A DNA stretch of 62,077 nt from the IMG/VR virus record IMGVR_UViG_3300029319_000038, positions 1-62,077 of that record; one strand, 5' to 3'. The first letter of the stretch is position 1. Each line of letters begins with the position of its first letter. The position numbers and the translations under genes were made by a program. The notes under the pieces were generated by a model that did no database searches, was not told the origin of the DNA, and worked only from the letters and a program-made list of their open reading frames with translations. The DNA is from a virus. Below are positions 1 to 62,077 of the stretch, in pieces.

Positions 1-1842
1 CAAAAGCTTACTGAAGGTATCGTCGAAAGATCCCTCCAGAGAGAAGGTGCTGCACTTTTAGACAAGTGGGAAGCTACTGGACTTCTTGAGGGTATTGGTA
101 CCGATCATGAAAAGGCGGGTATGGCTCGTCTGTTAGAGAACCAAGCTAGCCAGCTTCTTAAAGAGGCTTCATCTATGGCTGCTGGTGATGTCGAAGGCTT
201 CGCAAGCGTTGCTTTCCCAATTGTCCGTCGTGTTTTTGGTGGACTTCTTGCTAACGATCTCGTTAGCGTCCAGCCAATGAGCCTTCCTTCGGGACTCATT
301 TTCTTCATGGACTTTACTTATAGCGACCAAAGTGATCGCCGGCTTGGTATTGATGCTGGTGATTCTTTATATGGTGGCGGTCGTGTTGCTGCACAAATCA
401 CTGGCGGTGTGAGTGATATCACTGAAGCTGGTGGTGGTATGTACAACCTGGCTAATAATTACTCTTCGGCAACTGGCTCCATTGCGTTAGCTGTTTCGGG
501 TAATGATGCAGATCCTGCTAACACTAGCGATGATGAGATCAACCTCTCTGGTTCGACTGCAAATACTGCATTCTCTGCCGATGGCGCTGCGATTAGTGCT
601 TTAAGCGACGGTCAAAAGAAAGCCATCCGATACGATGCCGACGTGCTTGGTCAAACTGACACAACAGAAGAAATTTTCCAGGTCATTGTTAAGCTTAGCA
701 CGGACAACATGGCAAAGATTAATCTTAGGGCTCTCGGTGGTATTACTGTCTCTACGGATGTCGGTAATACTGATCCTGCAGATTTTGGATTGTCAAATGA
801 AGTGCAATTGCGTCGTTTAACACACTTAGGCTACAAAGATGCAAATGGTGCAGTGGTTGCAAACTCTGAGTTGCAATACATTACGCTTTATTACAAAGCT
901 ACCGCTGGTACTGCAGCTGCAGAAAGCACTCACTTCTTGCATTTTCCTTTGGCTGATGTTCTTGAGAACGCCAATGCGCTTGGTTCCGTTCGCGGTTCGA
1001 ACTTCCCTCTTGAAGGCGCAGGCGATGGATCTGTTGGCACCTTTAATAGTAAAGAAGGCATTGATGAGATTCCAGAGATTGACATCAAGGTTGACTCGAT
1101 CGCCGTTACTGCAGTGACTAAAAAGCTTAAGGCTAAGTGGACTCCAGAGTTAGGACAAGATCTTAACGCTTACCACAACCTTGATGCAGAGGTTGAACTT
1201 ACTCAGATCCTCTCCGAGCAAATTGCTTTAGAGATCGATCGTGAGATTGTTAATGACCTCGTTCAAGGCGCAACAGCTGGTACTTACTACTGGTCGCGTT
1301 CGCCTGGTCTCTTTGTTAACAGAGTTACTGGCGCAGAGCTTGGTGCAACTGCTGCATCGCCTGACTTTACAGGCACTGTTAGCGAGTGGTACGAGACTCT
1401 TGTTGAGACCATTAATGACGTTTCGGCTCAGATCCACAGAAAAACTCTCCGTGGTGGTGCAAACTTCCTGGTGACTTCGCCAGAGGTTGCAAACATCCTT
1501 GAGTTTACTGCTGGTTTCCGCGCAAATGTCACTCATGACTCTGACAAAGGAACTGTCGGTGCTGTTAACGTTGGTTCGCTCTCCCGTAAGTTCGACGTTC
1601 ATGTCGACCCTTACTTCCCACGTAACTTGGTTCTTGTGGGTCGTCAAGGCGGAAGCTTCCTTGAGAGTGGCTTTGTTTACGCTCCATATGTTCCGTTGCA
1701 AGTCACACCAACCATTTTCGGCACAGAGGACTTTGTGCCACGTAAGGGTGTCATGACCCGTTACGCTAAGAAGATGGTCCGTCCTGATATGTACGGTCTT
1801 GTCGTATGTCGCGGACTCTTAGGTGAGTCTGGCGCTAGCTAA
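1..1842 (+). CDS. 23: Major capsid protein, T4 gp23-like (5' end outside window)
   Basis: Main shell protein of the phage head. The reading frame is open from base 1, so the gene starts upstream; 613 codons are visible. The first 40 or so visible residues read like the N-terminal region of T4 gp23 (LLDKWE, then a LLENQ block matching gp23 IFENQ), and the stretch VRRVFGG followed by VQPMSLPSG matches the gp23 VRRAIP/VQPMNSPTG region just after the prohead protease cleavage area. An internal ATG at 121 has no ribosome binding site and would remove conserved sequence, so it is not the start. A strong terminator follows the stop. This is family-level recognition by motif, with high certainty. Confidence 0.9.
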   Translation, partial: QKLTEGIVERSLQREGAALLDKWEATGLLEGIGTDHEKAGMARLLENQASQLLKEASSMAAGDVEGFASVAFPIVRRVFGGLLANDLVSVQPMSLPSGLIFFMDFTYSDQSDRRLGIDAGDSLYGGGRVAAQITGGVSDITEAGGGMYNLANNYSSATGSIALAVSGNDADPANTSDDEINLSGSTANTAFSADGAAISALSDGQKKAIRYDADVLGQTDTTEEIFQVIVKLSTDNMAKINLRALGGITVSTDVGNTDPADFGLSNEVQLRRLTHLGYKDANGAVVANSELQYITLYYKATAGTAAAESTHFLHFPLADVLENANALGSVRGSNFPLEGAGDGSVGTFNSKEGIDEIPEIDIKVDSIAVTAVTKKLKAKWTPELGQDLNAYHNLDAEVELTQILSEQIALEIDREIVNDLVQGATAGTYYWSRSPGLFVNRVTGAELGATAASPDFTGTVSEWYETLVETINDVSAQIHRKTLRGGANFLVTSPEVANILEFTAGFRANVTHDSDKGTVGAVNVGSLSRKFDVHVDPYFPRNLVLVGRQGGSFLESGFVYAPYVPLQVTPTIFGTEDFVPRKGVMTRYAKKMVRPDMYGLVVCRGLLGESGAS

Positions 1843-1863
1843 GCCAACAACTAGCTAAACTAA

Positions 1864-1898
1864 CCCCGCTTAGGTCTAACTTAGGCGGGGTTTTTTTA
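1864..1898 (+). terminator. Intrinsic terminator after capsid gene
   Basis: CCCCGC at 1864-1869 pairs with GCGGGG at 1885-1890, followed by seven T. It lies 22 bases after the capsid stop and before the next promoter-like motif, as expected for a strongly expressed structural gene. Confidence 0.88.
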
Positions 1899-1921
1899 TT
1901 TGGAACTTAAAGTATTAAGCT

Positions 1922-1929
1922 ACTATTTA
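1922..1929 (+). promoter_or_regulatory. ACTATTTA motif, candidate late promoter
   Basis: ACTATTTA lies between the capsid terminator and the next gene, 44 bases before its start. The same octamer recurs before other virion genes at 2456, 5600 and 10431. It resembles a T4-type -10-only late promoter in position and AT-richness, but the sequence differs from TATAAATA on this strand. Its role is inferred from recurrence and position. Confidence 0.5.
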
Positions 1930-1972
1930 TTATGATTGATAAGGCTACATGCCTTTTATAAGGAGAAAAAAC

Positions 1973-2386
1973 ATGAGTAAGTTAGGAAGATATAGTGCAG
2001 ATAGAAAAAAGATTGCTACTATTAGTGCTGCTAAAACAGTCACAGTTCCTGAATGTGGCACAGTCTTTATGACTGGAGACATTAATGGAACAATAACTTT
2101 GCCGCTCGTCGCGGACGCGGGTCCAGGCTGGTGGTGCAAGTTTATTTTATCAGCGGATTTGTCCGCAGGGGATGTAGTCATGACCCCTGCTGGCTCAGAT
2201 TCTGTTGAGTTGGTTTCTGCAACCGCTGCTGACGGTGCTGCGATGGACATCGCCGGTACTGGTCAAGTTGAATTTAAAGACGGCGCCGCTAAAAAAGGAG
2301 ACCAAGTTGAGTGGTTAACAGATGGCACTTCTTGGTACGCACTAGGTATGGCAGCTGCAGCCACAGGTATTGATGCCGCGGCGTAA
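1973..2386 (+). CDS. Putative head decoration or other virion protein
   Basis: A 137-residue protein rich in small and beta-branched residues, with no signal peptide or membrane segment and an Ala-rich C-terminal tail. The start at 1973 is chosen because AAGGAG lies 7 bases upstream; the ATG at 1949 lacks a binding site. It sits between the capsid gene and the neck genes, is bracketed by terminators on both sides, and has its own late-type motif, so it is likely made in large amounts as a separate transcript. I do not recognise the family. A capsid decoration role is a guess from position, size and predicted beta-rich composition. Confidence 0.6.
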   Translation: MSKLGRYSADRKKIATISAAKTVTVPECGTVFMTGDINGTITLPLVADAGPGWWCKFILSADLSAGDVVMTPAGSDSVELVSATAADGAAMDIAGTGQVEFKDGAAKKGDQVEWLTDGTSWYALGMAAAATGIDAAA

Positions 2387-2417
2387 GCCTTAATTTGAAA
2401 AGTCCTTATCAATACTA

Positions 2418-2450
2418 AGCCCCCTGCTCTTAACAGGGGGCTTTTTATTT
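2418..2450 (+). terminator. Intrinsic terminator
   Basis: AGCCCCCTG at 2418-2426 pairs with CAGGGGGCT at 2434-2442, followed by TTTTATTTT. It closes the single-gene unit 1973-2386. Confidence 0.88.
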
Positions 2451-2455
2451 TATAT

Positions 2456-2463
2456 ACTATTTA
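2456..2463 (+). promoter_or_regulatory. ACTATTTA motif, candidate late promoter
   Basis: Second copy of ACTATTTA, placed right after a terminator and 24 bases before the start of the next gene. Flanks are TATAT before and TATTAG after. Confidence 0.5.
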
Positions 2464-2486
2464 TATTAGTAACTTAGGAGTCCCTC

Positions 2487-2894
2487 ATGGGTAAAAGAAG
2501 AAAGAGACTAACAATGGCAAAATACGCCAAAAAATACGCATCGATTAGAAAGAACTTTGAAAAAATGAAGAATTTAATTGATGATATTGGCGATCAAAAA
2601 ACAATGCAAGCGCAAGAAATCAAGCTGGCTAATGATATTAAAGATGATATTGTTAGTAGTGTTGCAGAGCATATCAATACGGAAGTTGAGACTGGCAATG
2701 CTCAGCTGAAAGCAGAGACCGCAACTTTAGTGAAAGAGGCAGAGCAAAAAATTGAGCAAGTTAAAAAAGCAGCCTCCAAAACAACAGCTGCAGTTAAGAA
2801 ACTGTCCGCAACAACCAAAAAAACCACAGCCAAAAAAACAACTTCTAAAAGAAAAACAACCACTAGAAAGAAGACCGCTTCTGCGAAAGGATAA
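2487..2894 (+). CDS. Histone H1-tail-like, Lys/Thr/Ala-rich virion-region protein
   Basis: A 135-residue basic protein. Residues about 1-25 are strongly basic, about 25-95 look like one long helix or coiled coil with balanced charge, and the last 40 or so are a Lys-Thr-Ala-Ser-Arg tail made of short KKTT/KRKTT repeats like the C-terminal tail of linker histones. The start has AGGAGT 8 bases upstream. The gene lies between the capsid and neck genes in the virion block. Such a tail suggests DNA binding, for example an internal head protein packaged with the genome. The family is not recognised and the function is inferred from composition only. Confidence 0.7.
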   Translation: MGKRRKRLTMAKYAKKYASIRKNFEKMKNLIDDIGDQKTMQAQEIKLANDIKDDIVSSVAEHINTEVETGNAQLKAETATLVKEAEQKIEQVKKAASKTTAAVKKLSATTKKTTAKKTTSKRKTTTRKKTASAKG

Positions 2895-2937
2895 AACAAG
2901 CCTAACCAACTAATTATTACATTAGGAGGCTTATTTT

Positions 2938-4227
2938 ATGTCAACACCAACTTTAACTCCAAGCTCGCAAACATCAGCGGTTGTTCTACCTTCAACTGGC
3001 TCGCTTGGAACAGGTGCTGATGGTTCCGAGAATACCGTCCACTACCCTGTTGGTGTTTATGTTACGCCAGGCTCTGATTTATTCGATTCTAATTTCATGA
3101 CCGGAGCATCCGATCAGGTCGCTTACACTTTTAAAAAGCTTGGGGGCGACATATTAGATATCGAGCTGAAAGTTGGCAATATTTATGCTGCTTACGAAGA
3201 AGCGACACTTGAATACTCTTATATTGTTAACATACACCAATCAAAGAATATTCTTCATAGTTCTCTAGGCGCGACGACTGGTACGTTTAATCATGATGGT
3301 CAAAGAACTGATGCACAAAAAACAGATAATGTTGAATTAAAGTATCCTAGATTTAAGATTGGCTATGCGAAGCGTGTGATGGATCAGACAATATCAGAGA
3401 TTGGTCTTGGTGGCACAACGCCAATTTACTCTGCGTCGTTTAACACAACAAAATCAACTCAAGATTATGATCTACAGGCGATTATTGAAGAGCAAGCAGG
3501 CGATACTGATCAAGAGTTTTACAATAAAATCAACAATAAAAGAATTATTGTTAGAAAAGTGTTCTACAAGACACCGCATGCAATGTGGCGCTTTTATGGC
3601 TATTACGGTGGTATGAATGCAGTTGGCAATTTATCGACTTATGGTATGTACGCTGATGATTCAACTTATGAGGTTATCCCGCCTTGGCACAATAAAGCTC
3701 AAGCTATGGCATACGAGGATGCAATATACACCAGAAATTCCCATTATTCTTATGAAATTAAAAATAATAAACTAAGAATATACCCTATGCCTAGCTCTGT
3801 ATCTCCACGTAAAATTTTCTTTGAATTTACGGTGGAAAATGACTCATGGGATACTTTAAACGATAAAGATGAAGGCATGATGGGTGTTAACAATATGAAT
3901 ACGCTGCCTTTAGCAAATATTCCTTACGCAAACATAAATTCAATTGGCAAGCAATGGATCCGTAGGTTTGCTTTGGCACTTTCAAAAGAAACTTTGGGCG
4001 AGGTTAGATCTAAATTTGGCTCAATCCCAATTCCAAACAATAACGTAACTCTTAATGGCACTGCGTTAATATCACAAGGTAGAGAAGAGCAAAAAGCGCT
4101 AAGAGATGAGCTGCAGACAGTGCTTGATGAGTTGACTTATCAAAAAATTAGCGAAGCACAAACTGCAATTGCAAAAACAACTAGCGAATTAGCCAGGTCC
4201 TACCCTTACTTTATTTACGCAGGATAA
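2938..4227 (+). CDS. 13: Neck protein, T4 gp13-like
   Basis: Head-completion (neck) protein that with gp14 closes the portal after DNA packaging and receives the tail. At 429 residues it is longer than T4 gp13 (309). The C-terminal third contains QWIRRFALALSKE and, further on, EEQKALRDEL, which align in order with T4 gp13 RWVKDYATALAKE and LEKEALREEL; the segment near residue 80 (IYAAYEEATLEYS) matches the gp13 N-terminal helix. The start has AGGAGG 9 bases upstream. It is followed by gp14-like and gp15-like genes, the T4 order. Recognition is by motif and gene order. Confidence 0.78.
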   Translation: MSTPTLTPSSQTSAVVLPSTGSLGTGADGSENTVHYPVGVYVTPGSDLFDSNFMTGASDQVAYTFKKLGGDILDIELKVGNIYAAYEEATLEYSYIVNIHQSKNILHSSLGATTGTFNHDGQRTDAQKTDNVELKYPRFKIGYAKRVMDQTISEIGLGGTTPIYSASFNTTKSTQDYDLQAIIEEQAGDTDQEFYNKINNKRIIVRKVFYKTPHAMWRFYGYYGGMNAVGNLSTYGMYADDSTYEVIPPWHNKAQAMAYEDAIYTRNSHYSYEIKNNKLRIYPMPSSVSPRKIFFEFTVENDSWDTLNDKDEGMMGVNNMNTLPLANIPYANINSIGKQWIRRFALALSKETLGEVRSKFGSIPIPNNNVTLNGTALISQGREEQKALRDELQTVLDELTYQKISEAQTAIAKTTSELARSYPYFIYAG

Positions 4228-4233
4228 TAATGA

Positions 4234-4728
4234 ATGTCAGATGAGCAAAATAAATGGTCGCAACCAAATCAGCCGCCTCCACCTCTATTCTTAGGTGAAA
4301 AAGAACGTGATTTAGTTAAGCAAGTAAATGATGAGCTTATTGAGAGAGTGATCGGGCAGGCTGTTGCTTATTATGCGGTTGATTTAGAGCATACAAACTT
4401 TCATCCGCTCTACAATGAGGCTGTTGTAAAGACATTCCTGCCTCCAATCAGAGTGCATGCACTGGTCGACTTTAAAGGTGAAGAAGGCAGAACTGATAAA
4501 TACGGAATTGACAAGATAACAAGGATTAATGTGCATTTTCATAAGCGAAGGCTTACAGAAGATCAAGATGTTTTTGTTCGCGAGGGTGATTTCATTGCTT
4601 ATGGCGAGTCTTTCTATGAAATTGTAAAGTTGTCTGAACCAAAAGAAATCTTTGGTCAAGTTGATCGTAGAATAGAAGTTATGGCTGAGTGCATCAAGTC
4701 ACGCGAGGGTTTATTCGATGGCTCATAA
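4234..4728 (+). CDS. 14: Neck protein, T4 gp14-like
   Basis: A 164-residue protein between the gp13-like and gp15-like genes. The body carries the pattern of this neck family: a central strand with aromatic residues, a FVREGDFIAYG segment comparable to the EGDLIYF segment of T4 gp14, and FYEIVKLSEPKEIFGQ comparable to LFEINWVEPYDPFYQLGQ. It is shorter than T4 gp14 (256) and has a Pro-rich N terminus. The start is 6 bases after the previous stop, with only a weak AGGA site. Its stop overlaps the next gene by 11 bases. Confidence 0.68.
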   Translation: MSDEQNKWSQPNQPPPPLFLGEKERDLVKQVNDELIERVIGQAVAYYAVDLEHTNFHPLYNEAVVKTFLPPIRVHALVDFKGEEGRTDKYGIDKITRINVHFHKRRLTEDQDVFVREGDFIAYGESFYEIVKLSEPKEIFGQVDRRIEVMAECIKSREGLFDGS

Positions 4729-5578
4729 TGATAATCCAAAAAGCGAAGAACATTCCAACAGAGACGTTAACATATTTCGTTCTGATTTAGAAGACATTGA
4801 CACTGCTTTGTTTAATTTTGTAAAGGAAAGCTTGGATATATCCACAAAAACCAACAAAGGATTCAAAAAAGTGCCAGTGATATGGTCATCAGCTGAAAGA
4901 GCGCACAATATTAAGGATGATAATATCGAGAGAGACAAGCAAGGCATGATTATACTGCCGACAATCTCAATTGAAAGATCAAATGTTAAAAAATCAACTG
5001 ATAAGATAGCTGTTCCATACGCTGCTATCGATCCACGTGGCGATCTTAAAGGTGGCTCAATTCAAATAAACAAAGTTATCCAGCAAAAGAAAACCAGTGA
5101 GTTTGCAAACGCTGATGCAATGAGAAGAAGATCACAAGTCAATGCGCCTCTGTATCGACACGGCAATAAAAATGAAAAAATTGTTTTTGAGACAATAACA
5201 ATCCCAATACCAATTTATGTTGAGTTGACATATAAAGTAACTTTAATATCAGAGTATCAAGAACAAATGAATGACATGCTAACTCCGTTTATTCGCGTAT
5301 CAAATGCCCATAGGGTTGCAATCATCGGAACTAATAACAATCAATATGAAGCTTTTATCAACACTGACTATGGAATGACAAACACTGTTACAAACTATGA
5401 ATCTAATGAAAGAAGATATGTAACTGACGTTACAATAGATGTCTTAGGCTATATTATTGGTAACGGGAAAAATGAAGAGCAGCCGCGAATTGTTAGAAGG
5501 GAAAACGCAGTTCAAATTCGCTTTGCAAGAGAGCGAATTATTGTTGATCCAGACGAGGATGGTGAATTTAGATTTTAA
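4718..5578 (+). CDS. 15: Tail sheath stabiliser/terminator, T4 gp15-like
   Basis: Caps the head-proximal end of the sheath and tube so the tail can join the head. The 286-residue protein contains VPVIWSS and IILPTISI, then IPIPIYVELTYKVTLISEY with MLTPFI, which follow the T4 gp15 order VPITYAS, ILPRINL, SPIKMIYELSIFTRY and ILPYF. Its start lies inside the end of the gp14-like gene, suggesting translational coupling. A candidate late promoter follows it, ahead of the sheath gene. Confidence 0.76.
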   Translation: MAHNDNPKSEEHSNRDVNIFRSDLEDIDTALFNFVKESLDISTKTNKGFKKVPVIWSSAERAHNIKDDNIERDKQGMIILPTISIERSNVKKSTDKIAVPYAAIDPRGDLKGGSIQINKVIQQKKTSEFANADAMRRRSQVNAPLYRHGNKNEKIVFETITIPIPIYVELTYKVTLISEYQEQMNDMLTPFIRVSNAHRVAIIGTNNNQYEAFINTDYGMTNTVTNYESNERRYVTDVTIDVLGYIIGNGKNEEQPRIVRRENAVQIRFARERIIVDPDEDGEFRF

Positions 5579-5599
5579 TGTACTTTCTAACATGCCAAT

Positions 5600-5607
5600 A
5601 CTATTTA
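5600..5607 (+). promoter_or_regulatory. ACTATTTA motif, candidate late promoter of sheath gene
   Basis: Third copy of ACTATTTA, 58 bases upstream of the sheath start, in the only sizeable gap of the neck/tail block. Confidence 0.5.
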
Positions 5608-5664
5608 TAAAAGGAAAAGTTCATATTTTTATTTAGAACTAGCTAGTTTCAAGGAGCATAAGTT

Positions 5665-8600
5665 ATGGCTGTCGATAAGTTTAAGTTTGTTTCACCTGGA
5701 ATTTTTATTGATGAGATCGATGAATCTCAAGTCCCGGTGTTACCTGAAAGAATGGGTCCAGTGGTTATTGGACAATTTCAAAAAGGACCGGCGAATAGAC
5801 CTATTACGGTTCAGTCTTTTAAAGAGATGGTTGAGATCTTTGGCAACCCAACACCAGGCGTGCCTTCTAGAGATGCATGGAGATCGGGTGATCTGCAAGC
5901 GCCAACCTACGCAGCATATGCAGCTCAGGCATGGCTTCGAAACAACTCGCCATGCACAATTATCCGACTCCTTGGAAAAGCGCCGGCAAATGCTGTGGGG
6001 TATGACTTAGGCGCTAAATCTGAAGCCGGCTGGAGAACAGAAAAAGGCTTCAATGATGACATTGCTAACTCTGGTGGCGCTTATGGTCTTTTTATTATAC
6101 CTAACAATCTTACTAGCTCGGAAGGTACCGCTATTGACTTGACAAACGGCGCCGGATTTACCGGTGAAAAAGCACAAGCTGTTAGTGGCACACTAGCAGC
6201 AATTTGGTATGTAAAAAATGGCGCTGTTAGACTCCAAGGCATTCCGGTTCTTAGCGAGACGGGCGACACGACAGCGCGAACTTCCTCGGCAGGACAATGG
6301 ATTCGATCAACAAATCAGGCTTTTACAGTACAAATTCTTAATAATGTTGGAACTGCTGTTAAAAAAGCATCGTTTAACTTTGACAAAGACTCTGACCAGT
6401 TTATTAGAAAAGTTTTTAATACAAATCCAACTGTTGTCAACACAGCAATTACAACGACTGATAGTCAGCAAGTGTATTGGCTTGGTGAAACTTTTGAGAG
6501 AAGTGCAGTTGAAGAAACAGGCATAATGAATAATGACCAAACTCTTGAGCTACACCTTGCTAACGCCAATACCAGCCCCACAGGCGAATGGCTTGGAGTT
6601 ATCTTAGGACTTGATGGTGCTTCTGGTCAAGCAGATTTTGATTGGTGGAATCACCTTCAAAACAACCAGGCAGCTTCGACAGGCTTCTTCTTTTCTCAGG
6701 ATAATAGAGGAGTTACAACAGCTTCTTTTGACCCTGAAAGTCACACTGATAATTTGTTTAAGATTGTTGCCTTAGATTCTGGAGAACATGCAAATAAAGA
6801 TTACAAAATCTCTGTTCAGGACATTAAAGCGCCAAGCGATAACTTTAACGCTTATGGTACTTTTAGTGTTCTTGTTCGAAGTGCTTTCGATACAGACAAC
6901 AATCCGATTGTCTTAGAAAGGTTTAGTAATGTTAATTTAAACCCTGAATCGCAGAATTACATTGCTAGGGTCATTGGCGATCAGACTTTTGAGTTTGATG
7001 CGGCGACAAATGTTCTTAGAACAGTTGGGCTCAACCCCAACAATTCAAAATTAGTTAGAGTCGAGGTTACAGATACAGTTAAAAATGGCGAAGCAGCTGG
7101 GCTGCTTCCTTACGGTGTCTTTGGACCGGCTGTACCAAAAGATTTTACAATTATGTCTGGCACAGCAGCCGGCGCCCTGAGAGACGCAAGGTACGGTGCT
7201 GAGAAAGATCTCGACTATACTGCAGTTGGTGCTGCGGTTAAAGATTATGTTGTTGGCGGTACCGCTTCAGACTTTCCAAGCATAGTGGTGCCAGGACCGC
7301 GCGCTGATGCAACCCCTGGTGGAACTCTAGTTTTTTATAGCACCGGTAGTCATGCAGTAACTTTCCAGCACACTGCCTCAATCTCATGGCCAACAACAAG
7401 ATTAAGATTATCTTCTTCTGATGGTGGTCTAAATAAGCCAAGCCAGGCTTACTTTGGATATCAGTCTAACATTAAAGGCACAAAGCGTTTTGATAGACAA
7501 AATATTGATCTTTTAAGAAGTCAGCCAGCTAACTTTAATGGCACTGGTCCTGCAGCAAAGATCAGTGACGCCACGCAATACCAATATTCCTGGGCGTTTA
7601 CCTTAGATGATGTGAAAATATCTCAGACAGATAGCAGTCATTATCACTATGAAAGAGGCTCTAGGGCGAACGGGTCCTCGCGTACTGCTACAAACGGCTC
7701 TACTGCCATTTTGGATGCTGGTGTAAGTAAATTTACTTCGCCAATGTTTGGTGGTTTTGATGGTTTTGATATTACTGAGAAAGCACCGCTGAGAAACACT
7801 TATTTGTCAACCGGAGGTACGAGCGGCACAGAAACAACAAATTACGCCTACTACACAATCAAAAAAGCAATTGACACGATTGCTGATCCAGAATTTGTTG
7901 AGTTTGATTTGGCTACAATACCAGGTCTAACAAACGGATCATTAAACAACTTGTTAATTGATGCATGTGAAACAAGAAGCGATGCCTTGGCTATTGTTGA
8001 CCTTGAGGGTCTCCATCAGCCGGCTCACGAATCAAACTCTAGTGAAGCAAGCAGAAAAGGTAGTGTTTCAACAACAGTTACAAACTTAAAGAACTTGAAT
8101 ATCAACTCAAGCTACGCATGCACATTCTTCCCGTTTGTGCAGATTAGAGACTTGATTAACGATTCGATTCTGTTTGTACCACCTTCCGTTGTTGCTCTTG
8201 GCACAATGTCATCCTCCCAGCGCCGCTCCGCAGTTTGGTTTGCACCTGCAGGCTTCACTCGTGGCGGCTTAAGCGAGGGTAACGCAGGAATTCCTGTTCT
8301 TGGTGTCCATCAGCGATTAACATCTGATGATCGTGACACTCTATACGATGCAAATATTAACCCGATTGCATCTTTCCCTGCAGAGGGTGTGGTTGTCTTT
8401 GGACAAAAGACATTGCAAGTTACACCATCTGCTCTTGACAGAATCAACGTTAGAAGACTTATGATTTTTGTCAAGAAAGAGATTTCAAGAATCGCCTCGA
8501 CAGTTCTGTTTGATCAAAACGTGCAGTCGACTTGGGATAGATTCGTTGGTCAAGTTAAGCCATTCTTGGATGGCGTTAAAGCAGGTCTTGGTCTTACAGA

Positions 8601-8754
8601 CTTTAAAGTTGTTCTTGATGAGACAACCACAACACCTGACTTGATTGATAGAAACGTTCTTTACGCAAAGATTTTCTTGAAGCCAGCTAAGTCAATTGAA
8701 TTTATTGCTCTTGACTTTATCATTAGTCGAAGTGGCGCTTCTTTTGATGATTAA
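5665..8754 (+). CDS. 18: Contractile tail sheath protein, T4 gp18-like, enlarged
   Basis: Forms the contractile sheath. The N terminus (residues about 7-60, SPGIFIDEID then GPVVIGQFQKGP) and C terminus (last 120 residues with FDQNVQSTWDRF and a DRNVLYAKIFLKP strand) are the conserved sheath core of the gp18 family. At 1029 residues it is far longer than T4 gp18 (659); the extra length lies in the middle (about residues 150-750), which is where surface domains are inserted in this family. AAGGAG lies 10 bases before the ATG. The tube gene follows, the standard pair. Confidence 0.9.
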   Translation: MAVDKFKFVSPGIFIDEIDESQVPVLPERMGPVVIGQFQKGPANRPITVQSFKEMVEIFGNPTPGVPSRDAWRSGDLQAPTYAAYAAQAWLRNNSPCTIIRLLGKAPANAVGYDLGAKSEAGWRTEKGFNDDIANSGGAYGLFIIPNNLTSSEGTAIDLTNGAGFTGEKAQAVSGTLAAIWYVKNGAVRLQGIPVLSETGDTTARTSSAGQWIRSTNQAFTVQILNNVGTAVKKASFNFDKDSDQFIRKVFNTNPTVVNTAITTTDSQQVYWLGETFERSAVEETGIMNNDQTLELHLANANTSPTGEWLGVILGLDGASGQADFDWWNHLQNNQAASTGFFFSQDNRGVTTASFDPESHTDNLFKIVALDSGEHANKDYKISVQDIKAPSDNFNAYGTFSVLVRSAFDTDNNPIVLERFSNVNLNPESQNYIARVIGDQTFEFDAATNVLRTVGLNPNNSKLVRVEVTDTVKNGEAAGLLPYGVFGPAVPKDFTIMSGTAAGALRDARYGAEKDLDYTAVGAAVKDYVVGGTASDFPSIVVPGPRADATPGGTLVFYSTGSHAVTFQHTASISWPTTRLRLSSSDGGLNKPSQAYFGYQSNIKGTKRFDRQNIDLLRSQPANFNGTGPAAKISDATQYQYSWAFTLDDVKISQTDSSHYHYERGSRANGSSRTATNGSTAILDAGVSKFTSPMFGGFDGFDITEKAPLRNTYLSTGGTSGTETTNYAYYTIKKAIDTIADPEFVEFDLATIPGLTNGSLNNLLIDACETRSDALAIVDLEGLHQPAHESNSSEASRKGSVSTTVTNLKNLNINSSYACTFFPFVQIRDLINDSILFVPPSVVALGTMSSSQRRSAVWFAPAGFTRGGLSEGNAGIPVLGVHQRLTSDDRDTLYDANINPIASFPAEGVVVFGQKTLQVTPSALDRINVRRLMIFVKKEISRIASTVLFDQNVQSTWDRFVGQVKPFLDGVKAGLGLTDFKVVLDETTTTPDLIDRNVLYAKIFLKPAKSIEFIALDFIISRSGASFDD

Positions 8755-8800
8755 AAATAATTCTAAAAACTAATTAAAATACATTGAGGAGATTAAATTA

Positions 8801-9373
8801 ATGCCATTCTTTACAAATCCAACTTTTCAGCCTAAAAGAAATTTCAGATTTCAAGTTTCTTTTTCAGGATTAGGTGACGACTTAACTTACATGGTCACTA
8901 GTGTTAATAAGCCAGGATTTACTGTTGGCTCTACTGCTCACAGATTTTTAAATCATCAATTTAATTTTCCTAACATTGTAACTTGGGATGATGTTAACGT
9001 CAGCTTTATCGATGCTGTTGATCCAAACGTTGGTTCTACATTCTATCAAGCGCTTTTGAACTCTGGCTATCTTAATCCTTCCACAATTGATCGCTACAAA
9101 GGCGCTCTTACTAAAAGAGCTACAACTGATTCGATTGGCTTGGTAAAGATTCGCCAACTTGATGGTGGCGAGGTGCTCGGAGGCTCTGTCAACTCAGCAG
9201 GCACTCCTACACAGCCGGCAATCATTGATGAGTGGACTTTGATCAACTCAATGATTCTTTCTGTTAAATTTGGTGAAGGAATGAGCTATACTGATGATGG
9301 CATGGTCAATGTTGCAATATCCTTAAAATACGATTACGCAGAATACGCCACAAATCAAGGTACGATCGCATAA
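8801..9373 (+). CDS. 19: Tail tube protein, T4 gp19-like
   Basis: Builds the inner tube inside the sheath. The 190-residue length and the N-terminal pattern (NFRFQVSFSG, then a lysine-proline-glycine loop and WDDVNVSFID near residue 65) match the gp19 family. GAGGAG lies 9 bases upstream of the start. It directly follows the sheath and precedes the gp26-like and tape-measure genes. Confidence 0.88.
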   Translation: MPFFTNPTFQPKRNFRFQVSFSGLGDDLTYMVTSVNKPGFTVGSTAHRFLNHQFNFPNIVTWDDVNVSFIDAVDPNVGSTFYQALLNSGYLNPSTIDRYKGALTKRATTDSIGLVKIRQLDGGEVLGGSVNSAGTPTQPAIIDEWTLINSMILSVKFGEGMSYTDDGMVNVAISLKYDYAEYATNQGTIA

Positions 9374-9391
9374 TAAAAAGCAGAGGCTAAA

Positions 9392-10240
9392 ATGAGAAAC
9401 AACAATAAGAGGCTAGCGCAGCCTGAGATTGCGCCTGAGCCTCCTTCTCCCCCTCAACAGGTTGTGGTTCAACCACACACTGTTTTTCCTTATTCTCCAC
9501 CAACAGAACTTGTGGAGCTTCCTTCTAGAGGTGTTTTCTACCCTGAGGATCACCCACTTCACAAAAAAAAGAAGGCTGAGATTAAACTAATGACAGCTCA
9601 AGAGGAAGACATACTTTCCTCAGAAAGTCTTGTTGAAGAGGGCGTTGCTGTAACAAAAATGCTTGAGAGTATTATTGTTGATAAGAACATTGATATAGAT
9701 TCTTTGTTGGCATGTGACCGAGATGCGCTGCTGGTTGCTGCAAGAATAAGTGGGTATGGAGCGCCTTACCAGGCTAAAGTTTCATGCACCCAGTGTTTTG
9801 AAACTACGGATTATGCTTTTGATTTAACCAAAAAAAATATTAATTTTAAGCTGGGAAACAAAAAAGTACTTGCCAAACATAAATTAAAATTTGATGATGA
9901 GAACCAAACGTTAGTTTGTAGTTTGCCCGCTTCAAAAATTGAAGTCGAAATAAGACCTATTACAAACTTTGAAAATGTGTTTAATGCAAGTAACTTTGAA
10001 AATAAGATGATTACTGAATACTTATCAAGTTTAATTGTTAAAGCTGCTGGTTTTGATGATCCGTCTGTAATTAAGTCTTTTGTATATACAATGCCGGCAT
10101 CAGATTCAAAACTGTTAAGGCAAATTGCATTAGATTATTTACCATCTTATGACATTAACCAAGAATTTGTTTGCTCTCATTGTGGACACAAAGAAATAAG
10201 AGAGGTCCCGCTGAATGCGGGGTTTTTTTGGCCTGAATGA
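9392..10240 (+). CDS. 26: Baseplate hub assembly protein, T4 gp26-like (T4_baseplate family)
   Basis: A 282-residue protein with a Pro-rich N terminus, then LPSRGVFYP and a TAQEEDIL segment typical of the T4 gp26-type baseplate family. Two CxxC pairs (CTQC near residue 131, CSHC near 262) suggest a zinc ribbon. Its place between tube and tape-measure genes is also where classical phages keep tail-assembly chaperones. The last codons contain a hairpin followed by seven T, and a second reading frame starts inside it (see 10215). The family call is moderately firm; a chaperone role is an alternative. Confidence 0.72.
   Translation: MRNNNKRLAQPEIAPEPPSPPQQVVVQPHTVFPYSPPTELVELPSRGVFYPEDHPLHKKKKAEIKLMTAQEEDILSSESLVEEGVAVTKMLESIIVDKNIDIDSLLACDRDALLVAARISGYGAPYQAKVSCTQCFETTDYAFDLTKKNINFKLGNKKVLAKHKLKFDDENQTLVCSLPASKIEVEIRPITNFENVFNASNFENKMITEYLSSLIVKAAGFDDPSVIKSFVYTMPASDSKLLRQIALDYLPSYDINQEFVCSHCGHKEIREVPLNAGFFWPE
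10206..10227 (+). other. Hairpin plus T7 slippery run at gene overlap
   Basis: CCCGC (10208-10212) pairs with GCGGG (10218-10222), followed by GTTTTTTT. This is terminator-like, lies inside the final codons of the gp26-like gene, and holds the ATG at 10215 of the next frame in its loop. A shift by +1 (or -2) on the T run would fuse the two frames. Pairing is read directly; function is unknown. Confidence 0.5.
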
Positions 10241-10400
10241 AGAATACATGGAAAGTGTGTATGAGCAATTCTTTTATCTTGTAAAACATGGCAACTGGAG
10301 TTTTTTTGAGGCATATGCACTTCCCATTGGGCTACGTAAATGGTTCGTAGAAAAACTGTCTGAATATTTTAAAAAGCAGGAAGAAGCTTATAATAGCTAA
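10215..10400 (+). CDS. Small tail-assembly-type protein overlapping gp26-like gene
   Basis: A 61-residue frame (51 if begun at the ATG at 10249) overlapping the gp26-like gene by 26 bases in the +1 frame. It is rich in aromatic residues, with a segment FFEAYALPIGLRKWF flanked by two helices. I recall similar small products after the gp26-like gene in other T4-like phages. It may be translated from its own ATG or as a frameshift extension of the upstream protein, like the G/GT chaperone pair of lambdoid phages; position before the tape-measure gene fits that. Which mode applies cannot be decided from sequence. Confidence 0.6.
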   Translation: MRGFFGLNEEYMESVYEQFFYLVKHGNWSFFEAYALPIGLRKWFVEKLSEYFKKQEEAYNS

Positions 10401-10430
10401 CCGAGCTGAGTAAATTAATTTTTTTTGTTT

Positions 10431-10438
10431 ACTATTTA
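10431..10438 (+). promoter_or_regulatory. ACTATTTA motif, candidate late promoter of tape-measure gene
   Basis: Fourth copy of ACTATTTA in a virion intergenic gap, 27 bases before the tape-measure start. Confidence 0.48.
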
Positions 10439-10464
10439 ATATACGACTTGCTGGAGTGTTTTAA

Positions 10465-12795
10465 ATGGCAAAAGAAGAAGCAGAACAGGAAATAAGAGAA
10501 CTTTCTATTATAGCGGAAAAGCTAAAGAGTCTGCAAGACCAATTAAACACTGTTACTGACAGCATAGCAGAACAAGAAGCTAGGTCTCTTTTAAATAAAA
10601 TTAAAAAAGCCAAAGCAGAAGCTAAAAAAGAGCTGAAAGACTTTGAAGAGCTTACAAACAATCTACAAGTAGCTCGAAACAAAATAGAAATAATAAGTGA
10701 TGAGTCAAATGCTGCTTTTGAAAGCGCAGAAAATAAGCGCCAGAAACAACGACGCAAAAACCTTGAAGATCTCATAGGAAATTTAAAAGAGCAAAAAAAG
10801 CAAATTGAAAAATATAACAGGGCTTTTGAAAACAATGAAAATGAAAAAATAAAAATACTACAACGTCAGGAAAAAAAATTAGCAGAAGAAGAACTTAAGG
10901 CTTCAAACGAACGTAAAAAAAGATTAAAAAAACAAAATGACGAATTAATAAGATTGGTCAAAACTGGTGCGCAAGCTGGTAAAGATCTTGTTACTGACTT
11001 TACAGAGACGGTTGGCGCGCCATTGGCAACTTTAGCTTTTTTAAGACCCGATCTTGGCGCGATGCAAGTTCTAAAGTCTCTTAAGAAGGAATTTATTGGC
11101 TTTGATGACACATTTAGAGGTGTTATAAAGCAAACTGGCTTATTTAATAATAATTTTCGCAAAGTTTTTATCGATTCAATAGGCACATCTAATAGATTTA
11201 ATAACGCCCTACAGGATATAGGTGCGACATCCAAGGACGCTGCTGAAGCAGCTAAGGCACTTTTCCCAGTGTCTGAGGTATTTCGTCGTCTTAGCATGAG
11301 GGGCGACAATGCCGCAAAAAGTGTTCTTGGGCAAGCAGTTGCATTTAAAAAGCTTAATATACCAGCGGCACAAACAGCAAAATCTTTTGATACTTTTACT
11401 AAAGCGCTGGGTCTAAACGCGAAACAATCTGTTAACACCAACAAGCAAATTCTTGGGGTTGCTAAAAGTTTAAACATAGGCTTGGGTAAGGCATTTAAAG
11501 ATTTTACTGACATATTGCCTGATATTGTAATGTTTGGCGATGATACTGTCGAGGTTTTTGGTAAATTAGAAGCACAGGCGAATGCTACTGGGCTGGCTGT
11601 CAACAAATTAAGCAAATTTGCGCAGAAGATGGATACTTTTAAAGGAGCGTCAGAGGTTGCAGCAAGATTTAACGCTCAGCTTGGTGGTATGTTTGTATCA
11701 GGCATTGATTTGGCTCAGGCAGATTTTCCTGAGAAAATAGGCATGATACAAAAAGCTTTTCAAAATGCCGGCAAGACTTTTGATGATCTAGGCAGAAGAG
11801 ACAAGCAAGCACTTGCGGCTTCTTTGGGGCTAGGCGTTGAAGAGACGGCAAGACTTCTTAGCAATGCTGAGGATGTGGAGGCTTCTTTAAAAAAAGTCGA
11901 TACTGCAGCAATGACAGACAGACAGCAGAGAAAGGCAATCCAGGACACCATGAGTCAGCAAGAGCTTTTATTAAAAAGTAATGCTAGGTTTATGCGAGGC
12001 ATTGGTAAATTTACACAAAAAACTAGACAAATAGCTACTCAAGCGGGTGGCGCGATTACAAAGTCTTTTGCTAGAGCCAATAGCAGGATTAGAAAGTCAA
12101 AGGATGAAATTGCATCAGTCGCTGGTGTTTTGGCAGCTTTAACAGCGGTCACCACAGTTGGTGGAGCCATACCAAAACAATTTAGAAGGCTTTTTGGTGG
12201 TAGATTTATGACAGCTTCCATGGCTGCTCTCGGTGGCGCCGCTTTCGCTGGTGCTGTGACACATGCTGATTTACAAAAGTTAAATATCGACAATGAAGCA
12301 GATAAAAAAATATTTGAAAAAATTAGGAAGCAAAAAGCTATACTTGAGGACGACGACGCTAGTAAAGCAAAGAAGCTTGCAGCCGAGAAAGCGTTAAAAA
12401 AGATTCATCGCCAATTAAAGAGAAGAAAGGGTGCCCCCACCACTTCTGTTCGAACAGCACCAACTGAAACAGTTGCGCAAACAGATGCCGATACCGATAA
12501 TAAGCGCATTAGAGCTTTGCAGAAATTAGGAGGGGCTGACATTTCTGAGGATATCCGCGCTATGCTGCCGTCAGGCTCAGGAGCAATTGATCTTGGCGGC
12601 GCGGGCATGGATACTGCCTTTGAAAGGGATATATTGAAAAGGCTCGTTGAGAACATTGAAACTAAGTTCCAACAAGGCGACGAGCAGATCTTAAATATCA
12701 TCCTAAATGTGGACGGAGAACCAATAGCTAAAACTGAGGGAATCAAAAACGCTTTAAGGGACGTAATTAATCAAGAATTAAGAATCGAGAATTAA
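10465..12795 (+). CDS. Tail tape-measure-like protein
   Basis: A 776-residue protein. Residues about 1-155 are a highly charged long coiled coil (Glu/Lys-rich). About 170-540 are mixed helices, and about 555-600 hold two small hydrophobic Ala/Gly-rich segments that could be membrane-active on DNA injection. A second charged coiled stretch follows, and the C-terminal domain ends in a compact region. Position after tube and gp26-like genes, length and helical content fit a tape-measure protein that sets tail length and is ejected with DNA. No single motif proves it; an alternative is another internal tail protein. Confidence 0.62.
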   Translation: MAKEEAEQEIRELSIIAEKLKSLQDQLNTVTDSIAEQEARSLLNKIKKAKAEAKKELKDFEELTNNLQVARNKIEIISDESNAAFESAENKRQKQRRKNLEDLIGNLKEQKKQIEKYNRAFENNENEKIKILQRQEKKLAEEELKASNERKKRLKKQNDELIRLVKTGAQAGKDLVTDFTETVGAPLATLAFLRPDLGAMQVLKSLKKEFIGFDDTFRGVIKQTGLFNNNFRKVFIDSIGTSNRFNNALQDIGATSKDAAEAAKALFPVSEVFRRLSMRGDNAAKSVLGQAVAFKKLNIPAAQTAKSFDTFTKALGLNAKQSVNTNKQILGVAKSLNIGLGKAFKDFTDILPDIVMFGDDTVEVFGKLEAQANATGLAVNKLSKFAQKMDTFKGASEVAARFNAQLGGMFVSGIDLAQADFPEKIGMIQKAFQNAGKTFDDLGRRDKQALAASLGLGVEETARLLSNAEDVEASLKKVDTAAMTDRQQRKAIQDTMSQQELLLKSNARFMRGIGKFTQKTRQIATQAGGAITKSFARANSRIRKSKDEIASVAGVLAALTAVTTVGGAIPKQFRRLFGGRFMTASMAALGGAAFAGAVTHADLQKLNIDNEADKKIFEKIRKQKAILEDDDASKAKKLAAEKALKKIHRQLKRRKGAPTTSVRTAPTETVAQTDADTDNKRIRALQKLGGADISEDIRAMLPSGSGAIDLGGAGMDTAFERDILKRLVENIETKFQQGDEQILNIILNVDGEPIAKTEGIKNALRDVINQELRIEN

Positions 12796-12826
12796 GTTTA
12801 GAATAATTTTACAGGAAAATAGAAAC

Positions 12827-13702
12827 ATGCCAAGATTTTTTGAATTTGAACAAATAGCATACGGAAACCAAAAAAGTGGTTTTAAAAATGTTGAATTTCG
12901 CAAAAATGATTTGTCACCATCTGATGGGGCAGAAAAAGGAGATTTGCTTGAGATTATACCGATGCATATTAAAAATCCACCGGTCATTCAGTTTATGGCT
13001 TTCTTGACTAGTCTTGGTGACAATTTTAATTCAACTTATAGTTCCGAACAGCCATTCGGTCGAGTCGATCCATACTATGTTTGGAAGTCTGCAAAGAGGT
13101 CAATAAAGATTGCTGTTGATGTGTTGTCTTCTTCCAGATCAAAGGCACTAGACAATCTTAACAATTTAAGTTGGTTCTTATCTTCTTTATATCCTGCATA
13201 TAGAGAAGGTGACAATGCCGCATCAATTGCTGCCTCGCCTTTATTTAGAGTAAAATACTCAAATATCATATCTTCTCGGTCAGGCGGCGGTCAAGGCTTG
13301 CTGGGCGTCATCCAGGGAGTTAGCGTAACACATGATGTCAATTCTGGCTATATTTTTATAAAGCCAAAGAGAATGAATTCATCTTCTGCGAATATTGATG
13401 CCAGGTTAATTAAGACAGCTGGCTTTCAAGAAAATCTAAGAGAGGGCGATGCCCTGCAGATCCCAAAGAAAATAGGCATTAGCTTTAGCTTAGACGTCGT
13501 GCATGATCACGATTTAGGATGGGATGTAGCTACCGGCGAGTGGCGAGGAGGATCTGCAGCTGCAAAATATCCATATGGGTTTGGCTTGCTGCGCGATGCA
13601 CAGCCTGATCCAGGAGCAGGTAGTCCTGCAGGAGAGCCAAGCGGCTCCCCAGCAAATAATGAGCAAACAAAAATTGCGGGAGAAATACTCAATCCTAATT
13701 AA
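12827..13702 (+). CDS. Baseplate/tail-tube initiator-like structural protein
   Basis: A 291-residue protein with an N-terminal domain containing PVIQFMAFLTSLGDN, then FGRVDPYYVWKSAKRSI, a pattern I associate with tail-tube-like baseplate proteins of T4-like marine phages (functional analogues of gp48 or gp54). The C terminus is a Pro/Gly/Ser-rich disordered tail. It has only a weak binding site (AGGAAA). Neighbours are the tape measure and the gp53/LysM-like gene, so a baseplate cap or tube-initiator role is likely, but the exact T4 counterpart is uncertain. Confidence 0.55.
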   Translation: MPRFFEFEQIAYGNQKSGFKNVEFRKNDLSPSDGAEKGDLLEIIPMHIKNPPVIQFMAFLTSLGDNFNSTYSSEQPFGRVDPYYVWKSAKRSIKIAVDVLSSSRSKALDNLNNLSWFLSSLYPAYREGDNAASIAASPLFRVKYSNIISSRSGGGQGLLGVIQGVSVTHDVNSGYIFIKPKRMNSSSANIDARLIKTAGFQENLREGDALQIPKKIGISFSLDVVHDHDLGWDVATGEWRGGSAAAKYPYGFGLLRDAQPDPGAGSPAGEPSGSPANNEQTKIAGEILNPN

Positions 13703-13722
13703 ATTTAGAGTTTTAATTTATA

Positions 13723-14055
13723 ATGAGATACAACAGACAAACAATAAGCGTTAATGCACAAGAAGCATATAAAAGATATTTAAAGAAAAGAGGCATGAGT
13801 GATATTCGTCATTTTGAAACTCCAACCTTTAGATATCCAACTGCTGAAGATACGGCAAACTTTCAAACAATTCGCCATATATGGAAAACTGGAGATCGTT
13901 TTTTTAAATTAGCTAACGAGTATTACAATGATCCAACGTTATGGTGGGTTATAGCTTTTTATAATCAAAAGCCAACTGAATACCACGCTAACCCTGGTGA
14001 TACTATTTTTATCCCAGTGCCTCTTGAAAGTGTGCTATACTATATGGGCTTCTAG
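13723..14055 (+). CDS. 53: LysM-like baseplate wedge protein, T4 gp53-like
   Basis: A 110-residue protein whose second half reads as a LysM-like fold: KTGDRFFKLANEYYND, then WWVIAFYN, then NPGDTIFIPVP. T4 gp53 contains the same kind of LysM-like segment (LANAIYGNPQLYWVL). It probably links baseplate components rather than digesting peptidoglycan. It is shorter than T4 gp53 (196). The start has no clear ribosome binding site, and the gene is 20 bases after the previous stop. Confidence 0.62.
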   Translation: MRYNRQTISVNAQEAYKRYLKKRGMSDIRHFETPTFRYPTAEDTANFQTIRHIWKTGDRFFKLANEYYNDPTLWWVIAFYNQKPTEYHANPGDTIFIPVPLESVLYYMGF

Positions 14056-14068
14056 ATTGGAGTTATAA

Positions 14069-16780
14069 ATGGCTACAGAAAGAAAAATAAAAAGCGAAGT
14101 TCAAAGAGACAATTTGGAGCAGTACATACTGTGTCAAAATTTGCGAGATTTGGCTGCTTATCACTCTGCCAATGAGGAGTTGACTTTTAGATACAGAATG
14201 TTTCGCCAAGTCGAAGGTCCAACCCACGACATTGTTACAAAACTAAATGGCACGCCTGATTTAAGAATTTTTAAAAAAATAAAACAAAGCACCTTGTCTT
14301 TAATGCAGCCAAAGCTGCGCATATTTAAAGTTGTTTATGTTGAAAAACAAGAAGGCGTTGAGGGCGAGCCAGAAGATAAAGTTGTTGCGCTGCCTTATCC
14401 AAAATATAGGGAGTTTAAATTTTCCTCAAACTTTGGGGTAGAGACAGCGGCAACAGTGCAGGATTATTTAGCGTATGAGAGCACCAAGCCTTCATCGAGA
14501 AATGTTGGTGTAAAGTCATTTTCTTTTGAAAGCAAAGGCGAGGCGCTAGGGGCTTTTCAGAAAGAAATAACTGCAAAGCTTTCTTTAGTTTTTAAAAGCC
14601 TTAAGGATATTCAAGCTCAGCCCCCAGGCGAGCCTCCACCAGAGCGAGGTGGCTTAAGGTATTTCGATTTGTTTTCTTTTCCAGGCGCGCTGAGAACAGG
14701 ATCGCCAACAAAACAAGTCTACAACCCTAAGCATTATCAAATTAAGGTGCTTATAGGCTGGACTGCCCCTTCGAGACAACAACTAGAGGCGCTAAATTTA
14801 CCACAAGATGAAATTGAAGCTGTGTCAAGACTAGAAAGCCTAAATACAGTTATGTCCTTGCTTTTAAATGATTACGACATTCAAGTTAAAGACGATGGAC
14901 AAGTGCAAGTTGACATTTCGTATCGATCTTTTATTGATTCTGCCCTAGATAATAGCTCAGCTAGCGTCTTTAACGTTACTTATGAATATGATCCATCTGC
15001 TGAGGCTAAGCAACTGAGACTGAAGTCAAAAAGAAAAGGGCAAAATATTAATAAGATACAAGATTTTATTAATATTGTAAGCGAAGTGCAAAGACAGTCT
15101 TCTTCAGGGTCTGTAAGTAAAAAGCTAAAAGAACGACTTTATGATGCTATATCAAAAGATAGATTTTTTCAAGATGCATTTATAAAGTCTCTTGGTAGAA
15201 AACCTGACACTGTTCTTAAAAAAGCAGGCGCTGCAAATATAAAATTGAACGCAAGAAAGATTGAAGAGAGAATTCCAAAAAGCGACTTGCCTGCTGTCGT
15301 AACTGTTATGAAAAAAAGAGGCAAAAACTTAATTGATGAAATTAAATCTGCCCGTAGTGATTTTAGAAAAGAAATATTTAGGTCGTTCATGACAGAGCTA
15401 ATTAAAGGCAATGACCCACCCAATGGTGTTGGAAGTCGACTTTTTATTGCAAAAGCTTCAAAAAAAATACTGCACGATGGTTTAGATATATCATTTCCTC
15501 CAGAGGACGATGATGAAACTCCCGAAAACGAAGCAGACAAAGCTAAAACAGAACTGACAGGAGATAGACTTGAAATTGTAAAAATAGACGAAGAGCGTTT
15601 TGCGAACATCTCTGAAGAATCAAAAAGGCTGGTTTCTGAAACTGAGGGCGCCCGACAGAAAGCTAAAGAGAAGAAAACAGAAAGCACAGATTTTGATATT
15701 ACCGCAGAAACAGAGGGCTATTCTTTTCCTTTCGTATACTTTGGAGACATTGTTGAGCTAGCTTGTCGAAATGCCAATTTATCTAAAAATGAATATTTTG
15801 GTCCTGACGAGGAGTCGCCTTATATTTTCAGCCAAAGCCACTATGCAAAAGAAAGCGAGATTAGATCTAATAAAGATGAAATAACACAAGATTTAAAAAT
15901 CTTGCTGGGACCCGTGGAGTACTATGATTTAAAAGGCGATCAAAAGTTGTCTCAAATAAACTTAGCTTCTTTTCCTATTTCATTTAATTTGTTCAGAGCT
16001 TGGTATTTAAAAAATGTTGTTTCTAGTAATAATATACGCCGTTCTGTTGATTCATTTATAAAAGGTATTTTAAGAGATCTTGTTTTTAACAACCTGGGAA
16101 ATACTTTGCCAACAAATATGAAGCCTGAACGAGCACCTGCTATGTTTCTGGGCTTAACTTTGCCTGGAAAAACTTTAGTGGGTGAGAATGTAGCTGAGGG
16201 CGCAAAAGAGGAATATTTGCCTGTGCAGCCACGCATCAACGTTACAGACGGTATATTCAAGTCGAGCTATACCGATAAGATAGCAGACATAACGTATGAA
16301 ACAAAAGTTAAAAGTTCATATGATTATATCCTTTATTATATAAGCAATGTGAAAAACCTACGTGAGCGCGAGGGTAATGCTGTGCAAGATGAACGCGATG
16401 GAATTGTTCATTATAATATTGGTTCAGATAGAGGGATGCTAAAAAATATTTCGTTTAACAAGGTTGATGTTCCTTTTAGAGCTGAACAGCTGTACGAAGC
16501 ATCGCAAGAGTCTGGTGATGACTTTGAGCAACTAGTTTATCCTTATAATTCTAATTTAACTTTAATTGGTGTGCCCTTTTACAAGCCAGGTATGCTTTTC
16601 TATGTTAACCCAACTATTTTTGGCTTGGGCTCTGTAGAGGATACCAGCTCAGTCGCACACAAATTAAATCTAGGCGGCTATAATCTTGTATTGAATGTTG
16701 CTATGTCTATAAGACAATCCAAATTTGAAACAAAACTAAGTGGTTTCCAGCAAGGTCATGGAAAACTTCGGGAGAAATAA
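14069..16780 (+). CDS. Large baseplate structural protein
   Basis: A 903-residue soluble protein, the largest after the sheath in the virion block. A charged, low-complexity middle (about residues 395-560) separates N- and C-terminal folded parts. The C-terminal part has KPGMLFYVNP and GGYNLVLNVAMSI, resembling the last domain of tail-hub proteins, where a loop is followed by strands ending in a GGxYxVxxVxHxI pattern. A hub-like role is inferred from this and from gene order. It has a good GGAG site 8 bases before the ATG, and its stop is immediately followed by the next ATG. Confidence 0.5.
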   Translation: MATERKIKSEVQRDNLEQYILCQNLRDLAAYHSANEELTFRYRMFRQVEGPTHDIVTKLNGTPDLRIFKKIKQSTLSLMQPKLRIFKVVYVEKQEGVEGEPEDKVVALPYPKYREFKFSSNFGVETAATVQDYLAYESTKPSSRNVGVKSFSFESKGEALGAFQKEITAKLSLVFKSLKDIQAQPPGEPPPERGGLRYFDLFSFPGALRTGSPTKQVYNPKHYQIKVLIGWTAPSRQQLEALNLPQDEIEAVSRLESLNTVMSLLLNDYDIQVKDDGQVQVDISYRSFIDSALDNSSASVFNVTYEYDPSAEAKQLRLKSKRKGQNINKIQDFINIVSEVQRQSSSGSVSKKLKERLYDAISKDRFFQDAFIKSLGRKPDTVLKKAGAANIKLNARKIEERIPKSDLPAVVTVMKKRGKNLIDEIKSARSDFRKEIFRSFMTELIKGNDPPNGVGSRLFIAKASKKILHDGLDISFPPEDDDETPENEADKAKTELTGDRLEIVKIDEERFANISEESKRLVSETEGARQKAKEKKTESTDFDITAETEGYSFPFVYFGDIVELACRNANLSKNEYFGPDEESPYIFSQSHYAKESEIRSNKDEITQDLKILLGPVEYYDLKGDQKLSQINLASFPISFNLFRAWYLKNVVSSNNIRRSVDSFIKGILRDLVFNNLGNTLPTNMKPERAPAMFLGLTLPGKTLVGENVAEGAKEEYLPVQPRINVTDGIFKSSYTDKIADITYETKVKSSYDYILYYISNVKNLREREGNAVQDERDGIVHYNIGSDRGMLKNISFNKVDVPFRAEQLYEASQESGDDFEQLVYPYNSNLTLIGVPFYKPGMLFYVNPTIFGLGSVEDTSSVAHKLNLGGYNLVLNVAMSIRQSKFETKLSGFQQGHGKLREK

Positions 16781-18085
16781 ATGGCTGAAAGAACATTGGA
16801 GGAAATCTTTAACGATAAAAATCAGCTGCATGATTTTTTTCCTGCCTCATCAGACACAAAAGTCTATGATGTGCAAAGAAAGCACTTTTTATATGGAAAA
16901 ATTGACCGCGACGGTGATGCAGTCTATATTGAGGAAACTTATTTAGCACAAATTGATGCTGGAGAGCTTGTGACGGAGTTTGCAGTTGATTTTGTTGCTG
17001 ATGCATTTGATGATTTTAAAAGATATTACACAAGAAGAGTTCAAGCTGGCTTTTTGGATAAAGAAAGCCAGTATGGGCTGACATTATTGGCTAAAAGAGG
17101 CTGGTCTCATGGTCAGCTTGATTTTAATTACTACCAGTATACCAACCGACTTTACGCCGACTTTGTGCAAAACTATTTAGAACAGGACAGGCGTTATGAA
17201 AAAGTAAAAGACTTTTCATCGTTTGTAAGGGAGTTTATTAATTATGCTTCGCCGCAGGCTAGGCGCTTTCCAATAACAAAAACTGGCTTTTTGCTGTCAA
17301 TACACTCTAGCCCTTATGTTAGCGGACTTGCTATTGATCTTGCAGATGCTCCATTCGGCGAATCAATGGAGAGCAACGCTTTAAAATTTACCTCGGATCC
17401 AAATTTTCCTTTCATGGTTAACACAGCAAAAAGATTTGGATTTTTAATTGATAAAAATGCACCATGGCGCTTGGTCTTCAATTTGGCTTCAGGGAATCTT
17501 GCGACAGGTGATCAAAAAGGCAAAGCAGGCGGTTCAAAGTATCTGCAAGATAGAAACGTTAACTTTGATAACATTTTCAGCGTTTACTTTGTTAAGTCCT
17601 ACAAGCAAGAGCTTCTTAACATGAAGAAACTGTTATTGTCATATTATGATGCTTTTCATGCACAATTTCCTGACTATCAGGTCTTAAGGCAAGTTATGCC
17701 CAAAGGTGATTCCTGTAAGACTGTCTCTGAGTATTCAGCTGAACAAAGCTATACAAGGAAAAAAGTACTTTCATTTACAAATCAGAGAGACTTGCCGCCA
17801 CTGACTTTAAACACTGACGACTATGACGAATATATAATGAAAGCCATTCTTCGATTTAGGATGCTAGAAACAGAACATCCCGATTTTAATGATAATTTTA
17901 TTCGCGCTTCAAAAGAGATGATTGATACAAAAAGAGTCTTTGGCGTCGACGCTGGTTTAAAATATATTAATGATTTTACAAAAGGCTGGCGAGTTTCTAA
18001 ATTTCTAAGGAAAGGCAAGTACTGGTATGGTCAAAGCGATCAAGAGTACAATGCTAGAAAAAGACAGATATTAGAAAATCAGTGA
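16781..18085 (+). CDS. Conserved virion-region protein of unknown function
   Basis: A 434-residue soluble protein, Tyr/Phe/Asp-rich, starting on the base after the previous stop (GGGAGAAATAA site). No signal peptide, membrane segment or catalytic motif is evident. It ends the structural block; the next gene is a DNA polymerase. The tight coupling to the large baseplate gene suggests a baseplate or adsorption-apparatus part. I do not recognise the family. Confidence 0.6.
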   Translation: MAERTLEEIFNDKNQLHDFFPASSDTKVYDVQRKHFLYGKIDRDGDAVYIEETYLAQIDAGELVTEFAVDFVADAFDDFKRYYTRRVQAGFLDKESQYGLTLLAKRGWSHGQLDFNYYQYTNRLYADFVQNYLEQDRRYEKVKDFSSFVREFINYASPQARRFPITKTGFLLSIHSSPYVSGLAIDLADAPFGESMESNALKFTSDPNFPFMVNTAKRFGFLIDKNAPWRLVFNLASGNLATGDQKGKAGGSKYLQDRNVNFDNIFSVYFVKSYKQELLNMKKLLLSYYDAFHAQFPDYQVLRQVMPKGDSCKTVSEYSAEQSYTRKKVLSFTNQRDLPPLTLNTDDYDEYIMKAILRFRMLETEHPDFNDNFIRASKEMIDTKRVFGVDAGLKYINDFTKGWRVSKFLRKGKYWYGQSDQEYNARKRQILENQ

Positions 18086-18091
18086 GGATAC

Positions 18092-19270
18092 ATGCTCTTT
18101 CAGGTGCTAGACGAAAAAAAAGAATGCTATGCAATATTTTGTGATGGCGAGTTGTTTAAGTACCCTAATAGTCTAGAGCTGACACACACTTGGTCGCATT
18201 CAGCTCACGCGCCGTTGGATGATGTTGAGTATGCATCGATATGGTGCGCTGGCAAAAGCTTAGATGAAGTTTGCCCTGAACATCTTAAGAACGAATGGCA
18301 ATTAATCAAAGCCAAGCTTAAAGCTTTTTCTAAAGCAGTGCAGACATCAAAAATTAACTTGTCTGACGTTTGTTTTTATGATTTTGTTTCAAAACAGTTT
18401 TTGATTGATTACTGCGCTTCAAAAAATAAAATAACAGAGTGGGTTTTTGCTAAATATGAAAAGCCAAAAAATTACGATCTTATGGAAAGCATCGTTAAGT
18501 TTACAACAAAAATAAAAAATCAACATTTAAACTTGGATTTAAAAAACTTAGACTTTTTAGATCCTGAAGTAAGAAAGACGTTTAATAAGATTAAATATGC
18601 GAACAGTAATATTATATACAATCCATGGGGCACTGTAACTGGCAGACTGTCAACCAAGCCTGATAGCTTCCCTATTTTGACGCTCAACAGGCAACTAAGA
18701 TCAGTTATAAAGCCAAACAATGATTTGTTTGTTGAGTTTGACTACAACGCTGCAGAGGTTCGCGTTCTGCTGGCTTTATTAGGAGAGGATCAGCCTGAGG
18801 GCGATTTGCATGATTGGATCGTTAAAAATATATTTGACGATAAATGCCCAAGAGAAAAAGCAAAAACAAGAGTGTTCAGGTGGTTATACAATCCCAAGGC
18901 ACAAAATAAAAGATTGAGCGAGAGGTTTGACAGGGAAGCTATTATTGATAAGCACTACAAAGATGGGTATGTATATACGCCTTTTGGTAGAAAAATTAAA
19001 GCTCCAGAAGAAAAAGCATTAAATTATATTATCCAGAGCACAACTAGCGATTTGTTTTTAACTAACATGCTTAAAGTTGATAAAATGCTTAGCAGCAGAA
19101 GGTCTTTTATTTCATTCTGCGTACATGATAGCTTTTTAATTGATTTTGCAAAAGAAGACCAGCCAATGATTCACGATATGATAGAGGCTTTTTCAGGCAC
19201 TACTTTTGGTGACTTTAAAGTTAACGTCAGCATGGGGAAGAGCTTTGGCACTATGAGGAAGGTACAATGA
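18092..19270 (+). CDS. Minimal family A DNA polymerase (palm/fingers only)
   Basis: A 392-residue PolA-type polymerase. Motif A is FDYNAAEVR with catalytic D217. Motif B is R254-x3-K258-x7-Y266 (usual YG is YN). A TPFGR segment follows at about 296-300, and motif C is VHDS with H345-D346, so both catalytic aspartates are present. TGRLST at about 183-188 precedes motif A as in other family members. No 3'-5' or 5'-3' exonuclease domain exists, and the region before motif A is only about 210 residues, much smaller than Klenow-type enzymes (about 600). The next gene overlaps by 4 bases. It may be a repair, translesion or primer-related polymerase beside the DnaE enzyme at 33041. Confidence 0.82.
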   Translation: MLFQVLDEKKECYAIFCDGELFKYPNSLELTHTWSHSAHAPLDDVEYASIWCAGKSLDEVCPEHLKNEWQLIKAKLKAFSKAVQTSKINLSDVCFYDFVSKQFLIDYCASKNKITEWVFAKYEKPKNYDLMESIVKFTTKIKNQHLNLDLKNLDFLDPEVRKTFNKIKYANSNIIYNPWGTVTGRLSTKPDSFPILTLNRQLRSVIKPNNDLFVEFDYNAAEVRVLLALLGEDQPEGDLHDWIVKNIFDDKCPREKAKTRVFRWLYNPKAQNKRLSERFDREAIIDKHYKDGYVYTPFGRKIKAPEEKALNYIIQSTTSDLFLTNMLKVDKMLSSRRSFISFCVHDSFLIDFAKEDQPMIHDMIEAFSGTTFGDFKVNVSMGKSFGTMRKVQ

Positions 19271-20100
19271 ATTTAGTAGGTTTGGGAAACGCAGGTTGTC
19301 AAGTTGTCAAATGTCTAGAAAATTACCCACAATATAAGACTTTTTGTGTTGATACAGAAAATCAAGGGTATCGCAAGTTTGTCTCTGTTGAGTTACAAAA
19401 AAACCATGAAGAGTATGAAAAAAACTACAAAAAACTTAATCTTAGAGGCTTGAAGGGTCACACCACAGTTGTTTTAAATGGATCTGGTAATATCAGCGGT
19501 ATCGCATTAAGGTTATTGGAGCAAATTAAAAAGCACAAAACAGATGTGTTATACATTAAGTCAGATGAGCAAACTTTAACCGCTGAGGCAAAAATGAAAG
19601 AGAAGATAGTATTTTCTGTTTTGCAACAATATGCTAGGTCAAACATGATTAACAGGATGTGGATTGTAGATAATAAAAATGTTGAAAGCATCTTGGAGAA
19701 TGTTTCAATTAAAAACTACTGGCAAAACATAAACAATCTAATATCAAATACTTTTCACATGTATAATGTCTTTATTAACACCGAGCCGCTGTTGACAACC
19801 AAAGCTCAACCAACTGAAACTTGCAGAATAGGGACATTTGGTGTTGTTAATTTTGAAAATTCAAATGAGAGGCTGTTCTATGATCTGGAATACGCACGTT
19901 TTGTAAATTATTTCTACAATATCAATGAGCAAACGATGGAAAATGAGGGCAATATTCTCTCTAAAATCAGAGAGGAGGTTTCGAAAAAATCCAGTGAGGA
20001 GACTCACGTTGCTTTTTCTATATATCCAACAACTTATGATCAGAATTATGTTTATTCCTCTCACGTTGCTTCGTTTATTCAAGAGCAAAACATAAATTAA
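19267..20100 (+). CDS. Divergent tubulin/FtsZ-like protein
   Basis: A 277-residue protein. It starts with a Rossmann-like NLVGLGNAGCQ loop (residues 2-12), as in FtsZ, followed by a VDTEN strand end near 29. NGSGNISG at 71-78 occupies the place of the tubulin signature GGGTGTG, followed by a helix and a DVLYIKS strand at 93-99. A WIVDNKNV segment at 132-139 then matches the FtsZ IPNDxLL position, followed by a long helix. The T7-loop NxDxxD is not evident, so polymerisation-linked GTP hydrolysis may be altered or lost. It overlaps the mini-polymerase by 4 bases (ATGA). The fold assignment is inference from motif order. Confidence 0.5.
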   Translation: MNLVGLGNAGCQVVKCLENYPQYKTFCVDTENQGYRKFVSVELQKNHEEYEKNYKKLNLRGLKGHTTVVLNGSGNISGIALRLLEQIKKHKTDVLYIKSDEQTLTAEAKMKEKIVFSVLQQYARSNMINRMWIVDNKNVESILENVSIKNYWQNINNLISNTFHMYNVFINTEPLLTTKAQPTETCRIGTFGVVNFENSNERLFYDLEYARFVNYFYNINEQTMENEGNILSKIREEVSKKSSEETHVAFSIYPTTYDQNYVYSSHVASFIQEQNIN

Positions 20101-20101
20101 T

Positions 20102-20129
20102 TTTACTGTTTAATTTTTGTTATTATCAT
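20102..20129 (+). promoter_or_regulatory. Sigma70-like promoter of gp32 gene
   Basis: TTTACT at 20102-20107, 16-base spacer, TATCAT at 20124-20129. Same box and spacing as other promoters in the window. It lies in the 92-base gap before the ssDNA-binding protein gene. Confidence 0.6.
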
Positions 20130-20192
20130 ATACTCAAGCCGGTCAGGATATTAGCTGGCTGTACTATAGCACAACGCAAAAAGGAGTTAGAA

Positions 20193-20933
20193 ATGGCTAT
20201 TGATTTAAATAAAATGAAAGCAAAGCTTGATGCTTTGGAAAATCGCGGCGGCAGGCAGAAAAGTGTTTTCTGGCGTCCAGAAGATGGCGAACAGACAATC
20301 CGAATTGTCCCGACAGCGGATGGCGATCCATTCAAGGAGTACTGGTTTCACTACAACCTTGGTAAAAACGCAGGCTTTCTAAGCCCAAAGAAAAATTTTG
20401 GACAAGATGACCCACTTAATGATTTTGTCCGGCAGCTTTATAATGAAGGCTCTGATGAGTCTGTCAAGATGGCAAAGAGCCTTTCGGCGCGCCAGCGCTT
20501 CTTTGCTCCGGTTGTTGTACGTGGAGAAGAAGACAAGGGTGTTCGTCTATGGGGCTTTGGTAAAACAGCCTACAAAGAGCTTCTAAACCTTGTGCTCAAT
20601 CCAGAGTATGGAGACATCACCGATGTCAACGAGGGTACTGATCTTACTATTCAGTATGGCAAGCCGCCAGGCGCGCAGTTTCCACAAACTAGCATTACGC
20701 CTAGACGCAAGCCATCGCCTCTAGCGAAAACTGAGGATGAGATTAGCGCTTTTCTAGATCAGGTGCCTAATTTTGATGAAGTCTTTGAGCGCAAGACGCC
20801 TGAGCAAGTACAAGTCATGCTTGATGAGTTCTTGCTCTCTGAGTCAGACGCAGAAGAGGTCTCAACTGAGTCGACGCACTATAATACGCCAGCTACCCAG
20901 GTAGATAAGGCTTTTGCAGAGCTTCTTCCTTAA
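20193..20933 (+). CDS. 32: Single-stranded DNA-binding protein, T4 gp32-like
   Basis: Coats single-stranded DNA in replication and recombination and contacts UvsX and the replisome. The 246-residue protein has the gp32 core pattern: an early Arg/Gly loop (IRIVPTADG), WFHYNLG at about 51, the VPVVVRGEE segment, then RLWGFGKTAYKELL and DITD near 130-150. The C terminus is acidic, as in gp32, where it recruits partners. AAGGAG lies 8 bases before the ATG. A GGGGCAT hairpin follows. It sits in a gene set with UvsX and helicase. Confidence 0.87.
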   Translation: MAIDLNKMKAKLDALENRGGRQKSVFWRPEDGEQTIRIVPTADGDPFKEYWFHYNLGKNAGFLSPKKNFGQDDPLNDFVRQLYNEGSDESVKMAKSLSARQRFFAPVVVRGEEDKGVRLWGFGKTAYKELLNLVLNPEYGDITDVNEGTDLTIQYGKPPGAQFPQTSITPRRKPSPLAKTEDEISAFLDQVPNFDEVFERKTPEQVQVMLDEFLLSESDAEEVSTESTHYNTPATQVDKAFAELLP

Positions 20934-20940
20934 GTCCTCC

Positions 20941-20980
20941 ACCGCAGGGGGGCATGGGTCTACAGATGCCCCACTTTACT
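20941..20980 (+). repeat. GGGCAC-type hairpin repeat, copy 1
   Basis: ACCGCAGG, then GGGGCAT (20949-20955) pairing with ATGCCCC (20966-20972) around a GGGTCTACAG loop, then ACTTTACT. It shares sequence with copies at 21670 and 22082 well beyond the stem itself. It follows the gp32 stop and precedes the binding site of the next gene. Confidence 0.75.
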
Positions 20981-20996
20981 TTAAAAAGGAGAAAAA

Positions 20997-21458
20997 ATGA
21001 GTTTGCATGAAAAATTAAAAGCTGCTAATTTAAGTGGCGATCACAAGTTGACATTAAGTTTTTCTGATGGCGCAGATGTTGTTCACGCTTGGGGTGGATA
21101 TGAAGAGGAAGTGCTTGAGGAGACAGATTTTGCAGGTCGAGTAGCATCTTTAATCACTGTTGCTGGCTTCAAAAATGATGTTATTGAAACTCTTCGTGAA
21201 GAAAATTATCTTGATGATTATCCCAGAGACCATTCCGGTTTTGAAGAGTTTGTTAGTGGTGTTATCAAAGAAAATTTCTGGGATATGGATTTTATTGAAC
21301 GTACAACTGAGCAGTATGACTACAAGAGGGGCTTCTTCTCGCTTGAGGTTAATGTTGAAACAACAGTTGGACAGGTTCTTTCGACTCCTGAAGTTTACTT
21401 TAGTGGCTGGAAGAGCAAGGTGGACACCGATCTAGGTGTCTTAAATATTGATGCATAA
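20997..21458 (+). CDS. Hypothetical protein downstream of gp32
   Basis: A 153-residue acidic soluble protein (MSLHEKLKAANL start) with strong AAGGAG 8 bases before ATG. It has no recognised domain, membrane segment or catalytic motif. It lies between two copies of the repeated hairpin, so it may be an independently controlled cistron. A role in DNA metabolism is only suggested by neighbours. Confidence 0.65.
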   Translation: MSLHEKLKAANLSGDHKLTLSFSDGADVVHAWGGYEEEVLEETDFAGRVASLITVAGFKNDVIETLREENYLDDYPRDHSGFEEFVSGVIKENFWDMDFIERTTEQYDYKRGFFSLEVNVETTVGQVLSTPEVYFSGWKSKVDTDLGVLNIDA

Positions 21459-21472
21459 AAAAGGAGAAAACG

Positions 21473-21661
21473 ATGAATAATATGCCCGATACTTTAGATG
21501 AGATGATTAATCTTTTAAGCGCAGCTCGCGCAGACTATGAAAAGTTTTATAACAGCAACAACGCTTCCGCAGGGACTCGTGTTCGCAAAGTTATGCAAGA
21601 GATTAAAAATACTGCTCATGCTGTAAGGCAACACGTTCAAACTACTAAAAACGAGCGTTAG
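21473..21661 (+). CDS. Hc1-like (bacterial histone H1) nucleoid protein
   Basis: A 62-residue helical protein. The segment DYEKFYNSNNASAGTRVRK and the following MQEIKNTAHAVRQHV match the Hc1/bacterial histone H1 family consensus (EKFY-x-x-x-N-x-AAGTRVRK-x-MQ-x-LK-x-x-A-x-x-IR), known from chlamydiae and many Bacteroidetes. The basic C-terminal tail seen in chlamydial Hc1 is missing, so only the core helical domain is present. Binding to DNA and chromosome compaction is the known family role. AAAGGAG lies upstream. In a phage it could compact or protect viral or host DNA. Confidence 0.7.
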   Translation: MNNMPDTLDEMINLLSAARADYEKFYNSNNASAGTRVRKVMQEIKNTAHAVRQHVQTTKNER

Positions 21662-21669
21662 TTTCTTAA

Positions 21670-21710
21670 ACCGCAGGCGGGCACGGGTTTATAGGTGCCC
21701 TTTTACTACT
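21670..21710 (+). repeat. GGGCAC-type hairpin repeat, copy 2
   Basis: ACCGCAGGC, GGGCAC (21679-21684) pairing with GTGCCC (21695-21700), loop GGGTTTATAG, then TTTTACTACT. It follows the Hc1-like gene and precedes the Thr-rich lipoprotein gene. Confidence 0.75.
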
Positions 21711-21724
21711 AAAAGGATTTTATT

Positions 21725-22075
21725 ATGATTTTAAGAAATGTTTTAGCCGTCATGGCTTGTTTTGCAATTATGGTTGCCTGTAACCCACCTGCCGATACCT
21801 CAACGGCTGGAACTACAACAACCACTACAACTACAACTAATGTAGAAAGCACTACTGTTGGTAACACTAATACTGAGACAACCAACACAACTGGCGCAAC
21901 TGGAACTGCAACAGCTATCACTAATAGCAAATGTGATTGCACTGACTGTTCTGCATGCGCGAACACGGGAACTGTAGGCACCACAGGTGTTACAACAGAG
22001 CCCACAACAGGCACAACTACAACAGGTACGACTGCCACAACAAATACAACTACTGGCACAGCCACGACAAACTAG
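21725..22075 (+). CDS. Thr/Asn-rich low-complexity lipoprotein
   Basis: A 116-residue protein with a hydrophobic N-terminal signal (about residues 1-18) ending in a lipobox-like MVAC, so Cys19 would be lipidated. The mature part is almost all Thr with Asn, Gly and Ala (runs of nine Thr), interrupted by a Cys cluster CDCTDCSAC near residue 78. Likely exported and anchored to a membrane, with an extended possibly glycosylatable stalk. An exclusion or envelope-modifying role is conceivable but not shown. It has AAAAGGA upstream and is flanked on both sides by the hairpin repeat. Confidence 0.7.
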   Translation: MILRNVLAVMACFAIMVACNPPADTSTAGTTTTTTTTTNVESTTVGNTNTETTNTTGATGTATAITNSKCDCTDCSACANTGTVGTTGVTTEPTTGTTTTGTTATTNTTTGTATTN

Positions 22076-22081
22076 TTGTTG

Positions 22082-22127
22082 ACCGCAGGAGGGCACGGGT
22101 CTATATTACAGGTGCCCTGTTATTTTA
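22082..22127 (+). repeat. GGGCAC-type hairpin repeat, copy 3
   Basis: ACCGCAGGA, GGGCAC (22091-22096) pairing with GTGCCC (22112-22117), loop GGGTCTATATTACAG, then TGTTATTTTAC. It lies between the lipoprotein and the methyltransferase. Confidence 0.75.
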
Positions 22128-22136
22128 CGGAGGAAC

Positions 22137-22997
22137 ATGAAATCCCCTTTACGCTATCCAGGTGGGAAAACACGTGCTGTAAAGCATATTTTGCCACACA
22201 TACCTGATCATGCTGAGTATTGTGCCCCTTTTTTAGGTGGCGGCTCAGTTGAGCTGGCTTTAGCTGAAAGGGGCTCTGTCGTTTACGGCTATGATATTTT
22301 CAAGCCGCTAGTTTGGTTTTGGAAAGCCTTGCTTGAGAGCCCTTCTAAGTTAGCTGATATATCAGATTCTTATCGTGCGCCTGATGTTTATCTATACAAA
22401 GGCGAAGAACAATGCGAAAGAGGACTCTCAAGGGAGTTATTTAAAGCTTTTCGTGAGCAAATAAAGCAAGAGCTTGACAAAGACAGTCCCAGCTTTTCAT
22501 TTGATTTAGCCGCAAAGTTTTACGCAATCAATCGCTCAAGCTTTTCAGGCGCTACTTTCTCTGGCGGCTTTTCGAAGAGAGCTTCTTACGCTAGATTTAC
22601 TGATTCTTCAATTGATAGAATACGTAATTTTAAACAAGATAATTTATTTGTTGAGTGTGCAGATTTTGAAGAATCTATTTTAAAACACCCCAATGCGTTC
22701 CTATATTTAGATCCACCGTATATGTTATCTAAAAAACAACAAGAGAATCTTTATGGAGTTCAAGGCAACACCCACTCTGATTTCGATCATGGTCGACTTT
22801 TCTCTTTATTGAAAGATAGAAAAAATTGGGTTATGTCTTACGGTGGAGATGCAGATCAAATATTTGAGATGTACAATTCTTTTAAAATAATTGATTTAAG
22901 TGGTAAGTGGGCTTACGGAATGAAGAATGTTTCTTCAGAAAGTAAAAAAATGGGTAAGAGTTCAGAAATTTTAATTATAGGAGGAAAAAATGACTAA
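22137..22997 (+). CDS. dam: DNA adenine-N6 methyltransferase (Dam/D12 class)
   Basis: Transfers a methyl group from S-adenosylmethionine to adenine in DNA. The 286-residue protein has the D12 class layout: YPGGK at 7-11, the cofactor loop FLGGGS at 32-37, and the catalytic DPPY at 192-195. CGGAGG lies 5 bases before the ATG. The next gene, a PD-(D/E)XK nuclease candidate, overlaps by 8 bases. Target sequence is unknown. It may protect phage DNA from host restriction or from its neighbour's product. Confidence 0.88.
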   Translation: MKSPLRYPGGKTRAVKHILPHIPDHAEYCAPFLGGGSVELALAERGSVVYGYDIFKPLVWFWKALLESPSKLADISDSYRAPDVYLYKGEEQCERGLSRELFKAFREQIKQELDKDSPSFSFDLAAKFYAINRSSFSGATFSGGFSKRASYARFTDSSIDRIRNFKQDNLFVECADFEESILKHPNAFLYLDPPYMLSKKQQENLYGVQGNTHSDFDHGRLFSLLKDRKNWVMSYGGDADQIFEMYNSFKIIDLSGKWAYGMKNVSSESKKMGKSSEILIIGGKND

Positions 22998-23709
22998 ACT
23001 TAATCCGGCTAAATCTGGCGCACAACATGAGCATATTATCGCTGAGCGCATTAATAATTGTTTTGATACTAATTCTATCAACTTTCAAGCTTTTGCTGAA
23101 GGTGGCTCAGGTCACAGCAGTGATGTTGTGATTAAAAATAATGCTGGCACCGTTATTGATAGTTTTGAAATTAAAACCAGCAAAGGCACAAGAATTGATT
23201 TTGGTCAGTTTAGGCTCCGCTTTGAAAATGGACGCTGCACACAGTCAACTGGCAGTAACAACCAAGCGCAAGCTAAGATATTTGATGTGCTTGAGCAACA
23301 ACTGAATTCTGCTAATTTTGATATGAGAAACATCCCTTCGGGTCCTACCTTGGATCAGCATGAAGCTGCGCAGTTTTGGTGCACTATCGACGACCGGTCT
23401 GGCACAAGCTTATCAGGCGATGTTTTAAAAGTTAGCTTGCCTAAGAGTCTTGTCGCTGATTATTATCGCGATAAAGGCGACAGCTACATTGTTTTGGGTG
23501 AAAGCATCTACTCTCTTCATGAGGGCTTGGAGATGTCTTTGACAAACTCTATTGAAGAGTGTTATGCGGTTTTTAGAATCAAATACCACTCAACAAATAA
23601 AAAGACAGGTAAAAAAACTTTTTCATATACGGTTGCTTTGAGAGCTAAGTTTTATAAAGATAAAACAACTAGCAGCTTTGAGCATGCCATACAAAAAATT
23701 TATTGTTAA
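22990..23709 (+). CDS. Putative PD-(D/E)XK endonuclease next to methyltransferase
   Basis: A 239-residue soluble protein. SSDVV with D45, a 14-residue gap, then the strand SFEIKTS with E60-x-K62 gives the D-x(n)-E-x-K active site of the PD-(D/E)XK nuclease fold. A conserved-looking GHSSD loop precedes it, and a Gln-rich region (about 90-105) follows. No helicase or other domain is attached. It overlaps the methyltransferase by 8 bases and is translationally coupled to it, the layout of a type II restriction-modification pair. Cleavage specificity cannot be read; a recombination or degradation nuclease is the alternative. Confidence 0.6.
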   Translation: MTKLNPAKSGAQHEHIIAERINNCFDTNSINFQAFAEGGSGHSSDVVIKNNAGTVIDSFEIKTSKGTRIDFGQFRLRFENGRCTQSTGSNNQAQAKIFDVLEQQLNSANFDMRNIPSGPTLDQHEAAQFWCTIDDRSGTSLSGDVLKVSLPKSLVADYYRDKGDSYIVLGESIYSLHEGLEMSLTNSIEECYAVFRIKYHSTNKKTGKKTFSYTVALRAKFYKDKTTSSFEHAIQKIYC

Positions 23710-23723
23710 AATAGGAGAAATAA

Positions 23724-24839
23724 ATGGCTAGAAAACAAGCAAAGAAACTTGGCAGGTTAAATCTTGCTGAGATGAGAAATTTAATTAATAAAAAAGTGGG
23801 CATGGAAGTTGCTCATGATCTTTCCAATGACAACCCAACAGAAGTCAAAGAATGGATCTCTACTGGGTCAAGGTGGCTTGATTCTGTTATTTGTCGTGGC
23901 AGGCTGGCTGGTATCCCAGTTGGTAAGATTGTGGAGATTGCTGGTCTTGAAGGATCTGGTAAGTCTTATATGGCAGCGCAGGTTGCTGCGAATGCTCAAA
24001 AGATGGGCATTGATGTTATTTATTTTGATTCAGAGTCTGCTATTGACCCTGAGTTTTTGGCTCGTGCTGGTTGTGACTTGAATACATTGTTGTATGTACA
24101 AGCACAGTCTGTTGAGTTTGTTTTGGAGACTATTGAGGAGTTACTAGGTTCTAATGAGAACCGTATGCTTTTCATCTGGGATAGTCTTGCCTTAACACCA
24201 TCTATCAGTGACGTTGAGGGTGACTTTAATCCTCAGTCTTCTATGGCTGTCAAGCCACGTATTCTTGCGAAGGGTATGTCAAAACTAACTGTACCTATTG
24301 CTAACTCACAGTCTACATTCTTGGTTCTTAATCAGTTAAAGACTAATATCACTAGTAATGTAGCAGAGGCTATGACAACTCCATATGTGACACCAGGTGG
24401 TAAGGCAATGCATTATGCTTACTCGCTACGCATTTGGCTTACAAAGCGTAAAGCAAAGGCTGCTTTCATTATGGATGACAATGGTTTCCGTGTTGGCTCC
24501 GAGGTGAAGGTTACACTAAAGAAAAGCCGTTTTGGAACAGAGGGACGACAATGTACGTTTAAAATCCTATGGGGTGGTGACGTTGGCATCCAAGACGAAG
24601 AGAGTTGGTTTGAGGCTGTAAAAAGCTCAGATAGTATCAAACAAGCTGGCGCATGGTATAATCTACTTTATGAAGATGGCACATCAGAAAAGTTCCAAGC
24701 CTCAAAGTGGAAAGAGAAACTACAAAGTGACAAGTTCCGCGCTAGAATTTTGCAGATCATGGATGACGAAATTATCATGCGCTTTGAGAAAAAAGAAGGC
24801 AAAGCTGGCGATTTTTATGACATTGACCCAGGTGAGTAA
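23724..24839 (+). CDS. uvsX: UvsX/RecA-like recombinase
   Basis: Forms ATP-dependent filaments on single-stranded DNA for strand exchange and recombination-dependent replication. The 371-residue protein has Walker A GLEGSGKS at 74-81, a RecA-like FDSESAIDPEFL segment after it, a Walker B LFIWDSLAL, and the LNQLK plus TPGGKAMHYAYSLRI region of the RecA core. The N-terminal 45 residues are phage-specific. AGGAGA lies 8 bases upstream. It works with the gp32-like protein (20193) and the helicase (26241). No UvsY is recognised in the window. Confidence 0.88.
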   Translation: MARKQAKKLGRLNLAEMRNLINKKVGMEVAHDLSNDNPTEVKEWISTGSRWLDSVICRGRLAGIPVGKIVEIAGLEGSGKSYMAAQVAANAQKMGIDVIYFDSESAIDPEFLARAGCDLNTLLYVQAQSVEFVLETIEELLGSNENRMLFIWDSLALTPSISDVEGDFNPQSSMAVKPRILAKGMSKLTVPIANSQSTFLVLNQLKTNITSNVAEAMTTPYVTPGGKAMHYAYSLRIWLTKRKAKAAFIMDDNGFRVGSEVKVTLKKSRFGTEGRQCTFKILWGGDVGIQDEESWFEAVKSSDSIKQAGAWYNLLYEDGTSEKFQASKWKEKLQSDKFRARILQIMDDEIIMRFEKKEGKAGDFYDIDPGE

Positions 24840-24858
24840 TGTTCTTATATTATTTGAA

Positions 24859-24866
24859 ACTATTTA
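24859..24866 (+). promoter_or_regulatory. ACTATTTA motif upstream of 24885
   Basis: ACTATTTAAATAA lies in the 45-base gap between uvsX and the next gene, 19 bases before its start. Same octamer as upstream of virion genes; here it precedes a small unknown gene. Confidence 0.4.
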
Positions 24867-24884
24867 AATAAGCGAGGGCTTTGT

Positions 24885-25223
24885 ATGGATAGTTTAAGGC
24901 AAGTGATAAAAGAATATTTATTTGAGGAGCTTTGGGAAGCACATTGCATCCTAAGATCTGACGATGATAAAAATATCACAAAAGTAACTGACAATCTGAG
25001 AGGACTGCGAGGCGTTACAGTTGTTACTGTTGATGGACCAGCAAAAAAAGTTGGTCCAGGCGTTGAGCGAACAAAGCTAAAAGTTAAATTTTTCCAAATG
25101 GCTCCAACAATGAAAGAGCAGTTGGCTAATATGTCCAACGAAGCTAGAAAAATTGATGGAGTCTTCTCTTTTATGCCTGTTCGTTGGAACAAAGTGGTCA
25201 GTAGGATTTATAGACCAAAATAG
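24885..25223 (+). CDS. Conserved phage protein of unknown function
   Basis: A 112-residue protein with a charged N-terminal helix (MDSLRQVIKEYLFEEL) and an alternating alpha/beta remainder resembling a small ferredoxin-like fold. It has only weak upstream binding-site character (GAGGG). The N terminus is similar in style to those of proteins at 39446 and 51326. The late-type motif just upstream suggests it could be a virion or late protein although its neighbours are replication genes. Confidence 0.62.
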   Translation: MDSLRQVIKEYLFEELWEAHCILRSDDDKNITKVTDNLRGLRGVTVVTVDGPAKKVGPGVERTKLKVKFFQMAPTMKEQLANMSNEARKIDGVFSFMPVRWNKVVSRIYRPK

Positions 25224-25233
25224 AGAGGTAAAA

Positions 25234-26208
25234 ATGTATGAAGGTAAAAGGGTTTTAATTATTGACCAATTGAACCTTTTCTTCCGTAACTACATCGTTA
25301 ACCCTAGCTTGTCTGCTAATGGTATACCAATTGGTGGCTTGCGAGGGTGTATACAAAGTATTCAAAAAATTGCTAGGGAATCTAAGCCTGACGTAATTGT
25401 TGTTTGCTGGGATGGCGAGGGCGGATCAAAGAAGAGGAAGATTCTAAAAAAGGATTACAAAGCGGGCAGAAGCCCTATCCGCCTGAACAGAGATATCAGA
25501 AATATGTCTGAAGAGGAGGAGCTGCTTAACAAAGTATGGCAGCAAACTAGATTGGTTGATTATTACAATCAGACACCAATAATTCAGTTTATGTTCAAAA
25601 GCACAGAAGCTGATGATATTATTGCATTTATTTCACAAATGAAAGAGCTTGATGGTGCAGAAAAAATTATTGTGTCGAGCGATAAAGACTTTTTCCAGCT
25701 CTTAGATAAGAAGACCATACAATATCGCCCAACACAGAAGCAAATTTTGAATGAAAATTCTTTACTAGAACAATTTAATGTTCATCCTATGAACTTTGCG
25801 CTAGCACGTGCCATGGAGGGAGATAAGTCTGATAATATTGAAGGCATCGAGGGTCTTGGCATGAAAACTATTGCTAAGCGCTTTCCGATGCTCAGCGAGT
25901 CTCGCAGCGTAACAATCAAAGAGTTATTAGACCACTGCAGTGAGATGCAAAAAGAAAGCAAGGTGAAGGCATATCAAAAAGTGCTTGAAAATGAGGACAT
26001 ATTGAGGCGTAATTATCAGATGATGCAGCTTTATACTCCGATTTTAAGCATCGATGCCAAGAAAACAATAAAAGAGACATTTAGACAGCCTGATTTTACT
26101 TTTAATAAGACTTCATTAATTAAGATGATGATAAAAGATGGATTTGGCGAGATTAATTTCACTGAGCTGTTCCAGCACTTTAACAAAATTTGTGTGGACA
26201 AAGCTTAG
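25234..26208 (+). CDS. rnh: 5'-3' exonuclease / RNase H (FEN family, T4 Rnh-like)
   Basis: Removes RNA primers and 5' flaps. The 325-residue protein begins LIIDQLN with the first metal-binding Asp, has VVCWDGEGG near residue 65, STEADDIIA near 125 with two acidic ligands, VSSDKDFFQLL near 148, and GDKSDNIEGIEGLGMKT near 200, the helix-hairpin-helix of FEN nucleases. The start at 25234 is preferred over one further upstream because GAGAGG lies 6 bases before it and the conserved strand follows at once. It is adjacent to the DnaB-type helicase. Confidence 0.85.
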   Translation: MYEGKRVLIIDQLNLFFRNYIVNPSLSANGIPIGGLRGCIQSIQKIARESKPDVIVVCWDGEGGSKKRKILKKDYKAGRSPIRLNRDIRNMSEEEELLNKVWQQTRLVDYYNQTPIIQFMFKSTEADDIIAFISQMKELDGAEKIIVSSDKDFFQLLDKKTIQYRPTQKQILNENSLLEQFNVHPMNFALARAMEGDKSDNIEGIEGLGMKTIAKRFPMLSESRSVTIKELLDHCSEMQKESKVKAYQKVLENEDILRRNYQMMQLYTPILSIDAKKTIKETFRQPDFTFNKTSLIKMMIKDGFGEINFTELFQHFNKICVDKA

Positions 26209-26240
26209 GTTGTTTCTAAAATATTAAGAACGGAGGAAGA

Positions 26241-27626
26241 ATGAATAACAAAGAAATTAGCTTTTCTAAGTATGGAAAAAAGTTTCAAGAAAGCTTAGCG
26301 CAGGTGATCTTAGAAGATCGACCGTTTGCAGATCAAATTGAAGAGGTTATGGATACTCAGTTTTTTGAACTGAACTATCTTCGTGTTTTTGTAGAAAAAA
26401 TATTCGAGTATCGACGCAATTATGGCGTGCATCCCAGCAAAGAGATCCTTGCATCAATTTTCAGGACTGATATTGAAAAGCTGCCAGATTCAACTCAAAA
26501 ACAGGTAAGAGATTATTTTAGTAGAATTTGTATCGTTGCTGTAAGAGATGAAGAGTATATTAAAGATACGAGTTTAGATTTTTGCAAAAAGCAAAAACTA
26601 AAAGAAGCTTTGATGCAGTCAGTTGATTTAATTCAAAGTTCATCCTATGAAGAAGTTCGTAAGGTTATCGACGATGCCTTAAAGCTGGGCATTGACAATG
26701 ACTTTGGGCATGAATTTATCAAAGACTTTGAAACACGATATGAGATTAGAGCTAGGAATCCTGTCACAACCGGCTGGGAAAAAATTGATTCATTAACTAA
26801 AAATGGATTAGGCTCAGGCGAGCTTGGTGTTATCATCGCTCCAACAGGCGCTGGTAAGTCAATGGTCTTATCGCACCTTGGCGCAGAGGCGGTCAAGGCT
26901 GGCAAAAATGTGGTGCATTACACTCTAGAGCTTTCTGATGCTGTGACTGGGCAGAGATATGATAGCTGTATCTCTGGTGTGCCATTAAACTCATTGTTTG
27001 AAATGAAAGACGAAGTATTAGAATCTATTTCAGACCTGGAGGGATCGCTGATTATTAAAGAGTATCCAACCAAGACAGCTAGCCCGACGACAATCCGAGC
27101 GCACTTAGAAAAACTAAAAAAAAGAAATCACAAAATCGATATGATTCTAGTAGATTACGCAGATTTGCTGCGTCCAAGCCGTACCTTTAAAGAGAAAAGG
27201 AACGAATTAGAGTCTATTTATGAAAACTTGAGGGCAATTGCACAAGAATACGAATGTCCGCTTTGGACAGCCTCTCAGACTAACAGAACAGGACTAAATG
27301 CAGAAGTTGTTACAATGGAGTCAATCTCCGAAGCGTTTAATAAATGCTTTGTTGCTGATTTTATTTGTTCTATTTCAAGGACAGTCAAAGACAGAAATAA
27401 AAATGAGGGAAGGTTGTTCATAGCTAAAAATAGAAATGGTCCTGACGGTCTTGTGTTTCCTATCTTTATGGACACAAGAAATGTCAAGATTCAAGTCTTA
27501 GCGCGAGTTGATACTCCGGTTATTAATGCAATGACAAAGCCTAAAGATATGGCAACTGCGCTAAGGCATAAATACAAGCAATTTAAAGTAGCAAAAAGAG
27601 ATAATCTAGGAGAGGGGCGAGAATGA
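26241..27626 (+). CDS. 41: Replicative DNA helicase, DnaB/gp41-like
   Basis: Hexameric 5'-3' helicase at the fork. The N-terminal domain (about 1-165) is followed by TGWEKID, Walker A APTGAGKS at 200-207, HYTLELSD near 226, and Walker B MILVDYADLL near 305 in the RecA-like C-terminal domain; SQTNR and RNGPDG give sensor and arginine-finger regions. Length 461 matches T4 gp41 (475). CGGAGG lies 7 bases before the ATG. It overlaps the ribonucleotide reductase gene by 4 bases. No separate primase is recognised in this window. Confidence 0.87.
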   Translation: MNNKEISFSKYGKKFQESLAQVILEDRPFADQIEEVMDTQFFELNYLRVFVEKIFEYRRNYGVHPSKEILASIFRTDIEKLPDSTQKQVRDYFSRICIVAVRDEEYIKDTSLDFCKKQKLKEALMQSVDLIQSSSYEEVRKVIDDALKLGIDNDFGHEFIKDFETRYEIRARNPVTTGWEKIDSLTKNGLGSGELGVIIAPTGAGKSMVLSHLGAEAVKAGKNVVHYTLELSDAVTGQRYDSCISGVPLNSLFEMKDEVLESISDLEGSLIIKEYPTKTASPTTIRAHLEKLKKRNHKIDMILVDYADLLRPSRTFKEKRNELESIYENLRAIAQEYECPLWTASQTNRTGLNAEVVTMESISEAFNKCFVADFICSISRTVKDRNKNEGRLFIAKNRNGPDGLVFPIFMDTRNVKIQVLARVDTPVINAMTKPKDMATALRHKYKQFKVAKRDNLGEGRE

Positions 27627-29479
27627 ATTTACCAAATAAAATTTTATCAGACATTACCGTGCATATGAAATATGCGCGTTACATTTCAGACCTAGAGAGA
27701 AGAGAAACATGGGGTGAATTAGTTGATCGTAACAAAGCAATGCACCTCAAGAAGTATCCTAATTTAGGGAACGAAATAGAGGAGGCATATAATTATGTCT
27801 ATGAAAAGAAAGTTTTACCATCAATGCGATCCATGCAATTCGGCGGAAAGCCGATTGAAGTGGCACCTAACAGGATTTACAACTGTGCTTATATGCCTAT
27901 CGATCATCTCGCTTCTTTTTCTGAGTGCATGTTTCTCCTTCTTGGGGGCACTGGCGTTGGATTTAGCGTCCAAAGGCATCATGTGGATAAGCTTCCCGAA
28001 ATTCAGAAGCCGAGTTCGAAGCGCTCTAGAAGATATCTGGTCGCTGATTCGATCGAAGGATGGGCGGACGCAGTAAAGGTTTTAATCAATTCTTACTTTA
28101 AAGGTGGGTCTAGATTAAAATTTGACTTTTCTGATATCCGTCCGAAGGGAAGCGCACTACTTACTAGTGGAGGCAAGGCACCAGGTCCACAGCCACTTAA
28201 AGAGTGCCTCCTGAAAGTTCAGGGCGTCCTCCAGGAGAAGGATAATGGAGACAAGCTTGAACCCATTGAAGTGCATGATATCATTTGCCATATTGCTGAT
28301 GCTGTTCTTGCCGGGGGGATTCGTCGGGCTGCTCTTATTTCACTTTTTTCCGCAGAAGATGAAGAAATGCTTGCCGCAAAAACTGGCAACTGGTGGGAGA
28401 CAAATCCACAACGAGGGAGAGCAAACAACTCTGTTGTCTTGATGAGGCATCTCGTAACAAAAGATTTCTTTATGAAAATCTGGGATAGAGTGAAAGCGAG
28501 CGGCTCAGGAGAACCTGGCTTTTACTTATCAAATGATAAAGACTGGGGAACGAACCCATGCTGTGAAATTGCGCTTAAGCCTTATCAGTTCTGCAATCTA
28601 ACGGAGATTAACGCTTCTGACTTAGATTCGCAAGAGGAATATGAAGCGAGAGCAAAAGCAGCAGCTTTCATTGGTACCTTGCAGGCAGGCTACACTGATT
28701 TCCATTACTTACGTGATGTGTGGCGCAGAACGACTGAGAAAGACGCACTAGTTGGTGTTTCTATGACAGGTATTGCCTCTGGCAGGGTTTTAGATTTAGA
28801 TATGAAAGCTGCAGCTCTTGTTGTTAAAAAAGAGAATCGTCGAGTGGCAGCAATGATTGGCATTAAGCCTGCTGCAAGGACGACATGCGTCAAGCCAGCT
28901 GGCACTACTAGCCTTACTTTGGGCACTAGCTCTGGCATACATGCTTGGCACAACGATTATTATGTTAGAAGGATTAGGGTTGGCAAAAATGAGCCCATAT
29001 ACACGCATTTGATTATTCATCACCCAGAATTAGTTGAAGACGAGTATTTTAGACCACACGATACAGCTGTGATCACAGTACCTCAGAAAGCGCCAGAGGG
29101 TTCAATTACTCGCACAGAAAGCGCCCTTCAGCTTCTCAAACGCATTAAAGGCGTTACAGAGCAGTGGGTGCAGCCGGGGCACAGTAAAGGTCAGAATACG
29201 CATAACGTATCTGCTACAGTGTCAATTAAAGACGCAGAATGGATTGATGTTGGAGAATGGATGTGGGAAAACAGAAATTATTATAACGGCTTATCTGTTT
29301 TGCCTTTCAGTGACCACACTTACAAACAAGCGCCTTTTGAAGATTGCTCTAAAGAAAAATATGAGGTTCTTATGGAGAGCCTCGAAGAAGTAGACTTAAC
29401 TAAGGTTATTGAGCTTGATGACAATACAAATTTGTCCGGTGAGTTAGCCTGCAGTGGCGGGTCCTGCGAAATAATTTGA
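27623..29479 (+). CDS. nrdJ: Adenosylcobalamin-dependent (class II) ribonucleoside-triphosphate reductase
   Basis: Reduces ribonucleotides to deoxyribonucleotides using B12. The 618-residue protein has the class II/RTPR hallmarks: an N-terminal YNCAYMP segment, GGTGVGFSVQ, a NPCCEIALKPYQFCNLTEIN active-site region (about 313-332) with C-x-E, the TTCVKPAGTTSL loop, and a C-terminal redox pair CSGGSC six residues before the end. It is shorter than the Lactobacillus enzyme (739). No small subunit gene is needed or seen. The glutaredoxin at 44651 could regenerate it. It depends on host cobalamin. Translation is coupled to the helicase gene by overlap. Confidence 0.87.
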   Translation: MNLPNKILSDITVHMKYARYISDLERRETWGELVDRNKAMHLKKYPNLGNEIEEAYNYVYEKKVLPSMRSMQFGGKPIEVAPNRIYNCAYMPIDHLASFSECMFLLLGGTGVGFSVQRHHVDKLPEIQKPSSKRSRRYLVADSIEGWADAVKVLINSYFKGGSRLKFDFSDIRPKGSALLTSGGKAPGPQPLKECLLKVQGVLQEKDNGDKLEPIEVHDIICHIADAVLAGGIRRAALISLFSAEDEEMLAAKTGNWWETNPQRGRANNSVVLMRHLVTKDFFMKIWDRVKASGSGEPGFYLSNDKDWGTNPCCEIALKPYQFCNLTEINASDLDSQEEYEARAKAAAFIGTLQAGYTDFHYLRDVWRRTTEKDALVGVSMTGIASGRVLDLDMKAAALVVKKENRRVAAMIGIKPAARTTCVKPAGTTSLTLGTSSGIHAWHNDYYVRRIRVGKNEPIYTHLIIHHPELVEDEYFRPHDTAVITVPQKAPEGSITRTESALQLLKRIKGVTEQWVQPGHSKGQNTHNVSATVSIKDAEWIDVGEWMWENRNYYNGLSVLPFSDHTYKQAPFEDCSKEKYEVLMESLEEVDLTKVIELDDNTNLSGELACSGGSCEII

Positions 29480-29503
29480 TTTTTATAATTATGTGATTAT
29501 ATT
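29476..29503 (+). promoter_or_regulatory. Sigma70-like promoter
   Basis: TTGATT at 29476-29481, 16-base spacer, TATATT at 29498-29503, followed by a GAGGAGGAGG binding region and the gene at 29531. Boxes and spacing match the promoter of the GroEL gene (42230) almost exactly. Confidence 0.65.
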
Positions 29504-29530
29504 AATTCCATACCCGAGGAGGAGGTCATT

Positions 29531-29764
29531 ATGAACGAAGAAACTAAAAACAATGCACTTGAATATATCAAAGCTTTGGCTGCTATTGAAGAAGAGATGG
29601 AGCCTTATAAAGAGCACAAGAGGGAGCTAAGATCAAACTACATCAAGCAAGGCTTCTTGACGCGAGATGAAATGCGCACTGCCACCCGAGCTTTTCGTAT
29701 GATCAAAAAAGGCGATAGCTTAGAAGACTTGGTTGATGTTTTTAATACTTTAACTAATAAATAA
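29531..29764 (+). CDS. Small helical phage protein
   Basis: A 77-residue charged helical protein with a very strong GAGGAGG site 7 bases upstream. No known domain. It leads an operon with the GroES-like gene behind a strong promoter and may be an early, abundant regulator, but this is inferred only from expression signals. Confidence 0.65.
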   Translation: MNEETKNNALEYIKALAAIEEEMEPYKEHKRELRSNYIKQGFLTRDEMRTATRAFRMIKKGDSLEDLVDVFNTLTNK

Positions 29765-29773
29765 GGAAAACAA

Positions 29774-30043
29774 ATGTTGATACCATTTAACAAACACTTG
29801 ATTGTAAAGCCAGCAGAAGAAAACACAGAGACTAGCTCTGTTCTGCTTCCAGAAGGAGTCGAGATCAAAAGACAGACTTATAAGCCATATAAGGTCATGC
29901 AGAAGCCCAGCAACTCAACGCTGCAGCGTGATGAGATTGTAATTGTGCCTGAACATATGGTCGAACGTTTGGATTGTTTTGGTAACGAATACTATTTAGT
30001 TTTGGAAAATCACGTAGTTGCTATTTATCAACCAACAGACTAG
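29774..30043 (+). CDS. GroES-like co-chaperonin
   Basis: An 89-residue beta-rich protein. FNKHLIVKPAEE at 4-15 matches the conserved first strand of GroES (x-D-R-V-x-V-K-P-x-E), LLPEG follows at about 23 (mobile-loop position), DEIVIVPEHMVE near 53-64 and YYLVLENHVVAIY at the end match the GroES closing strands. T4 gp31 is the precedent for a phage GroES substitute. The phage GroEL is at 42276, not adjacent. It probably caps the phage or host chaperonin. AAGGAA site upstream. Confidence 0.7.
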   Translation: MLIPFNKHLIVKPAEENTETSSVLLPEGVEIKRQTYKPYKVMQKPSNSTLQRDEIVIVPEHMVERLDCFGNEYYLVLENHVVAIYQPTD

Positions 30044-30053
30044 GTATTAGACC

Positions 30054-30701
30054 ATGAACACATTAACAATATTATCAATGACAGTACTTTCTGCTTTTAT
30101 GCCGCTTAATCGGGATTATGCTAGCACAAAATTTGTTGATCCAATTGAGATCTCATATGAAAACTCTGTAACTTATGACGAGATACATGATGAAGCCATT
30201 TTTAATTGTCCTTGGTCCAAGCAAATGACTGAGAAGAAAGAGAAGATTGTTTCACTGTTAATCAAGATCGAGATGGAGCAAAATTTGCCAAGTAATCTTC
30301 GAGGCATGTTGGTTGCTGCAGCTTGCCACGAGTCTGGTTTTGAAGTTAATGCAAAGGGTGACTACAGGAAAGGCAAGCCAATGGCTTTAGGTTTATTTCA
30401 AATGTGGCCATGGTGGGAGAAAGCTTATAAGATTGATCGTAAAGATCCTGAACAGTCTGCCGTGGCTTACATTAAGCATATTAAAAAAATGTATGCAAAA
30501 GTTGGTCGTCAATGCAACAGCAAGACTCTGACTAGAAAATGGCTAGCCGCCTGGGCAACTGCAATCCGCGCTCCAAAAAAGGGCGGGAGATGCAATGAAA
30601 CCCCTCTTTTTTATAAAGTCGTTAAAAAATGGCACAAGAATATTAAAGCAGCGCGACTTGAAAACGAGAGGCGTTTTAAAGATGGAATTGACGGCTGCTA
30701 A
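30054..30701 (+). CDS. Lytic transglycosylase-like lysin with N-terminal signal/anchor
   Basis: A 215-residue protein. Residues 1-17 are hydrophobic and could be a signal peptide or signal-anchor. AACHESGF (about residue 88-95) supplies the catalytic Glu of the SLT/lysozyme fold, followed by ALGLFQMWPWW, the family's GLxQ motif. A basic C terminus (KKWHKNIKAARLENERRFK) may bind the wall or DNA. It likely cleaves peptidoglycan for lysis; use in the virion is the alternative. No holin is evident next to it, which fits an exported SAR-type endolysin. The ribosome binding site is weak. Confidence 0.7.
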   Translation: MNTLTILSMTVLSAFMPLNRDYASTKFVDPIEISYENSVTYDEIHDEAIFNCPWSKQMTEKKEKIVSLLIKIEMEQNLPSNLRGMLVAAACHESGFEVNAKGDYRKGKPMALGLFQMWPWWEKAYKIDRKDPEQSAVAYIKHIKKMYAKVGRQCNSKTLTRKWLAAWATAIRAPKKGGRCNETPLFYKVVKKWHKNIKAARLENERRFKDGIDGC

Positions 30702-31308
30702 CATAGTCATAGGGGCTGACATTAATGCAGTCCGTTTTGCTTATAAAAACAAGTATTTCTTAATTAAAAATAGAAAGCCTTACCATCACTCTTATGAAGA
30801 TATTGAAGAAGAATGGGCGCAGAAATGCTACGAGTTGTTTGAGCAAGGATTATGTCCCTTAACCGACGGTCTGCAAGCTATTAGAGTTGAAGATAACAAC
30901 ACTTTAAAAGTTGTAACAAACAATAATTGTGTCGCTATAAAATATGAAAAATTACATCTGTACGACGATGAAAATGTCCAAGGTGTATCTCTCAACAGAG
31001 AACTAAAAGGCTACAGAGTTATCGATTGGTTTGATTGTACGGGCTTATATAATTTAAACATCGACAAGATTACAACGGCAGACAAGTTTGTTTCAAAAGT
31101 TACTCTCTTTATGTCTAAAAGAATTGATGGCAACAACAAATATCTTGACTTGCTTTGCGAGTCTTTTTTAACACAAAAGCAGTTATCCGATTTTAACTAC
31201 AGCGATACAATGGCAAGGTTTAAAATTAAAAATTTACTAAAAAGCTTTAAAGGTGATAAAGTAACACTTAAGTTCTGGAAACGTGATATCTACCCAGTGT
31301 ATAAATGA
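30682..31308 (+). CDS. Conserved hypothetical protein
   Basis: A 208-residue soluble protein. The start at 30682 is preferred because GAGAGG lies 11 bases upstream and it overlaps the lysin gene by only 20 bases. It opens with NIVIGADINAVRFAYKN, a short Rossmann-like strand-loop-helix, but no complete nucleotide-binding motif follows. It overlaps the next gene by 4 bases and so is coupled to the nucleotidyltransferase-like and cysteine-synthase genes. Family not recognised. Confidence 0.6.
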   Translation: MELTAANIVIGADINAVRFAYKNKYFLIKNRKPYHHSYEDIEEEWAQKCYELFEQGLCPLTDGLQAIRVEDNNTLKVVTNNNCVAIKYEKLHLYDDENVQGVSLNRELKGYRVIDWFDCTGLYNLNIDKITTADKFVSKVTLFMSKRIDGNNKYLDLLCESFLTQKQLSDFNYSDTMARFKIKNLLKSFKGDKVTLKFWKRDIYPVYK

Positions 31309-32150
31309 AACATCTTGCAGGAATCATTCCGGTCTCCGGTATTAAATCTGATTTTAATATGCCATGGCACTCGTCTTTGATGCCGCTCGCTCCTGGCTAT
31401 TTAGCTGTAGAGCGCGCAGTTGTTGAGTGTGCTTACGCAGGATGCGACACTATATGGATCGTATGCGGCGACGACGTAGAGCCCCTAATTAGATATCAGG
31501 TCGGAGAGATTGTACAGGATCCAGTTTACAACTACAGGCATTTTGAAAGAAACAAGCAGGAAGTTAAAAGACCTATAAGAATTTATTATGTCCCAATAAA
31601 GATTAGAGACATTAACAAAAGAGACAACTTGGCTTGGTCTGCTATTCATGGCGCGCAAGTCAGCAACAAAATATTGGGTAAGCTTAGCCATCGTTTAGCT
31701 CCAGAAAAATTTTGGATATCGTGGGCTTATGGTTTTTCTTATCCTAGCAACGTTAGAAATTTAAGGCAGGATATAGTACAAAAAAATGTTATGCTGTCTT
31801 ATCAAGATAATACCGTAATGGAGAATACGTACCTTGGTTTTTCTTTAAATATAGAACAAATTAAACAGCTTATAGCTGAATCTAAAACAAGATCGACAGG
31901 CTTGTGGAAAGATCCTGAAAATAGGGGCGAGAGATATTCATTAGATGAAAGATATTCATATAAAAATTTTGATTTAAAAAAAGTGTTTGAAACTTTAGAT
32001 CGGTGTAGTTATAATGTTGTTGAAGTTGGCGAGTATTACAATTTAGACAACTGGAAAAGCTACTGCAGTTTTTTAAATACTAAAAGTGATCTAACTAGAC
32101 CAAAACTACTAACGCCTTCGGAATGGAATGAGATTGGATTTGACGAATAA
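31305..32150 (+). CDS. Nucleotidyltransferase-like (GT-A fold) protein
   Basis: A 281-residue protein beginning AGIIPVSG, the first strand and loop of sugar-nucleotide pyrophosphorylases, followed by PLAPGYLAVERAVVECAYAGCDTIWIVCGDD, which reads like the conserved helix plus second strand that holds the metal ligand. The classical GxGxRxxPLT loop is altered (GIKSDFNMP), so donor choice or activity is uncertain. It overlaps the cysteine-synthase gene by 23 bases, hinting at a joint pathway, for example nucleotide or amino-sugar modification. The call is by fold only. Confidence 0.55.
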   Translation: MKHLAGIIPVSGIKSDFNMPWHSSLMPLAPGYLAVERAVVECAYAGCDTIWIVCGDDVEPLIRYQVGEIVQDPVYNYRHFERNKQEVKRPIRIYYVPIKIRDINKRDNLAWSAIHGAQVSNKILGKLSHRLAPEKFWISWAYGFSYPSNVRNLRQDIVQKNVMLSYQDNTVMENTYLGFSLNIEQIKQLIAESKTRSTGLWKDPENRGERYSLDERYSYKNFDLKKVFETLDRCSYNVVEVGEYYNLDNWKSYCSFLNTKSDLTRPKLLTPSEWNEIGFDE

Positions 32151-33006
32151 AAATATACTATCAGCCATTGGAAATACGCCACTGGTTAAAATTAATGAAA
32201 AACTTTATGCGAAGCTTGAGACATACAACCCAACCGGCTCAATAAAAGATCGGATAGCTCTTTATATATTATCAAAGGCAGAGTGGAGAGGCGAGATTAA
32301 GCCTGGAGATACAATCGTTGAGGCGACAAGCGGCAACACTGGGATAGCTTTTTCAATGATCGGTGCTGTTAAAGGCTACAAGGTAAAAATTATTATGCCT
32401 TGTAACATGTCGGAAGAGCGCAAACAAATGATGAAGCTCTTTGGCGCTGAGGTTATTGAGGTCGGACACTCCGACTTTGCTAATGCCATACATTTACGAA
32501 ATCAAATGTCTTCGCAGGAAGGTTATTGGTCTCCACGTCAGTTTGAAAACCTAGACAACATTGAGTGTCATGCCGAAACAACAGCCAGAGAAATCATTAA
32601 GCAGCTTTTTGTTGAGGAGCAAAAAAATATCGGCGCATTGATTTGTGGTGCAGGCACAGGTGGCACTATTATGGGGTGCAACAAGACTCTCATTAAGCTA
32701 GATAAGGGAATGAAGACTGTATTGGTACAACCAGAAGAAGACGCACAAACGCATGGTATTCAAGGTATTAATGATGGAGCAGACTTTTTGGTTGATCGTT
32801 CCATTCTAACTGATGAAATAAAAGTCTCTACGCAAGACGCGACTGATAGAGCGAGAAAACTAGCAAAGGAGTCTGGCTATCTTGTCGGCATTTCAGCAGG
32901 CGCAAACATACTCGCTGCCGAAAGGTGGCTAGAGTCAAACGAAATTAATGGCGCAGCGATTACTTTTCTTTGTGATCGTGGCGAGCGCTATATGAGTTTA
33001 CTTTAG
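32128..33006 (+). CDS. cysK: Cysteine synthase-like PLP enzyme (CysK/CysM family)
   Basis: O-acetylserine sulfhydrylase family; makes cysteine from O-acetylserine and sulfide or a related beta-replacement reaction. The 292-residue protein has NPTGSIKDR at 34-42 with PLP lysine K40, ATSGNTGIAF at about 66-75, GAGTGGTI near 170 for the phosphate, and GISAGAN near 255. All core residues appear intact, and length is close to bacterial CysM (about 300). It is a metabolic gene in a phage operon, overlapping a nucleotidyltransferase-like gene. It could supply cysteine or build a modified small molecule or nucleotide; the substrate cannot be read from sequence. Confidence 0.85.
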   Translation: MRLDLTNKNILSAIGNTPLVKINEKLYAKLETYNPTGSIKDRIALYILSKAEWRGEIKPGDTIVEATSGNTGIAFSMIGAVKGYKVKIIMPCNMSEERKQMMKLFGAEVIEVGHSDFANAIHLRNQMSSQEGYWSPRQFENLDNIECHAETTAREIIKQLFVEEQKNIGALICGAGTGGTIMGCNKTLIKLDKGMKTVLVQPEEDAQTHGIQGINDGADFLVDRSILTDEIKVSTQDATDRARKLAKESGYLVGISAGANILAAERWLESNEINGAAITFLCDRGERYMSLL

Positions 33007-33024
33007 TAAAATTGTTGGTATAAT
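32997..33024 (+). promoter_or_regulatory. Sigma70-like promoter of DnaE gene
   Basis: TTTACT at 32997-33002, 16-base spacer, TATAAT at 33019-33024, 17 bases before the polymerase start. The -35 box overlaps the end of the cysteine-synthase gene. Confidence 0.68.
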
Positions 33025-33040
33025 AAGTCAAGAGGTAAAG

Positions 33041-36000
33041 ATGGAAAGAATGAAAAGTAGTGTTCCTTTTGTGGGCTTGCACGCACATAGCGTCGCAGGC
33101 TCTGTTTTTGATGGGTTTGGATACCCACAAGATCATATGGACTTCGCATATGAAAATGGCATGAGTGCCTTAGCTTTAACTGATCACGGCAACATGAATG
33201 GTTTGTCATATCAGATTCTTCATGCAAAGAAGATGAAAGCTAGTGGCAAAGAGTTCAAGCCTATCTTTGGTGTCGAGGCATATTTTGTCCCATCCGTTGA
33301 GGAATGGAAGCAAGAGTATGAGAAGATTAAACAAGATAAAAAAGAAGCAAGAAAGCAAATTCAAGATACAGACAAGGTAGAGGCTGAGGACGAGAACGCC
33401 ACAAAGCAAAAGTCTAAAAGCAAGATTAATTCATATAGGCATCTTGTTTTGATTGCCATGAATCAGACTGGCTTAAACAATATCTTCAAGCTGGTGTCAG
33501 ATTCACATCAAGGTGACAACTTTTATCGCAAACCCCGTATCGACTACAAGCTTCTCAAAAAATATGGCGATGGCATTATTGCGTCCTCTGCGTGTCTTGG
33601 CGGTGTATATGCTAAAGACTATTGGAATAACCGCGATGCAGGCAGAGAAGCTGTTCTGGAGGCTATGAGAGAAACAACACGCCGGATGCAAGATTGCCTG
33701 GGCGATCGTTGGTATGGAGAGCTACAATGGAACAATGTGCCTGAGCAGCATGAGCTAAACCAGTATGTTATTGAAATGCATAATGAGTTTGGCATTGAGT
33801 TGATCTCTACTGCTGACAGTCACTATCCTAATCCACAGGCTTGGAAAGATCGAGAGCTTTATAAGCGTCTGGGCTGGCTTGGATCAAAGAAGCCAGAGTA
33901 TGCCAACAACGAGCTGCCTGTTGACGTTGACGAGCTTGGCATGGAATTATATCCTAAAAACGGCGATCAAATGTGGGAGTCTTACAAAAAATATTCTGAG
34001 GAGTGTCAATCAGTTTATAATGATGATTTGATTTTGGATTCAATTACCAAGACTCACTGGATTGCCCACGAGCGTGTTGAGGACTTTATGCCGGATGACA
34101 CTGTTCGTCTGCCTGGCTTTGTTGTCCCTGACGGCGCAGATGCAGCAGAGACTCTCATAAAAGAATCGATCGCAGGTCTGCGCAAGTTTAATCTTCATGA
34201 GGACAAAGAATATATTGATAGGCTTAAGCATGAGTTGACAGTGATTAACGAAAGGGGCTTTGGTAAGTATTTCCTTACAATGAAAGCAATTAGCGACACT
34301 GCCAATCGACATATGCTGTCTGGTCCCGGCAGAGGTTCCGCTGCTGGCTCTTTGGTGGCTTATGTGTTAGGCATCACTCAGGTTGATCCTATCAAGTACG
34401 GTCTACTGTTCAGTCGTTTCTTAAGGTCAGATGCTACTGACTATCCAGACATTGACTATGATGTTAGTGACGCATTTGGTCTCAAGGAGATTCTGGCTAA
34501 AGAGTGGGGCGACACAACAGTTGTGCCTATCTCTAATTTTAACACGCTGCAGCTGCGCTCTCTTATCAAAGACATCAGCAAGCTGTATGAGATTCCTTTT
34601 TCAGAGGTTAACTCTGTTACAAGCAAGATGGTTAAAGAGGCAACTCCAAAAGCAAAGGCTGACCATGGAATTAAAGCTGGTATGTACGTGCCAACCTTTG
34701 AAGAGGTTATGAAATATTCAGAGTCTTTGATTACTTTCATGAAGAAGTATCCTGATGTTAAAACACATGTTGAGGCTCTCGTTGGTCAAGTGCGCTCCAC
34801 AAGTCGACATGCTGGCGGTGTTGTGATTGGCGAAGACTTAGATAAACATATGCCCTTGATTTGTTCAGGTGGTGTGGTGCAGACGCCATGGTCTGAGGGT
34901 CAGAACGTCAGGCACCTAGAGCCTCTAGGCTTCATCAAGTTTGATCTGCTTGGTTTATCAACACTAGAAATGATTGAGGGTGCCATCAGGCACATTCTAA
35001 AGCGCAAGCAAGGCATCGATAATCCAACATTCGATCAAGTAAAAGATTATTATGACACCTTTCTGCATCCTGACAGGATCGATCTAAGCGATCAAAAGGT
35101 TTATAAAAATATCTTTCACAAGGGTAAGTTTGCCGGTGTCTTCCAGTTTACAAACGCTGGTGCACAAAGGTTCTGTCAGAATGCAAAGCCAAACAATATT
35201 ATTGATATCTCTGCTATTACATCTATCTACCGTCCAGGTCCGCTATCGGCAAAAGTTGACAGAGATTATGTTAAAGCAAAGAAGAAAAGAAAGTTGACTT
35301 TTGTTAACGAAATTGTTGAAGAGATTACAAAAGAGACAGCTGGCTTCCTTATCTTTCAAGAGCAAATCGCTTTGCTAGCTCACAAGCTGGGCAAAGATAT
35401 TACACTAGAGGAAGGTAACAAGCTGAGAAAACTTTTAACTAAGAAAGGTACAGGCAAAGGCTTTGAAGAGAAAGACAGTATTAAAGATAGATTTATTGAA
35501 GGGTGCATTGAAAAGAAGATGGATCAAGTTACTGCTGAGAAAATGTGGCAGAACTTTGAATACTTCTCTGGATATGGCTTCAATAAGTCACACGCTATCG
35601 CCTACTCTATCCTTTCGTATCAGTGCGCATGGCTCTTAAATTATCATCCTGAGTGTTGGATGGCTGCTTTCTTAGACAAAGAGCCAGAGGCAAGAAAATC
35701 AGCAGCAATCTCACTAGCACAAAAGTATGGATTTTTTATTGAGACCATCAATATTAACACTTCAACAAGAGAGTGGGAGATTGGCGATGATGATCAAACT
35801 TTAATTCAGCCGTTTAGTTCAATCAAGGGCTTGGGTGATAAAGCTATTGATCAGATAATTCAAAACAGACCATTTGAAAAAATAGAGGATATCTTATTTA
35901 ACAAAGATATTGTTCAAGCGAAGCTCAACAAGAGAGCTTTAGATGTTCTGTGCAGGTCTGGTGCTCTAGATACAATCGTCGATGAACGCTTTACTGGCTG

Positions 36001-36466
36001 CAAGCATTTTTGGATGTCTTGCATACAAGATAGACCAAAGACTGAGAAGAAGCTGGTTGAAAATATTGAGCTTTATTCTCCTGAAGAAGATTTTACAAGA
36101 GAGGAAAAGATTGGCTATGTATCTGATTTGACAGGTCAATTTCCTTTTGATCTTGTAATGACAAAGGAGATAAGAGATGCGATAAGCAATCATCGTGTAC
36201 CTCCGGTGGCTGAGTGGGACAAAGATTTAAAAGTTGCATGGTTTATCCCGCGAGATGTAATTGTTAAGAAAACAAAAAACGGTAAACTTTATTGGATCTT
36301 AAAAGTAATTGATGAAACTTCCACAATGACGTCAATCAAATGTTGGGGTGTCTCGGAAACTGACCAGATTTATATTAATAAGCCTTACTTGGCAAAATTA
36401 GACTATAGCGAGGACTGGGGCTTCAGCACACGATCTGTTCGTCATACATTTAGGATGCTAGGATAA
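33041..36466 (+). CDS. dnaE: DNA polymerase III alpha subunit (DnaE-like, family C)
   Basis: Probable replicative polymerase. The 1141-residue protein begins with a PHP domain (LHAHS at about 9, LTDHGN near 46, GVEAYF near 77) whose metal-ligand residues look present. GRGSAAGSLVAY near 428 and PDIDYD at 469-474 give the catalytic aspartates D470 and D472; KFDLLGLSTL near 633 holds the third. A helix-hairpin-helix region follows near 930 and an OB-fold-like C terminus from about 1040. Length matches bacterial DnaE. It has its own promoter and an AGAGG site. T4-like phages normally use a family B polymerase, which is not seen here. Confidence 0.92.
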   Translation: MERMKSSVPFVGLHAHSVAGSVFDGFGYPQDHMDFAYENGMSALALTDHGNMNGLSYQILHAKKMKASGKEFKPIFGVEAYFVPSVEEWKQEYEKIKQDKKEARKQIQDTDKVEAEDENATKQKSKSKINSYRHLVLIAMNQTGLNNIFKLVSDSHQGDNFYRKPRIDYKLLKKYGDGIIASSACLGGVYAKDYWNNRDAGREAVLEAMRETTRRMQDCLGDRWYGELQWNNVPEQHELNQYVIEMHNEFGIELISTADSHYPNPQAWKDRELYKRLGWLGSKKPEYANNELPVDVDELGMELYPKNGDQMWESYKKYSEECQSVYNDDLILDSITKTHWIAHERVEDFMPDDTVRLPGFVVPDGADAAETLIKESIAGLRKFNLHEDKEYIDRLKHELTVINERGFGKYFLTMKAISDTANRHMLSGPGRGSAAGSLVAYVLGITQVDPIKYGLLFSRFLRSDATDYPDIDYDVSDAFGLKEILAKEWGDTTVVPISNFNTLQLRSLIKDISKLYEIPFSEVNSVTSKMVKEATPKAKADHGIKAGMYVPTFEEVMKYSESLITFMKKYPDVKTHVEALVGQVRSTSRHAGGVVIGEDLDKHMPLICSGGVVQTPWSEGQNVRHLEPLGFIKFDLLGLSTLEMIEGAIRHILKRKQGIDNPTFDQVKDYYDTFLHPDRIDLSDQKVYKNIFHKGKFAGVFQFTNAGAQRFCQNAKPNNIIDISAITSIYRPGPLSAKVDRDYVKAKKKRKLTFVNEIVEEITKETAGFLIFQEQIALLAHKLGKDITLEEGNKLRKLLTKKGTGKGFEEKDSIKDRFIEGCIEKKMDQVTAEKMWQNFEYFSGYGFNKSHAIAYSILSYQCAWLLNYHPECWMAAFLDKEPEARKSAAISLAQKYGFFIETININTSTREWEIGDDDQTLIQPFSSIKGLGDKAIDQIIQNRPFEKIEDILFNKDIVQAKLNKRALDVLCRSGALDTIVDERFTGCKHFWMSCIQDRPKTEKKLVENIELYSPEEDFTREEKIGYVSDLTGQFPFDLVMTKEIRDAISNHRVPPVAEWDKDLKVAWFIPRDVIVKKTKNGKLYWILKVIDETSTMTSIKCWGVSETDQIYINKPYLAKLDYSEDWGFSTRSVRHTFRMLG

Positions 36467-36747
36467 TGGGAAGTTTAAAAAGAAAAATGGCTCGTAAAAG
36501 AGCCAAAAGATTAAAAAAAGACATGAAAGACCAACTACTTATGTTTGATAAACTACCAGACAACTGTTTGGCTTGTGAGAAAGAATTTGATAAAAAATCA
36601 AAAGAACACGCGATGACATGGAGTGTGGTAGTTAGGGAAGAAGAAAAAGTAGTCAGGCTATATTGCCCAGATTGTTGGGGTATGGCTCGTGACTTAGTTA
36701 AGCAGGTGCAAGAAAATGAAGAGACAAAAAAAGACAGTAGCCCTTAG
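36466..36747 (+). CDS. Small zinc-ribbon protein
   Basis: A 93-residue protein with a very basic N terminus (about 1-22, Lys/Arg-rich) and two CxxC pairs (CLAC near 34, CPDC near 66) forming a likely zinc ribbon. Its ATG overlaps the DnaE stop (TAATG). It might contact DNA or RNA polymerase, but no family is recognised with confidence. Its end overlaps the next gene by 32 bases. Confidence 0.68.
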   Translation: MGSLKRKMARKRAKRLKKDMKDQLLMFDKLPDNCLACEKEFDKKSKEHAMTWSVVVREEEKVVRLYCPDCWGMARDLVKQVQENEETKKDSSP

Positions 36748-37156
36748 TGGAGGCTTTGATCCACCAAACGCAGCGCATGTTGCTATGATTTTAGACGCAG
36801 CCAATATGGGTGACGTGATTATTATTCTTAATAGTGATGAGTGGTGTGCGAGACATCGATGGAATAAAAAGAATTTTATTGACTGGGAGATGAGAAAGAA
36901 TATATTAATGGAGATCCCTGGAGTTAAAGATGTCATTGCAGTTGATGATAGTGACGACACAGTTTGTGCGGCTCTACAAGAGCTTAAGCCAGATTACTTT
37001 GGTAATGGCGGCAACAGAACAGTGCAAAACACCCCAGAGGTTGAGTTGTGTAGAGAGCTTAATATTGGAACTGTTTGGTTTTTAGGCAACACGGTGACAG
37101 ACCAAGCTTCTCAGATTATTAACGAGGCTGTAAGAAAAGCTCATGGAATTGTATAA
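36716..37156 (+). CDS. Cytidylyltransferase-like nucleotidyltransferase (HIGH superfamily)
   Basis: A 146-residue protein. GGFDPPNAAHV at 12-22 matches the nucleotide-binding GxFDPxHxGH signature, but the first His is Asn and the Gly is Ala. It has the short length and alternating strands of glycerol-3-phosphate or sugar cytidylyltransferases, and near the C terminus NTVTDQASQII takes the place of the usual KxSSSxxI segment. It would join a nucleotide to a phosphorylated small molecule or act on NAD precursors. The altered signature makes catalytic efficiency uncertain. Confidence 0.68.
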   Translation: MKRQKKTVALSGGFDPPNAAHVAMILDAANMGDVIIILNSDEWCARHRWNKKNFIDWEMRKNILMEIPGVKDVIAVDDSDDTVCAALQELKPDYFGNGGNRTVQNTPEVELCRELNIGTVWFLGNTVTDQASQIINEAVRKAHGIV

Positions 37157-37165
37157 GGAGTAAAA

Positions 37166-37741
37166 ATGATTTTAGAGTATACCAAAAGAAAAGATGCGAA
37201 AGCACCAGAGCGAGCAAACCCAAGTGATGCCGGCTTGGATGTCTTCTATAATCCAGAAGATCCAAAAGTCGTAAGCTGCAGTATTAAACCAGGAGAGAAC
37301 ATGTTGTTACCAACTGGTCTTAAGTTTGGCATCCCTCATGGTTATATGTTGCAAGTTTGCAATCGTTCAAGCATGGGTGCCAAGCGGTCTCTTGTTGTAG
37401 GGGCGCATATCGTAGACAGCGGCTATGACGGAGAGGTGTTCATTGACTTGCACAATATTGGAACAGAAACACAATATATTGATAAAGGTGCAAAGATAGC
37501 TCAACTTGTGATGGTGCCAGTTGTGCATTTTAGAGCACGCCAGGTTGATGAAGATTCTTTATACACTGATGACATTAGCATGTCAAATCGAGGTGATGGT
37601 TCTTTAGGCAGCACTGATAGCAATCGAACAAATGGTCTTTGCCCTCCTTCGACATTTACTTCAGAGCCAAAAAAGTTTGATAGCATACGTGAGCAGGTTA
37701 CTGAGAGCTGGATTAGTAGCTGGCTTCCAAATGGGTTTTAA
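37166..37741 (+). CDS. dut: dUTPase with C-terminal extension
   Basis: Hydrolyses dUTP to dUMP, preventing uracil incorporation and feeding dTMP synthesis. The 191-residue protein shows the five trimeric dUTPase motifs in order: SDAGLDV, NRSSMGAKR, VDSGYDGE with the catalytic Asp, KGAKIAQLV, and a diverged motif V (RGDGSLGST). About 45 extra C-terminal residues follow motif V, which is usually terminal; they have no recognised fold. AAGGAG lies 8 bases upstream. It lies in a run of nucleotide genes. Confidence 0.87.
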   Translation: MILEYTKRKDAKAPERANPSDAGLDVFYNPEDPKVVSCSIKPGENMLLPTGLKFGIPHGYMLQVCNRSSMGAKRSLVVGAHIVDSGYDGEVFIDLHNIGTETQYIDKGAKIAQLVMVPVVHFRARQVDEDSLYTDDISMSNRGDGSLGSTDSNRTNGLCPPSTFTSEPKKFDSIREQVTESWISSWLPNGF

Positions 37742-37750
37742 GAGGTTGAC

Positions 37751-38767
37751 ATGAAACAAACTTATTCTTTTGATGATGTTCTACTAGTCCCACAATACAG
37801 CAGTATTGAATCAAGATCTGAAGTCAGTATGGACTGCAACTTAGGTGAATTTAATTTTAGTTTACCAGTGATCTCTAGTCCGATGGATACTGTTACAGAG
37901 GCGGGCATGGTCAAAGCCATGTCTAAAGTCGGGGGGCTTGGTATCATACACAGATATAACAGCATGGAAGAGCAAGCTAGAATTGTTGCTCATGCTCGAA
38001 TGTCTGGCTGTGAAAATATTGGTGCAGCGATAGGTGTTACCGGTGAATACTTAGATAGAGCCATGTGCCTTGTTGAGGCTGGCGCAAATATTCTCTGTGT
38101 CGATGTAGCGCACGGACACCATGCGATGATGCGCTCTGCTTTGGAGCAGTTAAAAAACACGCTGGGCGATAAGACTCATATCATGGCAGGCAATGTTGCA
38201 ACGCTCGAAGCGTTCGAAGCTTTAGCTGGTTGGGGCGCTGATTCAATCAGGGTAGGTATTGGTGGAGGTTCTATTTGCTCAACAAGAATTGTTACTGGTC
38301 ACGGTGTACCAACTTTTCAGAGTATATTAGAGTGCGCGCAAACTAGTTATGACACTAAAATCATTGCCGATGGTGGAATTAAAACCAGTGGTGATATTGT
38401 AAAAGCTCTGGCTGCAGGCGCTGATTTTGTAATGATTGGGTCCATGCTGTCTGGCACCGAAGAAACTCCTGGCGAGGCTCTAGTGAATGCAAAAGGCGAA
38501 AAATACAAAGAATACAGAGGCATGGCTTCAAAAAAAGCGCAAAGAGAGTGGCGTGGCAAAAGCTCCACTCCAGAGGGCGTATCAGCTATGGTGCCTTTTA
38601 AAGGACCCGTTAATGATATCCTTCAAGATATCTCTGGTGGTATTCGCTCTGGCTTGTCTTACACAGGGGTACGCTCTTTACAAGAGTTACAAAATAAAAG
38701 ACGCTTCATTCTACAATCCAGTGCGGCTCAACTTGAAAGTAACACCCATATTCTCTGGAGAAGATAG
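37751..38767 (+). CDS. guaB: IMP dehydrogenase / GMP reductase family enzyme
   Basis: A TIM-barrel enzyme acting at the IMP/GMP node of purine metabolism. The 338-residue protein starts [14 protein letters not shown], has [10 protein letters not shown] near 42, and the catalytic Cys loop GGGSICSTR with C176, then ADGGIK near 210, GSMLSGTEE near 235 and [11 protein letters not shown] near 280. CBS domains are absent, as in GMP reductases and some short IMPDHs. Loop and flap residues favour IMPDH slightly, but GMP reductase cannot be excluded. It may raise guanine nucleotide supply and complements the PurA-type gene at 53793. Confidence 0.85.
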
Positions 38768-39105
38768 TGAAGGACCCTACCGTCCCATCCGCAGATAATA
38801 GAAAGAAGATCATGTTTTATGATTCTGAAGACAGGCAAAATAAACTGCGCATTAGATGTGATTTTGATGGCATAACACAGTCCCAGTTCTTTCGTATGAT
38901 GCTTACTGGATACATTGAAAAAGATCCGCTAGTTTATGAATTTTTAAAACAATGCAAAGAAAAATATCAGGGGCAAGGTGTGCAAAAAAGAAATAAGATA
39001 GAGCAAATTAAGAAAGCCGCTGATAAAATAACAAAGATGTTTGCTCTCAACGAAGAAGAGAAAGAAGACATATTCGATATTATCGAAACAGAAACAGGAA
39101 TATAA
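38767..39105 (+). CDS. Conserved phage protein, possible ribbon-helix-helix-like
   Basis: A 112-residue charged protein from a GTG start that shares its G with the upstream stop. LRIRCDFDGITQSQFFRMMLTGY (about 27-49) resembles the strand plus two helices of a ribbon-helix-helix DNA-binding unit; the remainder is a Lys/Glu-rich helix. It precedes the sigma region 4-like gene by only 2 bases, so a joint transcription role is possible. This remains inference. Confidence 0.6.
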   Translation: MKDPTVPSADNRKKIMFYDSEDRQNKLRIRCDFDGITQSQFFRMMLTGYIEKDPLVYEFLKQCKEKYQGQGVQKRNKIEQIKKAADKITKMFALNEEEKEDIFDIIETETGI

Positions 39106-39107
39106 TA

Positions 39108-39407
39108 ATGAGCAAAAGATACAATAGTTTTAATTTACCTCAATTTGGTGCGAGCAAAGGATTAAAAAAATGTGCAAAAGCATGCATGGATTTGGACACA
39201 GCTTGTCCTAGTGAAAATTCTGATTGTCGTTTCTGGTTGAATTATGAACCTGATTTAAACTGTGTTTTAATAACAACTCTGGACAACAAAAATTATAGTC
39301 TGCGTGAAACGGCAGATCGCTTAGGCATCAGCTTTGTTAGGGTGAAGCAAATAGAAGATAAGGCACTGAAAAAAATAAGTCATTTATTAAAAGATGAAGC
39401 TATTTAG
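39108..39407 (+). CDS. Sigma70 region 4-like protein with Cys-rich N terminus
   Basis: A 99-residue protein. Residues about 63-92 (YSLRETADRLGISFVRVKQIEDKAL) match the helix-turn-helix of sigma70 region 4, which contacts the -35 box. Regions 2 and 3 are absent. The N-terminal half carries five cysteines (C22, C26, C33, C40, C51 approximately), a possible metal site. It could redirect RNA polymerase to phage promoters, for instance the ACTATTTA late motif or the TTTACT class. T4 uses a separate late sigma, gp55, which is different in sequence. Confidence 0.72.
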   Translation: MSKRYNSFNLPQFGASKGLKKCAKACMDLDTACPSENSDCRFWLNYEPDLNCVLITTLDNKNYSLRETADRLGISFVRVKQIEDKALKKISHLLKDEAI

Positions 39408-39445
39408 AATGTATCTGCGGGATACTCTCAAGGAGTTATAACAAA

Positions 39446-40033
39446 ATGAAGAAGCTTTTAAATGAATCCGAAATCCGTAAATTTATGAAATTTGCAAACA
39501 TTGGCACTCTCACCGATGGCTTTGTCGAGCGTCTTACTGAGTCTGAGATGGCTGAAGAGAAGCTGGAAGAGCGCGGAATGCCAATGAAAGATGATGATGA
39601 AGAAATGAAAGATGACGATGACTTGCGTGAAGGTGAGTCTGTCGATGAAATGCGCGCCATGAAAGATGATGATGAAATGCGCGAAGGCGAGCATGAGGGC
39701 GATGAGCCTGCAATGGACGCAATGGACGCAGATGAAGAGCCAGCTCTTGACGACGCCGAAGGCGATGTTGAAGCTGAAGTTAGCGTTGAAGCAGAAGATG
39801 TGCAAGCGCTTAAAGTGGCTCGTGATGTAATTGATCAGATCCTTGCAGGCGCTGGCGACATGGACGACATGGGTGACATGGACGATCCTATGGGAGATAT
39901 GGACCCTATGGACGCACCAGAAGATGAGCTTGAAGAAGCAGACATCTATCTTGAAGAGGATCTTGATGAGGATATCGTGAGCGAGGTTACTCGCAGAGTT
40001 GCAGCCCGCCTTTTAGCAGCTCAAAGTGACTAG
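39446..40033 (+). CDS. Acidic scaffold-like protein (prohead core candidate)
   Basis: A 195-residue protein of extreme acidity: residues about 45-175 are Asp/Glu/Met/Ala-rich with imperfect repeats of the type MKDDDEMREGE. The N terminus (MKKLLNESEIRKFMKFANI) and C terminus (VSEVTRRVAARLLAA) are helical and amphipathic. Composition resembles T4 prohead core proteins such as gp67, gp68 and gp22. A strong terminator follows, and the next gene is a ClpP-type protease, which could be its processing enzyme. Role inferred from composition and context. Confidence 0.62.
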   Translation: MKKLLNESEIRKFMKFANIGTLTDGFVERLTESEMAEEKLEERGMPMKDDDEEMKDDDDLREGESVDEMRAMKDDDEMREGEHEGDEPAMDAMDADEEPALDDAEGDVEAEVSVEAEDVQALKVARDVIDQILAGAGDMDDMGDMDDPMGDMDPMDAPEDELEEADIYLEEDLDEDIVSEVTRRVAARLLAAQSD

Positions 40034-40056
40034 GCAGAATTTTAAAAGCTAAACAC

Positions 40057-40085
40057 AAGGCAGGGGAGACCCTGCCTTTTTTTTT
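40057..40085 (+). terminator. Intrinsic terminator after acidic protein gene
   Basis: GGCAGGG (40059-40065) pairs with CCCTGCC (40070-40076) around GAGA, followed by nine T. The next gene's site GGAG begins within 3 bases of the T run. Confidence 0.9.
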
Positions 40086-40097
40086 GGAGTATAAAAA

Positions 40098-40772
40098 ATG
40101 AACTTAAGCAGCAAAGAAAAAAAAAGTGATGTAGATAATAAAGAAAAAAACAATAACGACAAAGAAGCTGCTGAGTTAGCTTCTCTAATCAACTTGGCTC
40201 TTGAAAAGCCAGAGATGAGGTCGGTCGCTCTTTACGGTGACGTTAATGAAGAGAAAGCCTCTGAGCTAGTTTATGGTCTTTTAGCGTTAAGCAGCAGTGC
40301 AGTGCGAAATGTTTTAAGCGACCCAGAGGACGTTGAGTCTGACATAATACAGGTTGTCGATCCAATTGATCTCTATGTTTCAAGCTACGGAGGTCAAGCT
40401 ACAGAAATGTTCTCTCTGTACGATATTATCCGCAAAGTCAGGGAAGAGACGCCAATTAGAACTTATGGGCTAGGTAAAGTTATGTCCGCTGGTGTGTTGG
40501 TGCTGGCATCTGGAACAAGAGGCGAAAGAAGAGTTGGCAAGCATTGCAGGGTCATGATTCATGGAGTTGTCTCAGGACAACAAGGATATCTTGCGGACAT
40601 TGAAAATGAGTTTGCTGAAACAAAGTTTACACAAAAAATGTATATTAAAGCTTTAGCTGAAGAAACAAACATGACAGAGAAATATATTAAAAATTTAATG
40701 GATAAAAAAACTAATGTCTACATTGATGCAGAGGAAGCAGTTAATTTAGGAATTGCTGACATTGTTTTCTAA
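40098..40772 (+). CDS. clpP: ClpP-like serine protease
   Basis: A 224-residue protein with the ClpP/crotonase-type catalytic triad: Ser130 in GKVMSAGVL, His155 in RVMIHG and Asp202 in MDKKTNVYIDAEEA. The N-terminal 25 residues are a charged Lys/Asp/Asn leader. In phages such enzymes act either as head maturation proteases or as part of a Clp system; no ClpX/ClpA partner is seen here. Directly following the acidic scaffold-like gene favours prohead processing; neighbouring chaperonin genes favour a quality-control role. Confidence 0.83.
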   Translation: MNLSSKEKKSDVDNKEKNNNDKEAAELASLINLALEKPEMRSVALYGDVNEEKASELVYGLLALSSSAVRNVLSDPEDVESDIIQVVDPIDLYVSSYGGQATEMFSLYDIIRKVREETPIRTYGLGKVMSAGVLVLASGTRGERRVGKHCRVMIHGVVSGQQGYLADIENEFAETKFTQKMYIKALAEETNMTEKYIKNLMDKKTNVYIDAEEAVNLGIADIVF

Positions 40773-40792
40773 TTACAACTAGGAGTTTATCT

Positions 40793-42220
40793 ATGCATGA
40801 CAAAGAGTTACAATTTTTAAAAGAGAATTACGTTAACGAACAACAAATCACACTTAGTACAATTTATGAACTAATTGATGAGCAGCTTAGTAGGCTTGAT
40901 GAAAAGAGCGAATCGCGCTTTAGTATGACCTTTTCACTGCCTGTTCTGTCGCCTACAGAGGCATGGGGTGATCCAAGCTCACAAAGCAGAAGAGAAATCC
41001 AAAGAATCTTTGCTGCGATATCGGGCGGTCAAGATCTCCGCGCCAGGATACAAAGTGTTAATTCTTTCTTGGACTTGAAGTTGGCTAAACGAAAAACTTC
41101 GCCACAACGAATTATCAGCATGATGATGATTATTGAAGCGCTGCAAGCTACGTTAAATGATTTTAATGAAAGCGCTGCAGGCTTTGTCTTCGAGGGCTTT
41201 TTAGCGGCACTAACAGGTGGAAAGCAAATCGCCGGTAAAGTTAAAGGAACCCTGCCAATTGAAGACTTTGTTGCTTTTTCAGAGTTTGGATCTGAGCAGC
41301 CAGTCAGCTTAAAACTGCTGAGTGGCAAGACGCCGGTAAAAGGTAGCTTTACAAACCTGGTTGACTTTTTATTGGTTCGAGGCGCGCCTGCGATTAAGTA
41401 CATGGTGGCTTACAAAAAAGTATCGGGTGACGATGTTGTTGAACAGCTAAACATAATGACCTTTGACGTTACAATAGAAAATTTCGTTAAGTTTATGGAG
41501 TCTGTTTCTGGAGGTCTCGACCTGATAAGAACAAGCGGTGGCAAAATGTCGGTTGAAGATGCTTTTGCAAAATACGCAGCAGATGGCGAATCAGCTCTGC
41601 CCGATATTGCTGAAACTATTGTAAGCATGTCAGGCTACGATAAGCAAAGAGGCTTGCTCGTGAATTATTTAAAAACTGGAGAACTGCCTAAAGAAAAAAC
41701 ACCAGAGGAGCAAGAGGCTGAGAGAGCAGCACGAACTATTTCCAAAGCCAAAGATTTTAAGAGAACAACCAAAGGCATGAATCTAACTGAATCTATTCAC
41801 CATGCAATCCTTAACAAAAAATTATGCATGAATGAGGCTTTTCATTTCTTAGAGAAAAGCCATATCAACGATGAACAGTTATTAGCAGAGGCTTCAATAG
41901 GCGTCTCTCAGTTTGCTGCTAGCTTGCCACAAATTGAGGGGTTGAAAGATACCATAAATCTTGAATACTATGGGGTGCTTGATTTGTCACAAGGCAACAT
42001 TGACAAATTAGCTGAAATATACTCAGAAACTTTGGGTGATCAAATTAAATTATTACTCACCAGGACAAAAGACTTAACCGATAATATTAGCGCTTATTTT
42101 AGTGAAAAACAGCGCAGCAGAGCCCAAGCAGCAGGTGTTACAGCACAACAAAAAGCAAAAGAGGTCAAGGATGTCTTGGAAGAAGATCCAAGATTTAAAA
42201 AATCTGACGTGGAAAGTTAA
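40793..42220 (+). CDS. Hypothetical protein with possible PD-(D/E)XK-like core
   Basis: A 475-residue soluble protein. AAGFVFEGFLAALTGG (about 124-139), then LPIEDFVAF and VSLKLLSGKT near 170 follow an E, D, x-x-K order seen in PD-(D/E)XK nucleases, although the catalytic set is incomplete by eye. A Lys/Glu-rich linker at 285-320 separates a helical C-terminal half. AGGAG lies upstream. The gene sits between ClpP and GroEL. Structural protein is an equally good possibility. Confidence 0.6.
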   Translation: MHDKELQFLKENYVNEQQITLSTIYELIDEQLSRLDEKSESRFSMTFSLPVLSPTEAWGDPSSQSRREIQRIFAAISGGQDLRARIQSVNSFLDLKLAKRKTSPQRIISMMMIIEALQATLNDFNESAAGFVFEGFLAALTGGKQIAGKVKGTLPIEDFVAFSEFGSEQPVSLKLLSGKTPVKGSFTNLVDFLLVRGAPAIKYMVAYKKVSGDDVVEQLNIMTFDVTIENFVKFMESVSGGLDLIRTSGGKMSVEDAFAKYAADGESALPDIAETIVSMSGYDKQRGLLVNYLKTGELPKEKTPEEQEAERAARTISKAKDFKRTTKGMNLTESIHHAILNKKLCMNEAFHFLEKSHINDEQLLAEASIGVSQFAASLPQIEGLKDTINLEYYGVLDLSQGNIDKLAEIYSETLGDQIKLLLTRTKDLTDNISAYFSEKQRSRAQAAGVTAQQKAKEVKDVLEEDPRFKKSDVES

Positions 42221-42229
42221 AATCTAATC

Positions 42230-42257
42230 TTGATTTAATTTATAATGTGCTTATATT
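42230..42257 (+). promoter_or_regulatory. Sigma70-like promoter of groEL
   Basis: TTGATT at 42230-42235, 16-base spacer, TATATT at 42252-42257, followed by AGAGAGG and the GTG start at 42276. The spacer TAATTTATAATGTGCT ends with the same dinucleotide pattern as the promoter at 29476. Confidence 0.65.
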
Positions 42258-42275
42258 AATCTCAGAGAGGTATAT

Positions 42276-43847
42276 GTGAGTAAACAATACACTGACAACG
42301 AAGAGTTGCAAAAAAAGATTTTGTCTGGAGTTAATAAGCTAGCTGATAACGTAGCAGCGACTTTAGGTCCAAAAGGTAGAAATGTTCTGTTAGCTGCCAG
42401 CGATGGCAATCCCATGGTTACAAAAGATGGCGTAACTGTTGCAAAGTTTGTTCATCTTGAGGATCCGTTTGAAAATGCAGCTGCACAATTATTAAAGCAA
42501 GTTGCATCTGAAACTGCTAATCTGGCAGGCGATGGCACAACAACTTCAACGGTGCTTGCCAGAGAGATCTATGCAAAAAGCCAGAAGTATCTGGCAGCAG
42601 GATCATCGCCTATAGAGCTTAAACGAGGCATGGACAAGGCTGTTGACGCCGTTGTAAACAAAATAAAAAACATGTCTAAACCTGTCGAGTCAATGGAAGA
42701 TATTGAGCATGTGGCTACAATTTCAGCTAACAATGATGAATCTATTGGCAAACTAATATCAAAAGCTGCTGAGCAAGCTGGTCATGATGGCGCTATCACT
42801 GTTGAAGAAGCAAAATCATTTGACACTAGCCTAGAGGTTATTGAAGGCTTCAGGTTTGCTTCAGGATATTTTGCACAGGCTTTTGTCAACAACGAACGAA
42901 GAAACGCTGTTGAATATGATGACGCACTAGTGTTGGTCACAGACCACAAGATAGACTCAGTGCAGGAACTTTTACCTGTACTTGAGCTGGTAGCCAGGGA
43001 GTCAAAGCCTTTTGTTCTGGTTGCTGAGCAAGTTGAAGGACAGGCACTAGCAGCTTTAATTATGAATACTGTAAGAGGCTCAATGAAAGTTTCAGCAGTG
43101 AAAGCGCCAGAGTATGGGCAAGAGCGTAGAAACATCATGTCTGACTTGTGCTTGTCTGTTGGTGCTAACTTCATTACTCGTGAGTCAGGCAAGAAGCTGT
43201 CTGAGGTTGTGTTGTCTGATTTAGGTGTGTGCAAGAAAGTAGAGATCCTAAAAAACATGACAACTTTCGTTGGTGGTTCGGCTGACTGGGAAAAGATTGA
43301 AAAGAAGATTGAATCAATTAAAGCCGAGATCAAGCAAACAGAAGACATGGGCGAATGTCGCAAGTTACAGCACAGGATCACACGTCTTACAAGTGGAGTC
43401 GCTGTTATCAAAGTTGGCGCGCCAACTGAAGTAGAGATGATTGAGAAGAAGCATAGAATCGAAGATGCTTTAGAGGCAGTCAAATCTGCACAAGCCGAAG
43501 GCACAGTTGCTGGAGGTGGCTCTGCCCTTGTAAGTTGCATGGACTTTGAGATTGATGCTGAGAATGAAGATCAGACACTAGGTGCAAATATCATTCGCTC
43601 ATCTCTCTCAGCGCCAATCAAGCAAATGTGCAAAAATGCTAATGAAAGCGCTGACTTAATTATTGAAAGAATAATTAATGCAGATGAAAATCATGGCTGG
43701 GATTTTAAGAACAACTGCTTGGTCAATATGTACGAAAGCGGTATTATTGATCCAGCCAAAGTTACAAGGGTTGCTTTGCAGAACGCTACGTCCGTCTCTT
43801 CTATTCTTGTAACTACAAGTAACGCTATTGTGGAGGTTAAAAAATGA
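42276..43847 (+). CDS. groEL: Phage GroEL chaperonin
   Basis: ATP-dependent folding chamber. The 523-residue protein keeps the GroEL signatures: TLGPKGRNVLL near 29-39, TKDGVTVAK near 49, AGDGTTTSTVLA near 82-93 with the ATPase Asp, and TEVEMIEKKHRIEDAL near 385-400 with the second. The Gly-Gly-Met tail of bacterial GroEL is absent (the protein ends VEVKK), and the apical region is diverged. GTG start with AGAGAGG. A GroES-like gene lies at 29774. It probably folds large virion proteins such as the capsid, as known for some jumbo-phage chaperonins. Confidence 0.93.
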   Translation: MSKQYTDNEELQKKILSGVNKLADNVAATLGPKGRNVLLAASDGNPMVTKDGVTVAKFVHLEDPFENAAAQLLKQVASETANLAGDGTTTSTVLAREIYAKSQKYLAAGSSPIELKRGMDKAVDAVVNKIKNMSKPVESMEDIEHVATISANNDESIGKLISKAAEQAGHDGAITVEEAKSFDTSLEVIEGFRFASGYFAQAFVNNERRNAVEYDDALVLVTDHKIDSVQELLPVLELVARESKPFVLVAEQVEGQALAALIMNTVRGSMKVSAVKAPEYGQERRNIMSDLCLSVGANFITRESGKKLSEVVLSDLGVCKKVEILKNMTTFVGGSADWEKIEKKIESIKAEIKQTEDMGECRKLQHRITRLTSGVAVIKVGAPTEVEMIEKKHRIEDALEAVKSAQAEGTVAGGGSALVSCMDFEIDAENEDQTLGANIIRSSLSAPIKQMCKNANESADLIIERIINADENHGWDFKNNCLVNMYESGIIDPAKVTRVALQNATSVSSILVTTSNAIVEVKK

Positions 43848-44176
43848 AAGTAAGAGTTTCCTATAATACAGATTTAGAGGATGTTCCAGATATTGTTGAT
43901 GGCATCCTTGCAAAATGTCGCAGCAATTTAGAATCTAACATTGCTAAAATTAGAATTGATCATTCTGGTCATCAAAAAACTGTAGAAAATTTGGTTGGTA
44001 TTAGAGACGCAATGGCGCTTGTCGATGAGCAAATACAAGACTGTATTAATCTTTATTCTGGCTGGCACAATGCAGTTAGTCCTGATATAAAACATGAGGT
44101 CGAACCACCGGAGCCCGTGCCAGACACGAGAAAAATGCCAGCAGTCGACGAGGAAGATTTTGAACAGCAAATTTAA
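43844..44176 (+). CDS. Hypothetical protein coupled to groEL
   Basis: A 110-residue protein overlapping groEL by 4 bases (ATGA). Helical N-terminal two thirds, Pro/Glu-rich C terminus (VEPPEPVPDTRK). No family recognised. Co-expression with GroEL is likely; the function is unknown. Confidence 0.63.
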   Translation: MKVRVSYNTDLEDVPDIVDGILAKCRSNLESNIAKIRIDHSGHQKTVENLVGIRDAMALVDEQIQDCINLYSGWHNAVSPDIKHEVEPPEPVPDTRKMPAVDEEDFEQQI

Positions 44177-44348
44177 AATAGGTGATTTGGTGCATGTTCC
44201 ATCTGAAACTGTACTTTATAAAGCATCTACGTTTGTTAAGCTTAAAAAACCAAGAAAATTGCTCATAGTTGATCAGAAATTAGATGAATATAAGGTTTTT
44301 TATGAGGGACAAGAGTGGTCCGTTAGTAGTAGTGACATTTATCAGTAA
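44160..44348 (+). CDS. Small K-x-G-D-L-V (SH3-like) protein
   Basis: A 62-residue protein; the TTG at 44160 is chosen because GAGGA lies 6 bases upstream and an ATG further up at 44094 would overlap the previous gene by 83 bases. FKIGDLVHVPSE near the N terminus is the same opening as the tandem array at 56876-58081, typical of small beta-barrel (SH3/KOW-like) folds. Function unknown. Confidence 0.58.
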   Translation: MNSKFKIGDLVHVPSETVLYKASTFVKLKKPRKLLIVDQKLDEYKVFYEGQEWSVSSSDIYQ

Positions 44349-44360
44349 AAGGAGAAAAAA

Positions 44361-44651
44361 GTGATTAAATTAAACGAAATTTACAAAACAGCAAAAGGGT
44401 ATAATCCAAAAAGAGAGAGAGTCGATGTGACCTACGGTTTGAGAGAATTATATGTAAATCCCAGCCACATTGTCCTGGCAAGAGAAAATGAAGAACTTAG
44501 ACATGCCAATGCCGAGAGTTCTATAATTGATGATTTAAGTCCTGAAGCTAGATTTAGCGAGGTTATAATTTCTTCTCAAGGGCAGTCATCCAGAATTGTT
44601 GATGTGGTTGCCTCTCCATCTCAAATCGCACATTTATGCAGGGGTGAATAA
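44361..44651 (+). CDS. Hypothetical protein
   Basis: A 96-residue protein from a GTG start with AAAGGAG 8 bases upstream. It opens LNEIYKTAKGYNPKRERVDVTYGLRELYVNPSHIV and has no recognised domain. Its stop overlaps the glutaredoxin start by one base. Confidence 0.6.
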   Translation: MIKLNEIYKTAKGYNPKRERVDVTYGLRELYVNPSHIVLARENEELRHANAESSIIDDLSPEARFSEVIISSQGQSSRIVDVVASPSQIAHLCRGE

Positions 44652-44893
44652 TGTCTTACATAGTATTCTTAAAAAACAACTGTCCTTATTGTGTGGAGAC
44701 CATTAATCTTTTAAATAGCAAGGGATTGAATTACCAAACGATCTCTCTTGACCAGGCTCCCGCTAATGTATTAGCCGACATAAAAAGTGCTTATGAATGG
44801 AGCACCGTACCAATTGTGTTTTCAAAACAAGGAAAAGAAACAAATCTTATCGGTGGCTATACAGATTTAAAAAAAGAGTTAGCAAGTGAGTAA
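44651..44893 (+). CDS. Glutaredoxin
   Basis: An 80-residue thioredoxin-fold reductase with the redox site CPYC at residues 11-14, a TVP cis-proline segment near 55-57 and a GGYTDL segment near 68-73, all standard for glutaredoxins. Phage glutaredoxins such as T4 NrdC deliver electrons to ribonucleotide reductase; the partner here would be the class II enzyme at 27623. It overlaps the next gene by 8 bases. Confidence 0.85.
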   Translation: MSYIVFLKNNCPYCVETINLLNSKGLNYQTISLDQAPANVLADIKSAYEWSTVPIVFSKQGKETNLIGGYTDLKKELASE

Positions 44894-45257
44894 GAAAGAA
44901 TCTACAGAAAAATTATACACGTTGCCACGCGATTATGCTGAAGACTTACTAGACGAAGTTAGTGAAGTGATAGAAGTTTGCCTGGAAAACATTGAGCACA
45001 TTAGGCATGACCAACACACGTTTAAAAAAACTCTCTTATCGCTTATTGTTGATTGTCTGTGGTCTAACTTTTCAATAAAAAAATTAATTAACTTGCATGT
45101 CTTGGGTGATCCTGTGCCCTATATAGATGAGGAGACCGGAGAAGAAAGCCTGATGATAACAAGTACGACTTTAAAAAGCCTTCAAGATTTCGTTATTGCT
45201 AGACACTTGGCAAACGCAGAGCTATCAAGATATTCAATTTCTGTGAGTATGCATTAA
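44886..45257 (+). CDS. Hypothetical protein
   Basis: A 123-residue helical protein from a GTG start inside the glutaredoxin gene. Several His residues lie near HIRHDQHTF, without a clear metal motif. Coupled by overlap both up- and downstream. No family recognised. Confidence 0.58.
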   Translation: MSKKESTEKLYTLPRDYAEDLLDEVSEVIEVCLENIEHIRHDQHTFKKTLLSLIVDCLWSNFSIKKLINLHVLGDPVPYIDEETGEESLMITSTTLKSLQDFVIARHLANAELSRYSISVSMH

Positions 45258-45607
45258 TGATAAATAGCAACATAGCTCTAGGGTTCTTGTTTTACACCAT
45301 AGGGCACATTTTTGCTTGGTATCAATTTAACTCACAATTTGTTTGGTCCTGGGCAAAATCAAATTTGGTCGTTCCAGTGTTTTTGTTTGCTATACCAATG
45401 GGTCTGTGCTTTTTGTATGGCACAAAAATACTTGTTGAGGAAACGAGCCAGCTTTGGGCGGCAAGATTTGTTGGCTTTGGCGCATCCTATGCGGTGTTTC
45501 CTATTTTAACTTGGTATTACATGAACGAGAGCATGTTTACCTTTAAAACAATCTCCTGTCTTTTTCTAGCTTGTATGATTCTGTACATACAGCTTTTTTT
45601 AAAATAA
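45257..45607 (+). CDS. Small integral membrane protein, four TM segments
   Basis: A 116-residue protein with hydrophobic segments at about 7-24, 36-54, 65-85 and 96-115, likely four membrane spans. The segment ending FPILTWYYMNESMFTFKT resembles a membrane protein I have seen in other T4-like phages. It overlaps the upstream stop by one base. It could be a holin-like or superinfection-related protein; no direct evidence. Confidence 0.66.
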   Translation: MINSNIALGFLFYTIGHIFAWYQFNSQFVWSWAKSNLVVPVFLFAIPMGLCFLYGTKILVEETSQLWAARFVGFGASYAVFPILTWYYMNESMFTFKTISCLFLACMILYIQLFLK

Positions 45608-45610
45608 TAC

Positions 45611-45638
45611 TTGTCTCTTGATTCGCGGTGCTTATGTT
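45611..45638 (+). promoter_or_regulatory. Sigma70-like promoter upstream of hsp20
   Basis: TTGTCT at 45611-45616, 16-base spacer, TATGTT at 45633-45638. A second -10-like TATAAT at 45678-45683 lies closer to the gene but lacks a good -35 box. Confidence 0.5.
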
Positions 45639-45697
45639 TTATGTGACAGTGCTTTATGGCTGTCGAACATAACTTGCTATAATAGGAGAAAATTGTT

Positions 45698-46132
45698 ATG
45701 ACTACTTTAACTACTTACAAGCCTGGACTTTTAGGGCGCAGTGTTTTTGATGATATTTTTGATTCAATGTTGGATCTTCCAGCGCTTATGGACCGCACTA
45801 CACAAGGATATCCTGTCGCTGATATTTATAAAGCCTCAGATGGTTCAACTGTGATGGAGTTCGCTCTCGCCGGCTTCAAAAGAGATAATTTACACGTAGA
45901 GATTATCCCAGAAAAAAGAGAGATCCATGTTAGCGCAGACTCCCATGGAGATGAAGAGAGGGATAATTTTAAATCGCGACGTATAGCGCGCCGAGCCTTC
46001 CATAAGACTTTTGTTAACTATGATGGTGACCTAGATTTATCAAAGGCAGAAGCTAAATATAACGATGGTCTATTGCGGATTAATTTACCCCTAAAGCCTG
46101 AGGCTGACAGTATTAAGCTGAGTATTGGGTAA
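45698..46132 (+). CDS. hsp20: Small heat-shock protein Hsp20
   Basis: ATP-independent holdase of the alpha-crystallin family. The 144-residue protein has the crystallin domain from about 38 to 135: VADIYKASDG, VMEFALAGFKRDNLHVEI, HVSADS, and the closing strand with DGLLRINLPL (the A-x-x-x-DGxL motif). AGGAGA lies 8 bases upstream. Similar genes occur in cyanophages. With GroEL and GroES-like genes it forms a folding set. A long hairpin follows. Confidence 0.9.
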   Translation: MTTLTTYKPGLLGRSVFDDIFDSMLDLPALMDRTTQGYPVADIYKASDGSTVMEFALAGFKRDNLHVEIIPEKREIHVSADSHGDEERDNFKSRRIARRAFHKTFVNYDGDLDLSKAEAKYNDGLLRINLPLKPEADSIKLSIG

Positions 46133-46141
46133 CAAATAAAT

Positions 46142-46189
46142 CTCTTTGACCTTCCGAAGGTATATTTATTTTAGGAGGGTCAAAGAGTG
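46142..46189 (+). promoter_or_regulatory. Hairpin that masks start of deformylase gene
   Basis: CTCTTTGACC at 46142-46151 is a perfect 10-base-pair complement of GGTCAAAGAG at 46178-46187. The 3' arm covers the end of the AGGAGG ribosome site (46173-46178) and the first base of the GTG start at 46187. Folding would hinder translation of the deformylase, as in RNA thermometers or regulatory hairpins. There is no T run, so it is not an intrinsic terminator. Confidence 0.6.
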
Positions 46190-46636
46190 TTTCAGTACGT
46201 TACTGATATGCAGCAACTTAATAAACCTTGCAAACCCTGTAAAACTTTGCACGATGGTCTACAATTGGGTCAAAGATTACTTCATGTGCTTGAGCGCTCT
46301 AACGATGGAGTTGGCTTGGCAGCAAATCAAATTGGCATCGATTCAAGAGTCTGTGTTGTAAAAGTCACAAAGCCAATCATATTGATCAATCCAGAGATAA
46401 TCGGCAAGTTTGGTAAAAGTTTCTTTCAAGAAGGTTGTCTTTCATTTAAAGGTGACTATGTTCTAACAGAGAGATGGACAGACATTGTAGTAAAAGCAGA
46501 CAACCACAAAAACAACTTGTTCTTTTCATTTAAGAACAACGCATTAGAGTGTGTTTGTGTGCAGCATGAGATTGACCATTTAAATGGTATTACAATGTTT
46601 GACAGAGCCGTAGACAAGGAGAAATTAAATGGCTAG
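46187..46636 (+). CDS. def: Peptide deformylase
   Basis: Removes the formyl group from N-terminal methionine of new proteins. The 149-residue metalloenzyme has GVGLAANQIG at 41-50, EGCLSF at 82-87 with the Cys metal ligand, and HEIDH at 127-131 with the two His ligands. GTG start with AGGAGG partly held in a hairpin. Cyanophages carry related genes. It overlaps the next gene by 8 bases. Confidence 0.9.
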   Translation: MFQYVTDMQQLNKPCKPCKTLHDGLQLGQRLLHVLERSNDGVGLAANQIGIDSRVCVVKVTKPIILINPEIIGKFGKSFFQEGCLSFKGDYVLTERWTDIVVKADNHKNNLFFSFKNNALECVCVQHEIDHLNGITMFDRAVDKEKLNG

Positions 46637-46811
46637 AGTTAACGAAAACACTAAAACATCAACAAGCAACAAGAAAACTAATCAAGGCAATGGTATGTTT
46701 TCAAAGAAAAACTGTGCAGGTGGAGAAACTTTTATCGATGGTCATCGCTCTGGAAGCCCACCAAGCCGTTCCCGTCGTCGAAAGAAAACCTATCGAGGAC
46801 AAGGCAGATGA
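46629..46811 (+). CDS. Small basic Ser/Arg-rich protein
   Basis: A 60-residue basic, low-complexity protein with C-terminal RSRRRKK, possibly nucleic-acid-binding. AAGGAG lies 8 bases upstream; the frame beginning at 46690 lacks this. It ends ATGA-overlapped with the next small gene. Confidence 0.6.
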   Translation: MARVNENTKTSTSNKKTNQGNGMFSKKNCAGGETFIDGHRSGSPPSRSRRRKKTYRGQGR

Positions 46812-46963
46812 CAAAGGAAATGGAGCAGCCGTATATACAATTGCCCATACCGAACTATTTACCTATGGAAAAACCGGAATTCCTTGAGCCCAAAGATAAG
46901 GATAAGCACGATCGCCAAGAAGACTCCGATGAAAATCCAAGAGTAATTATTATTGATATCTAG
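46808..46963 (+). CDS. Small acidic/charged protein
   Basis: A 51-residue frame starting in the ATGA overlap at 46808, with MTKEMEQPYIQ, a Pro-rich centre and a highly charged KDKDKHDRQEDSDE segment. No known family. Supported by the tight overlap and by the next gene starting 10 bases after its stop. Confidence 0.5.
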   Translation: MTKEMEQPYIQLPIPNYLPMEKPEFLEPKDKDKHDRQEDSDENPRVIIIDI

Positions 46964-46972
46964 GAGATAACT

Positions 46973-47146
46973 ATGAGAGTTTACGTTCCCAACAAACAAG
47001 AGGACGTTATAACTGAAGTATTGAAAGATCTTTATTTATTAAAGCAAAGCATTGAACATGCTGCCTCGACGTCAGAAGCAAGAGCTGCAGCAGTTGACAA
47101 GATTAGAGACAAACTTAAAGAATTACTTCAAAAAGAAGAGGTGTAA
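46973..47146 (+). CDS. Small helical protein
   Basis: A 57-residue charged helical protein with TAGGAGATA site 6 bases upstream of ATG. Its end (EEV stop) is followed 2 bases later by the TTG start of the next gene. Function unknown. Confidence 0.52.
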   Translation: MRVYVPNKQEDVITEVLKDLYLLKQSIEHAASTSEARAAAVDKIRDKLKELLQKEEV

Positions 47147-47147
47147 G

Positions 47148-47330
47148 TTGTACAAGATTAATCATGTACGTCATGGCTGCTATGAAGTTCTCTTAGAAAC
47201 TAAGAGCAAGACTTTATATTTAACAAACTTTCGTAACAAGAAAGCAGTTGAGGCTTTCATTAAGCAGCATAAGAAAGGAAAGGTTCAGATAGACTGGGAC
47301 ACAGGGATACCTACCCCAGACTTTAAGTAA
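47148..47330 (+). CDS. Small basic protein before tRNA-Asn
   Basis: A 60-residue Lys-rich protein. The TTG at 47148 is chosen since AGAGGTG lies 6 bases upstream and the longer frame from 47052 would overlap the previous gene by 95 bases. It stops one base before the tRNA-Asn gene, so the transcript must be processed. No family recognised. Confidence 0.52.
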   Translation: MYKINHVRHGCYEVLLETKSKTLYLTNFRNKKAVEAFIKQHKKGKVQIDWDTGIPTPDFK

Positions 47331-47403
<73 letters not shown>

Positions 47404-47431
47404 TTTATTATCTTCAAAAAAGGAGTTTATT

Positions 47432-47764
47432 ATGAAGATGTTAATGACAATGCTAGTGATGTCGCTAGCGCTTGTAGGATGTGGCGATTCAGATGACCCT
47501 GTTGCTCCAGTGCAGGAGGAAGAGGTAGTGTCTGATGTCGTTGAGTCTGACGCAGAAGTTTCTGATTCTGATGTTGACTCTGCTGACGATGTTTCTATGT
47601 TAGATGCAGAGGAAGACGCAGCCGAGGAGGTTGAAGAAGCAGCTGCAGAAGAGGCAGAAGAAGAAGCCGAGGAGGAAGAGGAAGCAGCAATGGATGGAGA
47701 CCCCACTCGCTTTGGCGGTGAGAACTTTTCATCACAGTTTGTTCCAGCTTCTCAGATCCCATAA
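47432..47764 (+). CDS. Acidic lipoprotein
   Basis: A 110-residue protein with a signal peptide (MKMLMTMLVMSLALVGC) and lipobox LVGC, so Cys17 would be lipidated. The mature region is almost all Glu, Ala, Asp, Val and Ser, with long Glu-Ala runs, then a short conserved-looking tail (DPTRFGGENFSSQF). AAAGGAG upstream. It is encoded between tRNA genes. Possible envelope-exposed exclusion or lysis-modulating protein; not known. Confidence 0.7.
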   Translation: MKMLMTMLVMSLALVGCGDSDDPVAPVQEEEVVSDVVESDAEVSDSDVDSADDVSMLDAEEDAAEEVEEAAAEEAEEEAEEEEEAAMDGDPTRFGGENFSSQFVPASQIP

Positions 47765-47770
47765 GATCAC

Positions 47771-47790
47771 GGGCGCTTAGCGCCCAACTT
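47771..47790 (+). terminator. Terminator-like hairpin
   Basis: GGGCGC (47771-47776) pairs with GCGCCC (47780-47785) around TTA, then AACTTTT. It directly precedes the tRNA-Leu gene, so it may end the lipoprotein mRNA or mark a processing point. Confidence 0.55.
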
Positions 47791-47792
47791 TT

Positions 47793-47879
47793 GGCTGAGT
47801 GGTGGAATTGGCATACACAACAGACTTAAAATCTGTCGCCCAATTGGGCTTGCGGGTTCGAGTCCCGCCTCAGCTACCA
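47793..47879 (+). tRNA. tRNA-Leu (anticodon TAA)
   Basis: Class II tRNA with long variable arm. Acceptor GGCTGAG/CTCAGCT, D-arm TGGTGGAATTGG, loop CTTAAAA with TAA at 47827-47829, T-arm GGTTCGAGTCC, encoded CCA. Confidence 0.93.
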
Positions 47880-47884
47880 AACAT

Positions 47885-47956
47885 GGTCCCATCGTCTAGC
47901 GGTTAGGATGTCGCCCTTTCACGGCGAAGACAGGGGTTCGATTCCCCTTGGGACTA
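47885..47956 (+). tRNA. tRNA-Glu (anticodon TTC)
   Basis: Acceptor GGTCCCA/TGGGACT, anticodon stem TCGCC/GGCGA, loop CTTTCAC with TTC at 47918-47920, T-arm GGGTTCGATTCCC. CCA not encoded. Confidence 0.92.
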
Positions 47957-47973
47957 CACGCACGGAGGAAAAA

Positions 47974-48141
47974 ATGAAGTACGTTTTTATTATCGCAGTT
48001 ATCATTGGTTTATCAGGATGCCGAGTTGCTTATCCGTCCATTGGTGTGAAGGCTCCTAAATGGAAGAAGTGTGTTACTGTGCACCAATGTTACGGTGGTA
48101 ATCACAACTGCCGTAAGATAGTGACTTGCTACCGTGGATAA
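47974..48141 (+). CDS. Small Cys-rich lipoprotein
   Basis: A 55-residue protein with signal peptide MKYVFIIAVIIGLSGC, lipobox LSGC, and a mature part with four more Cys (CVTVHQC, C, C). ACGGAGG site 7 bases upstream; an earlier in-frame start would lie inside tRNA-Glu and is rejected. It lies between two tRNA genes. Confidence 0.65.
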   Translation: MKYVFIIAVIIGLSGCRVAYPSIGVKAPKWKKCVTVHQCYGGNHNCRKIVTCYRG

Positions 48142-48146
48142 GACAC

Positions 48147-48223
48147 GGGCTCTTAGCTCAGTTGGTTAGAGCCCCCCGCTCATAACGGGGTAGTCCTCGG
48201 TTCGAGTCCGAGAGAGCCCACCA
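48147..48223 (+). tRNA. tRNA-Met or tRNA-Ile2 (anticodon CAT)
   Basis: Acceptor GGGCTCT/AGAGCCC, anticodon stem CCCCG/CGGGG, loop CTCATAA with CAT at 48181-48183, T-arm GGTTCGAGTCC, encoded CCA. The paired first base excludes an initiator tRNA. Elongator Met or Ile (lysidine) cannot be separated here. Confidence 0.9.
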
Positions 48224-48243
48224 AACACTACTTACTATGAAAT

Positions 48244-48750
48244 ATGTTAAATTCCTACCAAGCTCTGAAACTAGACGCATCCTTTAGACCAATAGCAATT
48301 GTATCATCAACAGAAGCTCTAGTTTCTCATCTTCTAGGAAAAGTAACAATATTAGAGACTTACGACAGAGAGATTAGATCACCTTCTGAATCATTCTTTC
48401 TGCCGTCTGTAATCGCTCTCAAGAATAAGATTGTTAAGCAGACAAGCTCATTCACATGTACAACAAAAAATTTAAGGATAAGAGACGATGGTGTCTGTCA
48501 GTACTGTCGTTGCCATATCCCACCAGGCAAAGAAACAATTGACCACGTTGTACCAAAATGCCAAGGTGGCAAAAAAGAATGGACAAACGTTGTCCTTTGC
48601 TGCCACAAATGCAATCAAAAGAAAGGTTCAAAAAGCTTGGAACAATCTGGGTTTAGATTATTAAACAAGCCCAAGCCACTTGACTATACAACCTATTTAA
48701 AGAAAGTTACCATCCAAACAGATGTTTGGCGTTTATATTTAAAGTTTTGA
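48244..48750 (+). CDS. HNH endonuclease
   Basis: A 168-residue protein with the HNH/ICEA-type site from about 85 to 130: CQYC, a second Cys after 1 residue, IDHVVPKCQGG with the catalytic His, WTNVVLCC and HKCNQKKG. Four Cys hold a structural zinc. The family includes homing endonucleases and CRISPR-neighbour nucleases such as those of restriction systems; its place inside a tRNA cluster suggests a homing-type free-standing nuclease. The start is 20 bases after tRNA-Met. No strong binding site is seen. Confidence 0.85.
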   Translation: MLNSYQALKLDASFRPIAIVSSTEALVSHLLGKVTILETYDREIRSPSESFFLPSVIALKNKIVKQTSSFTCTTKNLRIRDDGVCQYCRCHIPPGKETIDHVVPKCQGGKKEWTNVVLCCHKCNQKKGSKSLEQSGFRLLNKPKPLDYTTYLKKVTIQTDVWRLYLKF

Positions 48751-48759
48751 TACTATATT
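48732..48759 (+). promoter_or_regulatory. Possible sigma70-like promoter of UV endonuclease gene
   Basis: TTTATA at 48732-48737, 16-base spacer, TATATT at 48754-48759, in front of CTGGAGGAG. The -35 box is weaker than in other copies and overlaps the end of the HNH gene. Confidence 0.4.
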
Positions 48760-48775
48760 AATAACTGGAGGAGTT

Positions 48776-49720
48776 ATGTATAATTTAGGCTATGCTTGTG
48801 TCAATATGGAATTGTCTTATCCGAAAGAGTGGGGCAACAAACCCAGGGGCACTGAGCGAATTACAACCAATCGCACGATGATTCGCAAGACATTTGACGC
48901 CAAGGGCTTGCCTTACGCTAGCCAACTTACGCTGCAGAACGTGTTGGATCTTGAGAAGATCATCCAGTGGAACGAGGACCATGATATTAAATTCTATCGC
49001 ATGTCCTCTGAAATGTTCCCATGGGCTAGTGAATATCAGTTTGAGCAGCTGCCTGACTTTGAAGCTATTGCAGCTTCTTTGCAGCGCTCAGGCGAGCTGG
49101 CTCGTAAGTATGGTCAGCGCTTGACATATCACCCAGGACCTTTCAACAAGCTGACCTCTCCGAAGGAACACGTTGTAGCTAACACAGTTAAAGACTTGGA
49201 GATTCACGGCAGGATCATGGACTTGTTAGGTATGCCTCGCACTCCATACGCCAAGATTAATATCCATGTTGGCGCACATTACAACAACAAGCCAATGGCA
49301 ATTGACAACTTCTGTCGCAACTTTCATCGCTTGTCAGACGCAGTTAAGACTCGCCTGACAGTTGAGAATGACGACAAAGCTAGTCTCTACTCGACTAAAG
49401 AGTTGCATGATGAGATATACAAACGAATTGGCATCCCCGTTGTATTTGATTACCACCACCACAAGTTCTGCACTGGCGGTCAAGATGAGGAGGAGGCTTT
49501 GCTTACTGCTTGTGTGACCTGGGATGATGTTCGCCCTGTTGTGCACTTCTCACAATCCCGTGCAGTTGAGCACAACAATCCAAAGATTAAAGCAAACGCA
49601 CACTCTGATTCATATTGGGAAAAAATAAATCTTTACAATCTAGATTTAGATATTATGTTGGAGTGTAAGCACAAAGAGATTGGGCTTTACAAAATGCGCG
49701 AACTTATGGAGGCAGCATGA
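48776..49720 (+). CDS. uvsE: UV damage endonuclease (UvdE/UvsE)
   Basis: TIM-barrel nuclease that nicks DNA beside UV photoproducts. The 314-residue protein starts NLGYACVNMEL, has FYRMSSEMFPWAS near 72, LTYHPGPFN near 117, INIHVGA near 159, LTVENDD near 195, and PVVFDYHHHKFC near 225 (metal ligands), all in family order. GGAGGAG is adjacent upstream. It gives the phage its own repair start point instead of the T4 DenV type. Confidence 0.87.
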   Translation: MYNLGYACVNMELSYPKEWGNKPRGTERITTNRTMIRKTFDAKGLPYASQLTLQNVLDLEKIIQWNEDHDIKFYRMSSEMFPWASEYQFEQLPDFEAIAASLQRSGELARKYGQRLTYHPGPFNKLTSPKEHVVANTVKDLEIHGRIMDLLGMPRTPYAKINIHVGAHYNNKPMAIDNFCRNFHRLSDAVKTRLTVENDDKASLYSTKELHDEIYKRIGIPVVFDYHHHKFCTGGQDEEEALLTACVTWDDVRPVVHFSQSRAVEHNNPKIKANAHSDSYWEKINLYNLDLDIMLECKHKEIGLYKMRELMEAA

Positions 49721-49848
49721 AGTACAGTAGAATGTTGAAAAGGAACTTTGGATTTGGAGATACTGAAAAGACATCTAACGCAATGTTGGCAACTTTGATA
49801 CTTTCAGGTTGGGCAGTATCGCTTATCGTTTACCTAATCACAACTTGA
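49717..49848 (+). CDS. Tiny membrane protein
   Basis: A 43-residue frame overlapping the UV endonuclease stop (ATGA). One hydrophobic helix (about 24-41, MLATLILSGWAVSLIVYLI) follows a basic N terminus. Just upstream of tRNA-Thr. Function unknown. Confidence 0.5.
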   Translation: MKYSRMLKRNFGFGDTEKTSNAMLATLILSGWAVSLIVYLITT

Positions 49849-49854
49849 TTAACT

Positions 49855-49931
49855 GCCTCCTTAGCTCAGCTGGCTAGAGCAGCTGATTTGTAATCAGCAG
49901 GTCCACGGTTCGAGTCCGTGAGGAGGCTCCA
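49855..49931 (+). tRNA. tRNA-Thr (anticodon TGT)
   Basis: Acceptor GCCTCCT/AGGAGGC, anticodon stem GCTGA/TCAGC, loop TTTGTAA with TGT at 49889-49891, T-arm GGTTCGAGTCC, discriminator T, encoded CCA. Confidence 0.93.
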
Positions 49932-49936
49932 TTTAT

Positions 49937-50013
49937 GCGCCCGTAGCTCAGATGGATAGAGCATCGGTCTTCTAAACCGAGGGTCACAGGTTCGAATCCT
50001 GTCGGGCGCGCCA
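49937..50013 (+). tRNA. tRNA-Arg (anticodon TCT)
   Basis: Acceptor GCGCCCG/CGGGCGC, anticodon stem TCGGT/ACCGA, loop CTTCTAA with TCT at 49971-49973, T-arm GGTTCGAATCC, encoded CCA. Reads AGA/AGG codons, common in this AT-rich genome. Confidence 0.93.
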
Positions 50014-50026
50014 AACGAGATTTATT

Positions 50027-50371
50027 ATGAATGATAAAGTATATTACGATGAGAGCTGCTACGTTTGCTCCTTAGAAATAAATGCAGTGCGAAAGCGAGG
50101 CGAAGCGTGTGGCATAGAATTTGTTGACATCAGTCATCCTGAATTTAACAAGGAAGGCGATTTTGAGACAGAAATGGTGGGAGAGTTTGATGGCGAGCCT
50201 ACCATTGGTGCCGATACGTTTCGTCTTATGTATGAAAAAATGGGCTTTAAAACATCCGTTGCACTCACAAGACTACCAATATTAAAACAGCTTTTTAACT
50301 CTGGGTATTGGATTTTTGCACATTGTATTAGACCATATTTGCCAAGAAAAAAAGAGATTCAGAATGATTAG
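50027..50371 (+). CDS. DCC-family (DUF393) thiol oxidoreductase-like protein
   Basis: A 114-residue thioredoxin-like protein with YYDESCYVC near 6-14 holding the CxxC (CYVC), EFVDIS in the second strand, and LPILKQLFNSGYWIFAHCIRPYLPR at the end, the pattern of the DCC/DUF393 family. It probably handles disulfides, but substrates are unknown. Its start follows tRNA-Arg by 13 bases. It overlaps the next gene by 8 bases. Confidence 0.72.
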   Translation: MNDKVYYDESCYVCSLEINAVRKRGEACGIEFVDISHPEFNKEGDFETEMVGEFDGEPTIGADTFRLMYEKMGFKTSVALTRLPILKQLFNSGYWIFAHCIRPYLPRKKEIQND

Positions 50372-50831
50372 CAAAGATTATTTTAAAAAGTGGAATCCGA
50401 ATGTAGATTATCGTCAGAATCCTCACCTCTACAATATCGGTAGAGGTCAGCAAGGCGTCTTGATATGCGAGCCATACAAATCCGAGATATGTGCTCACTG
50501 GCGTTTTAAGACTGTCCCTGAAGCAAAAGTCAGTAGCCAAAAAATACTGGAAATGTTTTATACTTTTGTAAAGCAGGGTGATTTTGTCGGCGCAGATATG
50601 GCAAAGAAGTTTTTGCATATGGGCTTCACCAGAGCCAGACGCTATGCCAACCATCGTGACGGTAAAAAATACGCAGACGATGGGACAATTATACCACAAG
50701 AACCTGACGCGCTGACTTGCGAAAAAGCAGATAGCGCAAGAGTTTTTTATGCTTGCTGGAAAGAGGCAAGAGAGAACAGGCATTATTTGCAAATGAAAAA
50801 ACAACACAAGGAGTTGGAAAATGAAAGATAA
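50364..50831 (+). CDS. DUF4385-like protein
   Basis: A 155-residue protein (start at 50364, overlapping the previous gene by only 8 bases). It has YRQNPHLYNIGRGQQGVLICEPYKSEI, HWRFKT, GDFVGADMAKKFLHMGFTRARRYANH and a KKYADDG segment, the layout I recall for the DUF4385 family in bacteria and phages. No biochemical function is known to me. Its 3' end overlaps the next gene by 11 bases. Confidence 0.7.
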   Translation: MISKDYFKKWNPNVDYRQNPHLYNIGRGQQGVLICEPYKSEICAHWRFKTVPEAKVSSQKILEMFYTFVKQGDFVGADMAKKFLHMGFTRARRYANHRDGKKYADDGTIIPQEPDALTCEKADSARVFYACWKEARENRHYLQMKKQHKELENER

Positions 50832-51036
50832 TCTATATTACAAAGCAGCAATTGCACAGTTCCAAGCGAAAGCAGATGAAGCGCGCGCCGTATTAGATAC
50901 GTTTCTTAATAGCGCTGTTGGCATTGGCGACCATTCAAATATTTTGAATGAAATTACACACTGGACAAAGGTCTTATGTGAAGCCGAGGAGTGCATCGAA
51001 ACTCTTGAAGTTTACGCTGGCGAGCAAGATGGGTAA
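50821..51036 (+). CDS. Small helical protein
   Basis: A 71-residue acidic helical protein with AAGGAG-like AAAATG context (CAAGGAGTTGGAAA) upstream. No domain recognised. Coupled to genes on both sides by overlap. Confidence 0.58.
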   Translation: MKDNLYYKAAIAQFQAKADEARAVLDTFLNSAVGIGDHSNILNEITHWTKVLCEAEECIETLEVYAGEQDG

Positions 51037-51292
51037 AAATAAATTAATTGAAGAGATTGAGTTGATTGTTTTGTCTGAGGCATTAGATACGTTTTCAGAA
51101 CACAACGTAAAGTATAAGTTCTACAAATATAACTCTGACATAAAGATGATTTTTGTCAGGCAAGATGAAAAATCGCCCAGGCAGCTTAACTTTAGTCATG
51201 TTAAAAAATTACAAGATGAGTTGAAAAAAATCAACGAAAGATTCCTGGTGGGCATTTTCTATACCCAAGACCCAAAAGGGAAGCTTACATAA
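51029..51292 (+). CDS. Small hypothetical protein
   Basis: An 87-residue protein, start at 51029 overlapping the previous stop by 8 bases. Alternating helix and strand, with FYKYNSDIKMIFVRQDE. Family not recognised. The following gap carries an ACTATTTA motif. Confidence 0.55.
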   Translation: MGKNKLIEEIELIVLSEALDTFSEHNVKYKFYKYNSDIKMIFVRQDEKSPRQLNFSHVKKLQDELKKINERFLVGIFYTQDPKGKLT

Positions 51293-51312
51293 AGCTAAGA
51301 AGAGGATTAGAC

Positions 51313-51320
51313 ACTATTTA
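51313..51320 (+). promoter_or_regulatory. ACTATTTA motif directly before a start codon
   Basis: ACTATTTAGTATT lies immediately before the ATG at 51326 with no ribosome binding site between, so a transcript started from it would be nearly leaderless. Confidence 0.38.
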
Positions 51321-51325
51321 GTATT

Positions 51326-51844
51326 ATGAAGCTCCTATTTGAAAGTTGGCGAAAGTATTTGGGTGAGGCTAGAACTTTAAGTGATTATAATGTTGACGGC
51401 TCTATGAGAGTTTATCATTACGCTCGAAGCGAGGATAACACTTTAGTTTTAGATCCGAACTATTTTTTAAAAAGTAGATCTTCTCACTCTCGCAGAGACT
51501 ATGCCATGTCATCCTTGCCGAGAGTTTTCTTTTATACAAACCTTGATCACGCAGAGAACATAGTTAAGTCTGGTAGGACACTGTACACTGCTTTTGTCGA
51601 CACTAATGACATCTATGATTTAACTACAGACGAACAAGGAGTAAAAGACAAGGCGCAACCTTACCCAGGTGTCCGCACAATAGACTTTGATAAGCTGCTA
51701 AGAGGCATAGAGTCTGGTGAGCTGGTTGATGGCAGGGCTTACGATGGTGTTTTTTACACATCCGGTGATATGGACGTATTAGTTTATTTTAAGCCAATAG
51801 AAGTTGAAAAGTTTAATTCAGATAATGTACAATCAGAAGACTAA
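51326..51844 (+). CDS. Hypothetical protein with LFESWRKYL N terminus
   Basis: A 172-residue protein. Its N-terminal 14 residues (MKLLFESWRKYLGE) resemble those of the protein at 52148 and are of a type repeated among phage proteins. The body has RVYHYARSEDN, LPRVFFYTN and AYDGVFYTSGD and could be an ADP-ribosyltransferase-like or other small enzyme fold, but no catalytic set is certain. No Shine-Dalgarno site; see the ACTATTTA motif just upstream. Confidence 0.6.
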   Translation: MKLLFESWRKYLGEARTLSDYNVDGSMRVYHYARSEDNTLVLDPNYFLKSRSSHSRRDYAMSSLPRVFFYTNLDHAENIVKSGRTLYTAFVDTNDIYDLTTDEQGVKDKAQPYPGVRTIDFDKLLRGIESGELVDGRAYDGVFYTSGDMDVLVYFKPIEVEKFNSDNVQSED

Positions 51845-51855
51845 AAGGAGTTCAA

Positions 51856-52182
51856 ATGAAAGTCAACAGTATTGTTTTTAATGAATATCATGGCATCCGT
51901 CGCTATGGTGTTGTTAGGGAAGTGCAAACAAAGCAAGACGGCTGGAAGTACGCAAAAGTCGCTTGGGTCAATGACGACCGATACGAGCGCGCAATGCACA
52001 AACTAGATGAGCTAAGGAACAACCAAAATTATCTAGTCGAGTACAGGACTGACCAATTAAAGCAGATTGATGCAGCGGCTGAGCAAAAAGCCATTGATAT
52101 GTGCCTAATTATGTCGCAGTCCGATGTAAACGAAGGAGACCAAGGAGATGGACACGTTAATCAAAAATTGGAGAAATTATAA
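51856..52182 (+). CDS. Hypothetical protein with SH3-like start
   Basis: A 108-residue protein with AAAGGAG 6 bases upstream. The first half (VNSIVFNEYHGIRRYGVVREVQTKQDGWKYAKVAWV, broken here only for description) reads as a small beta-barrel like those of the K-x-G-D-L-V array; the second half is helical. It overlaps the next gene by 35 bases. Confidence 0.58.
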   Translation: MKVNSIVFNEYHGIRRYGVVREVQTKQDGWKYAKVAWVNDDRYERAMHKLDELRNNQNYLVEYRTDQLKQIDAAAEQKAIDMCLIMSQSDVNEGDQGDGHVNQKLEKL

Positions 52183-52873
52183 GCAAAATATAATAAACGA
52201 AGGCGGATTTTCTCGCATCCGTCAGATTATGCTTGGTCAAGTACCAACGATTGATCAAGTTGGCATTTTAACAGCAGAGAATCCTGATGGGCTACCGGCT
52301 ACATCTCAAGAAAATAAACAGTCAATGCGCCGGCTCAAGGGTATTCTTGCGAGCATGAAAGCCGGCTACACTGATATTGATGGTTCTTTTGGCAGTCCAG
52401 AAAAATCCGTTTTTATTATGAACATCTCTCGCGATGATGTTACGCGACTTGGGCAAGAGTTTGGTCAAGAAGCTGTCATCTGGGGTCAAAAGATGCGGGA
52501 TGATGATGACAATCCTTATTTTCGCTTCGAGTATATTGAGGGTCAAGATACAATCCAAACAAGAGACGTAAGTTTAGGCGGGCAAGAGATAGAGGATAGA
52601 CCAGATTTTTATTCTCAGAAGGGTAGTAGAAAATTTGTTATACCCTTCTTCGATGATGACCACGGTGGGTCGAAACCGGCAGAGGGAGGCAGAAGAATAT
52701 CTTTTGCTGAAAGTGAACTCCCTGAAGATGGCTCTGCAGCAAGGCTGGTTGAGTCGATTAAAAAACGAAATAGTTTTTTATTTCAACAAGATAGAACAGA
52801 AAAATCTAAATGGCATCACAGGAACATAATGAAAACGGAGATGGAAAAATTAAGCAGGCTGACAGAAAAATAA
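52148..52873 (+). CDS. DUF3293-like hypothetical protein
   Basis: A 241-residue protein with good AAGGAG sites upstream. After an N-terminal NWRNYKQNI helix it has ILTAENPDG near 40, GSFGSPEKSVFI near 80 and LGQEFGQEAVIWG near 100, a pattern like the DUF3293 family. The C terminus is charged and disordered. It overlaps the next gene by 64 bases. Confidence 0.6.
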   Translation: MDTLIKNWRNYKQNIINEGGFSRIRQIMLGQVPTIDQVGILTAENPDGLPATSQENKQSMRRLKGILASMKAGYTDIDGSFGSPEKSVFIMNISRDDVTRLGQEFGQEAVIWGQKMRDDDDNPYFRFEYIEGQDTIQTRDVSLGGQEIEDRPDFYSQKGSRKFVIPFFDDDHGGSKPAEGGRRISFAESELPEDGSAARLVESIKKRNSFLFQQDRTEKSKWHHRNIMKTEMEKLSRLTEK

Positions 52874-53055
52874 AGGTCGGCGACTTGGTTAAACCCAAGA
52901 CAATCATGAATGACGATAACTTTGTTAATTTTGACGACATTGGTATCGTCGTGCACAAGAAAGGTAAGGTGTGCATCGTCAACTTCCCGTCTGCAAAACA
53001 AACTTTAAGTTTTTTAGAGTCGACCCTAATTTTGGTTAGCTCACAAAAAGAATAA
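52810..53055 (+). CDS. Small K-x-G-D-L-V (SH3-like) protein
   Basis: An 81-residue protein. A hydrophilic 20-residue leader precedes KIKVGDLVKPKT, the same opening as the array at 56876-58081, then GIVVHKKGKVCIVNF forms likely barrel strands. Start has a weak binding site and overlaps the previous gene by 64 bases, so the true start could be later. Confidence 0.55.
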   Translation: MASQEHNENGDGKIKQADRKIKVGDLVKPKTIMNDDNFVNFDDIGIVVHKKGKVCIVNFPSAKQTLSFLESTLILVSSQKE

Positions 53056-53069
53056 GAGCTATTTATTAT

Positions 53070-53159
53070 ATGAAAGAGTTCCGTCCAAGCTTAGAATGGT
53101 TTATACTTGACATTGTTCTTTTGGTTATTATGGTGTCAGTATACCACATGTGTTACTAA
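53070..53159 (+). CDS. Tiny membrane peptide
   Basis: A 29-residue frame with one hydrophobic helix (WFILDIVLLVIMVSVY). GCTATTTATTAT lies right before the ATG, without a ribosome binding site. Short and of uncertain coding status. Confidence 0.38.
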   Translation: MKEFRPSLEWFILDIVLLVIMVSVYHMCY

Positions 53160-53164
53160 TTATT

Positions 53165-53527
53165 ATGTATTTACCACTCACAGGTTTTAAAGAACGTAAG
53201 AAAGAGGACGCATGGAATAGAATGAAAATTGACTCTGGTGGCGGAGCAGCATCACCTTTAGCAACAAAACAGGCACAAGAAGCAAGCAAGGTGCAAGATC
53301 ACAATCTTGTACAGGATAGAAACAACAATGGTGTGCCTGATTTTCTAGAGGAAGACCAGGGTCAAGGAAATTCATCCAGGCACAAAATGTCGCACACCTC
53401 TGATAATATGAGCACAAATGACTTTGTTTCTTTGCACAATGACATGATTGACAGCGTTAAAGACATTGCTGCCCTTCGAGTACTTGAGAAAACTTTGGAA
53501 GCCATTAATAAAATCATGGAAGATTAA
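53165..53527 (+). CDS. Hypothetical protein with EF-hand-like loop
   Basis: A 120-residue hydrophilic protein; start taken at ATG 53165, with a GTG at 53150 as alternative. DRNNNGVPDFLEE near residue 56-68 resembles a calcium-binding EF-hand or dockerin loop (D-x-N-x-N-G). The rest is helical and polar. No clear Shine-Dalgarno site. Function unknown. Confidence 0.55.
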   Translation: MYLPLTGFKERKKEDAWNRMKIDSGGGAASPLATKQAQEASKVQDHNLVQDRNNNGVPDFLEEDQGQGNSSRHKMSHTSDNMSTNDFVSLHNDMIDSVKDIAALRVLEKTLEAINKIMED

Positions 53528-53532
53528 AGTTT

Positions 53533-53560
53533 TTTACTCACGCATGTGTGTTGTTATGTT
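53533..53560 (+). promoter_or_regulatory. Sigma70-like promoter
   Basis: TTTACT at 53533-53538, 16-base spacer, TATGTT at 53555-53560, preceding the small gene at 53570 and purA. The AAGTTTTTTACT context is repeated at 58118 and 58143. Confidence 0.6.
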
Positions 53561-53569
53561 GTATGCAGG

Positions 53570-53803
53570 ATGATGAGTTATTATCTCAATGTTGGCGATC
53601 TTTTAATAACAGAGGGTCGCGTCGGAGTGATCACTAAAATCAGAGTGAAGACAATACAGTATTACACATGCACGAATGGTCCCGGCGCATACTTTGATGA
53701 AAACAAAGAGAATGTTTACCGCTACATAGACAAGGGCGAGTGTATTCATCATCCTGGCAAAACAAAATATCGCAAACGAAGGAGCAAAAAATATGATTGT
53801 TGA
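53570..53803 (+). CDS. Small V-G-D-L-type protein upstream of purA
   Basis: A 77-residue protein. LNVGDLLITEGRVGVITKI at the N terminus follows the K-x-G-D-L-V plan of the small beta-barrel family in this genome; the C terminus is basic (KYRKRRSKK). The start is close to the -10 box, so the leader is very short. It overlaps purA by 11 bases. Confidence 0.52.
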   Translation: MMSYYLNVGDLLITEGRVGVITKIRVKTIQYYTCTNGPGAYFDENKENVYRYIDKGECIHHPGKTKYRKRRSKKYDC

Positions 53804-54806
53804 TGTAGTTGTAGGACTCCAACACGGGGATGAGGCTAAGGGAAAAATTACCCACCAGTTGTGTAAAAATTATGATTATGATTACGTACTGAGGTTTAAT
53901 GGTGGGGGCAATGCAGGTCACACGATCTATCACCATGGTAAAAAGTTTATTACTCACTATATCCCCGCAGGTGTGTTTCATGGAATCAAAAGTATTATTG
54001 GCAATGGCTGCGTTATCAATCCAAAGCACCTCATGGAGGAGATGAGAGATTTAGCATATGCGGGCATTGATACAAAAAATCTTGTACGTATCGCCAGCAA
54101 TTGTCATGTGATCACCGATGAACATCTTGAAGAGGATGGACGCGACACAAGAATTGGCACAACAAAGCGAGGCACTGGACCGGCGTACAGAGACAAGTAT
54201 AGTCGCGACGGTCTTCGCGCAAAAGATGTGCCAGAATTAGAAGATTATGTCATCGACCTCTATGAGACCTTGCACAAAGACAGAGACACAAAGATTCTAT
54301 GCGAAGGTGCGCAAGGTTTTGAGTTGGATATTGATTGGGGTGATTATCCTTACGTTACATCCAGCCATACTACAGTTGCCTCTGCCCTGCTGAATGGCAT
54401 TCCTCCACAAGCCATTCGCAATGTATGGGGCGTTGCCAAGGTCTATGACACTTATGTTGGCACAAAGAATTTTGAACCAGAAGGCGTTGCGTTCCCAAGG
54501 CTTAGGGATATCGGTGAAGAGTATGGTGCAACCACCGGACGTCCACGGCAATGCAATTGGTTGAACCTAGACAGCTTAATCAAGTCGCTGGCTATCAATG
54601 GCGTGACTCAAGTTGTGTTTAACAAAACTGATGTATTACAAGAACTTGGAGAGTTCAAGCTTATCTATAACAACAAAGTTCAAGAATTTTCTTCACTGAA
54701 GCAAATGTGTGACTATATTGAAGTCAGAATCCCATCGCCTGTGCGAGCAAGAATCAAACGTATTCTTTACTCTGGCGATAAACACGGAATGGATATAGCA
54801 GCATGA
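53793..54806 (+). CDS. purA: Adenylosuccinate synthetase, PurA/PurZ family, short form
   Basis: Joins aspartate to a 6-oxopurine nucleotide with GTP. The 337-residue protein is the short form seen in archaea and phages; bacterial PurA has about 430. GDEAKGK at 12-18 keeps catalytic Asp13, GNAGHT at 39-44 keeps the second catalytic His (H43), then GTTKRGTGPAYRDK, EGAQGFELDID, YPYVTSSHTT, and GATTGRPRQ give the IMP and aspartate loops. The phage PurZ enzymes that make 2-aminoadenine are reported to have Ser in place of this Asp, so a PurA-like AMP route is favoured, but a PurZ0-like activity is not excluded. Likely partner: the IMPDH/GMPR at 37751. Confidence 0.86.
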   Translation: MIVDVVVGLQHGDEAKGKITHQLCKNYDYDYVLRFNGGGNAGHTIYHHGKKFITHYIPAGVFHGIKSIIGNGCVINPKHLMEEMRDLAYAGIDTKNLVRIASNCHVITDEHLEEDGRDTRIGTTKRGTGPAYRDKYSRDGLRAKDVPELEDYVIDLYETLHKDRDTKILCEGAQGFELDIDWGDYPYVTSSHTTVASALLNGIPPQAIRNVWGVAKVYDTYVGTKNFEPEGVAFPRLRDIGEEYGATTGRPRQCNWLNLDSLIKSLAINGVTQVVFNKTDVLQELGEFKLIYNNKVQEFSSLKQMCDYIEVRIPSPVRARIKRILYSGDKHGMDIAA

Positions 54807-54934
54807 AGCAAGCAGCAGTTTTGATTGTAATTCTTTTAATGGTTTCAACTACTTCCACGCTAAGAAAGCATTGCTATCGCGATGCTGGCAACAATTTCAA
54901 CTGGACTTGTATCAATTATCAATTGACTGCTTGA
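54803..54934 (+). CDS. Tiny exported or membrane protein
   Basis: A 43-residue frame overlapping the purA stop by 4 bases. Residues 4-20 (AAVLIVILLMVSTTSTL) form a signal or membrane helix; the remainder holds two Cys. Function unknown. Confidence 0.48.
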   Translation: MKQAAVLIVILLMVSTTSTLRKHCYRDAGNNFNWTCINYQLTA

Positions 54935-54958
54935 CCATCATTTTATTGTTACTATAAT
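54931..54958 (+). promoter_or_regulatory. Consensus sigma70 promoter
   Basis: TTGACC at 54931-54936, 16-base spacer, TATAAT at 54953-54958. Near-perfect sigma70 boxes upstream of the zinc-knuckle gene, which has GGAGG 5 bases before its ATG. Confidence 0.7.
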
Positions 54959-54990
54959 ACTTACATAAGACGCTATCACTGGAGGAACCG

Positions 54991-55803
54991 ATGGCTTGGA
55001 AATACGATAAGAACGGTAAGGCAAAGCGATCTGTGCGTTGTGGTTTTTGTGGCGAGATTGGTCACAACCGTGCGTCCTGCCCTAAGTATAAAGAAAAGAA
55101 GGCAAAATCTCTAGAATATCACGAGCAAATGGCTCAAGACGAAACAATCCAGCAGCACATGCGGGACTATCATGCAGAGCAAGCTCGCATATGCGCTCGT
55201 ATCATTGCACGTGACAGCAAGACAAGGAAAGGCAAAGAGCGTCGCTGTGGCTTTTGCGGTGACTTTGGGCATACTCGACGCACGTGTCAAAAGCGCAAGG
55301 ACATGGTTAAAGATGAGACTGACAAGGCAATTAGGTTTCGTAAGCACCTTCGAGATCAATTCATCCAACGTGGCATTGGACCCGGTGCTTTAGTCGAAGT
55401 CGATGCATCCAACGCAGTGGCTTGGGGTAGAGAGGATGAGTTCAGATCTGTGCTGGCTATTGTCACAGATGTTTCTCTTCGATCCGTCAACTCGCGTCAT
55501 TCCCCAAACCCAAATCAATATTGGTTTGATCAAACACCTATCTGCTTAGAGGTTTCGTACATTAAGCCTGTGCCAATGCGCTGGTCAGATGATTCAAAGA
55601 ATGACTGGATCCGAATCAGTCATGACATGTGCAACTTTGACAGCCTAGATCTAGAGGGAGTTCAATTCTCTTCGCAGTATGGCAACTGGCTGACCAATGT
55701 CGTTAACCCAGTTGAGGTGTCAGAAGACATTCTTCCTGAACAAGATATTGATTTTGATCATGTTTCTGATTTCATTTTGGATGCAATTGTTGATCCAAAA
55801 TAA
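54991..55803 (+). CDS. Double CCHC zinc-knuckle protein
   Basis: A 270-residue protein with two retroviral-type zinc knuckles, C17-x2-C20-x4-H25-x4-C30 and C86-x2-C89-x4-H94-x4-C99, separated by a charged helix. The C-terminal 150 residues are a mixed fold with GALVEVDASNAVAW at its start, again beta-barrel-like. Such knuckles normally bind single-stranded RNA or DNA. It has a strong promoter and ribosome site. Likely an early nucleic-acid-binding factor; target unknown. Confidence 0.75.
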   Translation: MAWKYDKNGKAKRSVRCGFCGEIGHNRASCPKYKEKKAKSLEYHEQMAQDETIQQHMRDYHAEQARICARIIARDSKTRKGKERRCGFCGDFGHTRRTCQKRKDMVKDETDKAIRFRKHLRDQFIQRGIGPGALVEVDASNAVAWGREDEFRSVLAIVTDVSLRSVNSRHSPNPNQYWFDQTPICLEVSYIKPVPMRWSDDSKNDWIRISHDMCNFDSLDLEGVQFSSQYGNWLTNVVNPVEVSEDILPEQDIDFDHVSDFILDAIVDPK

Positions 55804-55807
55804 TTTC

Positions 55808-55835
55808 TTTACTACTTAACATGGGTATCTATACT
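55808..55835 (+). promoter_or_regulatory. Sigma70-like promoter
   Basis: TTTACT at 55808-55813, 16-base spacer, TATACT at 55830-55835, in the 78-base gap before the gene at 55882. Confidence 0.6.
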
Positions 55836-55881
55836 TTAAAAGAATTGGCGAGCCACAGTGTTTGGCGGGTTAGGGTGGGCA

Positions 55882-56385
55882 ATGAATCGCGATGAAGTCA
55901 AAGCGAAAGTTCTTCAGTATTTAACTGAGGTTATTGAAAAGCCGAGGCAAGAGTTTGGTGGTATGCCAGTCTGTCCTTTTGCAAAAAAAGAAAGAAAAGC
56001 GGGCAAGTTGTTAATCGATGTCTTTGACAGCGACGTTGACAGTATAGCCGTAAAGTTCCAAGAGTTTGCAGAATCTGACTATGACAGCGCTCTCTTTGCC
56101 CAGTTATCGAATGAGCCTTTGGGCGAAGAAGAAACAAGAAAATACCAGGCTTTTTTAAACAAGCTGCTCAAGTTTATTGGCTTGAAGCATTTGAAAACAA
56201 TCTGTTTTAATCCAAACTTCTCCCTGGACATTAATGGCTTTAATCCACGATCACAAGCTCCTTTCTTTTTAATCAATGTAGCTGACCGCAAGGAGCTGGC
56301 AGAAGCGCACAATTCTATTCTAAAGACAACATACTTCGACAACATGAGCGACGAGTATCTAAAATATTTAAAAGTTAAAGAATAG
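55882..56385 (+). CDS. Conserved hypothetical protein with VCPFAK motif
   Basis: A 167-residue protein; ATG 55882 is preferred (AGGGTGG 6 bases upstream) over the GTG at 55858. GGMPVCPFAKKE near 27-38 and SQAPFFLINVADRKEL near 125-140 look conserved, and I have seen similar proteins in marine bacteria and phages, but I cannot name a function. Single-gene unit between two TTTACT-type promoters. Confidence 0.62.
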   Translation: MNRDEVKAKVLQYLTEVIEKPRQEFGGMPVCPFAKKERKAGKLLIDVFDSDVDSIAVKFQEFAESDYDSALFAQLSNEPLGEEETRKYQAFLNKLLKFIGLKHLKTICFNPNFSLDINGFNPRSQAPFFLINVADRKELAEAHNSILKTTYFDNMSDEYLKYLKVKE

Positions 56386-56388
56386 TTG

Positions 56389-56417
56389 TTTACTTTTAGC
56401 GTCGTAGTTGTTATGTT
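56389..56417 (+). promoter_or_regulatory. Sigma70-like promoter
   Basis: TTTACT at 56389-56394 and TATGTT at 56412-56417 (17-base spacer; TTATGT gives 16). The -35 box begins 3 bases after the stop of the upstream gene. Confidence 0.58.
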
Positions 56418-56446
56418 CTGATTGTCACAGAAACATGGAGGTCATC

Positions 56447-56644
56447 GTGGCAGTTTGCACAGAGTGTTATGAAGAGTATTCTGATAAGCGCAAGGCGCTA
56501 GGCTATAACACCTGCTTGGAATGTGGAGACATTGCAGCTTCAAAACAAGCGCTCCACAAAGCCAAGTGCATTGCTCCAGCTTACAACAAAGGCGCTTACA
56601 TGTACGTCTCAAGCAGCACGATGGCTAAGGACTTAGGACGATGA
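56447..56644 (+). CDS. Small zinc-finger (DksA/TraR-like) protein
   Basis: A 65-residue protein. The GTG at 56447 is chosen because GGAGGT lies 6 bases upstream. Two CxxC pairs (CTEC at 4-7, CLEC at 23-26) suggest a zinc site like that of DksA/TraR-type polymerase-binding proteins, but the coiled-coil part is missing. It overlaps the next gene by 4 bases. Confidence 0.62.
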   Translation: MAVCTECYEEYSDKRKALGYNTCLECGDIAASKQALHKAKCIAPAYNKGAYMYVSSSTMAKDLGR

Positions 56645-56856
56645 ACCGTATCGCCAGCGTGTTGCTAGGTTTGACGCTTATGCTTGGTACTGTTAAGCAC
56701 ATTCACTCAGACACAATAACTGTGGCTTACAAGCACCATGGTAAGACCAAGCACTCAAAAGTTTCACGTATTCTGTCTGCTTGTTCTCCGGCAGTTGGCG
56801 ATCCTGTTTTGTTCATTAAGGACTACAAAGTCGTTGCTTGCGAGGTAATCCAGTGA
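56641..56856 (+). CDS. Small exported protein
   Basis: A 71-residue protein with a hydrophobic N-terminal segment (about 4-18, IASVLLGLTLMLGTV) followed by HSDTITVAYKHHGKTKHSKVSRIL and two Cys. Likely periplasmic after cleavage. It begins in the ATGA overlap with the previous gene. Function unknown. Confidence 0.58.
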   Translation: MNRIASVLLGLTLMLGTVKHIHSDTITVAYKHHGKTKHSKVSRILSACSPAVGDPVLFIKDYKVVACEVIQ

Positions 56857-56875
56857 TATCACGTATATTTATTAT

Positions 56876-57064
56876 GTGAAGATAGGAGACCTAGTATCGC
56901 TCAGACCTGAATATCAAACAGAAGATGAGTTTTACTATGGCTTCGGCGTTATTACATTAATAGAGGACTATGGTCCATCAGGTGTCTGGATGTGTGTGCA
57001 GTGGAACAGAGAAGACATCTGGCATCGTCCAGGCGATCTTAAAATAGAAAGCGAGGCAAAATGA
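56876..57064 (+). CDS. K-x-G-D-L-V array protein 1
   Basis: A 62-residue protein from GTG, opening MKIGDLVSLRPEYQ with GFGVITLIED strands and WMCVQWNRED, an SH3-like small barrel plan. No Shine-Dalgarno site; TATATTTATTAT abuts the start. First member of seven tandem related genes. Overlaps the next by 4 bases (ATGA). Confidence 0.6.
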   Translation: MKIGDLVSLRPEYQTEDEFYYGFGVITLIEDYGPSGVWMCVQWNREDIWHRPGDLKIESEAK

Positions 57065-57243
57065 AGAAAGGCGACAAGTTGATAGTCACCAGAAAAAATG
57101 ACATCACACAAAGCTACATCCCATGGGGCAGCACTTGTGAATATCTAGCATCGTTTGATAGGTATGTCTGTGTGTTATATCAGCACAAAGAATACTTAAT
57201 AAATAAGGATTTACTGGAAGAGGCTGCACATGAAAACGGGTGA
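57061..57243 (+). CDS. K-x-G-D-L-V array protein 2
   Basis: A 60-residue protein (MKKGDKLIVTRKND) with the same plan as its neighbours. It ends in HENG, whose codons form the start of the next gene: a 14-base overlap. Confidence 0.6.
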   Translation: MKKGDKLIVTRKNDITQSYIPWGSTCEYLASFDRYVCVLYQHKEYLINKDLLEEAAHENG

Positions 57244-57385
57244 TGAGGTTGAGCATCTAGAGAAGCCTGAATGGGGCACTGGCAAAGTGATTCGTTTTTA
57301 CGCTTATCAAAGCACTGTGCTTGTTGATTTCAGCAAGCGGGATAATCTAACCTACTGTGATTACACATGTTTGGAGAAAAAATGA
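57230..57385 (+). CDS. K-x-G-D-L-V array protein 3
   Basis: A 51-residue protein (MKTGDEVEHLEKPEWGTGKVIRF plan) starting 14 bases inside the previous gene. The segment WGTGKVIRFYAYQSTVLVDF fits barrel strands and resembles DUF-type small RNA polymerase or nucleic-acid barrels. It overlaps the next by 4 bases. Confidence 0.58.
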   Translation: MKTGDEVEHLEKPEWGTGKVIRFYAYQSTVLVDFSKRDNLTYCDYTCLEKK

Positions 57386-57555
57386 GCCCTGGAGATTTAG
57401 TAAAAAATACTCATGCACTGAGTCGCTTTCTCAACCAGCTTGGGATTATTATCGAAACTGAGGACACTAGTTATGGGACGTGCAACATGCGCGTCATGTA
57501 TCCTGATGGCACCACATTGTGGGACTCGCCTCGCTGGCTGGAGAAAGTTGAGTGA
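57382..57555 (+). CDS. K-x-G-D-L-V array protein 4
   Basis: A 57-residue protein (MSPGDLVKNTHAL). ATG 57382 has GGAGAAAAA before it and forms an ATGA overlap; the ATG at 57367 is less well placed. Barrel-like strands LGIIIET and MRVMYPDG with a terminal SPRWLEKVE. Confidence 0.6.
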   Translation: MSPGDLVKNTHALSRFLNQLGIIIETEDTSYGTCNMRVMYPDGTTLWDSPRWLEKVE

Positions 57556-57734
57556 AGATTGGCGATCTGGTAAAAACAACTGGTGAAAGCCTTAACATGG
57601 TTGGTATTATTGTTAAAATCGACCGCAGTTATTGGTCAGACCGTTGGCGGTATTGGGTTGAGATATCTGACCGAGTATCCGGTCCTTATCCATTCCTAGA
57701 CACTCAAATTGAGGTTATCAATGAAAGTAGGTGA
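57552..57734 (+). CDS. K-x-G-D-L-V array protein 5
   Basis: A 60-residue protein from GTG (GTGA overlap), opening MKIGDLVKTTGES and containing MVGIIVKIDRS and YWVEISD. It ends INESR, with a 14-base overlap into the next gene. Confidence 0.6.
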   Translation: MKIGDLVKTTGESLNMVGIIVKIDRSYWSDRWRYWVEISDRVSGPYPFLDTQIEVINESR

Positions 57735-57903
57735 TTTAGTTGCGCGCCGTATTAATTATGGCATAGATAAGGGCTCTGGCTTGATTATAGCAGCCAGGGA
57801 AGATATATCTGCCCGATACTACAAAATACATTGGTCTTTAGACCAAGAATTCACGCAATGGTACGAATCATGCGAATTGAGGTTGTTAAGTGAAAGTAGG
57901 TGA
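57721..57903 (+). CDS. K-x-G-D-L-V array protein 6
   Basis: A 60-residue protein (MKVGDLVARRINYG) that ends LSESR, like the previous member's INESR, with another 14-base overlap. GLIIAARED and YYKIHWSLD follow the barrel plan. Confidence 0.6.
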   Translation: MKVGDLVARRINYGIDKGSGLIIAAREDISARYYKIHWSLDQEFTQWYESCELRLLSESR

Positions 57904-58081
57904 TATTGTTATGCAAACTGAGCTGCCTGACTACCTTGGACTGATTACAGGCATGTCAGAGGTCACAGGTCGCGAAGGCTGGACAGTTAATTTTATGCAC
58001 GTTAGGTGGATTAATAAACTGTATGAAGTTGAGAAGATACCAGAATGGAGGCTTGAAGTTGTTAGCCCTGCTTTACTTTAA
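57890..58081 (+). CDS. K-x-G-D-L-V array protein 7
   Basis: A 63-residue protein from GTG (MKVGDIVMQTELPDY), containing YLGLITGMSEV and FMHVRWIN. Last of the tandem set; it is followed by a promoter region. Confidence 0.6.
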   Translation: MKVGDIVMQTELPDYLGLITGMSEVTGREGWTVNFMHVRWINKLYEVEKIPEWRLEVVSPALL

Positions 58082-58117
58082 TTTCTGTGCGGCTATGTTG
58101 TACTGGCAGCGAGTCAG

Positions 58118-58177
58118 AAGTTTTTTACTCGTACACACGCAAAAGTTTTTTACTGATGCACGACGCGCATCTATATA
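58118..58177 (+). promoter_or_regulatory. Repeated AAGTTTTTTACT boxes with sigma70-like promoter
   Basis: GAAGTTTTTTACT at about 58117-58129 and AAAGTTTTTTACT at about 58142-58154 are two -35-type boxes in tandem. The second is followed after 17 bases by TATATA at 58172-58177. The first has no -10 box at the right distance. The pair may be a regulatory repeat. Confidence 0.5.
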
Positions 58178-58192
58178 TAAAAAGGGGATTTA

Positions 58193-58405
58193 ATGAACGA
58201 GACACGTCGTAAAATTACTGAACTTGCCCATGCCTTGTATTACCTAGCTGATGAGCTTGTTTCAGAACCAACAAAACAGAACGCTGACAAGATTACTGAT
58301 AAGGTTGAGAAAGCTCTTGACACTTACGCAGAGCCAACAAAGCAGGCGTCATTCTCATTTGACGATGATTTTTCTTATGATAAAGAAAGGTTCATGGCTA
58401 AGTGA
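58193..58405 (+). CDS. Small helical hypothetical protein
   Basis: A 70-residue protein with AAAGGGGA 6 bases upstream. Two helices followed by an acidic SFDDDFSYDKE tail. No family recognised. It overlaps the next gene by 4 bases. Confidence 0.58.
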   Translation: MNETRRKITELAHALYYLADELVSEPTKQNADKITDKVEKALDTYAEPTKQASFSFDDDFSYDKERFMAK

Positions 58406-58683
58406 ATCTGCGCGATGCCAAAAGGTTGCAGCCTGGAGCCATTGTTCGACGAGCGTGGAATCCAGATGGTAAAGCTCAAGGCATTGTGTTAGCTAAAGTT
58501 CACGTCAAAGAAGAGCATGTAGCACTTTTATTAGGCGGCAAGAAGAAAGAGCGCTGGGACGTAACAGTCCACTGGCTGCATGACCCTCCAGGGGTTTGGG
58601 ACACAAAATCTCTTTATTTCCGAAAGGATGTGCATGTGCAAACACACCAGAATTGGGAGATAATGGTGGTACAGCATGTCTGA
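58402..58683 (+). CDS. Small beta-barrel-like protein
   Basis: A 93-residue protein from GTG, with LQPGAIVRRAWNPDGKAQGIVLAKV (about 9-33), distantly like the K-x-G-D-L-V plan, then WDVTVHWLHDPPGVWD. Function unknown. Confidence 0.55.
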   Translation: MNLRDAKRLQPGAIVRRAWNPDGKAQGIVLAKVHVKEEHVALLLGGKKKERWDVTVHWLHDPPGVWDTKSLYFRKDVHVQTHQNWEIMVVQHV

Positions 58684-58712
58684 GTGGTTTTTTATTATTT
58701 CGAGGGAAAAAA

Positions 58713-58805
58713 ATGAACAAAAACGAGAAGTTAGCCTTGATAATAGAGACCACAATATTTTTTATTTCAATGGTAGCTTTCCTTCTGATAGCTTCGTTCC
58801 TATAA
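58713..58805 (+). CDS. Tiny membrane protein
   Basis: A 30-residue frame, ATG preceded by CGAGGGAAAAAA. Nearly the whole chain after residue 7 is one hydrophobic helix (LALIIETTIFFISMVAFLLI). Too short to classify. Confidence 0.45.
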   Translation: MNKNEKLALIIETTIFFISMVAFLLIASFL

Positions 58806-58835
58806 TTAATGCGAACCCAGGTAACGGAGGACACC

Positions 58836-59486
58836 ATGGGACGGTACCAAACTCAGAGCCGCAAGTCAAACCCTGAGCTTATTGAGAACATCGAGCGTGT
58901 TGCAGCGCGCGGCGTTAAGACTTTGACTGATTGGGAGCGCGGGTTCCTTGAGTCGCTCCTTGATGCTGCAAAAAAATGGGGACGCTTGACTGAGAGGCAG
59001 CAAGATGTTTTCAAGCGCATCGAGAAGAACAGCGACCCTGCTGCCATAACTGCCCGTAATAATTGGATTAGTAGCTACGATGATGCCAAGCGCAAAAAGG
59101 CAATCTTTGCTGCTGAGTATTACAAAGCCAACCCGCCCTACTACGGCGACGCCGCAGATAGAATCCTTAATGATTCCGAGTACATACTGCCAGAGAAGCT
59201 CTACCGCAAGATGGTTGAAAACAAGTATGTCACCCGCGCCTTCGAGAATGTTGAAGCACCAGCCCTCTACCCTGCTGGTTCGCTTGCAACTGTGCGAAAT
59301 AATAGCACAACTGCACAGTTTCGCCGCTTGTACCCTCTCCGAGATAAAAATGTTCTGGTTATTTCAATCGATGAACATACGCTGAACTCCACTAAGGGCT
59401 CGAAAAAATACACTGTTTTACCAGTAGGTGCAACAGAGACTATCAAAGTTGAAGAGCGCTTCCTAAAAAAATGTAAGAAAAGTTGA
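58836..59486 (+). CDS. Conserved hypothetical protein, possible DNA-binding N terminus
   Basis: A 216-residue basic protein. ATG 58836 is chosen because CGGAGGA lies 6 bases upstream. The N-terminal part has a helix-rich LTDWERGFLESLLDAAKKWGRLTERQ region (about 31-56) seen in other phage proteins, and a Lys-rich middle. The C-terminal half has alternating strands. Family not named. Next gene is MoxR behind its own promoter. Confidence 0.62.
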   Translation: MGRYQTQSRKSNPELIENIERVAARGVKTLTDWERGFLESLLDAAKKWGRLTERQQDVFKRIEKNSDPAAITARNNWISSYDDAKRKKAIFAAEYYKANPPYYGDAADRILNDSEYILPEKLYRKMVENKYVTRAFENVEAPALYPAGSLATVRNNSTTAQFRRLYPLRDKNVLVISIDEHTLNSTKGSKKYTVLPVGATETIKVEERFLKKCKKS

Positions 59487-59494
59487 CTCAGTTG

Positions 59495-59522
59495 TTTACT
59501 AACATGCATCCGTTCTTATATT
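59495..59522 (+). promoter_or_regulatory. Sigma70-like promoter of MoxR gene
   Basis: TTTACT at 59495-59500, 16-base spacer, TATATT at 59517-59522, followed by TACTACG. Nearly identical to the promoter at 60740, so the two genes share control. Confidence 0.72.
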
Positions 59523-59555
59523 TACTACGTAACCAAATGACCTACGAGGTTTATC

Positions 59556-60608
59556 ATGGCAGTTGATTTTCAAACATTCGTTTCCATCGCTCCCCACGTC
59601 TTGCGAGTTCGCAAGCCACTGATGCTTCGTGGTCGCCACGGCATTGGCAAGTCTGAGCTTGTCTATCAGATTGCTGAGGACATGGGGCTACCTGTCGTCG
59701 AGCGACGGGCTTCTCAAATGACTGAAGGCGACCTAGTGGGTCTGCCCAACACGGATGGCGCGGTCACTTCTTTCTGCGCTCCTGACTGGCTGGCGGATGC
59801 CTGCTCACGTCCAGTGCTGCTCTTCCTCGATGAGGTCGACCGCGCCATCCCAGAGGTTCGCCAAGGCATCTTCGAGTTGACTGACTCGCGCAAGATCTTT
59901 GGCAACTACCTTCACTCAGACACTGTTGTGGTCGCTGCTGTTAACGGTGGTGAGCATGGCTCGCAATACCAAGTCGGCGAGATGGATCCAGCAGAGCTTG
60001 ACCGCTGGACTGTCTTCGATGTCGAGCCGTCCGCTGAGGACTGGCTGACCTGGGCTAAGACCAACGTCGTCGATGTTGTCTGGGATTTTATTAATCAAAA
60101 TCGCTCGCACCTTGAGCATGGGCAAGACTTTGAGCCCAACAAAGTTTACCCTTCCCGTCGTTCTTGGAAGCGCCTTAATGATTGCTTGGTCTCAGCTTGC
60201 ATGGTTGAAGAGCACAACCCTGCTGTCTACCACTTGTCCTGTGGGTTCGTTGGCTTCGAGGCTGCTGTTGCTTTCAACGACTTCTTCAAGAATTACGAGC
60301 GACAGGTCACTGTTGAGATGATCCTCGACGAGGGTAAGATTGAAAAGACTAATGATTTCAGCTTGAACGACCACTGTGCTCTCATCGAGAAGATGGACGC
60401 AAGCGAAGTATTCAGCGCTGAGTTGACCGAGGCACAATGTGTCAACCTGGCAAACTACTTCGTCTCTCTGCCCTCCGAGGCAGTGATGAAGCTATGGCAA
60501 GCGCTCGGACGGGGGGACACCTCCAACGTGACAGCTTTCCACAAAACCAAGGCAGACAACGGTGAGACTGTCTCTGGTAAATTGGTTAAGATTCTCACCG
60601 GTAAATAA
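59556..60608 (+). CDS. MoxR-type AAA+ ATPase
   Basis: ATP-driven chaperone-like ATPase. The 350-residue protein has Walker A GRHGIGKS at 26-33 and Walker B LLFLDEVD at 88-95, then AAVNGG and a DPAELDRW sensor/arginine segment near 146-153. The C-terminal half is helical. Family members work with von Willebrand A proteins to activate or insert cofactors into other proteins; the next gene provides such a partner. G+C and codon use are richer than in the tail genes, compatible with different origin. AGG-containing site upstream. Confidence 0.82.
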   Translation: MAVDFQTFVSIAPHVLRVRKPLMLRGRHGIGKSELVYQIAEDMGLPVVERRASQMTEGDLVGLPNTDGAVTSFCAPDWLADACSRPVLLFLDEVDRAIPEVRQGIFELTDSRKIFGNYLHSDTVVVAAVNGGEHGSQYQVGEMDPAELDRWTVFDVEPSAEDWLTWAKTNVVDVVWDFINQNRSHLEHGQDFEPNKVYPSRRSWKRLNDCLVSACMVEEHNPAVYHLSCGFVGFEAAVAFNDFFKNYERQVTVEMILDEGKIEKTNDFSLNDHCALIEKMDASEVFSAELTEAQCVNLANYFVSLPSEAVMKLWQALGRGDTSNVTAFHKTKADNGETVSGKLVKILTGK

Positions 60609-60624
60609 TGATATTATGAGGTTC

Positions 60625-60738
60625 AACTAGCGTTGTAAGAATATTCAACATGATGCGTTTTTGCCTGCTTTATCGCGATAAACCAAAACAGGATAGGTTG
60701 ACCACCACCGAGAAAAGTGATCCCTCGCTAGTTTTTTT
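60625..60738 (+). ncRNA. Candidate structured RNA between MoxR and VWA genes
   Basis: AACTAGCG (60625-60632) pairs perfectly with CGCTAGTT (60726-60733), closing 93 bases and followed by a T run, like a terminated RNA. Inside, TCAAC (60645-60649) can pair with GTTGA (60697-60701), CCTG (60664-60667) with CAGG (60689-60692), and TTTATCGCGATAAA (60669-60682) is a perfect 14-base palindrome. The 189-base gap has no reading frame with a binding site. Stems are read directly; that they form an RNA is inferred. Confidence 0.4.
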
Positions 60739-60739
60739 A

Positions 60740-60767
60740 TTTACTACACAATAGCTGTTCCTATATT
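60740..60767 (+). promoter_or_regulatory. Sigma70-like promoter of VWA gene
   Basis: TTTACT at 60740-60745, 16-base spacer, TATATT at 60762-60767, followed by TAGTACG. Matches the promoter at 59495 in both boxes, spacing and downstream bases. Confidence 0.72.
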
Positions 60768-60797
60768 TAGTACGTACCCAGATGAATGGAGGACGAC

Positions 60798-62077
60798 ATG
60801 TCCGATTTCAATCTTAACGATCATGTGTTTCGGCTCCTTCAAAACGAGCCTTTCTTTGCTGCACTCTCACGTCGCATCGACAAGCGCCCTGGCAACGTGC
60901 CAACCGCTGGTGTCACTGTGACTGAGGATGGACACTTTGAGATGGTCTACAACGCAGAGTTTTTCGAGAGTCTGACAGACAATCAGCGCACAGGCGTTCT
61001 CATTCATGAGTTTTACCACCTCATCTTTGAGCATGTCACAGGTCGACTGCCAGATGAGCTTCAAGGTCTCATGGGCAAGCGCCTTGCTGTTCCACCAGAA
61101 AAAGCTCAACTGTTTAAGCTTTGGAACATCGCAGCAGATCTCTCCATTAACTTTCACATTGGCGCAAAAAATCTGCCAGAAGGCTGCTGCATCCCAGGTG
61201 GCAAACACTTTGAAGATCTGCCAGGGGACATGACCACTGAGTGGTATTTTGAGCAGATTAAGCAGAAAATGGAGGAACAAAAAAATGATAGCGGCTCTGA
61301 CGATGACGGAGAGTCTGGTGGCGATAGCGGTGGGTCTGATTCCGACTCTAATTCAGGTGGCTTTGATCCCAATAATTGTGGGCAGTTTGACGACCACGGA
61401 CAGTGGGGACAAGGTGGAGAAGTAGACCCAGCAGAGCAGGCTGCAATGGACATTGCAAAAGAGCGTCTCAAGGATGCACTCAAAGACGCAGCACAAGAGG
61501 CTGCTGACCGTTCTTGGGGCTCTGTGTCGCAATCTTGCCGCAAGGAAATTCTGGACAGGCTAGCATCTAAGGTCGACTGGCGCAAGGTGCTTCGCTACTT
61601 TGTCAAGACTTCTCAGCGCGCAGACAAGCGCAGCACCCCCAAGCGCCTGAACCGTCGTTACGCTTATGTTCACCCAGGGCGTAAAGTTAAGCGCACCGCC
61701 AACATCGCGGTCAGCATTGACCAGTCAGGCTCTGTGTCTGACTCTATGCTCGCGGCGTTCTACGCTGAGTTGAACAAACTTGCAGACATCGCGACTTTCA
61801 CGGTTGTCCCATTCGACACTGAGGTTGCTAAGGATGAGGTTTTTGTTTGGAAGAAAGGTCAAAGTCACCCACAAAAGCGCTACATGCACGGTGGGACTTG
61901 CTTTGACGCCCCCACCCGATATGTCAACACTGGCAAGTTCGATGGTCATATTGTCCTCACTGATATGATGGCTCCAAAGCCTAAGCCAAGCAAGTGTCAG
62001 CGCATGTGGATGACCACAACCGAGATGGCGAAGCGCCCTTACTTCAAAACAACAGAGCGCATCATTGCAATCGATGA
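60798..62077 (+). CDS. Metallopeptidase-like/VWA protein, MoxR partner (3' end outside window)
   Basis: At least 426 residues, open to the window end. ATG has GGAGGA 6 bases upstream. The N-terminal domain carries HEFYH at 70-74 (HExxH metal site) with a further H at 79, as in the DUF2201-type predicted peptidases. A Ser/Asp/Gly/Gln-rich linker spans about 165-215. The C-terminal domain has the metal-ion MIDAS start DQSGS with D308, S310 and S312 typical of von Willebrand A domains, then MHGGT near 363 and ILVLTDM near 390. With the MoxR ATPase it forms the known MoxR-VWA type pair. Target unknown. Confidence 0.78.
   Translation, partial: MSDFNLNDHVFRLLQNEPFFAALSRRIDKRPGNVPTAGVTVTEDGHFEMVYNAEFFESLTDNQRTGVLIHEFYHLIFEHVTGRLPDELQGLMGKRLAVPPEKAQLFKLWNIAADLSINFHIGAKNLPEGCCIPGGKHFEDLPGDMTTEWYFEQIKQKMEEQKNDSGSDDDGESGGDSGGSDSDSNSGGFDPNNCGQFDDHGQWGQGGEVDPAEQAAMDIAKERLKDALKDAAQEAADRSWGSVSQSCRKEILDRLASKVDWRKVLRYFVKTSQRADKRSTPKRLNRRYAYVHPGRKVKRTANIAVSIDQSGSVSDSMLAAFYAELNKLADIATFTVVPFDTEVAKDEVFVWKKGQSHPQKRYMHGGTCFDAPTRYVNTGKFDGHIVLTDMMAPKPKPSKCQRMWMTTTEMAKRPYFKTTERIIAID

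Follow-up and report, generated by a model that had tools for sequence, protein, structure and literature searches.

The mobile regulatory cassettes of T4-type phages (PeSLs), reportedly described by Arbiol et al. in 2010 and Comeau et al. in 2014 (both cited in PMC4503421), are said to consist of a promoter and terminator stem-loops and to be non-coding elements placed between genes. In cluster K mycobacteriophages, the SAS and ESAS sites are conserved sequences with a core resembling a Shine-Dalgarno (SD) sequence, and they directly precede the starts of many small genes from different families (PMC3203893). Conserved boundary sequences are a further case, in which recombination takes place at short shared gene-end sequences, once between adjacent genes with 18 common C-terminal residues (PMC3029335). 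In cyanophage S-PM2, the 'ORFanage' groups tiny uncharacterised genes whose synteny is seldom conserved, and intense shuffling has been ascribed to it (PMC4503421). The locus analysed here bears on how phages turn over many such genes and yet keep them expressed. It is an array of tiny genes joined by overlaps in which the same DNA ends one gene and starts the next, and the best explanation, held at a probability of about 0.8, is that these overlap-linked cassettes are exchanged by homologous recombination at the dual-coding junction.

The window array and its locus

The window was the whole 62-kb stretch (62,077 nt) of an IMG/VR virus record (IMGVR_UViG_3300029319_000038). A sequence-only reading had reported seven small open reading frames (ORFs) at positions 56876-58081, and the ORF check placed all seven there and found the array to be real, with the following members.

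56876..57064, plus strand: cassette 1, 62 aa, VKIGDLV.., GTG start, first in the array
57061..57243, plus strand: cassette 2, 60 aa, MKKGDK.., most diverged member, overlapping cassette 1 by 4 nt
57230..57385, plus strand: cassette 3, 51 aa, MKTGDEV.., DUF3553-like, overlapping cassette 2 by 14 nt
57382..57555, plus strand: cassette 4, 57 aa, MSPGDLV..WLEKVE, overlapping cassette 3 by 4 nt
57552..57734, plus strand: cassette 5, 60 aa, VKIGDLV..IEVINESR, overlapping cassette 4 by 4 nt
57721..57903, plus strand: cassette 6, 60 aa, MKVGDLV..LRLLSESR, overlapping cassette 5 by 14 nt
57890..58081, plus strand: cassette 7, 63 aa, VKVGDIV..LEVVSPALL, last in the array, overlapping cassette 6 by 14 nt

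The 14-nt overlap sequences quoted in that reading were identical to the window DNA, and its count of three overlaps of each size (4 nt and 14 nt) was correct; their supposed strict alternation was dropped, since the order is 4, 14, 4, 4, 14, 14 nt. The opening M-K-V-G-D-L-V ascribed to all members was too broad: past the start only G4-D5 is invariant, members 2-4 reading KKGDKL, KTGDEV and SPGDLV. Identity to the first member is 17-32%, and only M-x-x-G-D is strictly common. Three junctions have the 14-nt overlap.

57230..57243, plus strand: junction 2/3, diverged 14-nt overlap ATGAAAACGGGTGA
57711..57741, plus strand: junction 5/6, GAGG SD within the cassette 5 IEV codons, cassette 6 ATG and cassette 5 TGA; dual-coding, fits the consensus
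57879..57910, plus strand: junction 6/7, same design as junction 5/6, with GAGG at 57879-57882, GTG start at 57890 and TGA stop at 57901-57903

The SD pairing energy was -6.8 kcal/mol at junction 5/6, and SD-like pairing was -5.8 or stronger at all six internal starts; the SD scan found none at the cassette 1 start. The LEV codons of the terminal cassette 7 itself are CTT GAA GTT, which are not SD-like. The window array is a diverged one, with a good fit to the consensus in only two of its six junctions and a poor fit of members 2 and 3 to the family profile.

The array locus is fixed, adjoining four conserved genes.

54991..55803, plus strand: zinc-knuckle protein, left anchor (Pfam zf-C2H2_10, zf-CCHC_6; 52 matches in related loci)
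58402..58683, plus strand: small conserved gene (93 aa) just past the array, right anchor (39-54% identical relatives at the same place)
58809..59486, plus strand: conserved 225-aa protein, right anchor (46 matches; order kept in relatives)
59556..60608, plus strand: AAA+ ATPase (MoxR-like), right anchor (Pfam AAA_5)

In all 48 loci containing both, the AAA+ ATPase and the array shared a strand. Across the lineage, this MoxR-like ATPase and its partner at 58809-59486 lie directly downstream of the arrays.

Distribution of arrays among viruses

IMG/VR was scanned with a pattern of three MK[IVM]GD starts at steps of 154-184 bp, with the frame left free, and 92 viral-contig stretches with such arrays were obtained. 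The same pattern gave four stretches in 257 Gb of prokaryote genomes; three were rejected as simple repeats without relation to the family, and the fourth, the sole genuine array among prokaryote contigs (L097; DJKT01000043.1, a Ca. Peribacter MAG), lies on a contig of 10.5 kb, possibly a phage contig binned into the Peribacter MAG. The viral loci held 1001 family starts, the longest arrays having 19 (L053), 16 (L011) and 14 (L022) genes, and among about 670 adjacent pairs the overlap was exactly 14 nt in 539 and 4 nt in 76. In 39 whole records, the motif was confined to one strand with 2 to 26 copies per record, and a reversed-pattern control in these records gave no matches. With the profile, 23 members were counted in G003, the nearest relative of the window.

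The T4-like major head protein family of the window was present in 27 of the 39 records, with 43-82% identity to the window's protein in the 20 records compared, so the arrays characterise a single uncultured lineage of T4-like myoviruses. The viruses carrying them infect bacteria and would seem to be marine. Among isolate phages, tblastn with the cassettes and blastn with the junctions gave no credible match, and no cassette is present in the isolates with the closest capsid proteins (Flavobacterium phage immuto, Microcystis phage Mel-JY01 and Rhodothermus phage RM378). A search of the open-licence literature returned no paper containing 'KVGDLV' and none describing such arrays.

Relatives and order of the cassettes

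A family profile was built from the cassettes of other phages without any window sequence and applied to the 997 stop-to-stop pieces of the window. The five top-ranked pieces were five of the seven members (E 1e-11 to 3e-7), and the window array is therefore not a chance arrangement. Members 2 and 3 were missed by the profile, yet they have relatives of 59% and 63% identity in the arrays of other phages. By cassette, relatives were found in L014/L032 for cassette 1 (50% identical; profile E 2.7e-7), in L134 for cassette 2 (the single relative, 59%), in L081 (63%), L123, L030, L135 and L170 for cassette 3, in L086, L004, L135 and L037 for cassette 4 (profile E 1.9e-7), in L118, L004 and L019 for cassette 5 (profile E 1.3e-11), in L123, L070 and L014 for cassette 6, and in L048 and L012 for cassette 7. 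Three further openings had been proposed as related; one is a relative lying outside the array, and those at 53570 (E 0.01) and 44160 (E 0.04) are weak.

52810..53055, plus strand: lone non-array relative with an N-terminal extension (..KIKVGDLVKPK..), profile E 9.1e-6

The sequence-only reading was borne out in regarding the members as a paralogous family of small proteins, with a barrel model at member 6, and related phages also have the genes in array form, with members that vary from phage to phage. Its account of expansion chiefly by tandem duplication did not hold, as all seven members match the cassettes of other phages better (35-75 bits) than one another (at most 21 bits); exchange rather than local duplication is thus taken as their main source. 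Relatives of the window cassettes also occur in other orders (L135, c6-c3-c4; L123, c4..c3-c6; L086, c1-c1..c1-c6..c4; L030, c3..c5). Growth of each array by local tandem duplication and divergence within its phage lineage would account for the start motif and, where modelled, the fold that members share, as well as for close copies of one type in some arrays (cluster 2 and cluster 135, twice each, in L053). It is nevertheless very unlikely, given that the best match lay in another contig for 791 of 834 array members over all arrays, including 7/7 window members (the outside set being larger than the own contig), and that cassette order is scrambled.

The scrambling is extensive. At 50% identity, 866 array members fell into 536 clusters, and one cassette type, present in 16 contigs, was preceded by 11 different neighbours and followed by 10. 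Between homologous cassettes, the downstream neighbour was kept in 0 of 74 comparisons, whereas around the capsid gene of these phages, which served as a control, neighbours were kept in 56-70% of comparisons (783/1402 at 30-50% identity and 790/1125 at 50-70%). Over all contigs, the neighbour was kept in 5 of 722 comparisons of cassettes with 50-85% identity. Cassettes 90-95% identical were found between phages with capsid proteins 60% identical.

Coding status and predicted fold of the proteins

Among related cassettes (137 pairs, interior codons only), the median dN/dS was 0.16 and 99% of values were below 1; spurious ORFs were rejected on this ground together with the presence of relatives across phages. 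The barrel plan attributed to all members was modelled well for member 6, for which AlphaFold2 gave a five-stranded barrel with a pLDDT of 90, and poorly for member 2 (pLDDT 72, pTM 0.46). Member 6 is accordingly a predicted SH3/Tudor-like barrel. Its PDB matches were Tudor, chromo and PWWP domains, with TM of about 0.6-0.76, and the PcrA/UvrD Tudor domain, all of them weak (best E 0.037). Compared with KOW, the family profile gave E values of 6e-6 for Spt5, where no single stretch passes alone, and 0.05 for NusG.

Cassette 3 passed the cut-off for DUF3553 (PF12073) with 21.8 bits against 20.3. The other window members missed it, and 121 of the 122 sampled members had no match at E<=0.01, cassette 3 being the exception. 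No single PHROG matched more than 2 of the 122 members, and likewise almost none were matched by Pfam. Matches in a viral structure database included many small proteins with near-consecutive accessions (A0A516M7..), which suggests arrays that have been annotated and left unnamed.

Dual-coding junction

Alignment of 483 distinct 14-nt junctions gave a consensus of about 35 nt, TTGGAGGTGATCAGTGAAAGTCGGTGATTTGGT. In the upstream frame it encodes L-E-V-I-S-E-S-R-stop, the last strand of the upstream protein, and from the GTG or ATG it encodes M/V-K-V-G-D-L-V, the first strand of the next protein. A GGAGG within the L-E-V codons, at -11 to -7, forms an SD at normal spacing, and SD pairing averaged -8.3 kcal/mol over the 14-nt junctions, compared with -2.9 for randomly placed ATG/GTG.

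Synonymous codons were strongly biased. The Glu codon of L-E-V was GAG in 348 cases and GAA in 5 at 14-nt junctions, compared with 816 GAG and 1047 GAA in cassette interiors (odds ratio 89, p 3e-101); in last array members, the counts at this codon were 73 and 32. The Gly codon of K-V-G-D was always GGT (485 of 485) where its T opens the upstream stop, and was GGT in 46 of 69 cases at 4-nt junctions. This bias to GAG and GGT shows that the junction is selected as DNA.

An upstream gene entering in frame +1 would stop at the TGA within (A/G)TGA, producing a 4-nt overlap, and one entering in frame +2 would stop at the TGA within GGTGA, producing a 14-nt overlap; entry in frame 0 alone would fuse the upstream gene to the cassette. 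Owing to the stops in frames +1 and +2, a cassette could sit behind almost any gene, with both terminating and initiating properly. The -ESR or -ENR ending is also seen in unrelated genes located before a cassette, which were labelled by sequence inspection as GIY-YIG-like (L085, L088, L135), MazG-like (L086, L088) and Smr-like (L079, L168); their proteins have such tails because of the 14-nt overlap with the cassette behind them. A conserved C-terminal end (-SESR) can mirror the DNA of the next gene instead of protein function. Other proteins with KVGDLV starts are a transmembrane peptide (L016) and some longer proteins (L163, L170, L049). The 4- and 14-nt overlaps and the buried SD make translational coupling between cassettes likely.

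Exchange at the junction

In 36 pairs of cassettes (>=85% identical, with different neighbours), identity was 0.85-0.95 inside and about 0.25 just past the junction. The ends of similarity blocks coincided with a junction in 75% of cases on the left and 84% on the right, compared with 8.6% and 10.7% expected for random positions. In L053, the member starting at 1308 on the minus strand has the tail ..LEVVSKLEVISESR with a doubled terminal motif, and to judge from its sequence this looks like the scar of an unequal exchange at a junction.

We propose that each cassette would be one tiny SH3/Tudor/KOW-like barrel gene, with a joint of about 35 nt that ends one gene and starts the next. Homologous recombination at the joints would exchange cassettes as well as insert and delete them, which is possible because near-identical sequence is present at every joint, and selection would retain the translatable products of exchange. 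As a result of such recombination, hardly any two phages would have the same set and order of cassettes, and the locus with its flanks would stay in place. The putative recombinase is of the RecA/UvsX type, and a RecA-type protein was encoded in 20 of the 20 records tested.

23724..24839, plus strand: RecA/UvsX-type recombinase, candidate for the exchange (PF00154, E 2.3e-38)

Two points weigh on the assignment of the junction as the crossover site. Translation (SD, start and stop) accounts for much of its conservation, so that its role as recombination homology is putative, and at about 30 nt with variable positions it is short for RecA-type pairing, which speaks against this reading. Blocks bounded by junctions in metagenomic contigs could also result from random exchange and subsequent selection for intact genes. 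The junction may accordingly be conserved for translation only and not be a crossover site, with illegitimate recombination followed by selection for exchanges between intact genes; the codon bias is indeed a strong translational constraint on it, and phage mosaicism at gene boundaries without a shared boundary sequence is well known (PMC3029335). This alternative is regarded as unlikely, though worth serious weight, since almost all exchange boundaries show identity on the scale of the junction, similarity blocks stop within the junction of about 35 nt or just beyond it, turnover far exceeds that of the capsid region in these phages, and unrelated upstream genes have acquired the -ESR tail.

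The single orientation, the one fixed locus and the very large cassette pool (536 clusters from 866 members) would also suit an integron-like, site-specific recombination in which a dedicated recombinase recognises the junction. This is highly improbable: a tyrosine integrase domain (PF00589) was absent from all 20 records searched, no dyad symmetry or inverted repeat was evident in the junction consensus on inspection, and the joint lies within coding sequence. Homologous exchange at the dual-coding junction thus remains the preferred reading. With odds slightly better than even, we also take the arrays to be a cassette system that works without an integrase and yields a phage-encoded combinatorial protein repertoire. 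On this reading, a single dual-coding overlap would act at once as gene end, ribosome-binding site (RBS), start and recombination site.

Other genes of the window

A PurZ/PurA-type adenylosuccinate synthetase (phrog_1211, '2-aminooxy adenylosuccinate synthetase') is encoded at 53793-54806 and an IMPDH/GMP reductase at 37751-38767; judging from these two genes, the phage may have DNA with a modified purine (2-aminoadenine). Two types of replicative polymerase were found, family A (weak, partial) at 18092-19270 and a bacterial Pol III alpha-like protein with a PHP domain at 33041-36466. Proteostasis genes are located at 40098-40772, 42276-43847, 45698-46132, 46187-46636 and 44651-44893, the set comprising ClpP and, from reading of the translations, GroEL-like, HSP20-like, peptide deformylase-like and glutaredoxin-like ORFs.

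Possible function and significance

The most likely role of the cassette proteins would be that of host-directed binders in takeover or anti-defence. Each might bind its own host factor, and changes of host would provide the selection. The variable array content, the purifying selection within cassette types and the small single-domain barrel fit such a role, the Tudor/KOW fold being one that binds proteins or nucleic acids (PcrA/UvrD Tudor, NusG/Spt5 KOW). The proposal is tentative, with chances somewhat short of even, as SH3-like barrels serve many functions and the structural matches were poor (best PDB E 0.037). It is compatible with cassette exchange and not exclusive of it.

Shuffled cassettes amount to a quickly changing toolkit of small proteins. 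The joint is itself coding: it sets the RBS and a stop in both alternative frames, and it marks the position of exchange. The system offers a ready test of homology-driven shuffling, its several hundred distinct small barrel proteins form a set for host-target screens, and the junction is a design for stackable overlapping genes.

Comparison with known systems

The arrays resemble integrons in having promoter-sparse single-gene cassettes in one orientation, a scrambled order and a huge pool, and differ from them in that the tyrosine integrase (IntI) was not found in 20 records and that the joint is dual-coding, its consensus showing on inspection no evident inverted repeat of the attC-hairpin kind. 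If the proposed exchange is true, a phage lineage would draw on a pool of hundreds of genes for one-domain barrels and assort them much in the way that integrons do with resistance genes.

With SAS the arrays share a conserved SD-containing sequence at the starts of small genes; however, SAS genes form no single fold family, and SAS sites are described upstream of starts and not as coding overlaps. The SAS consensus GGGATAGGAGCCC had no matches in the window with up to 2 mismatches allowed. Conserved boundary sequences have been reported as rare, whereas the present junctions are systematic, involving hundreds of genes in a defined array. The S-PM2 ORFanage is similar in its tiny unknown genes and intense shuffling; neither a family member nor the junction motif was found in S-PM2.

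Compared with PeSLs, promoter-like sites in the arrays were not above chance (4 versus 4.6), with none recurring at junctions, and terminator-like sites numbered 4 versus 1.7 by chance, with none at a junction. As in PeSLs, a short conserved repeat with a proposed role in homologous shuffling separates the small genes, most of them uncharacterised, of T4-like phages. The arrays are thus not members of the PeSL class but work like PeSLs, in that gene shuffling is bounded by a repeated sequence, and unlike PeSLs they have this repeat inside the coding sequence of both neighbours, where it carries the SD, the start and the stop.
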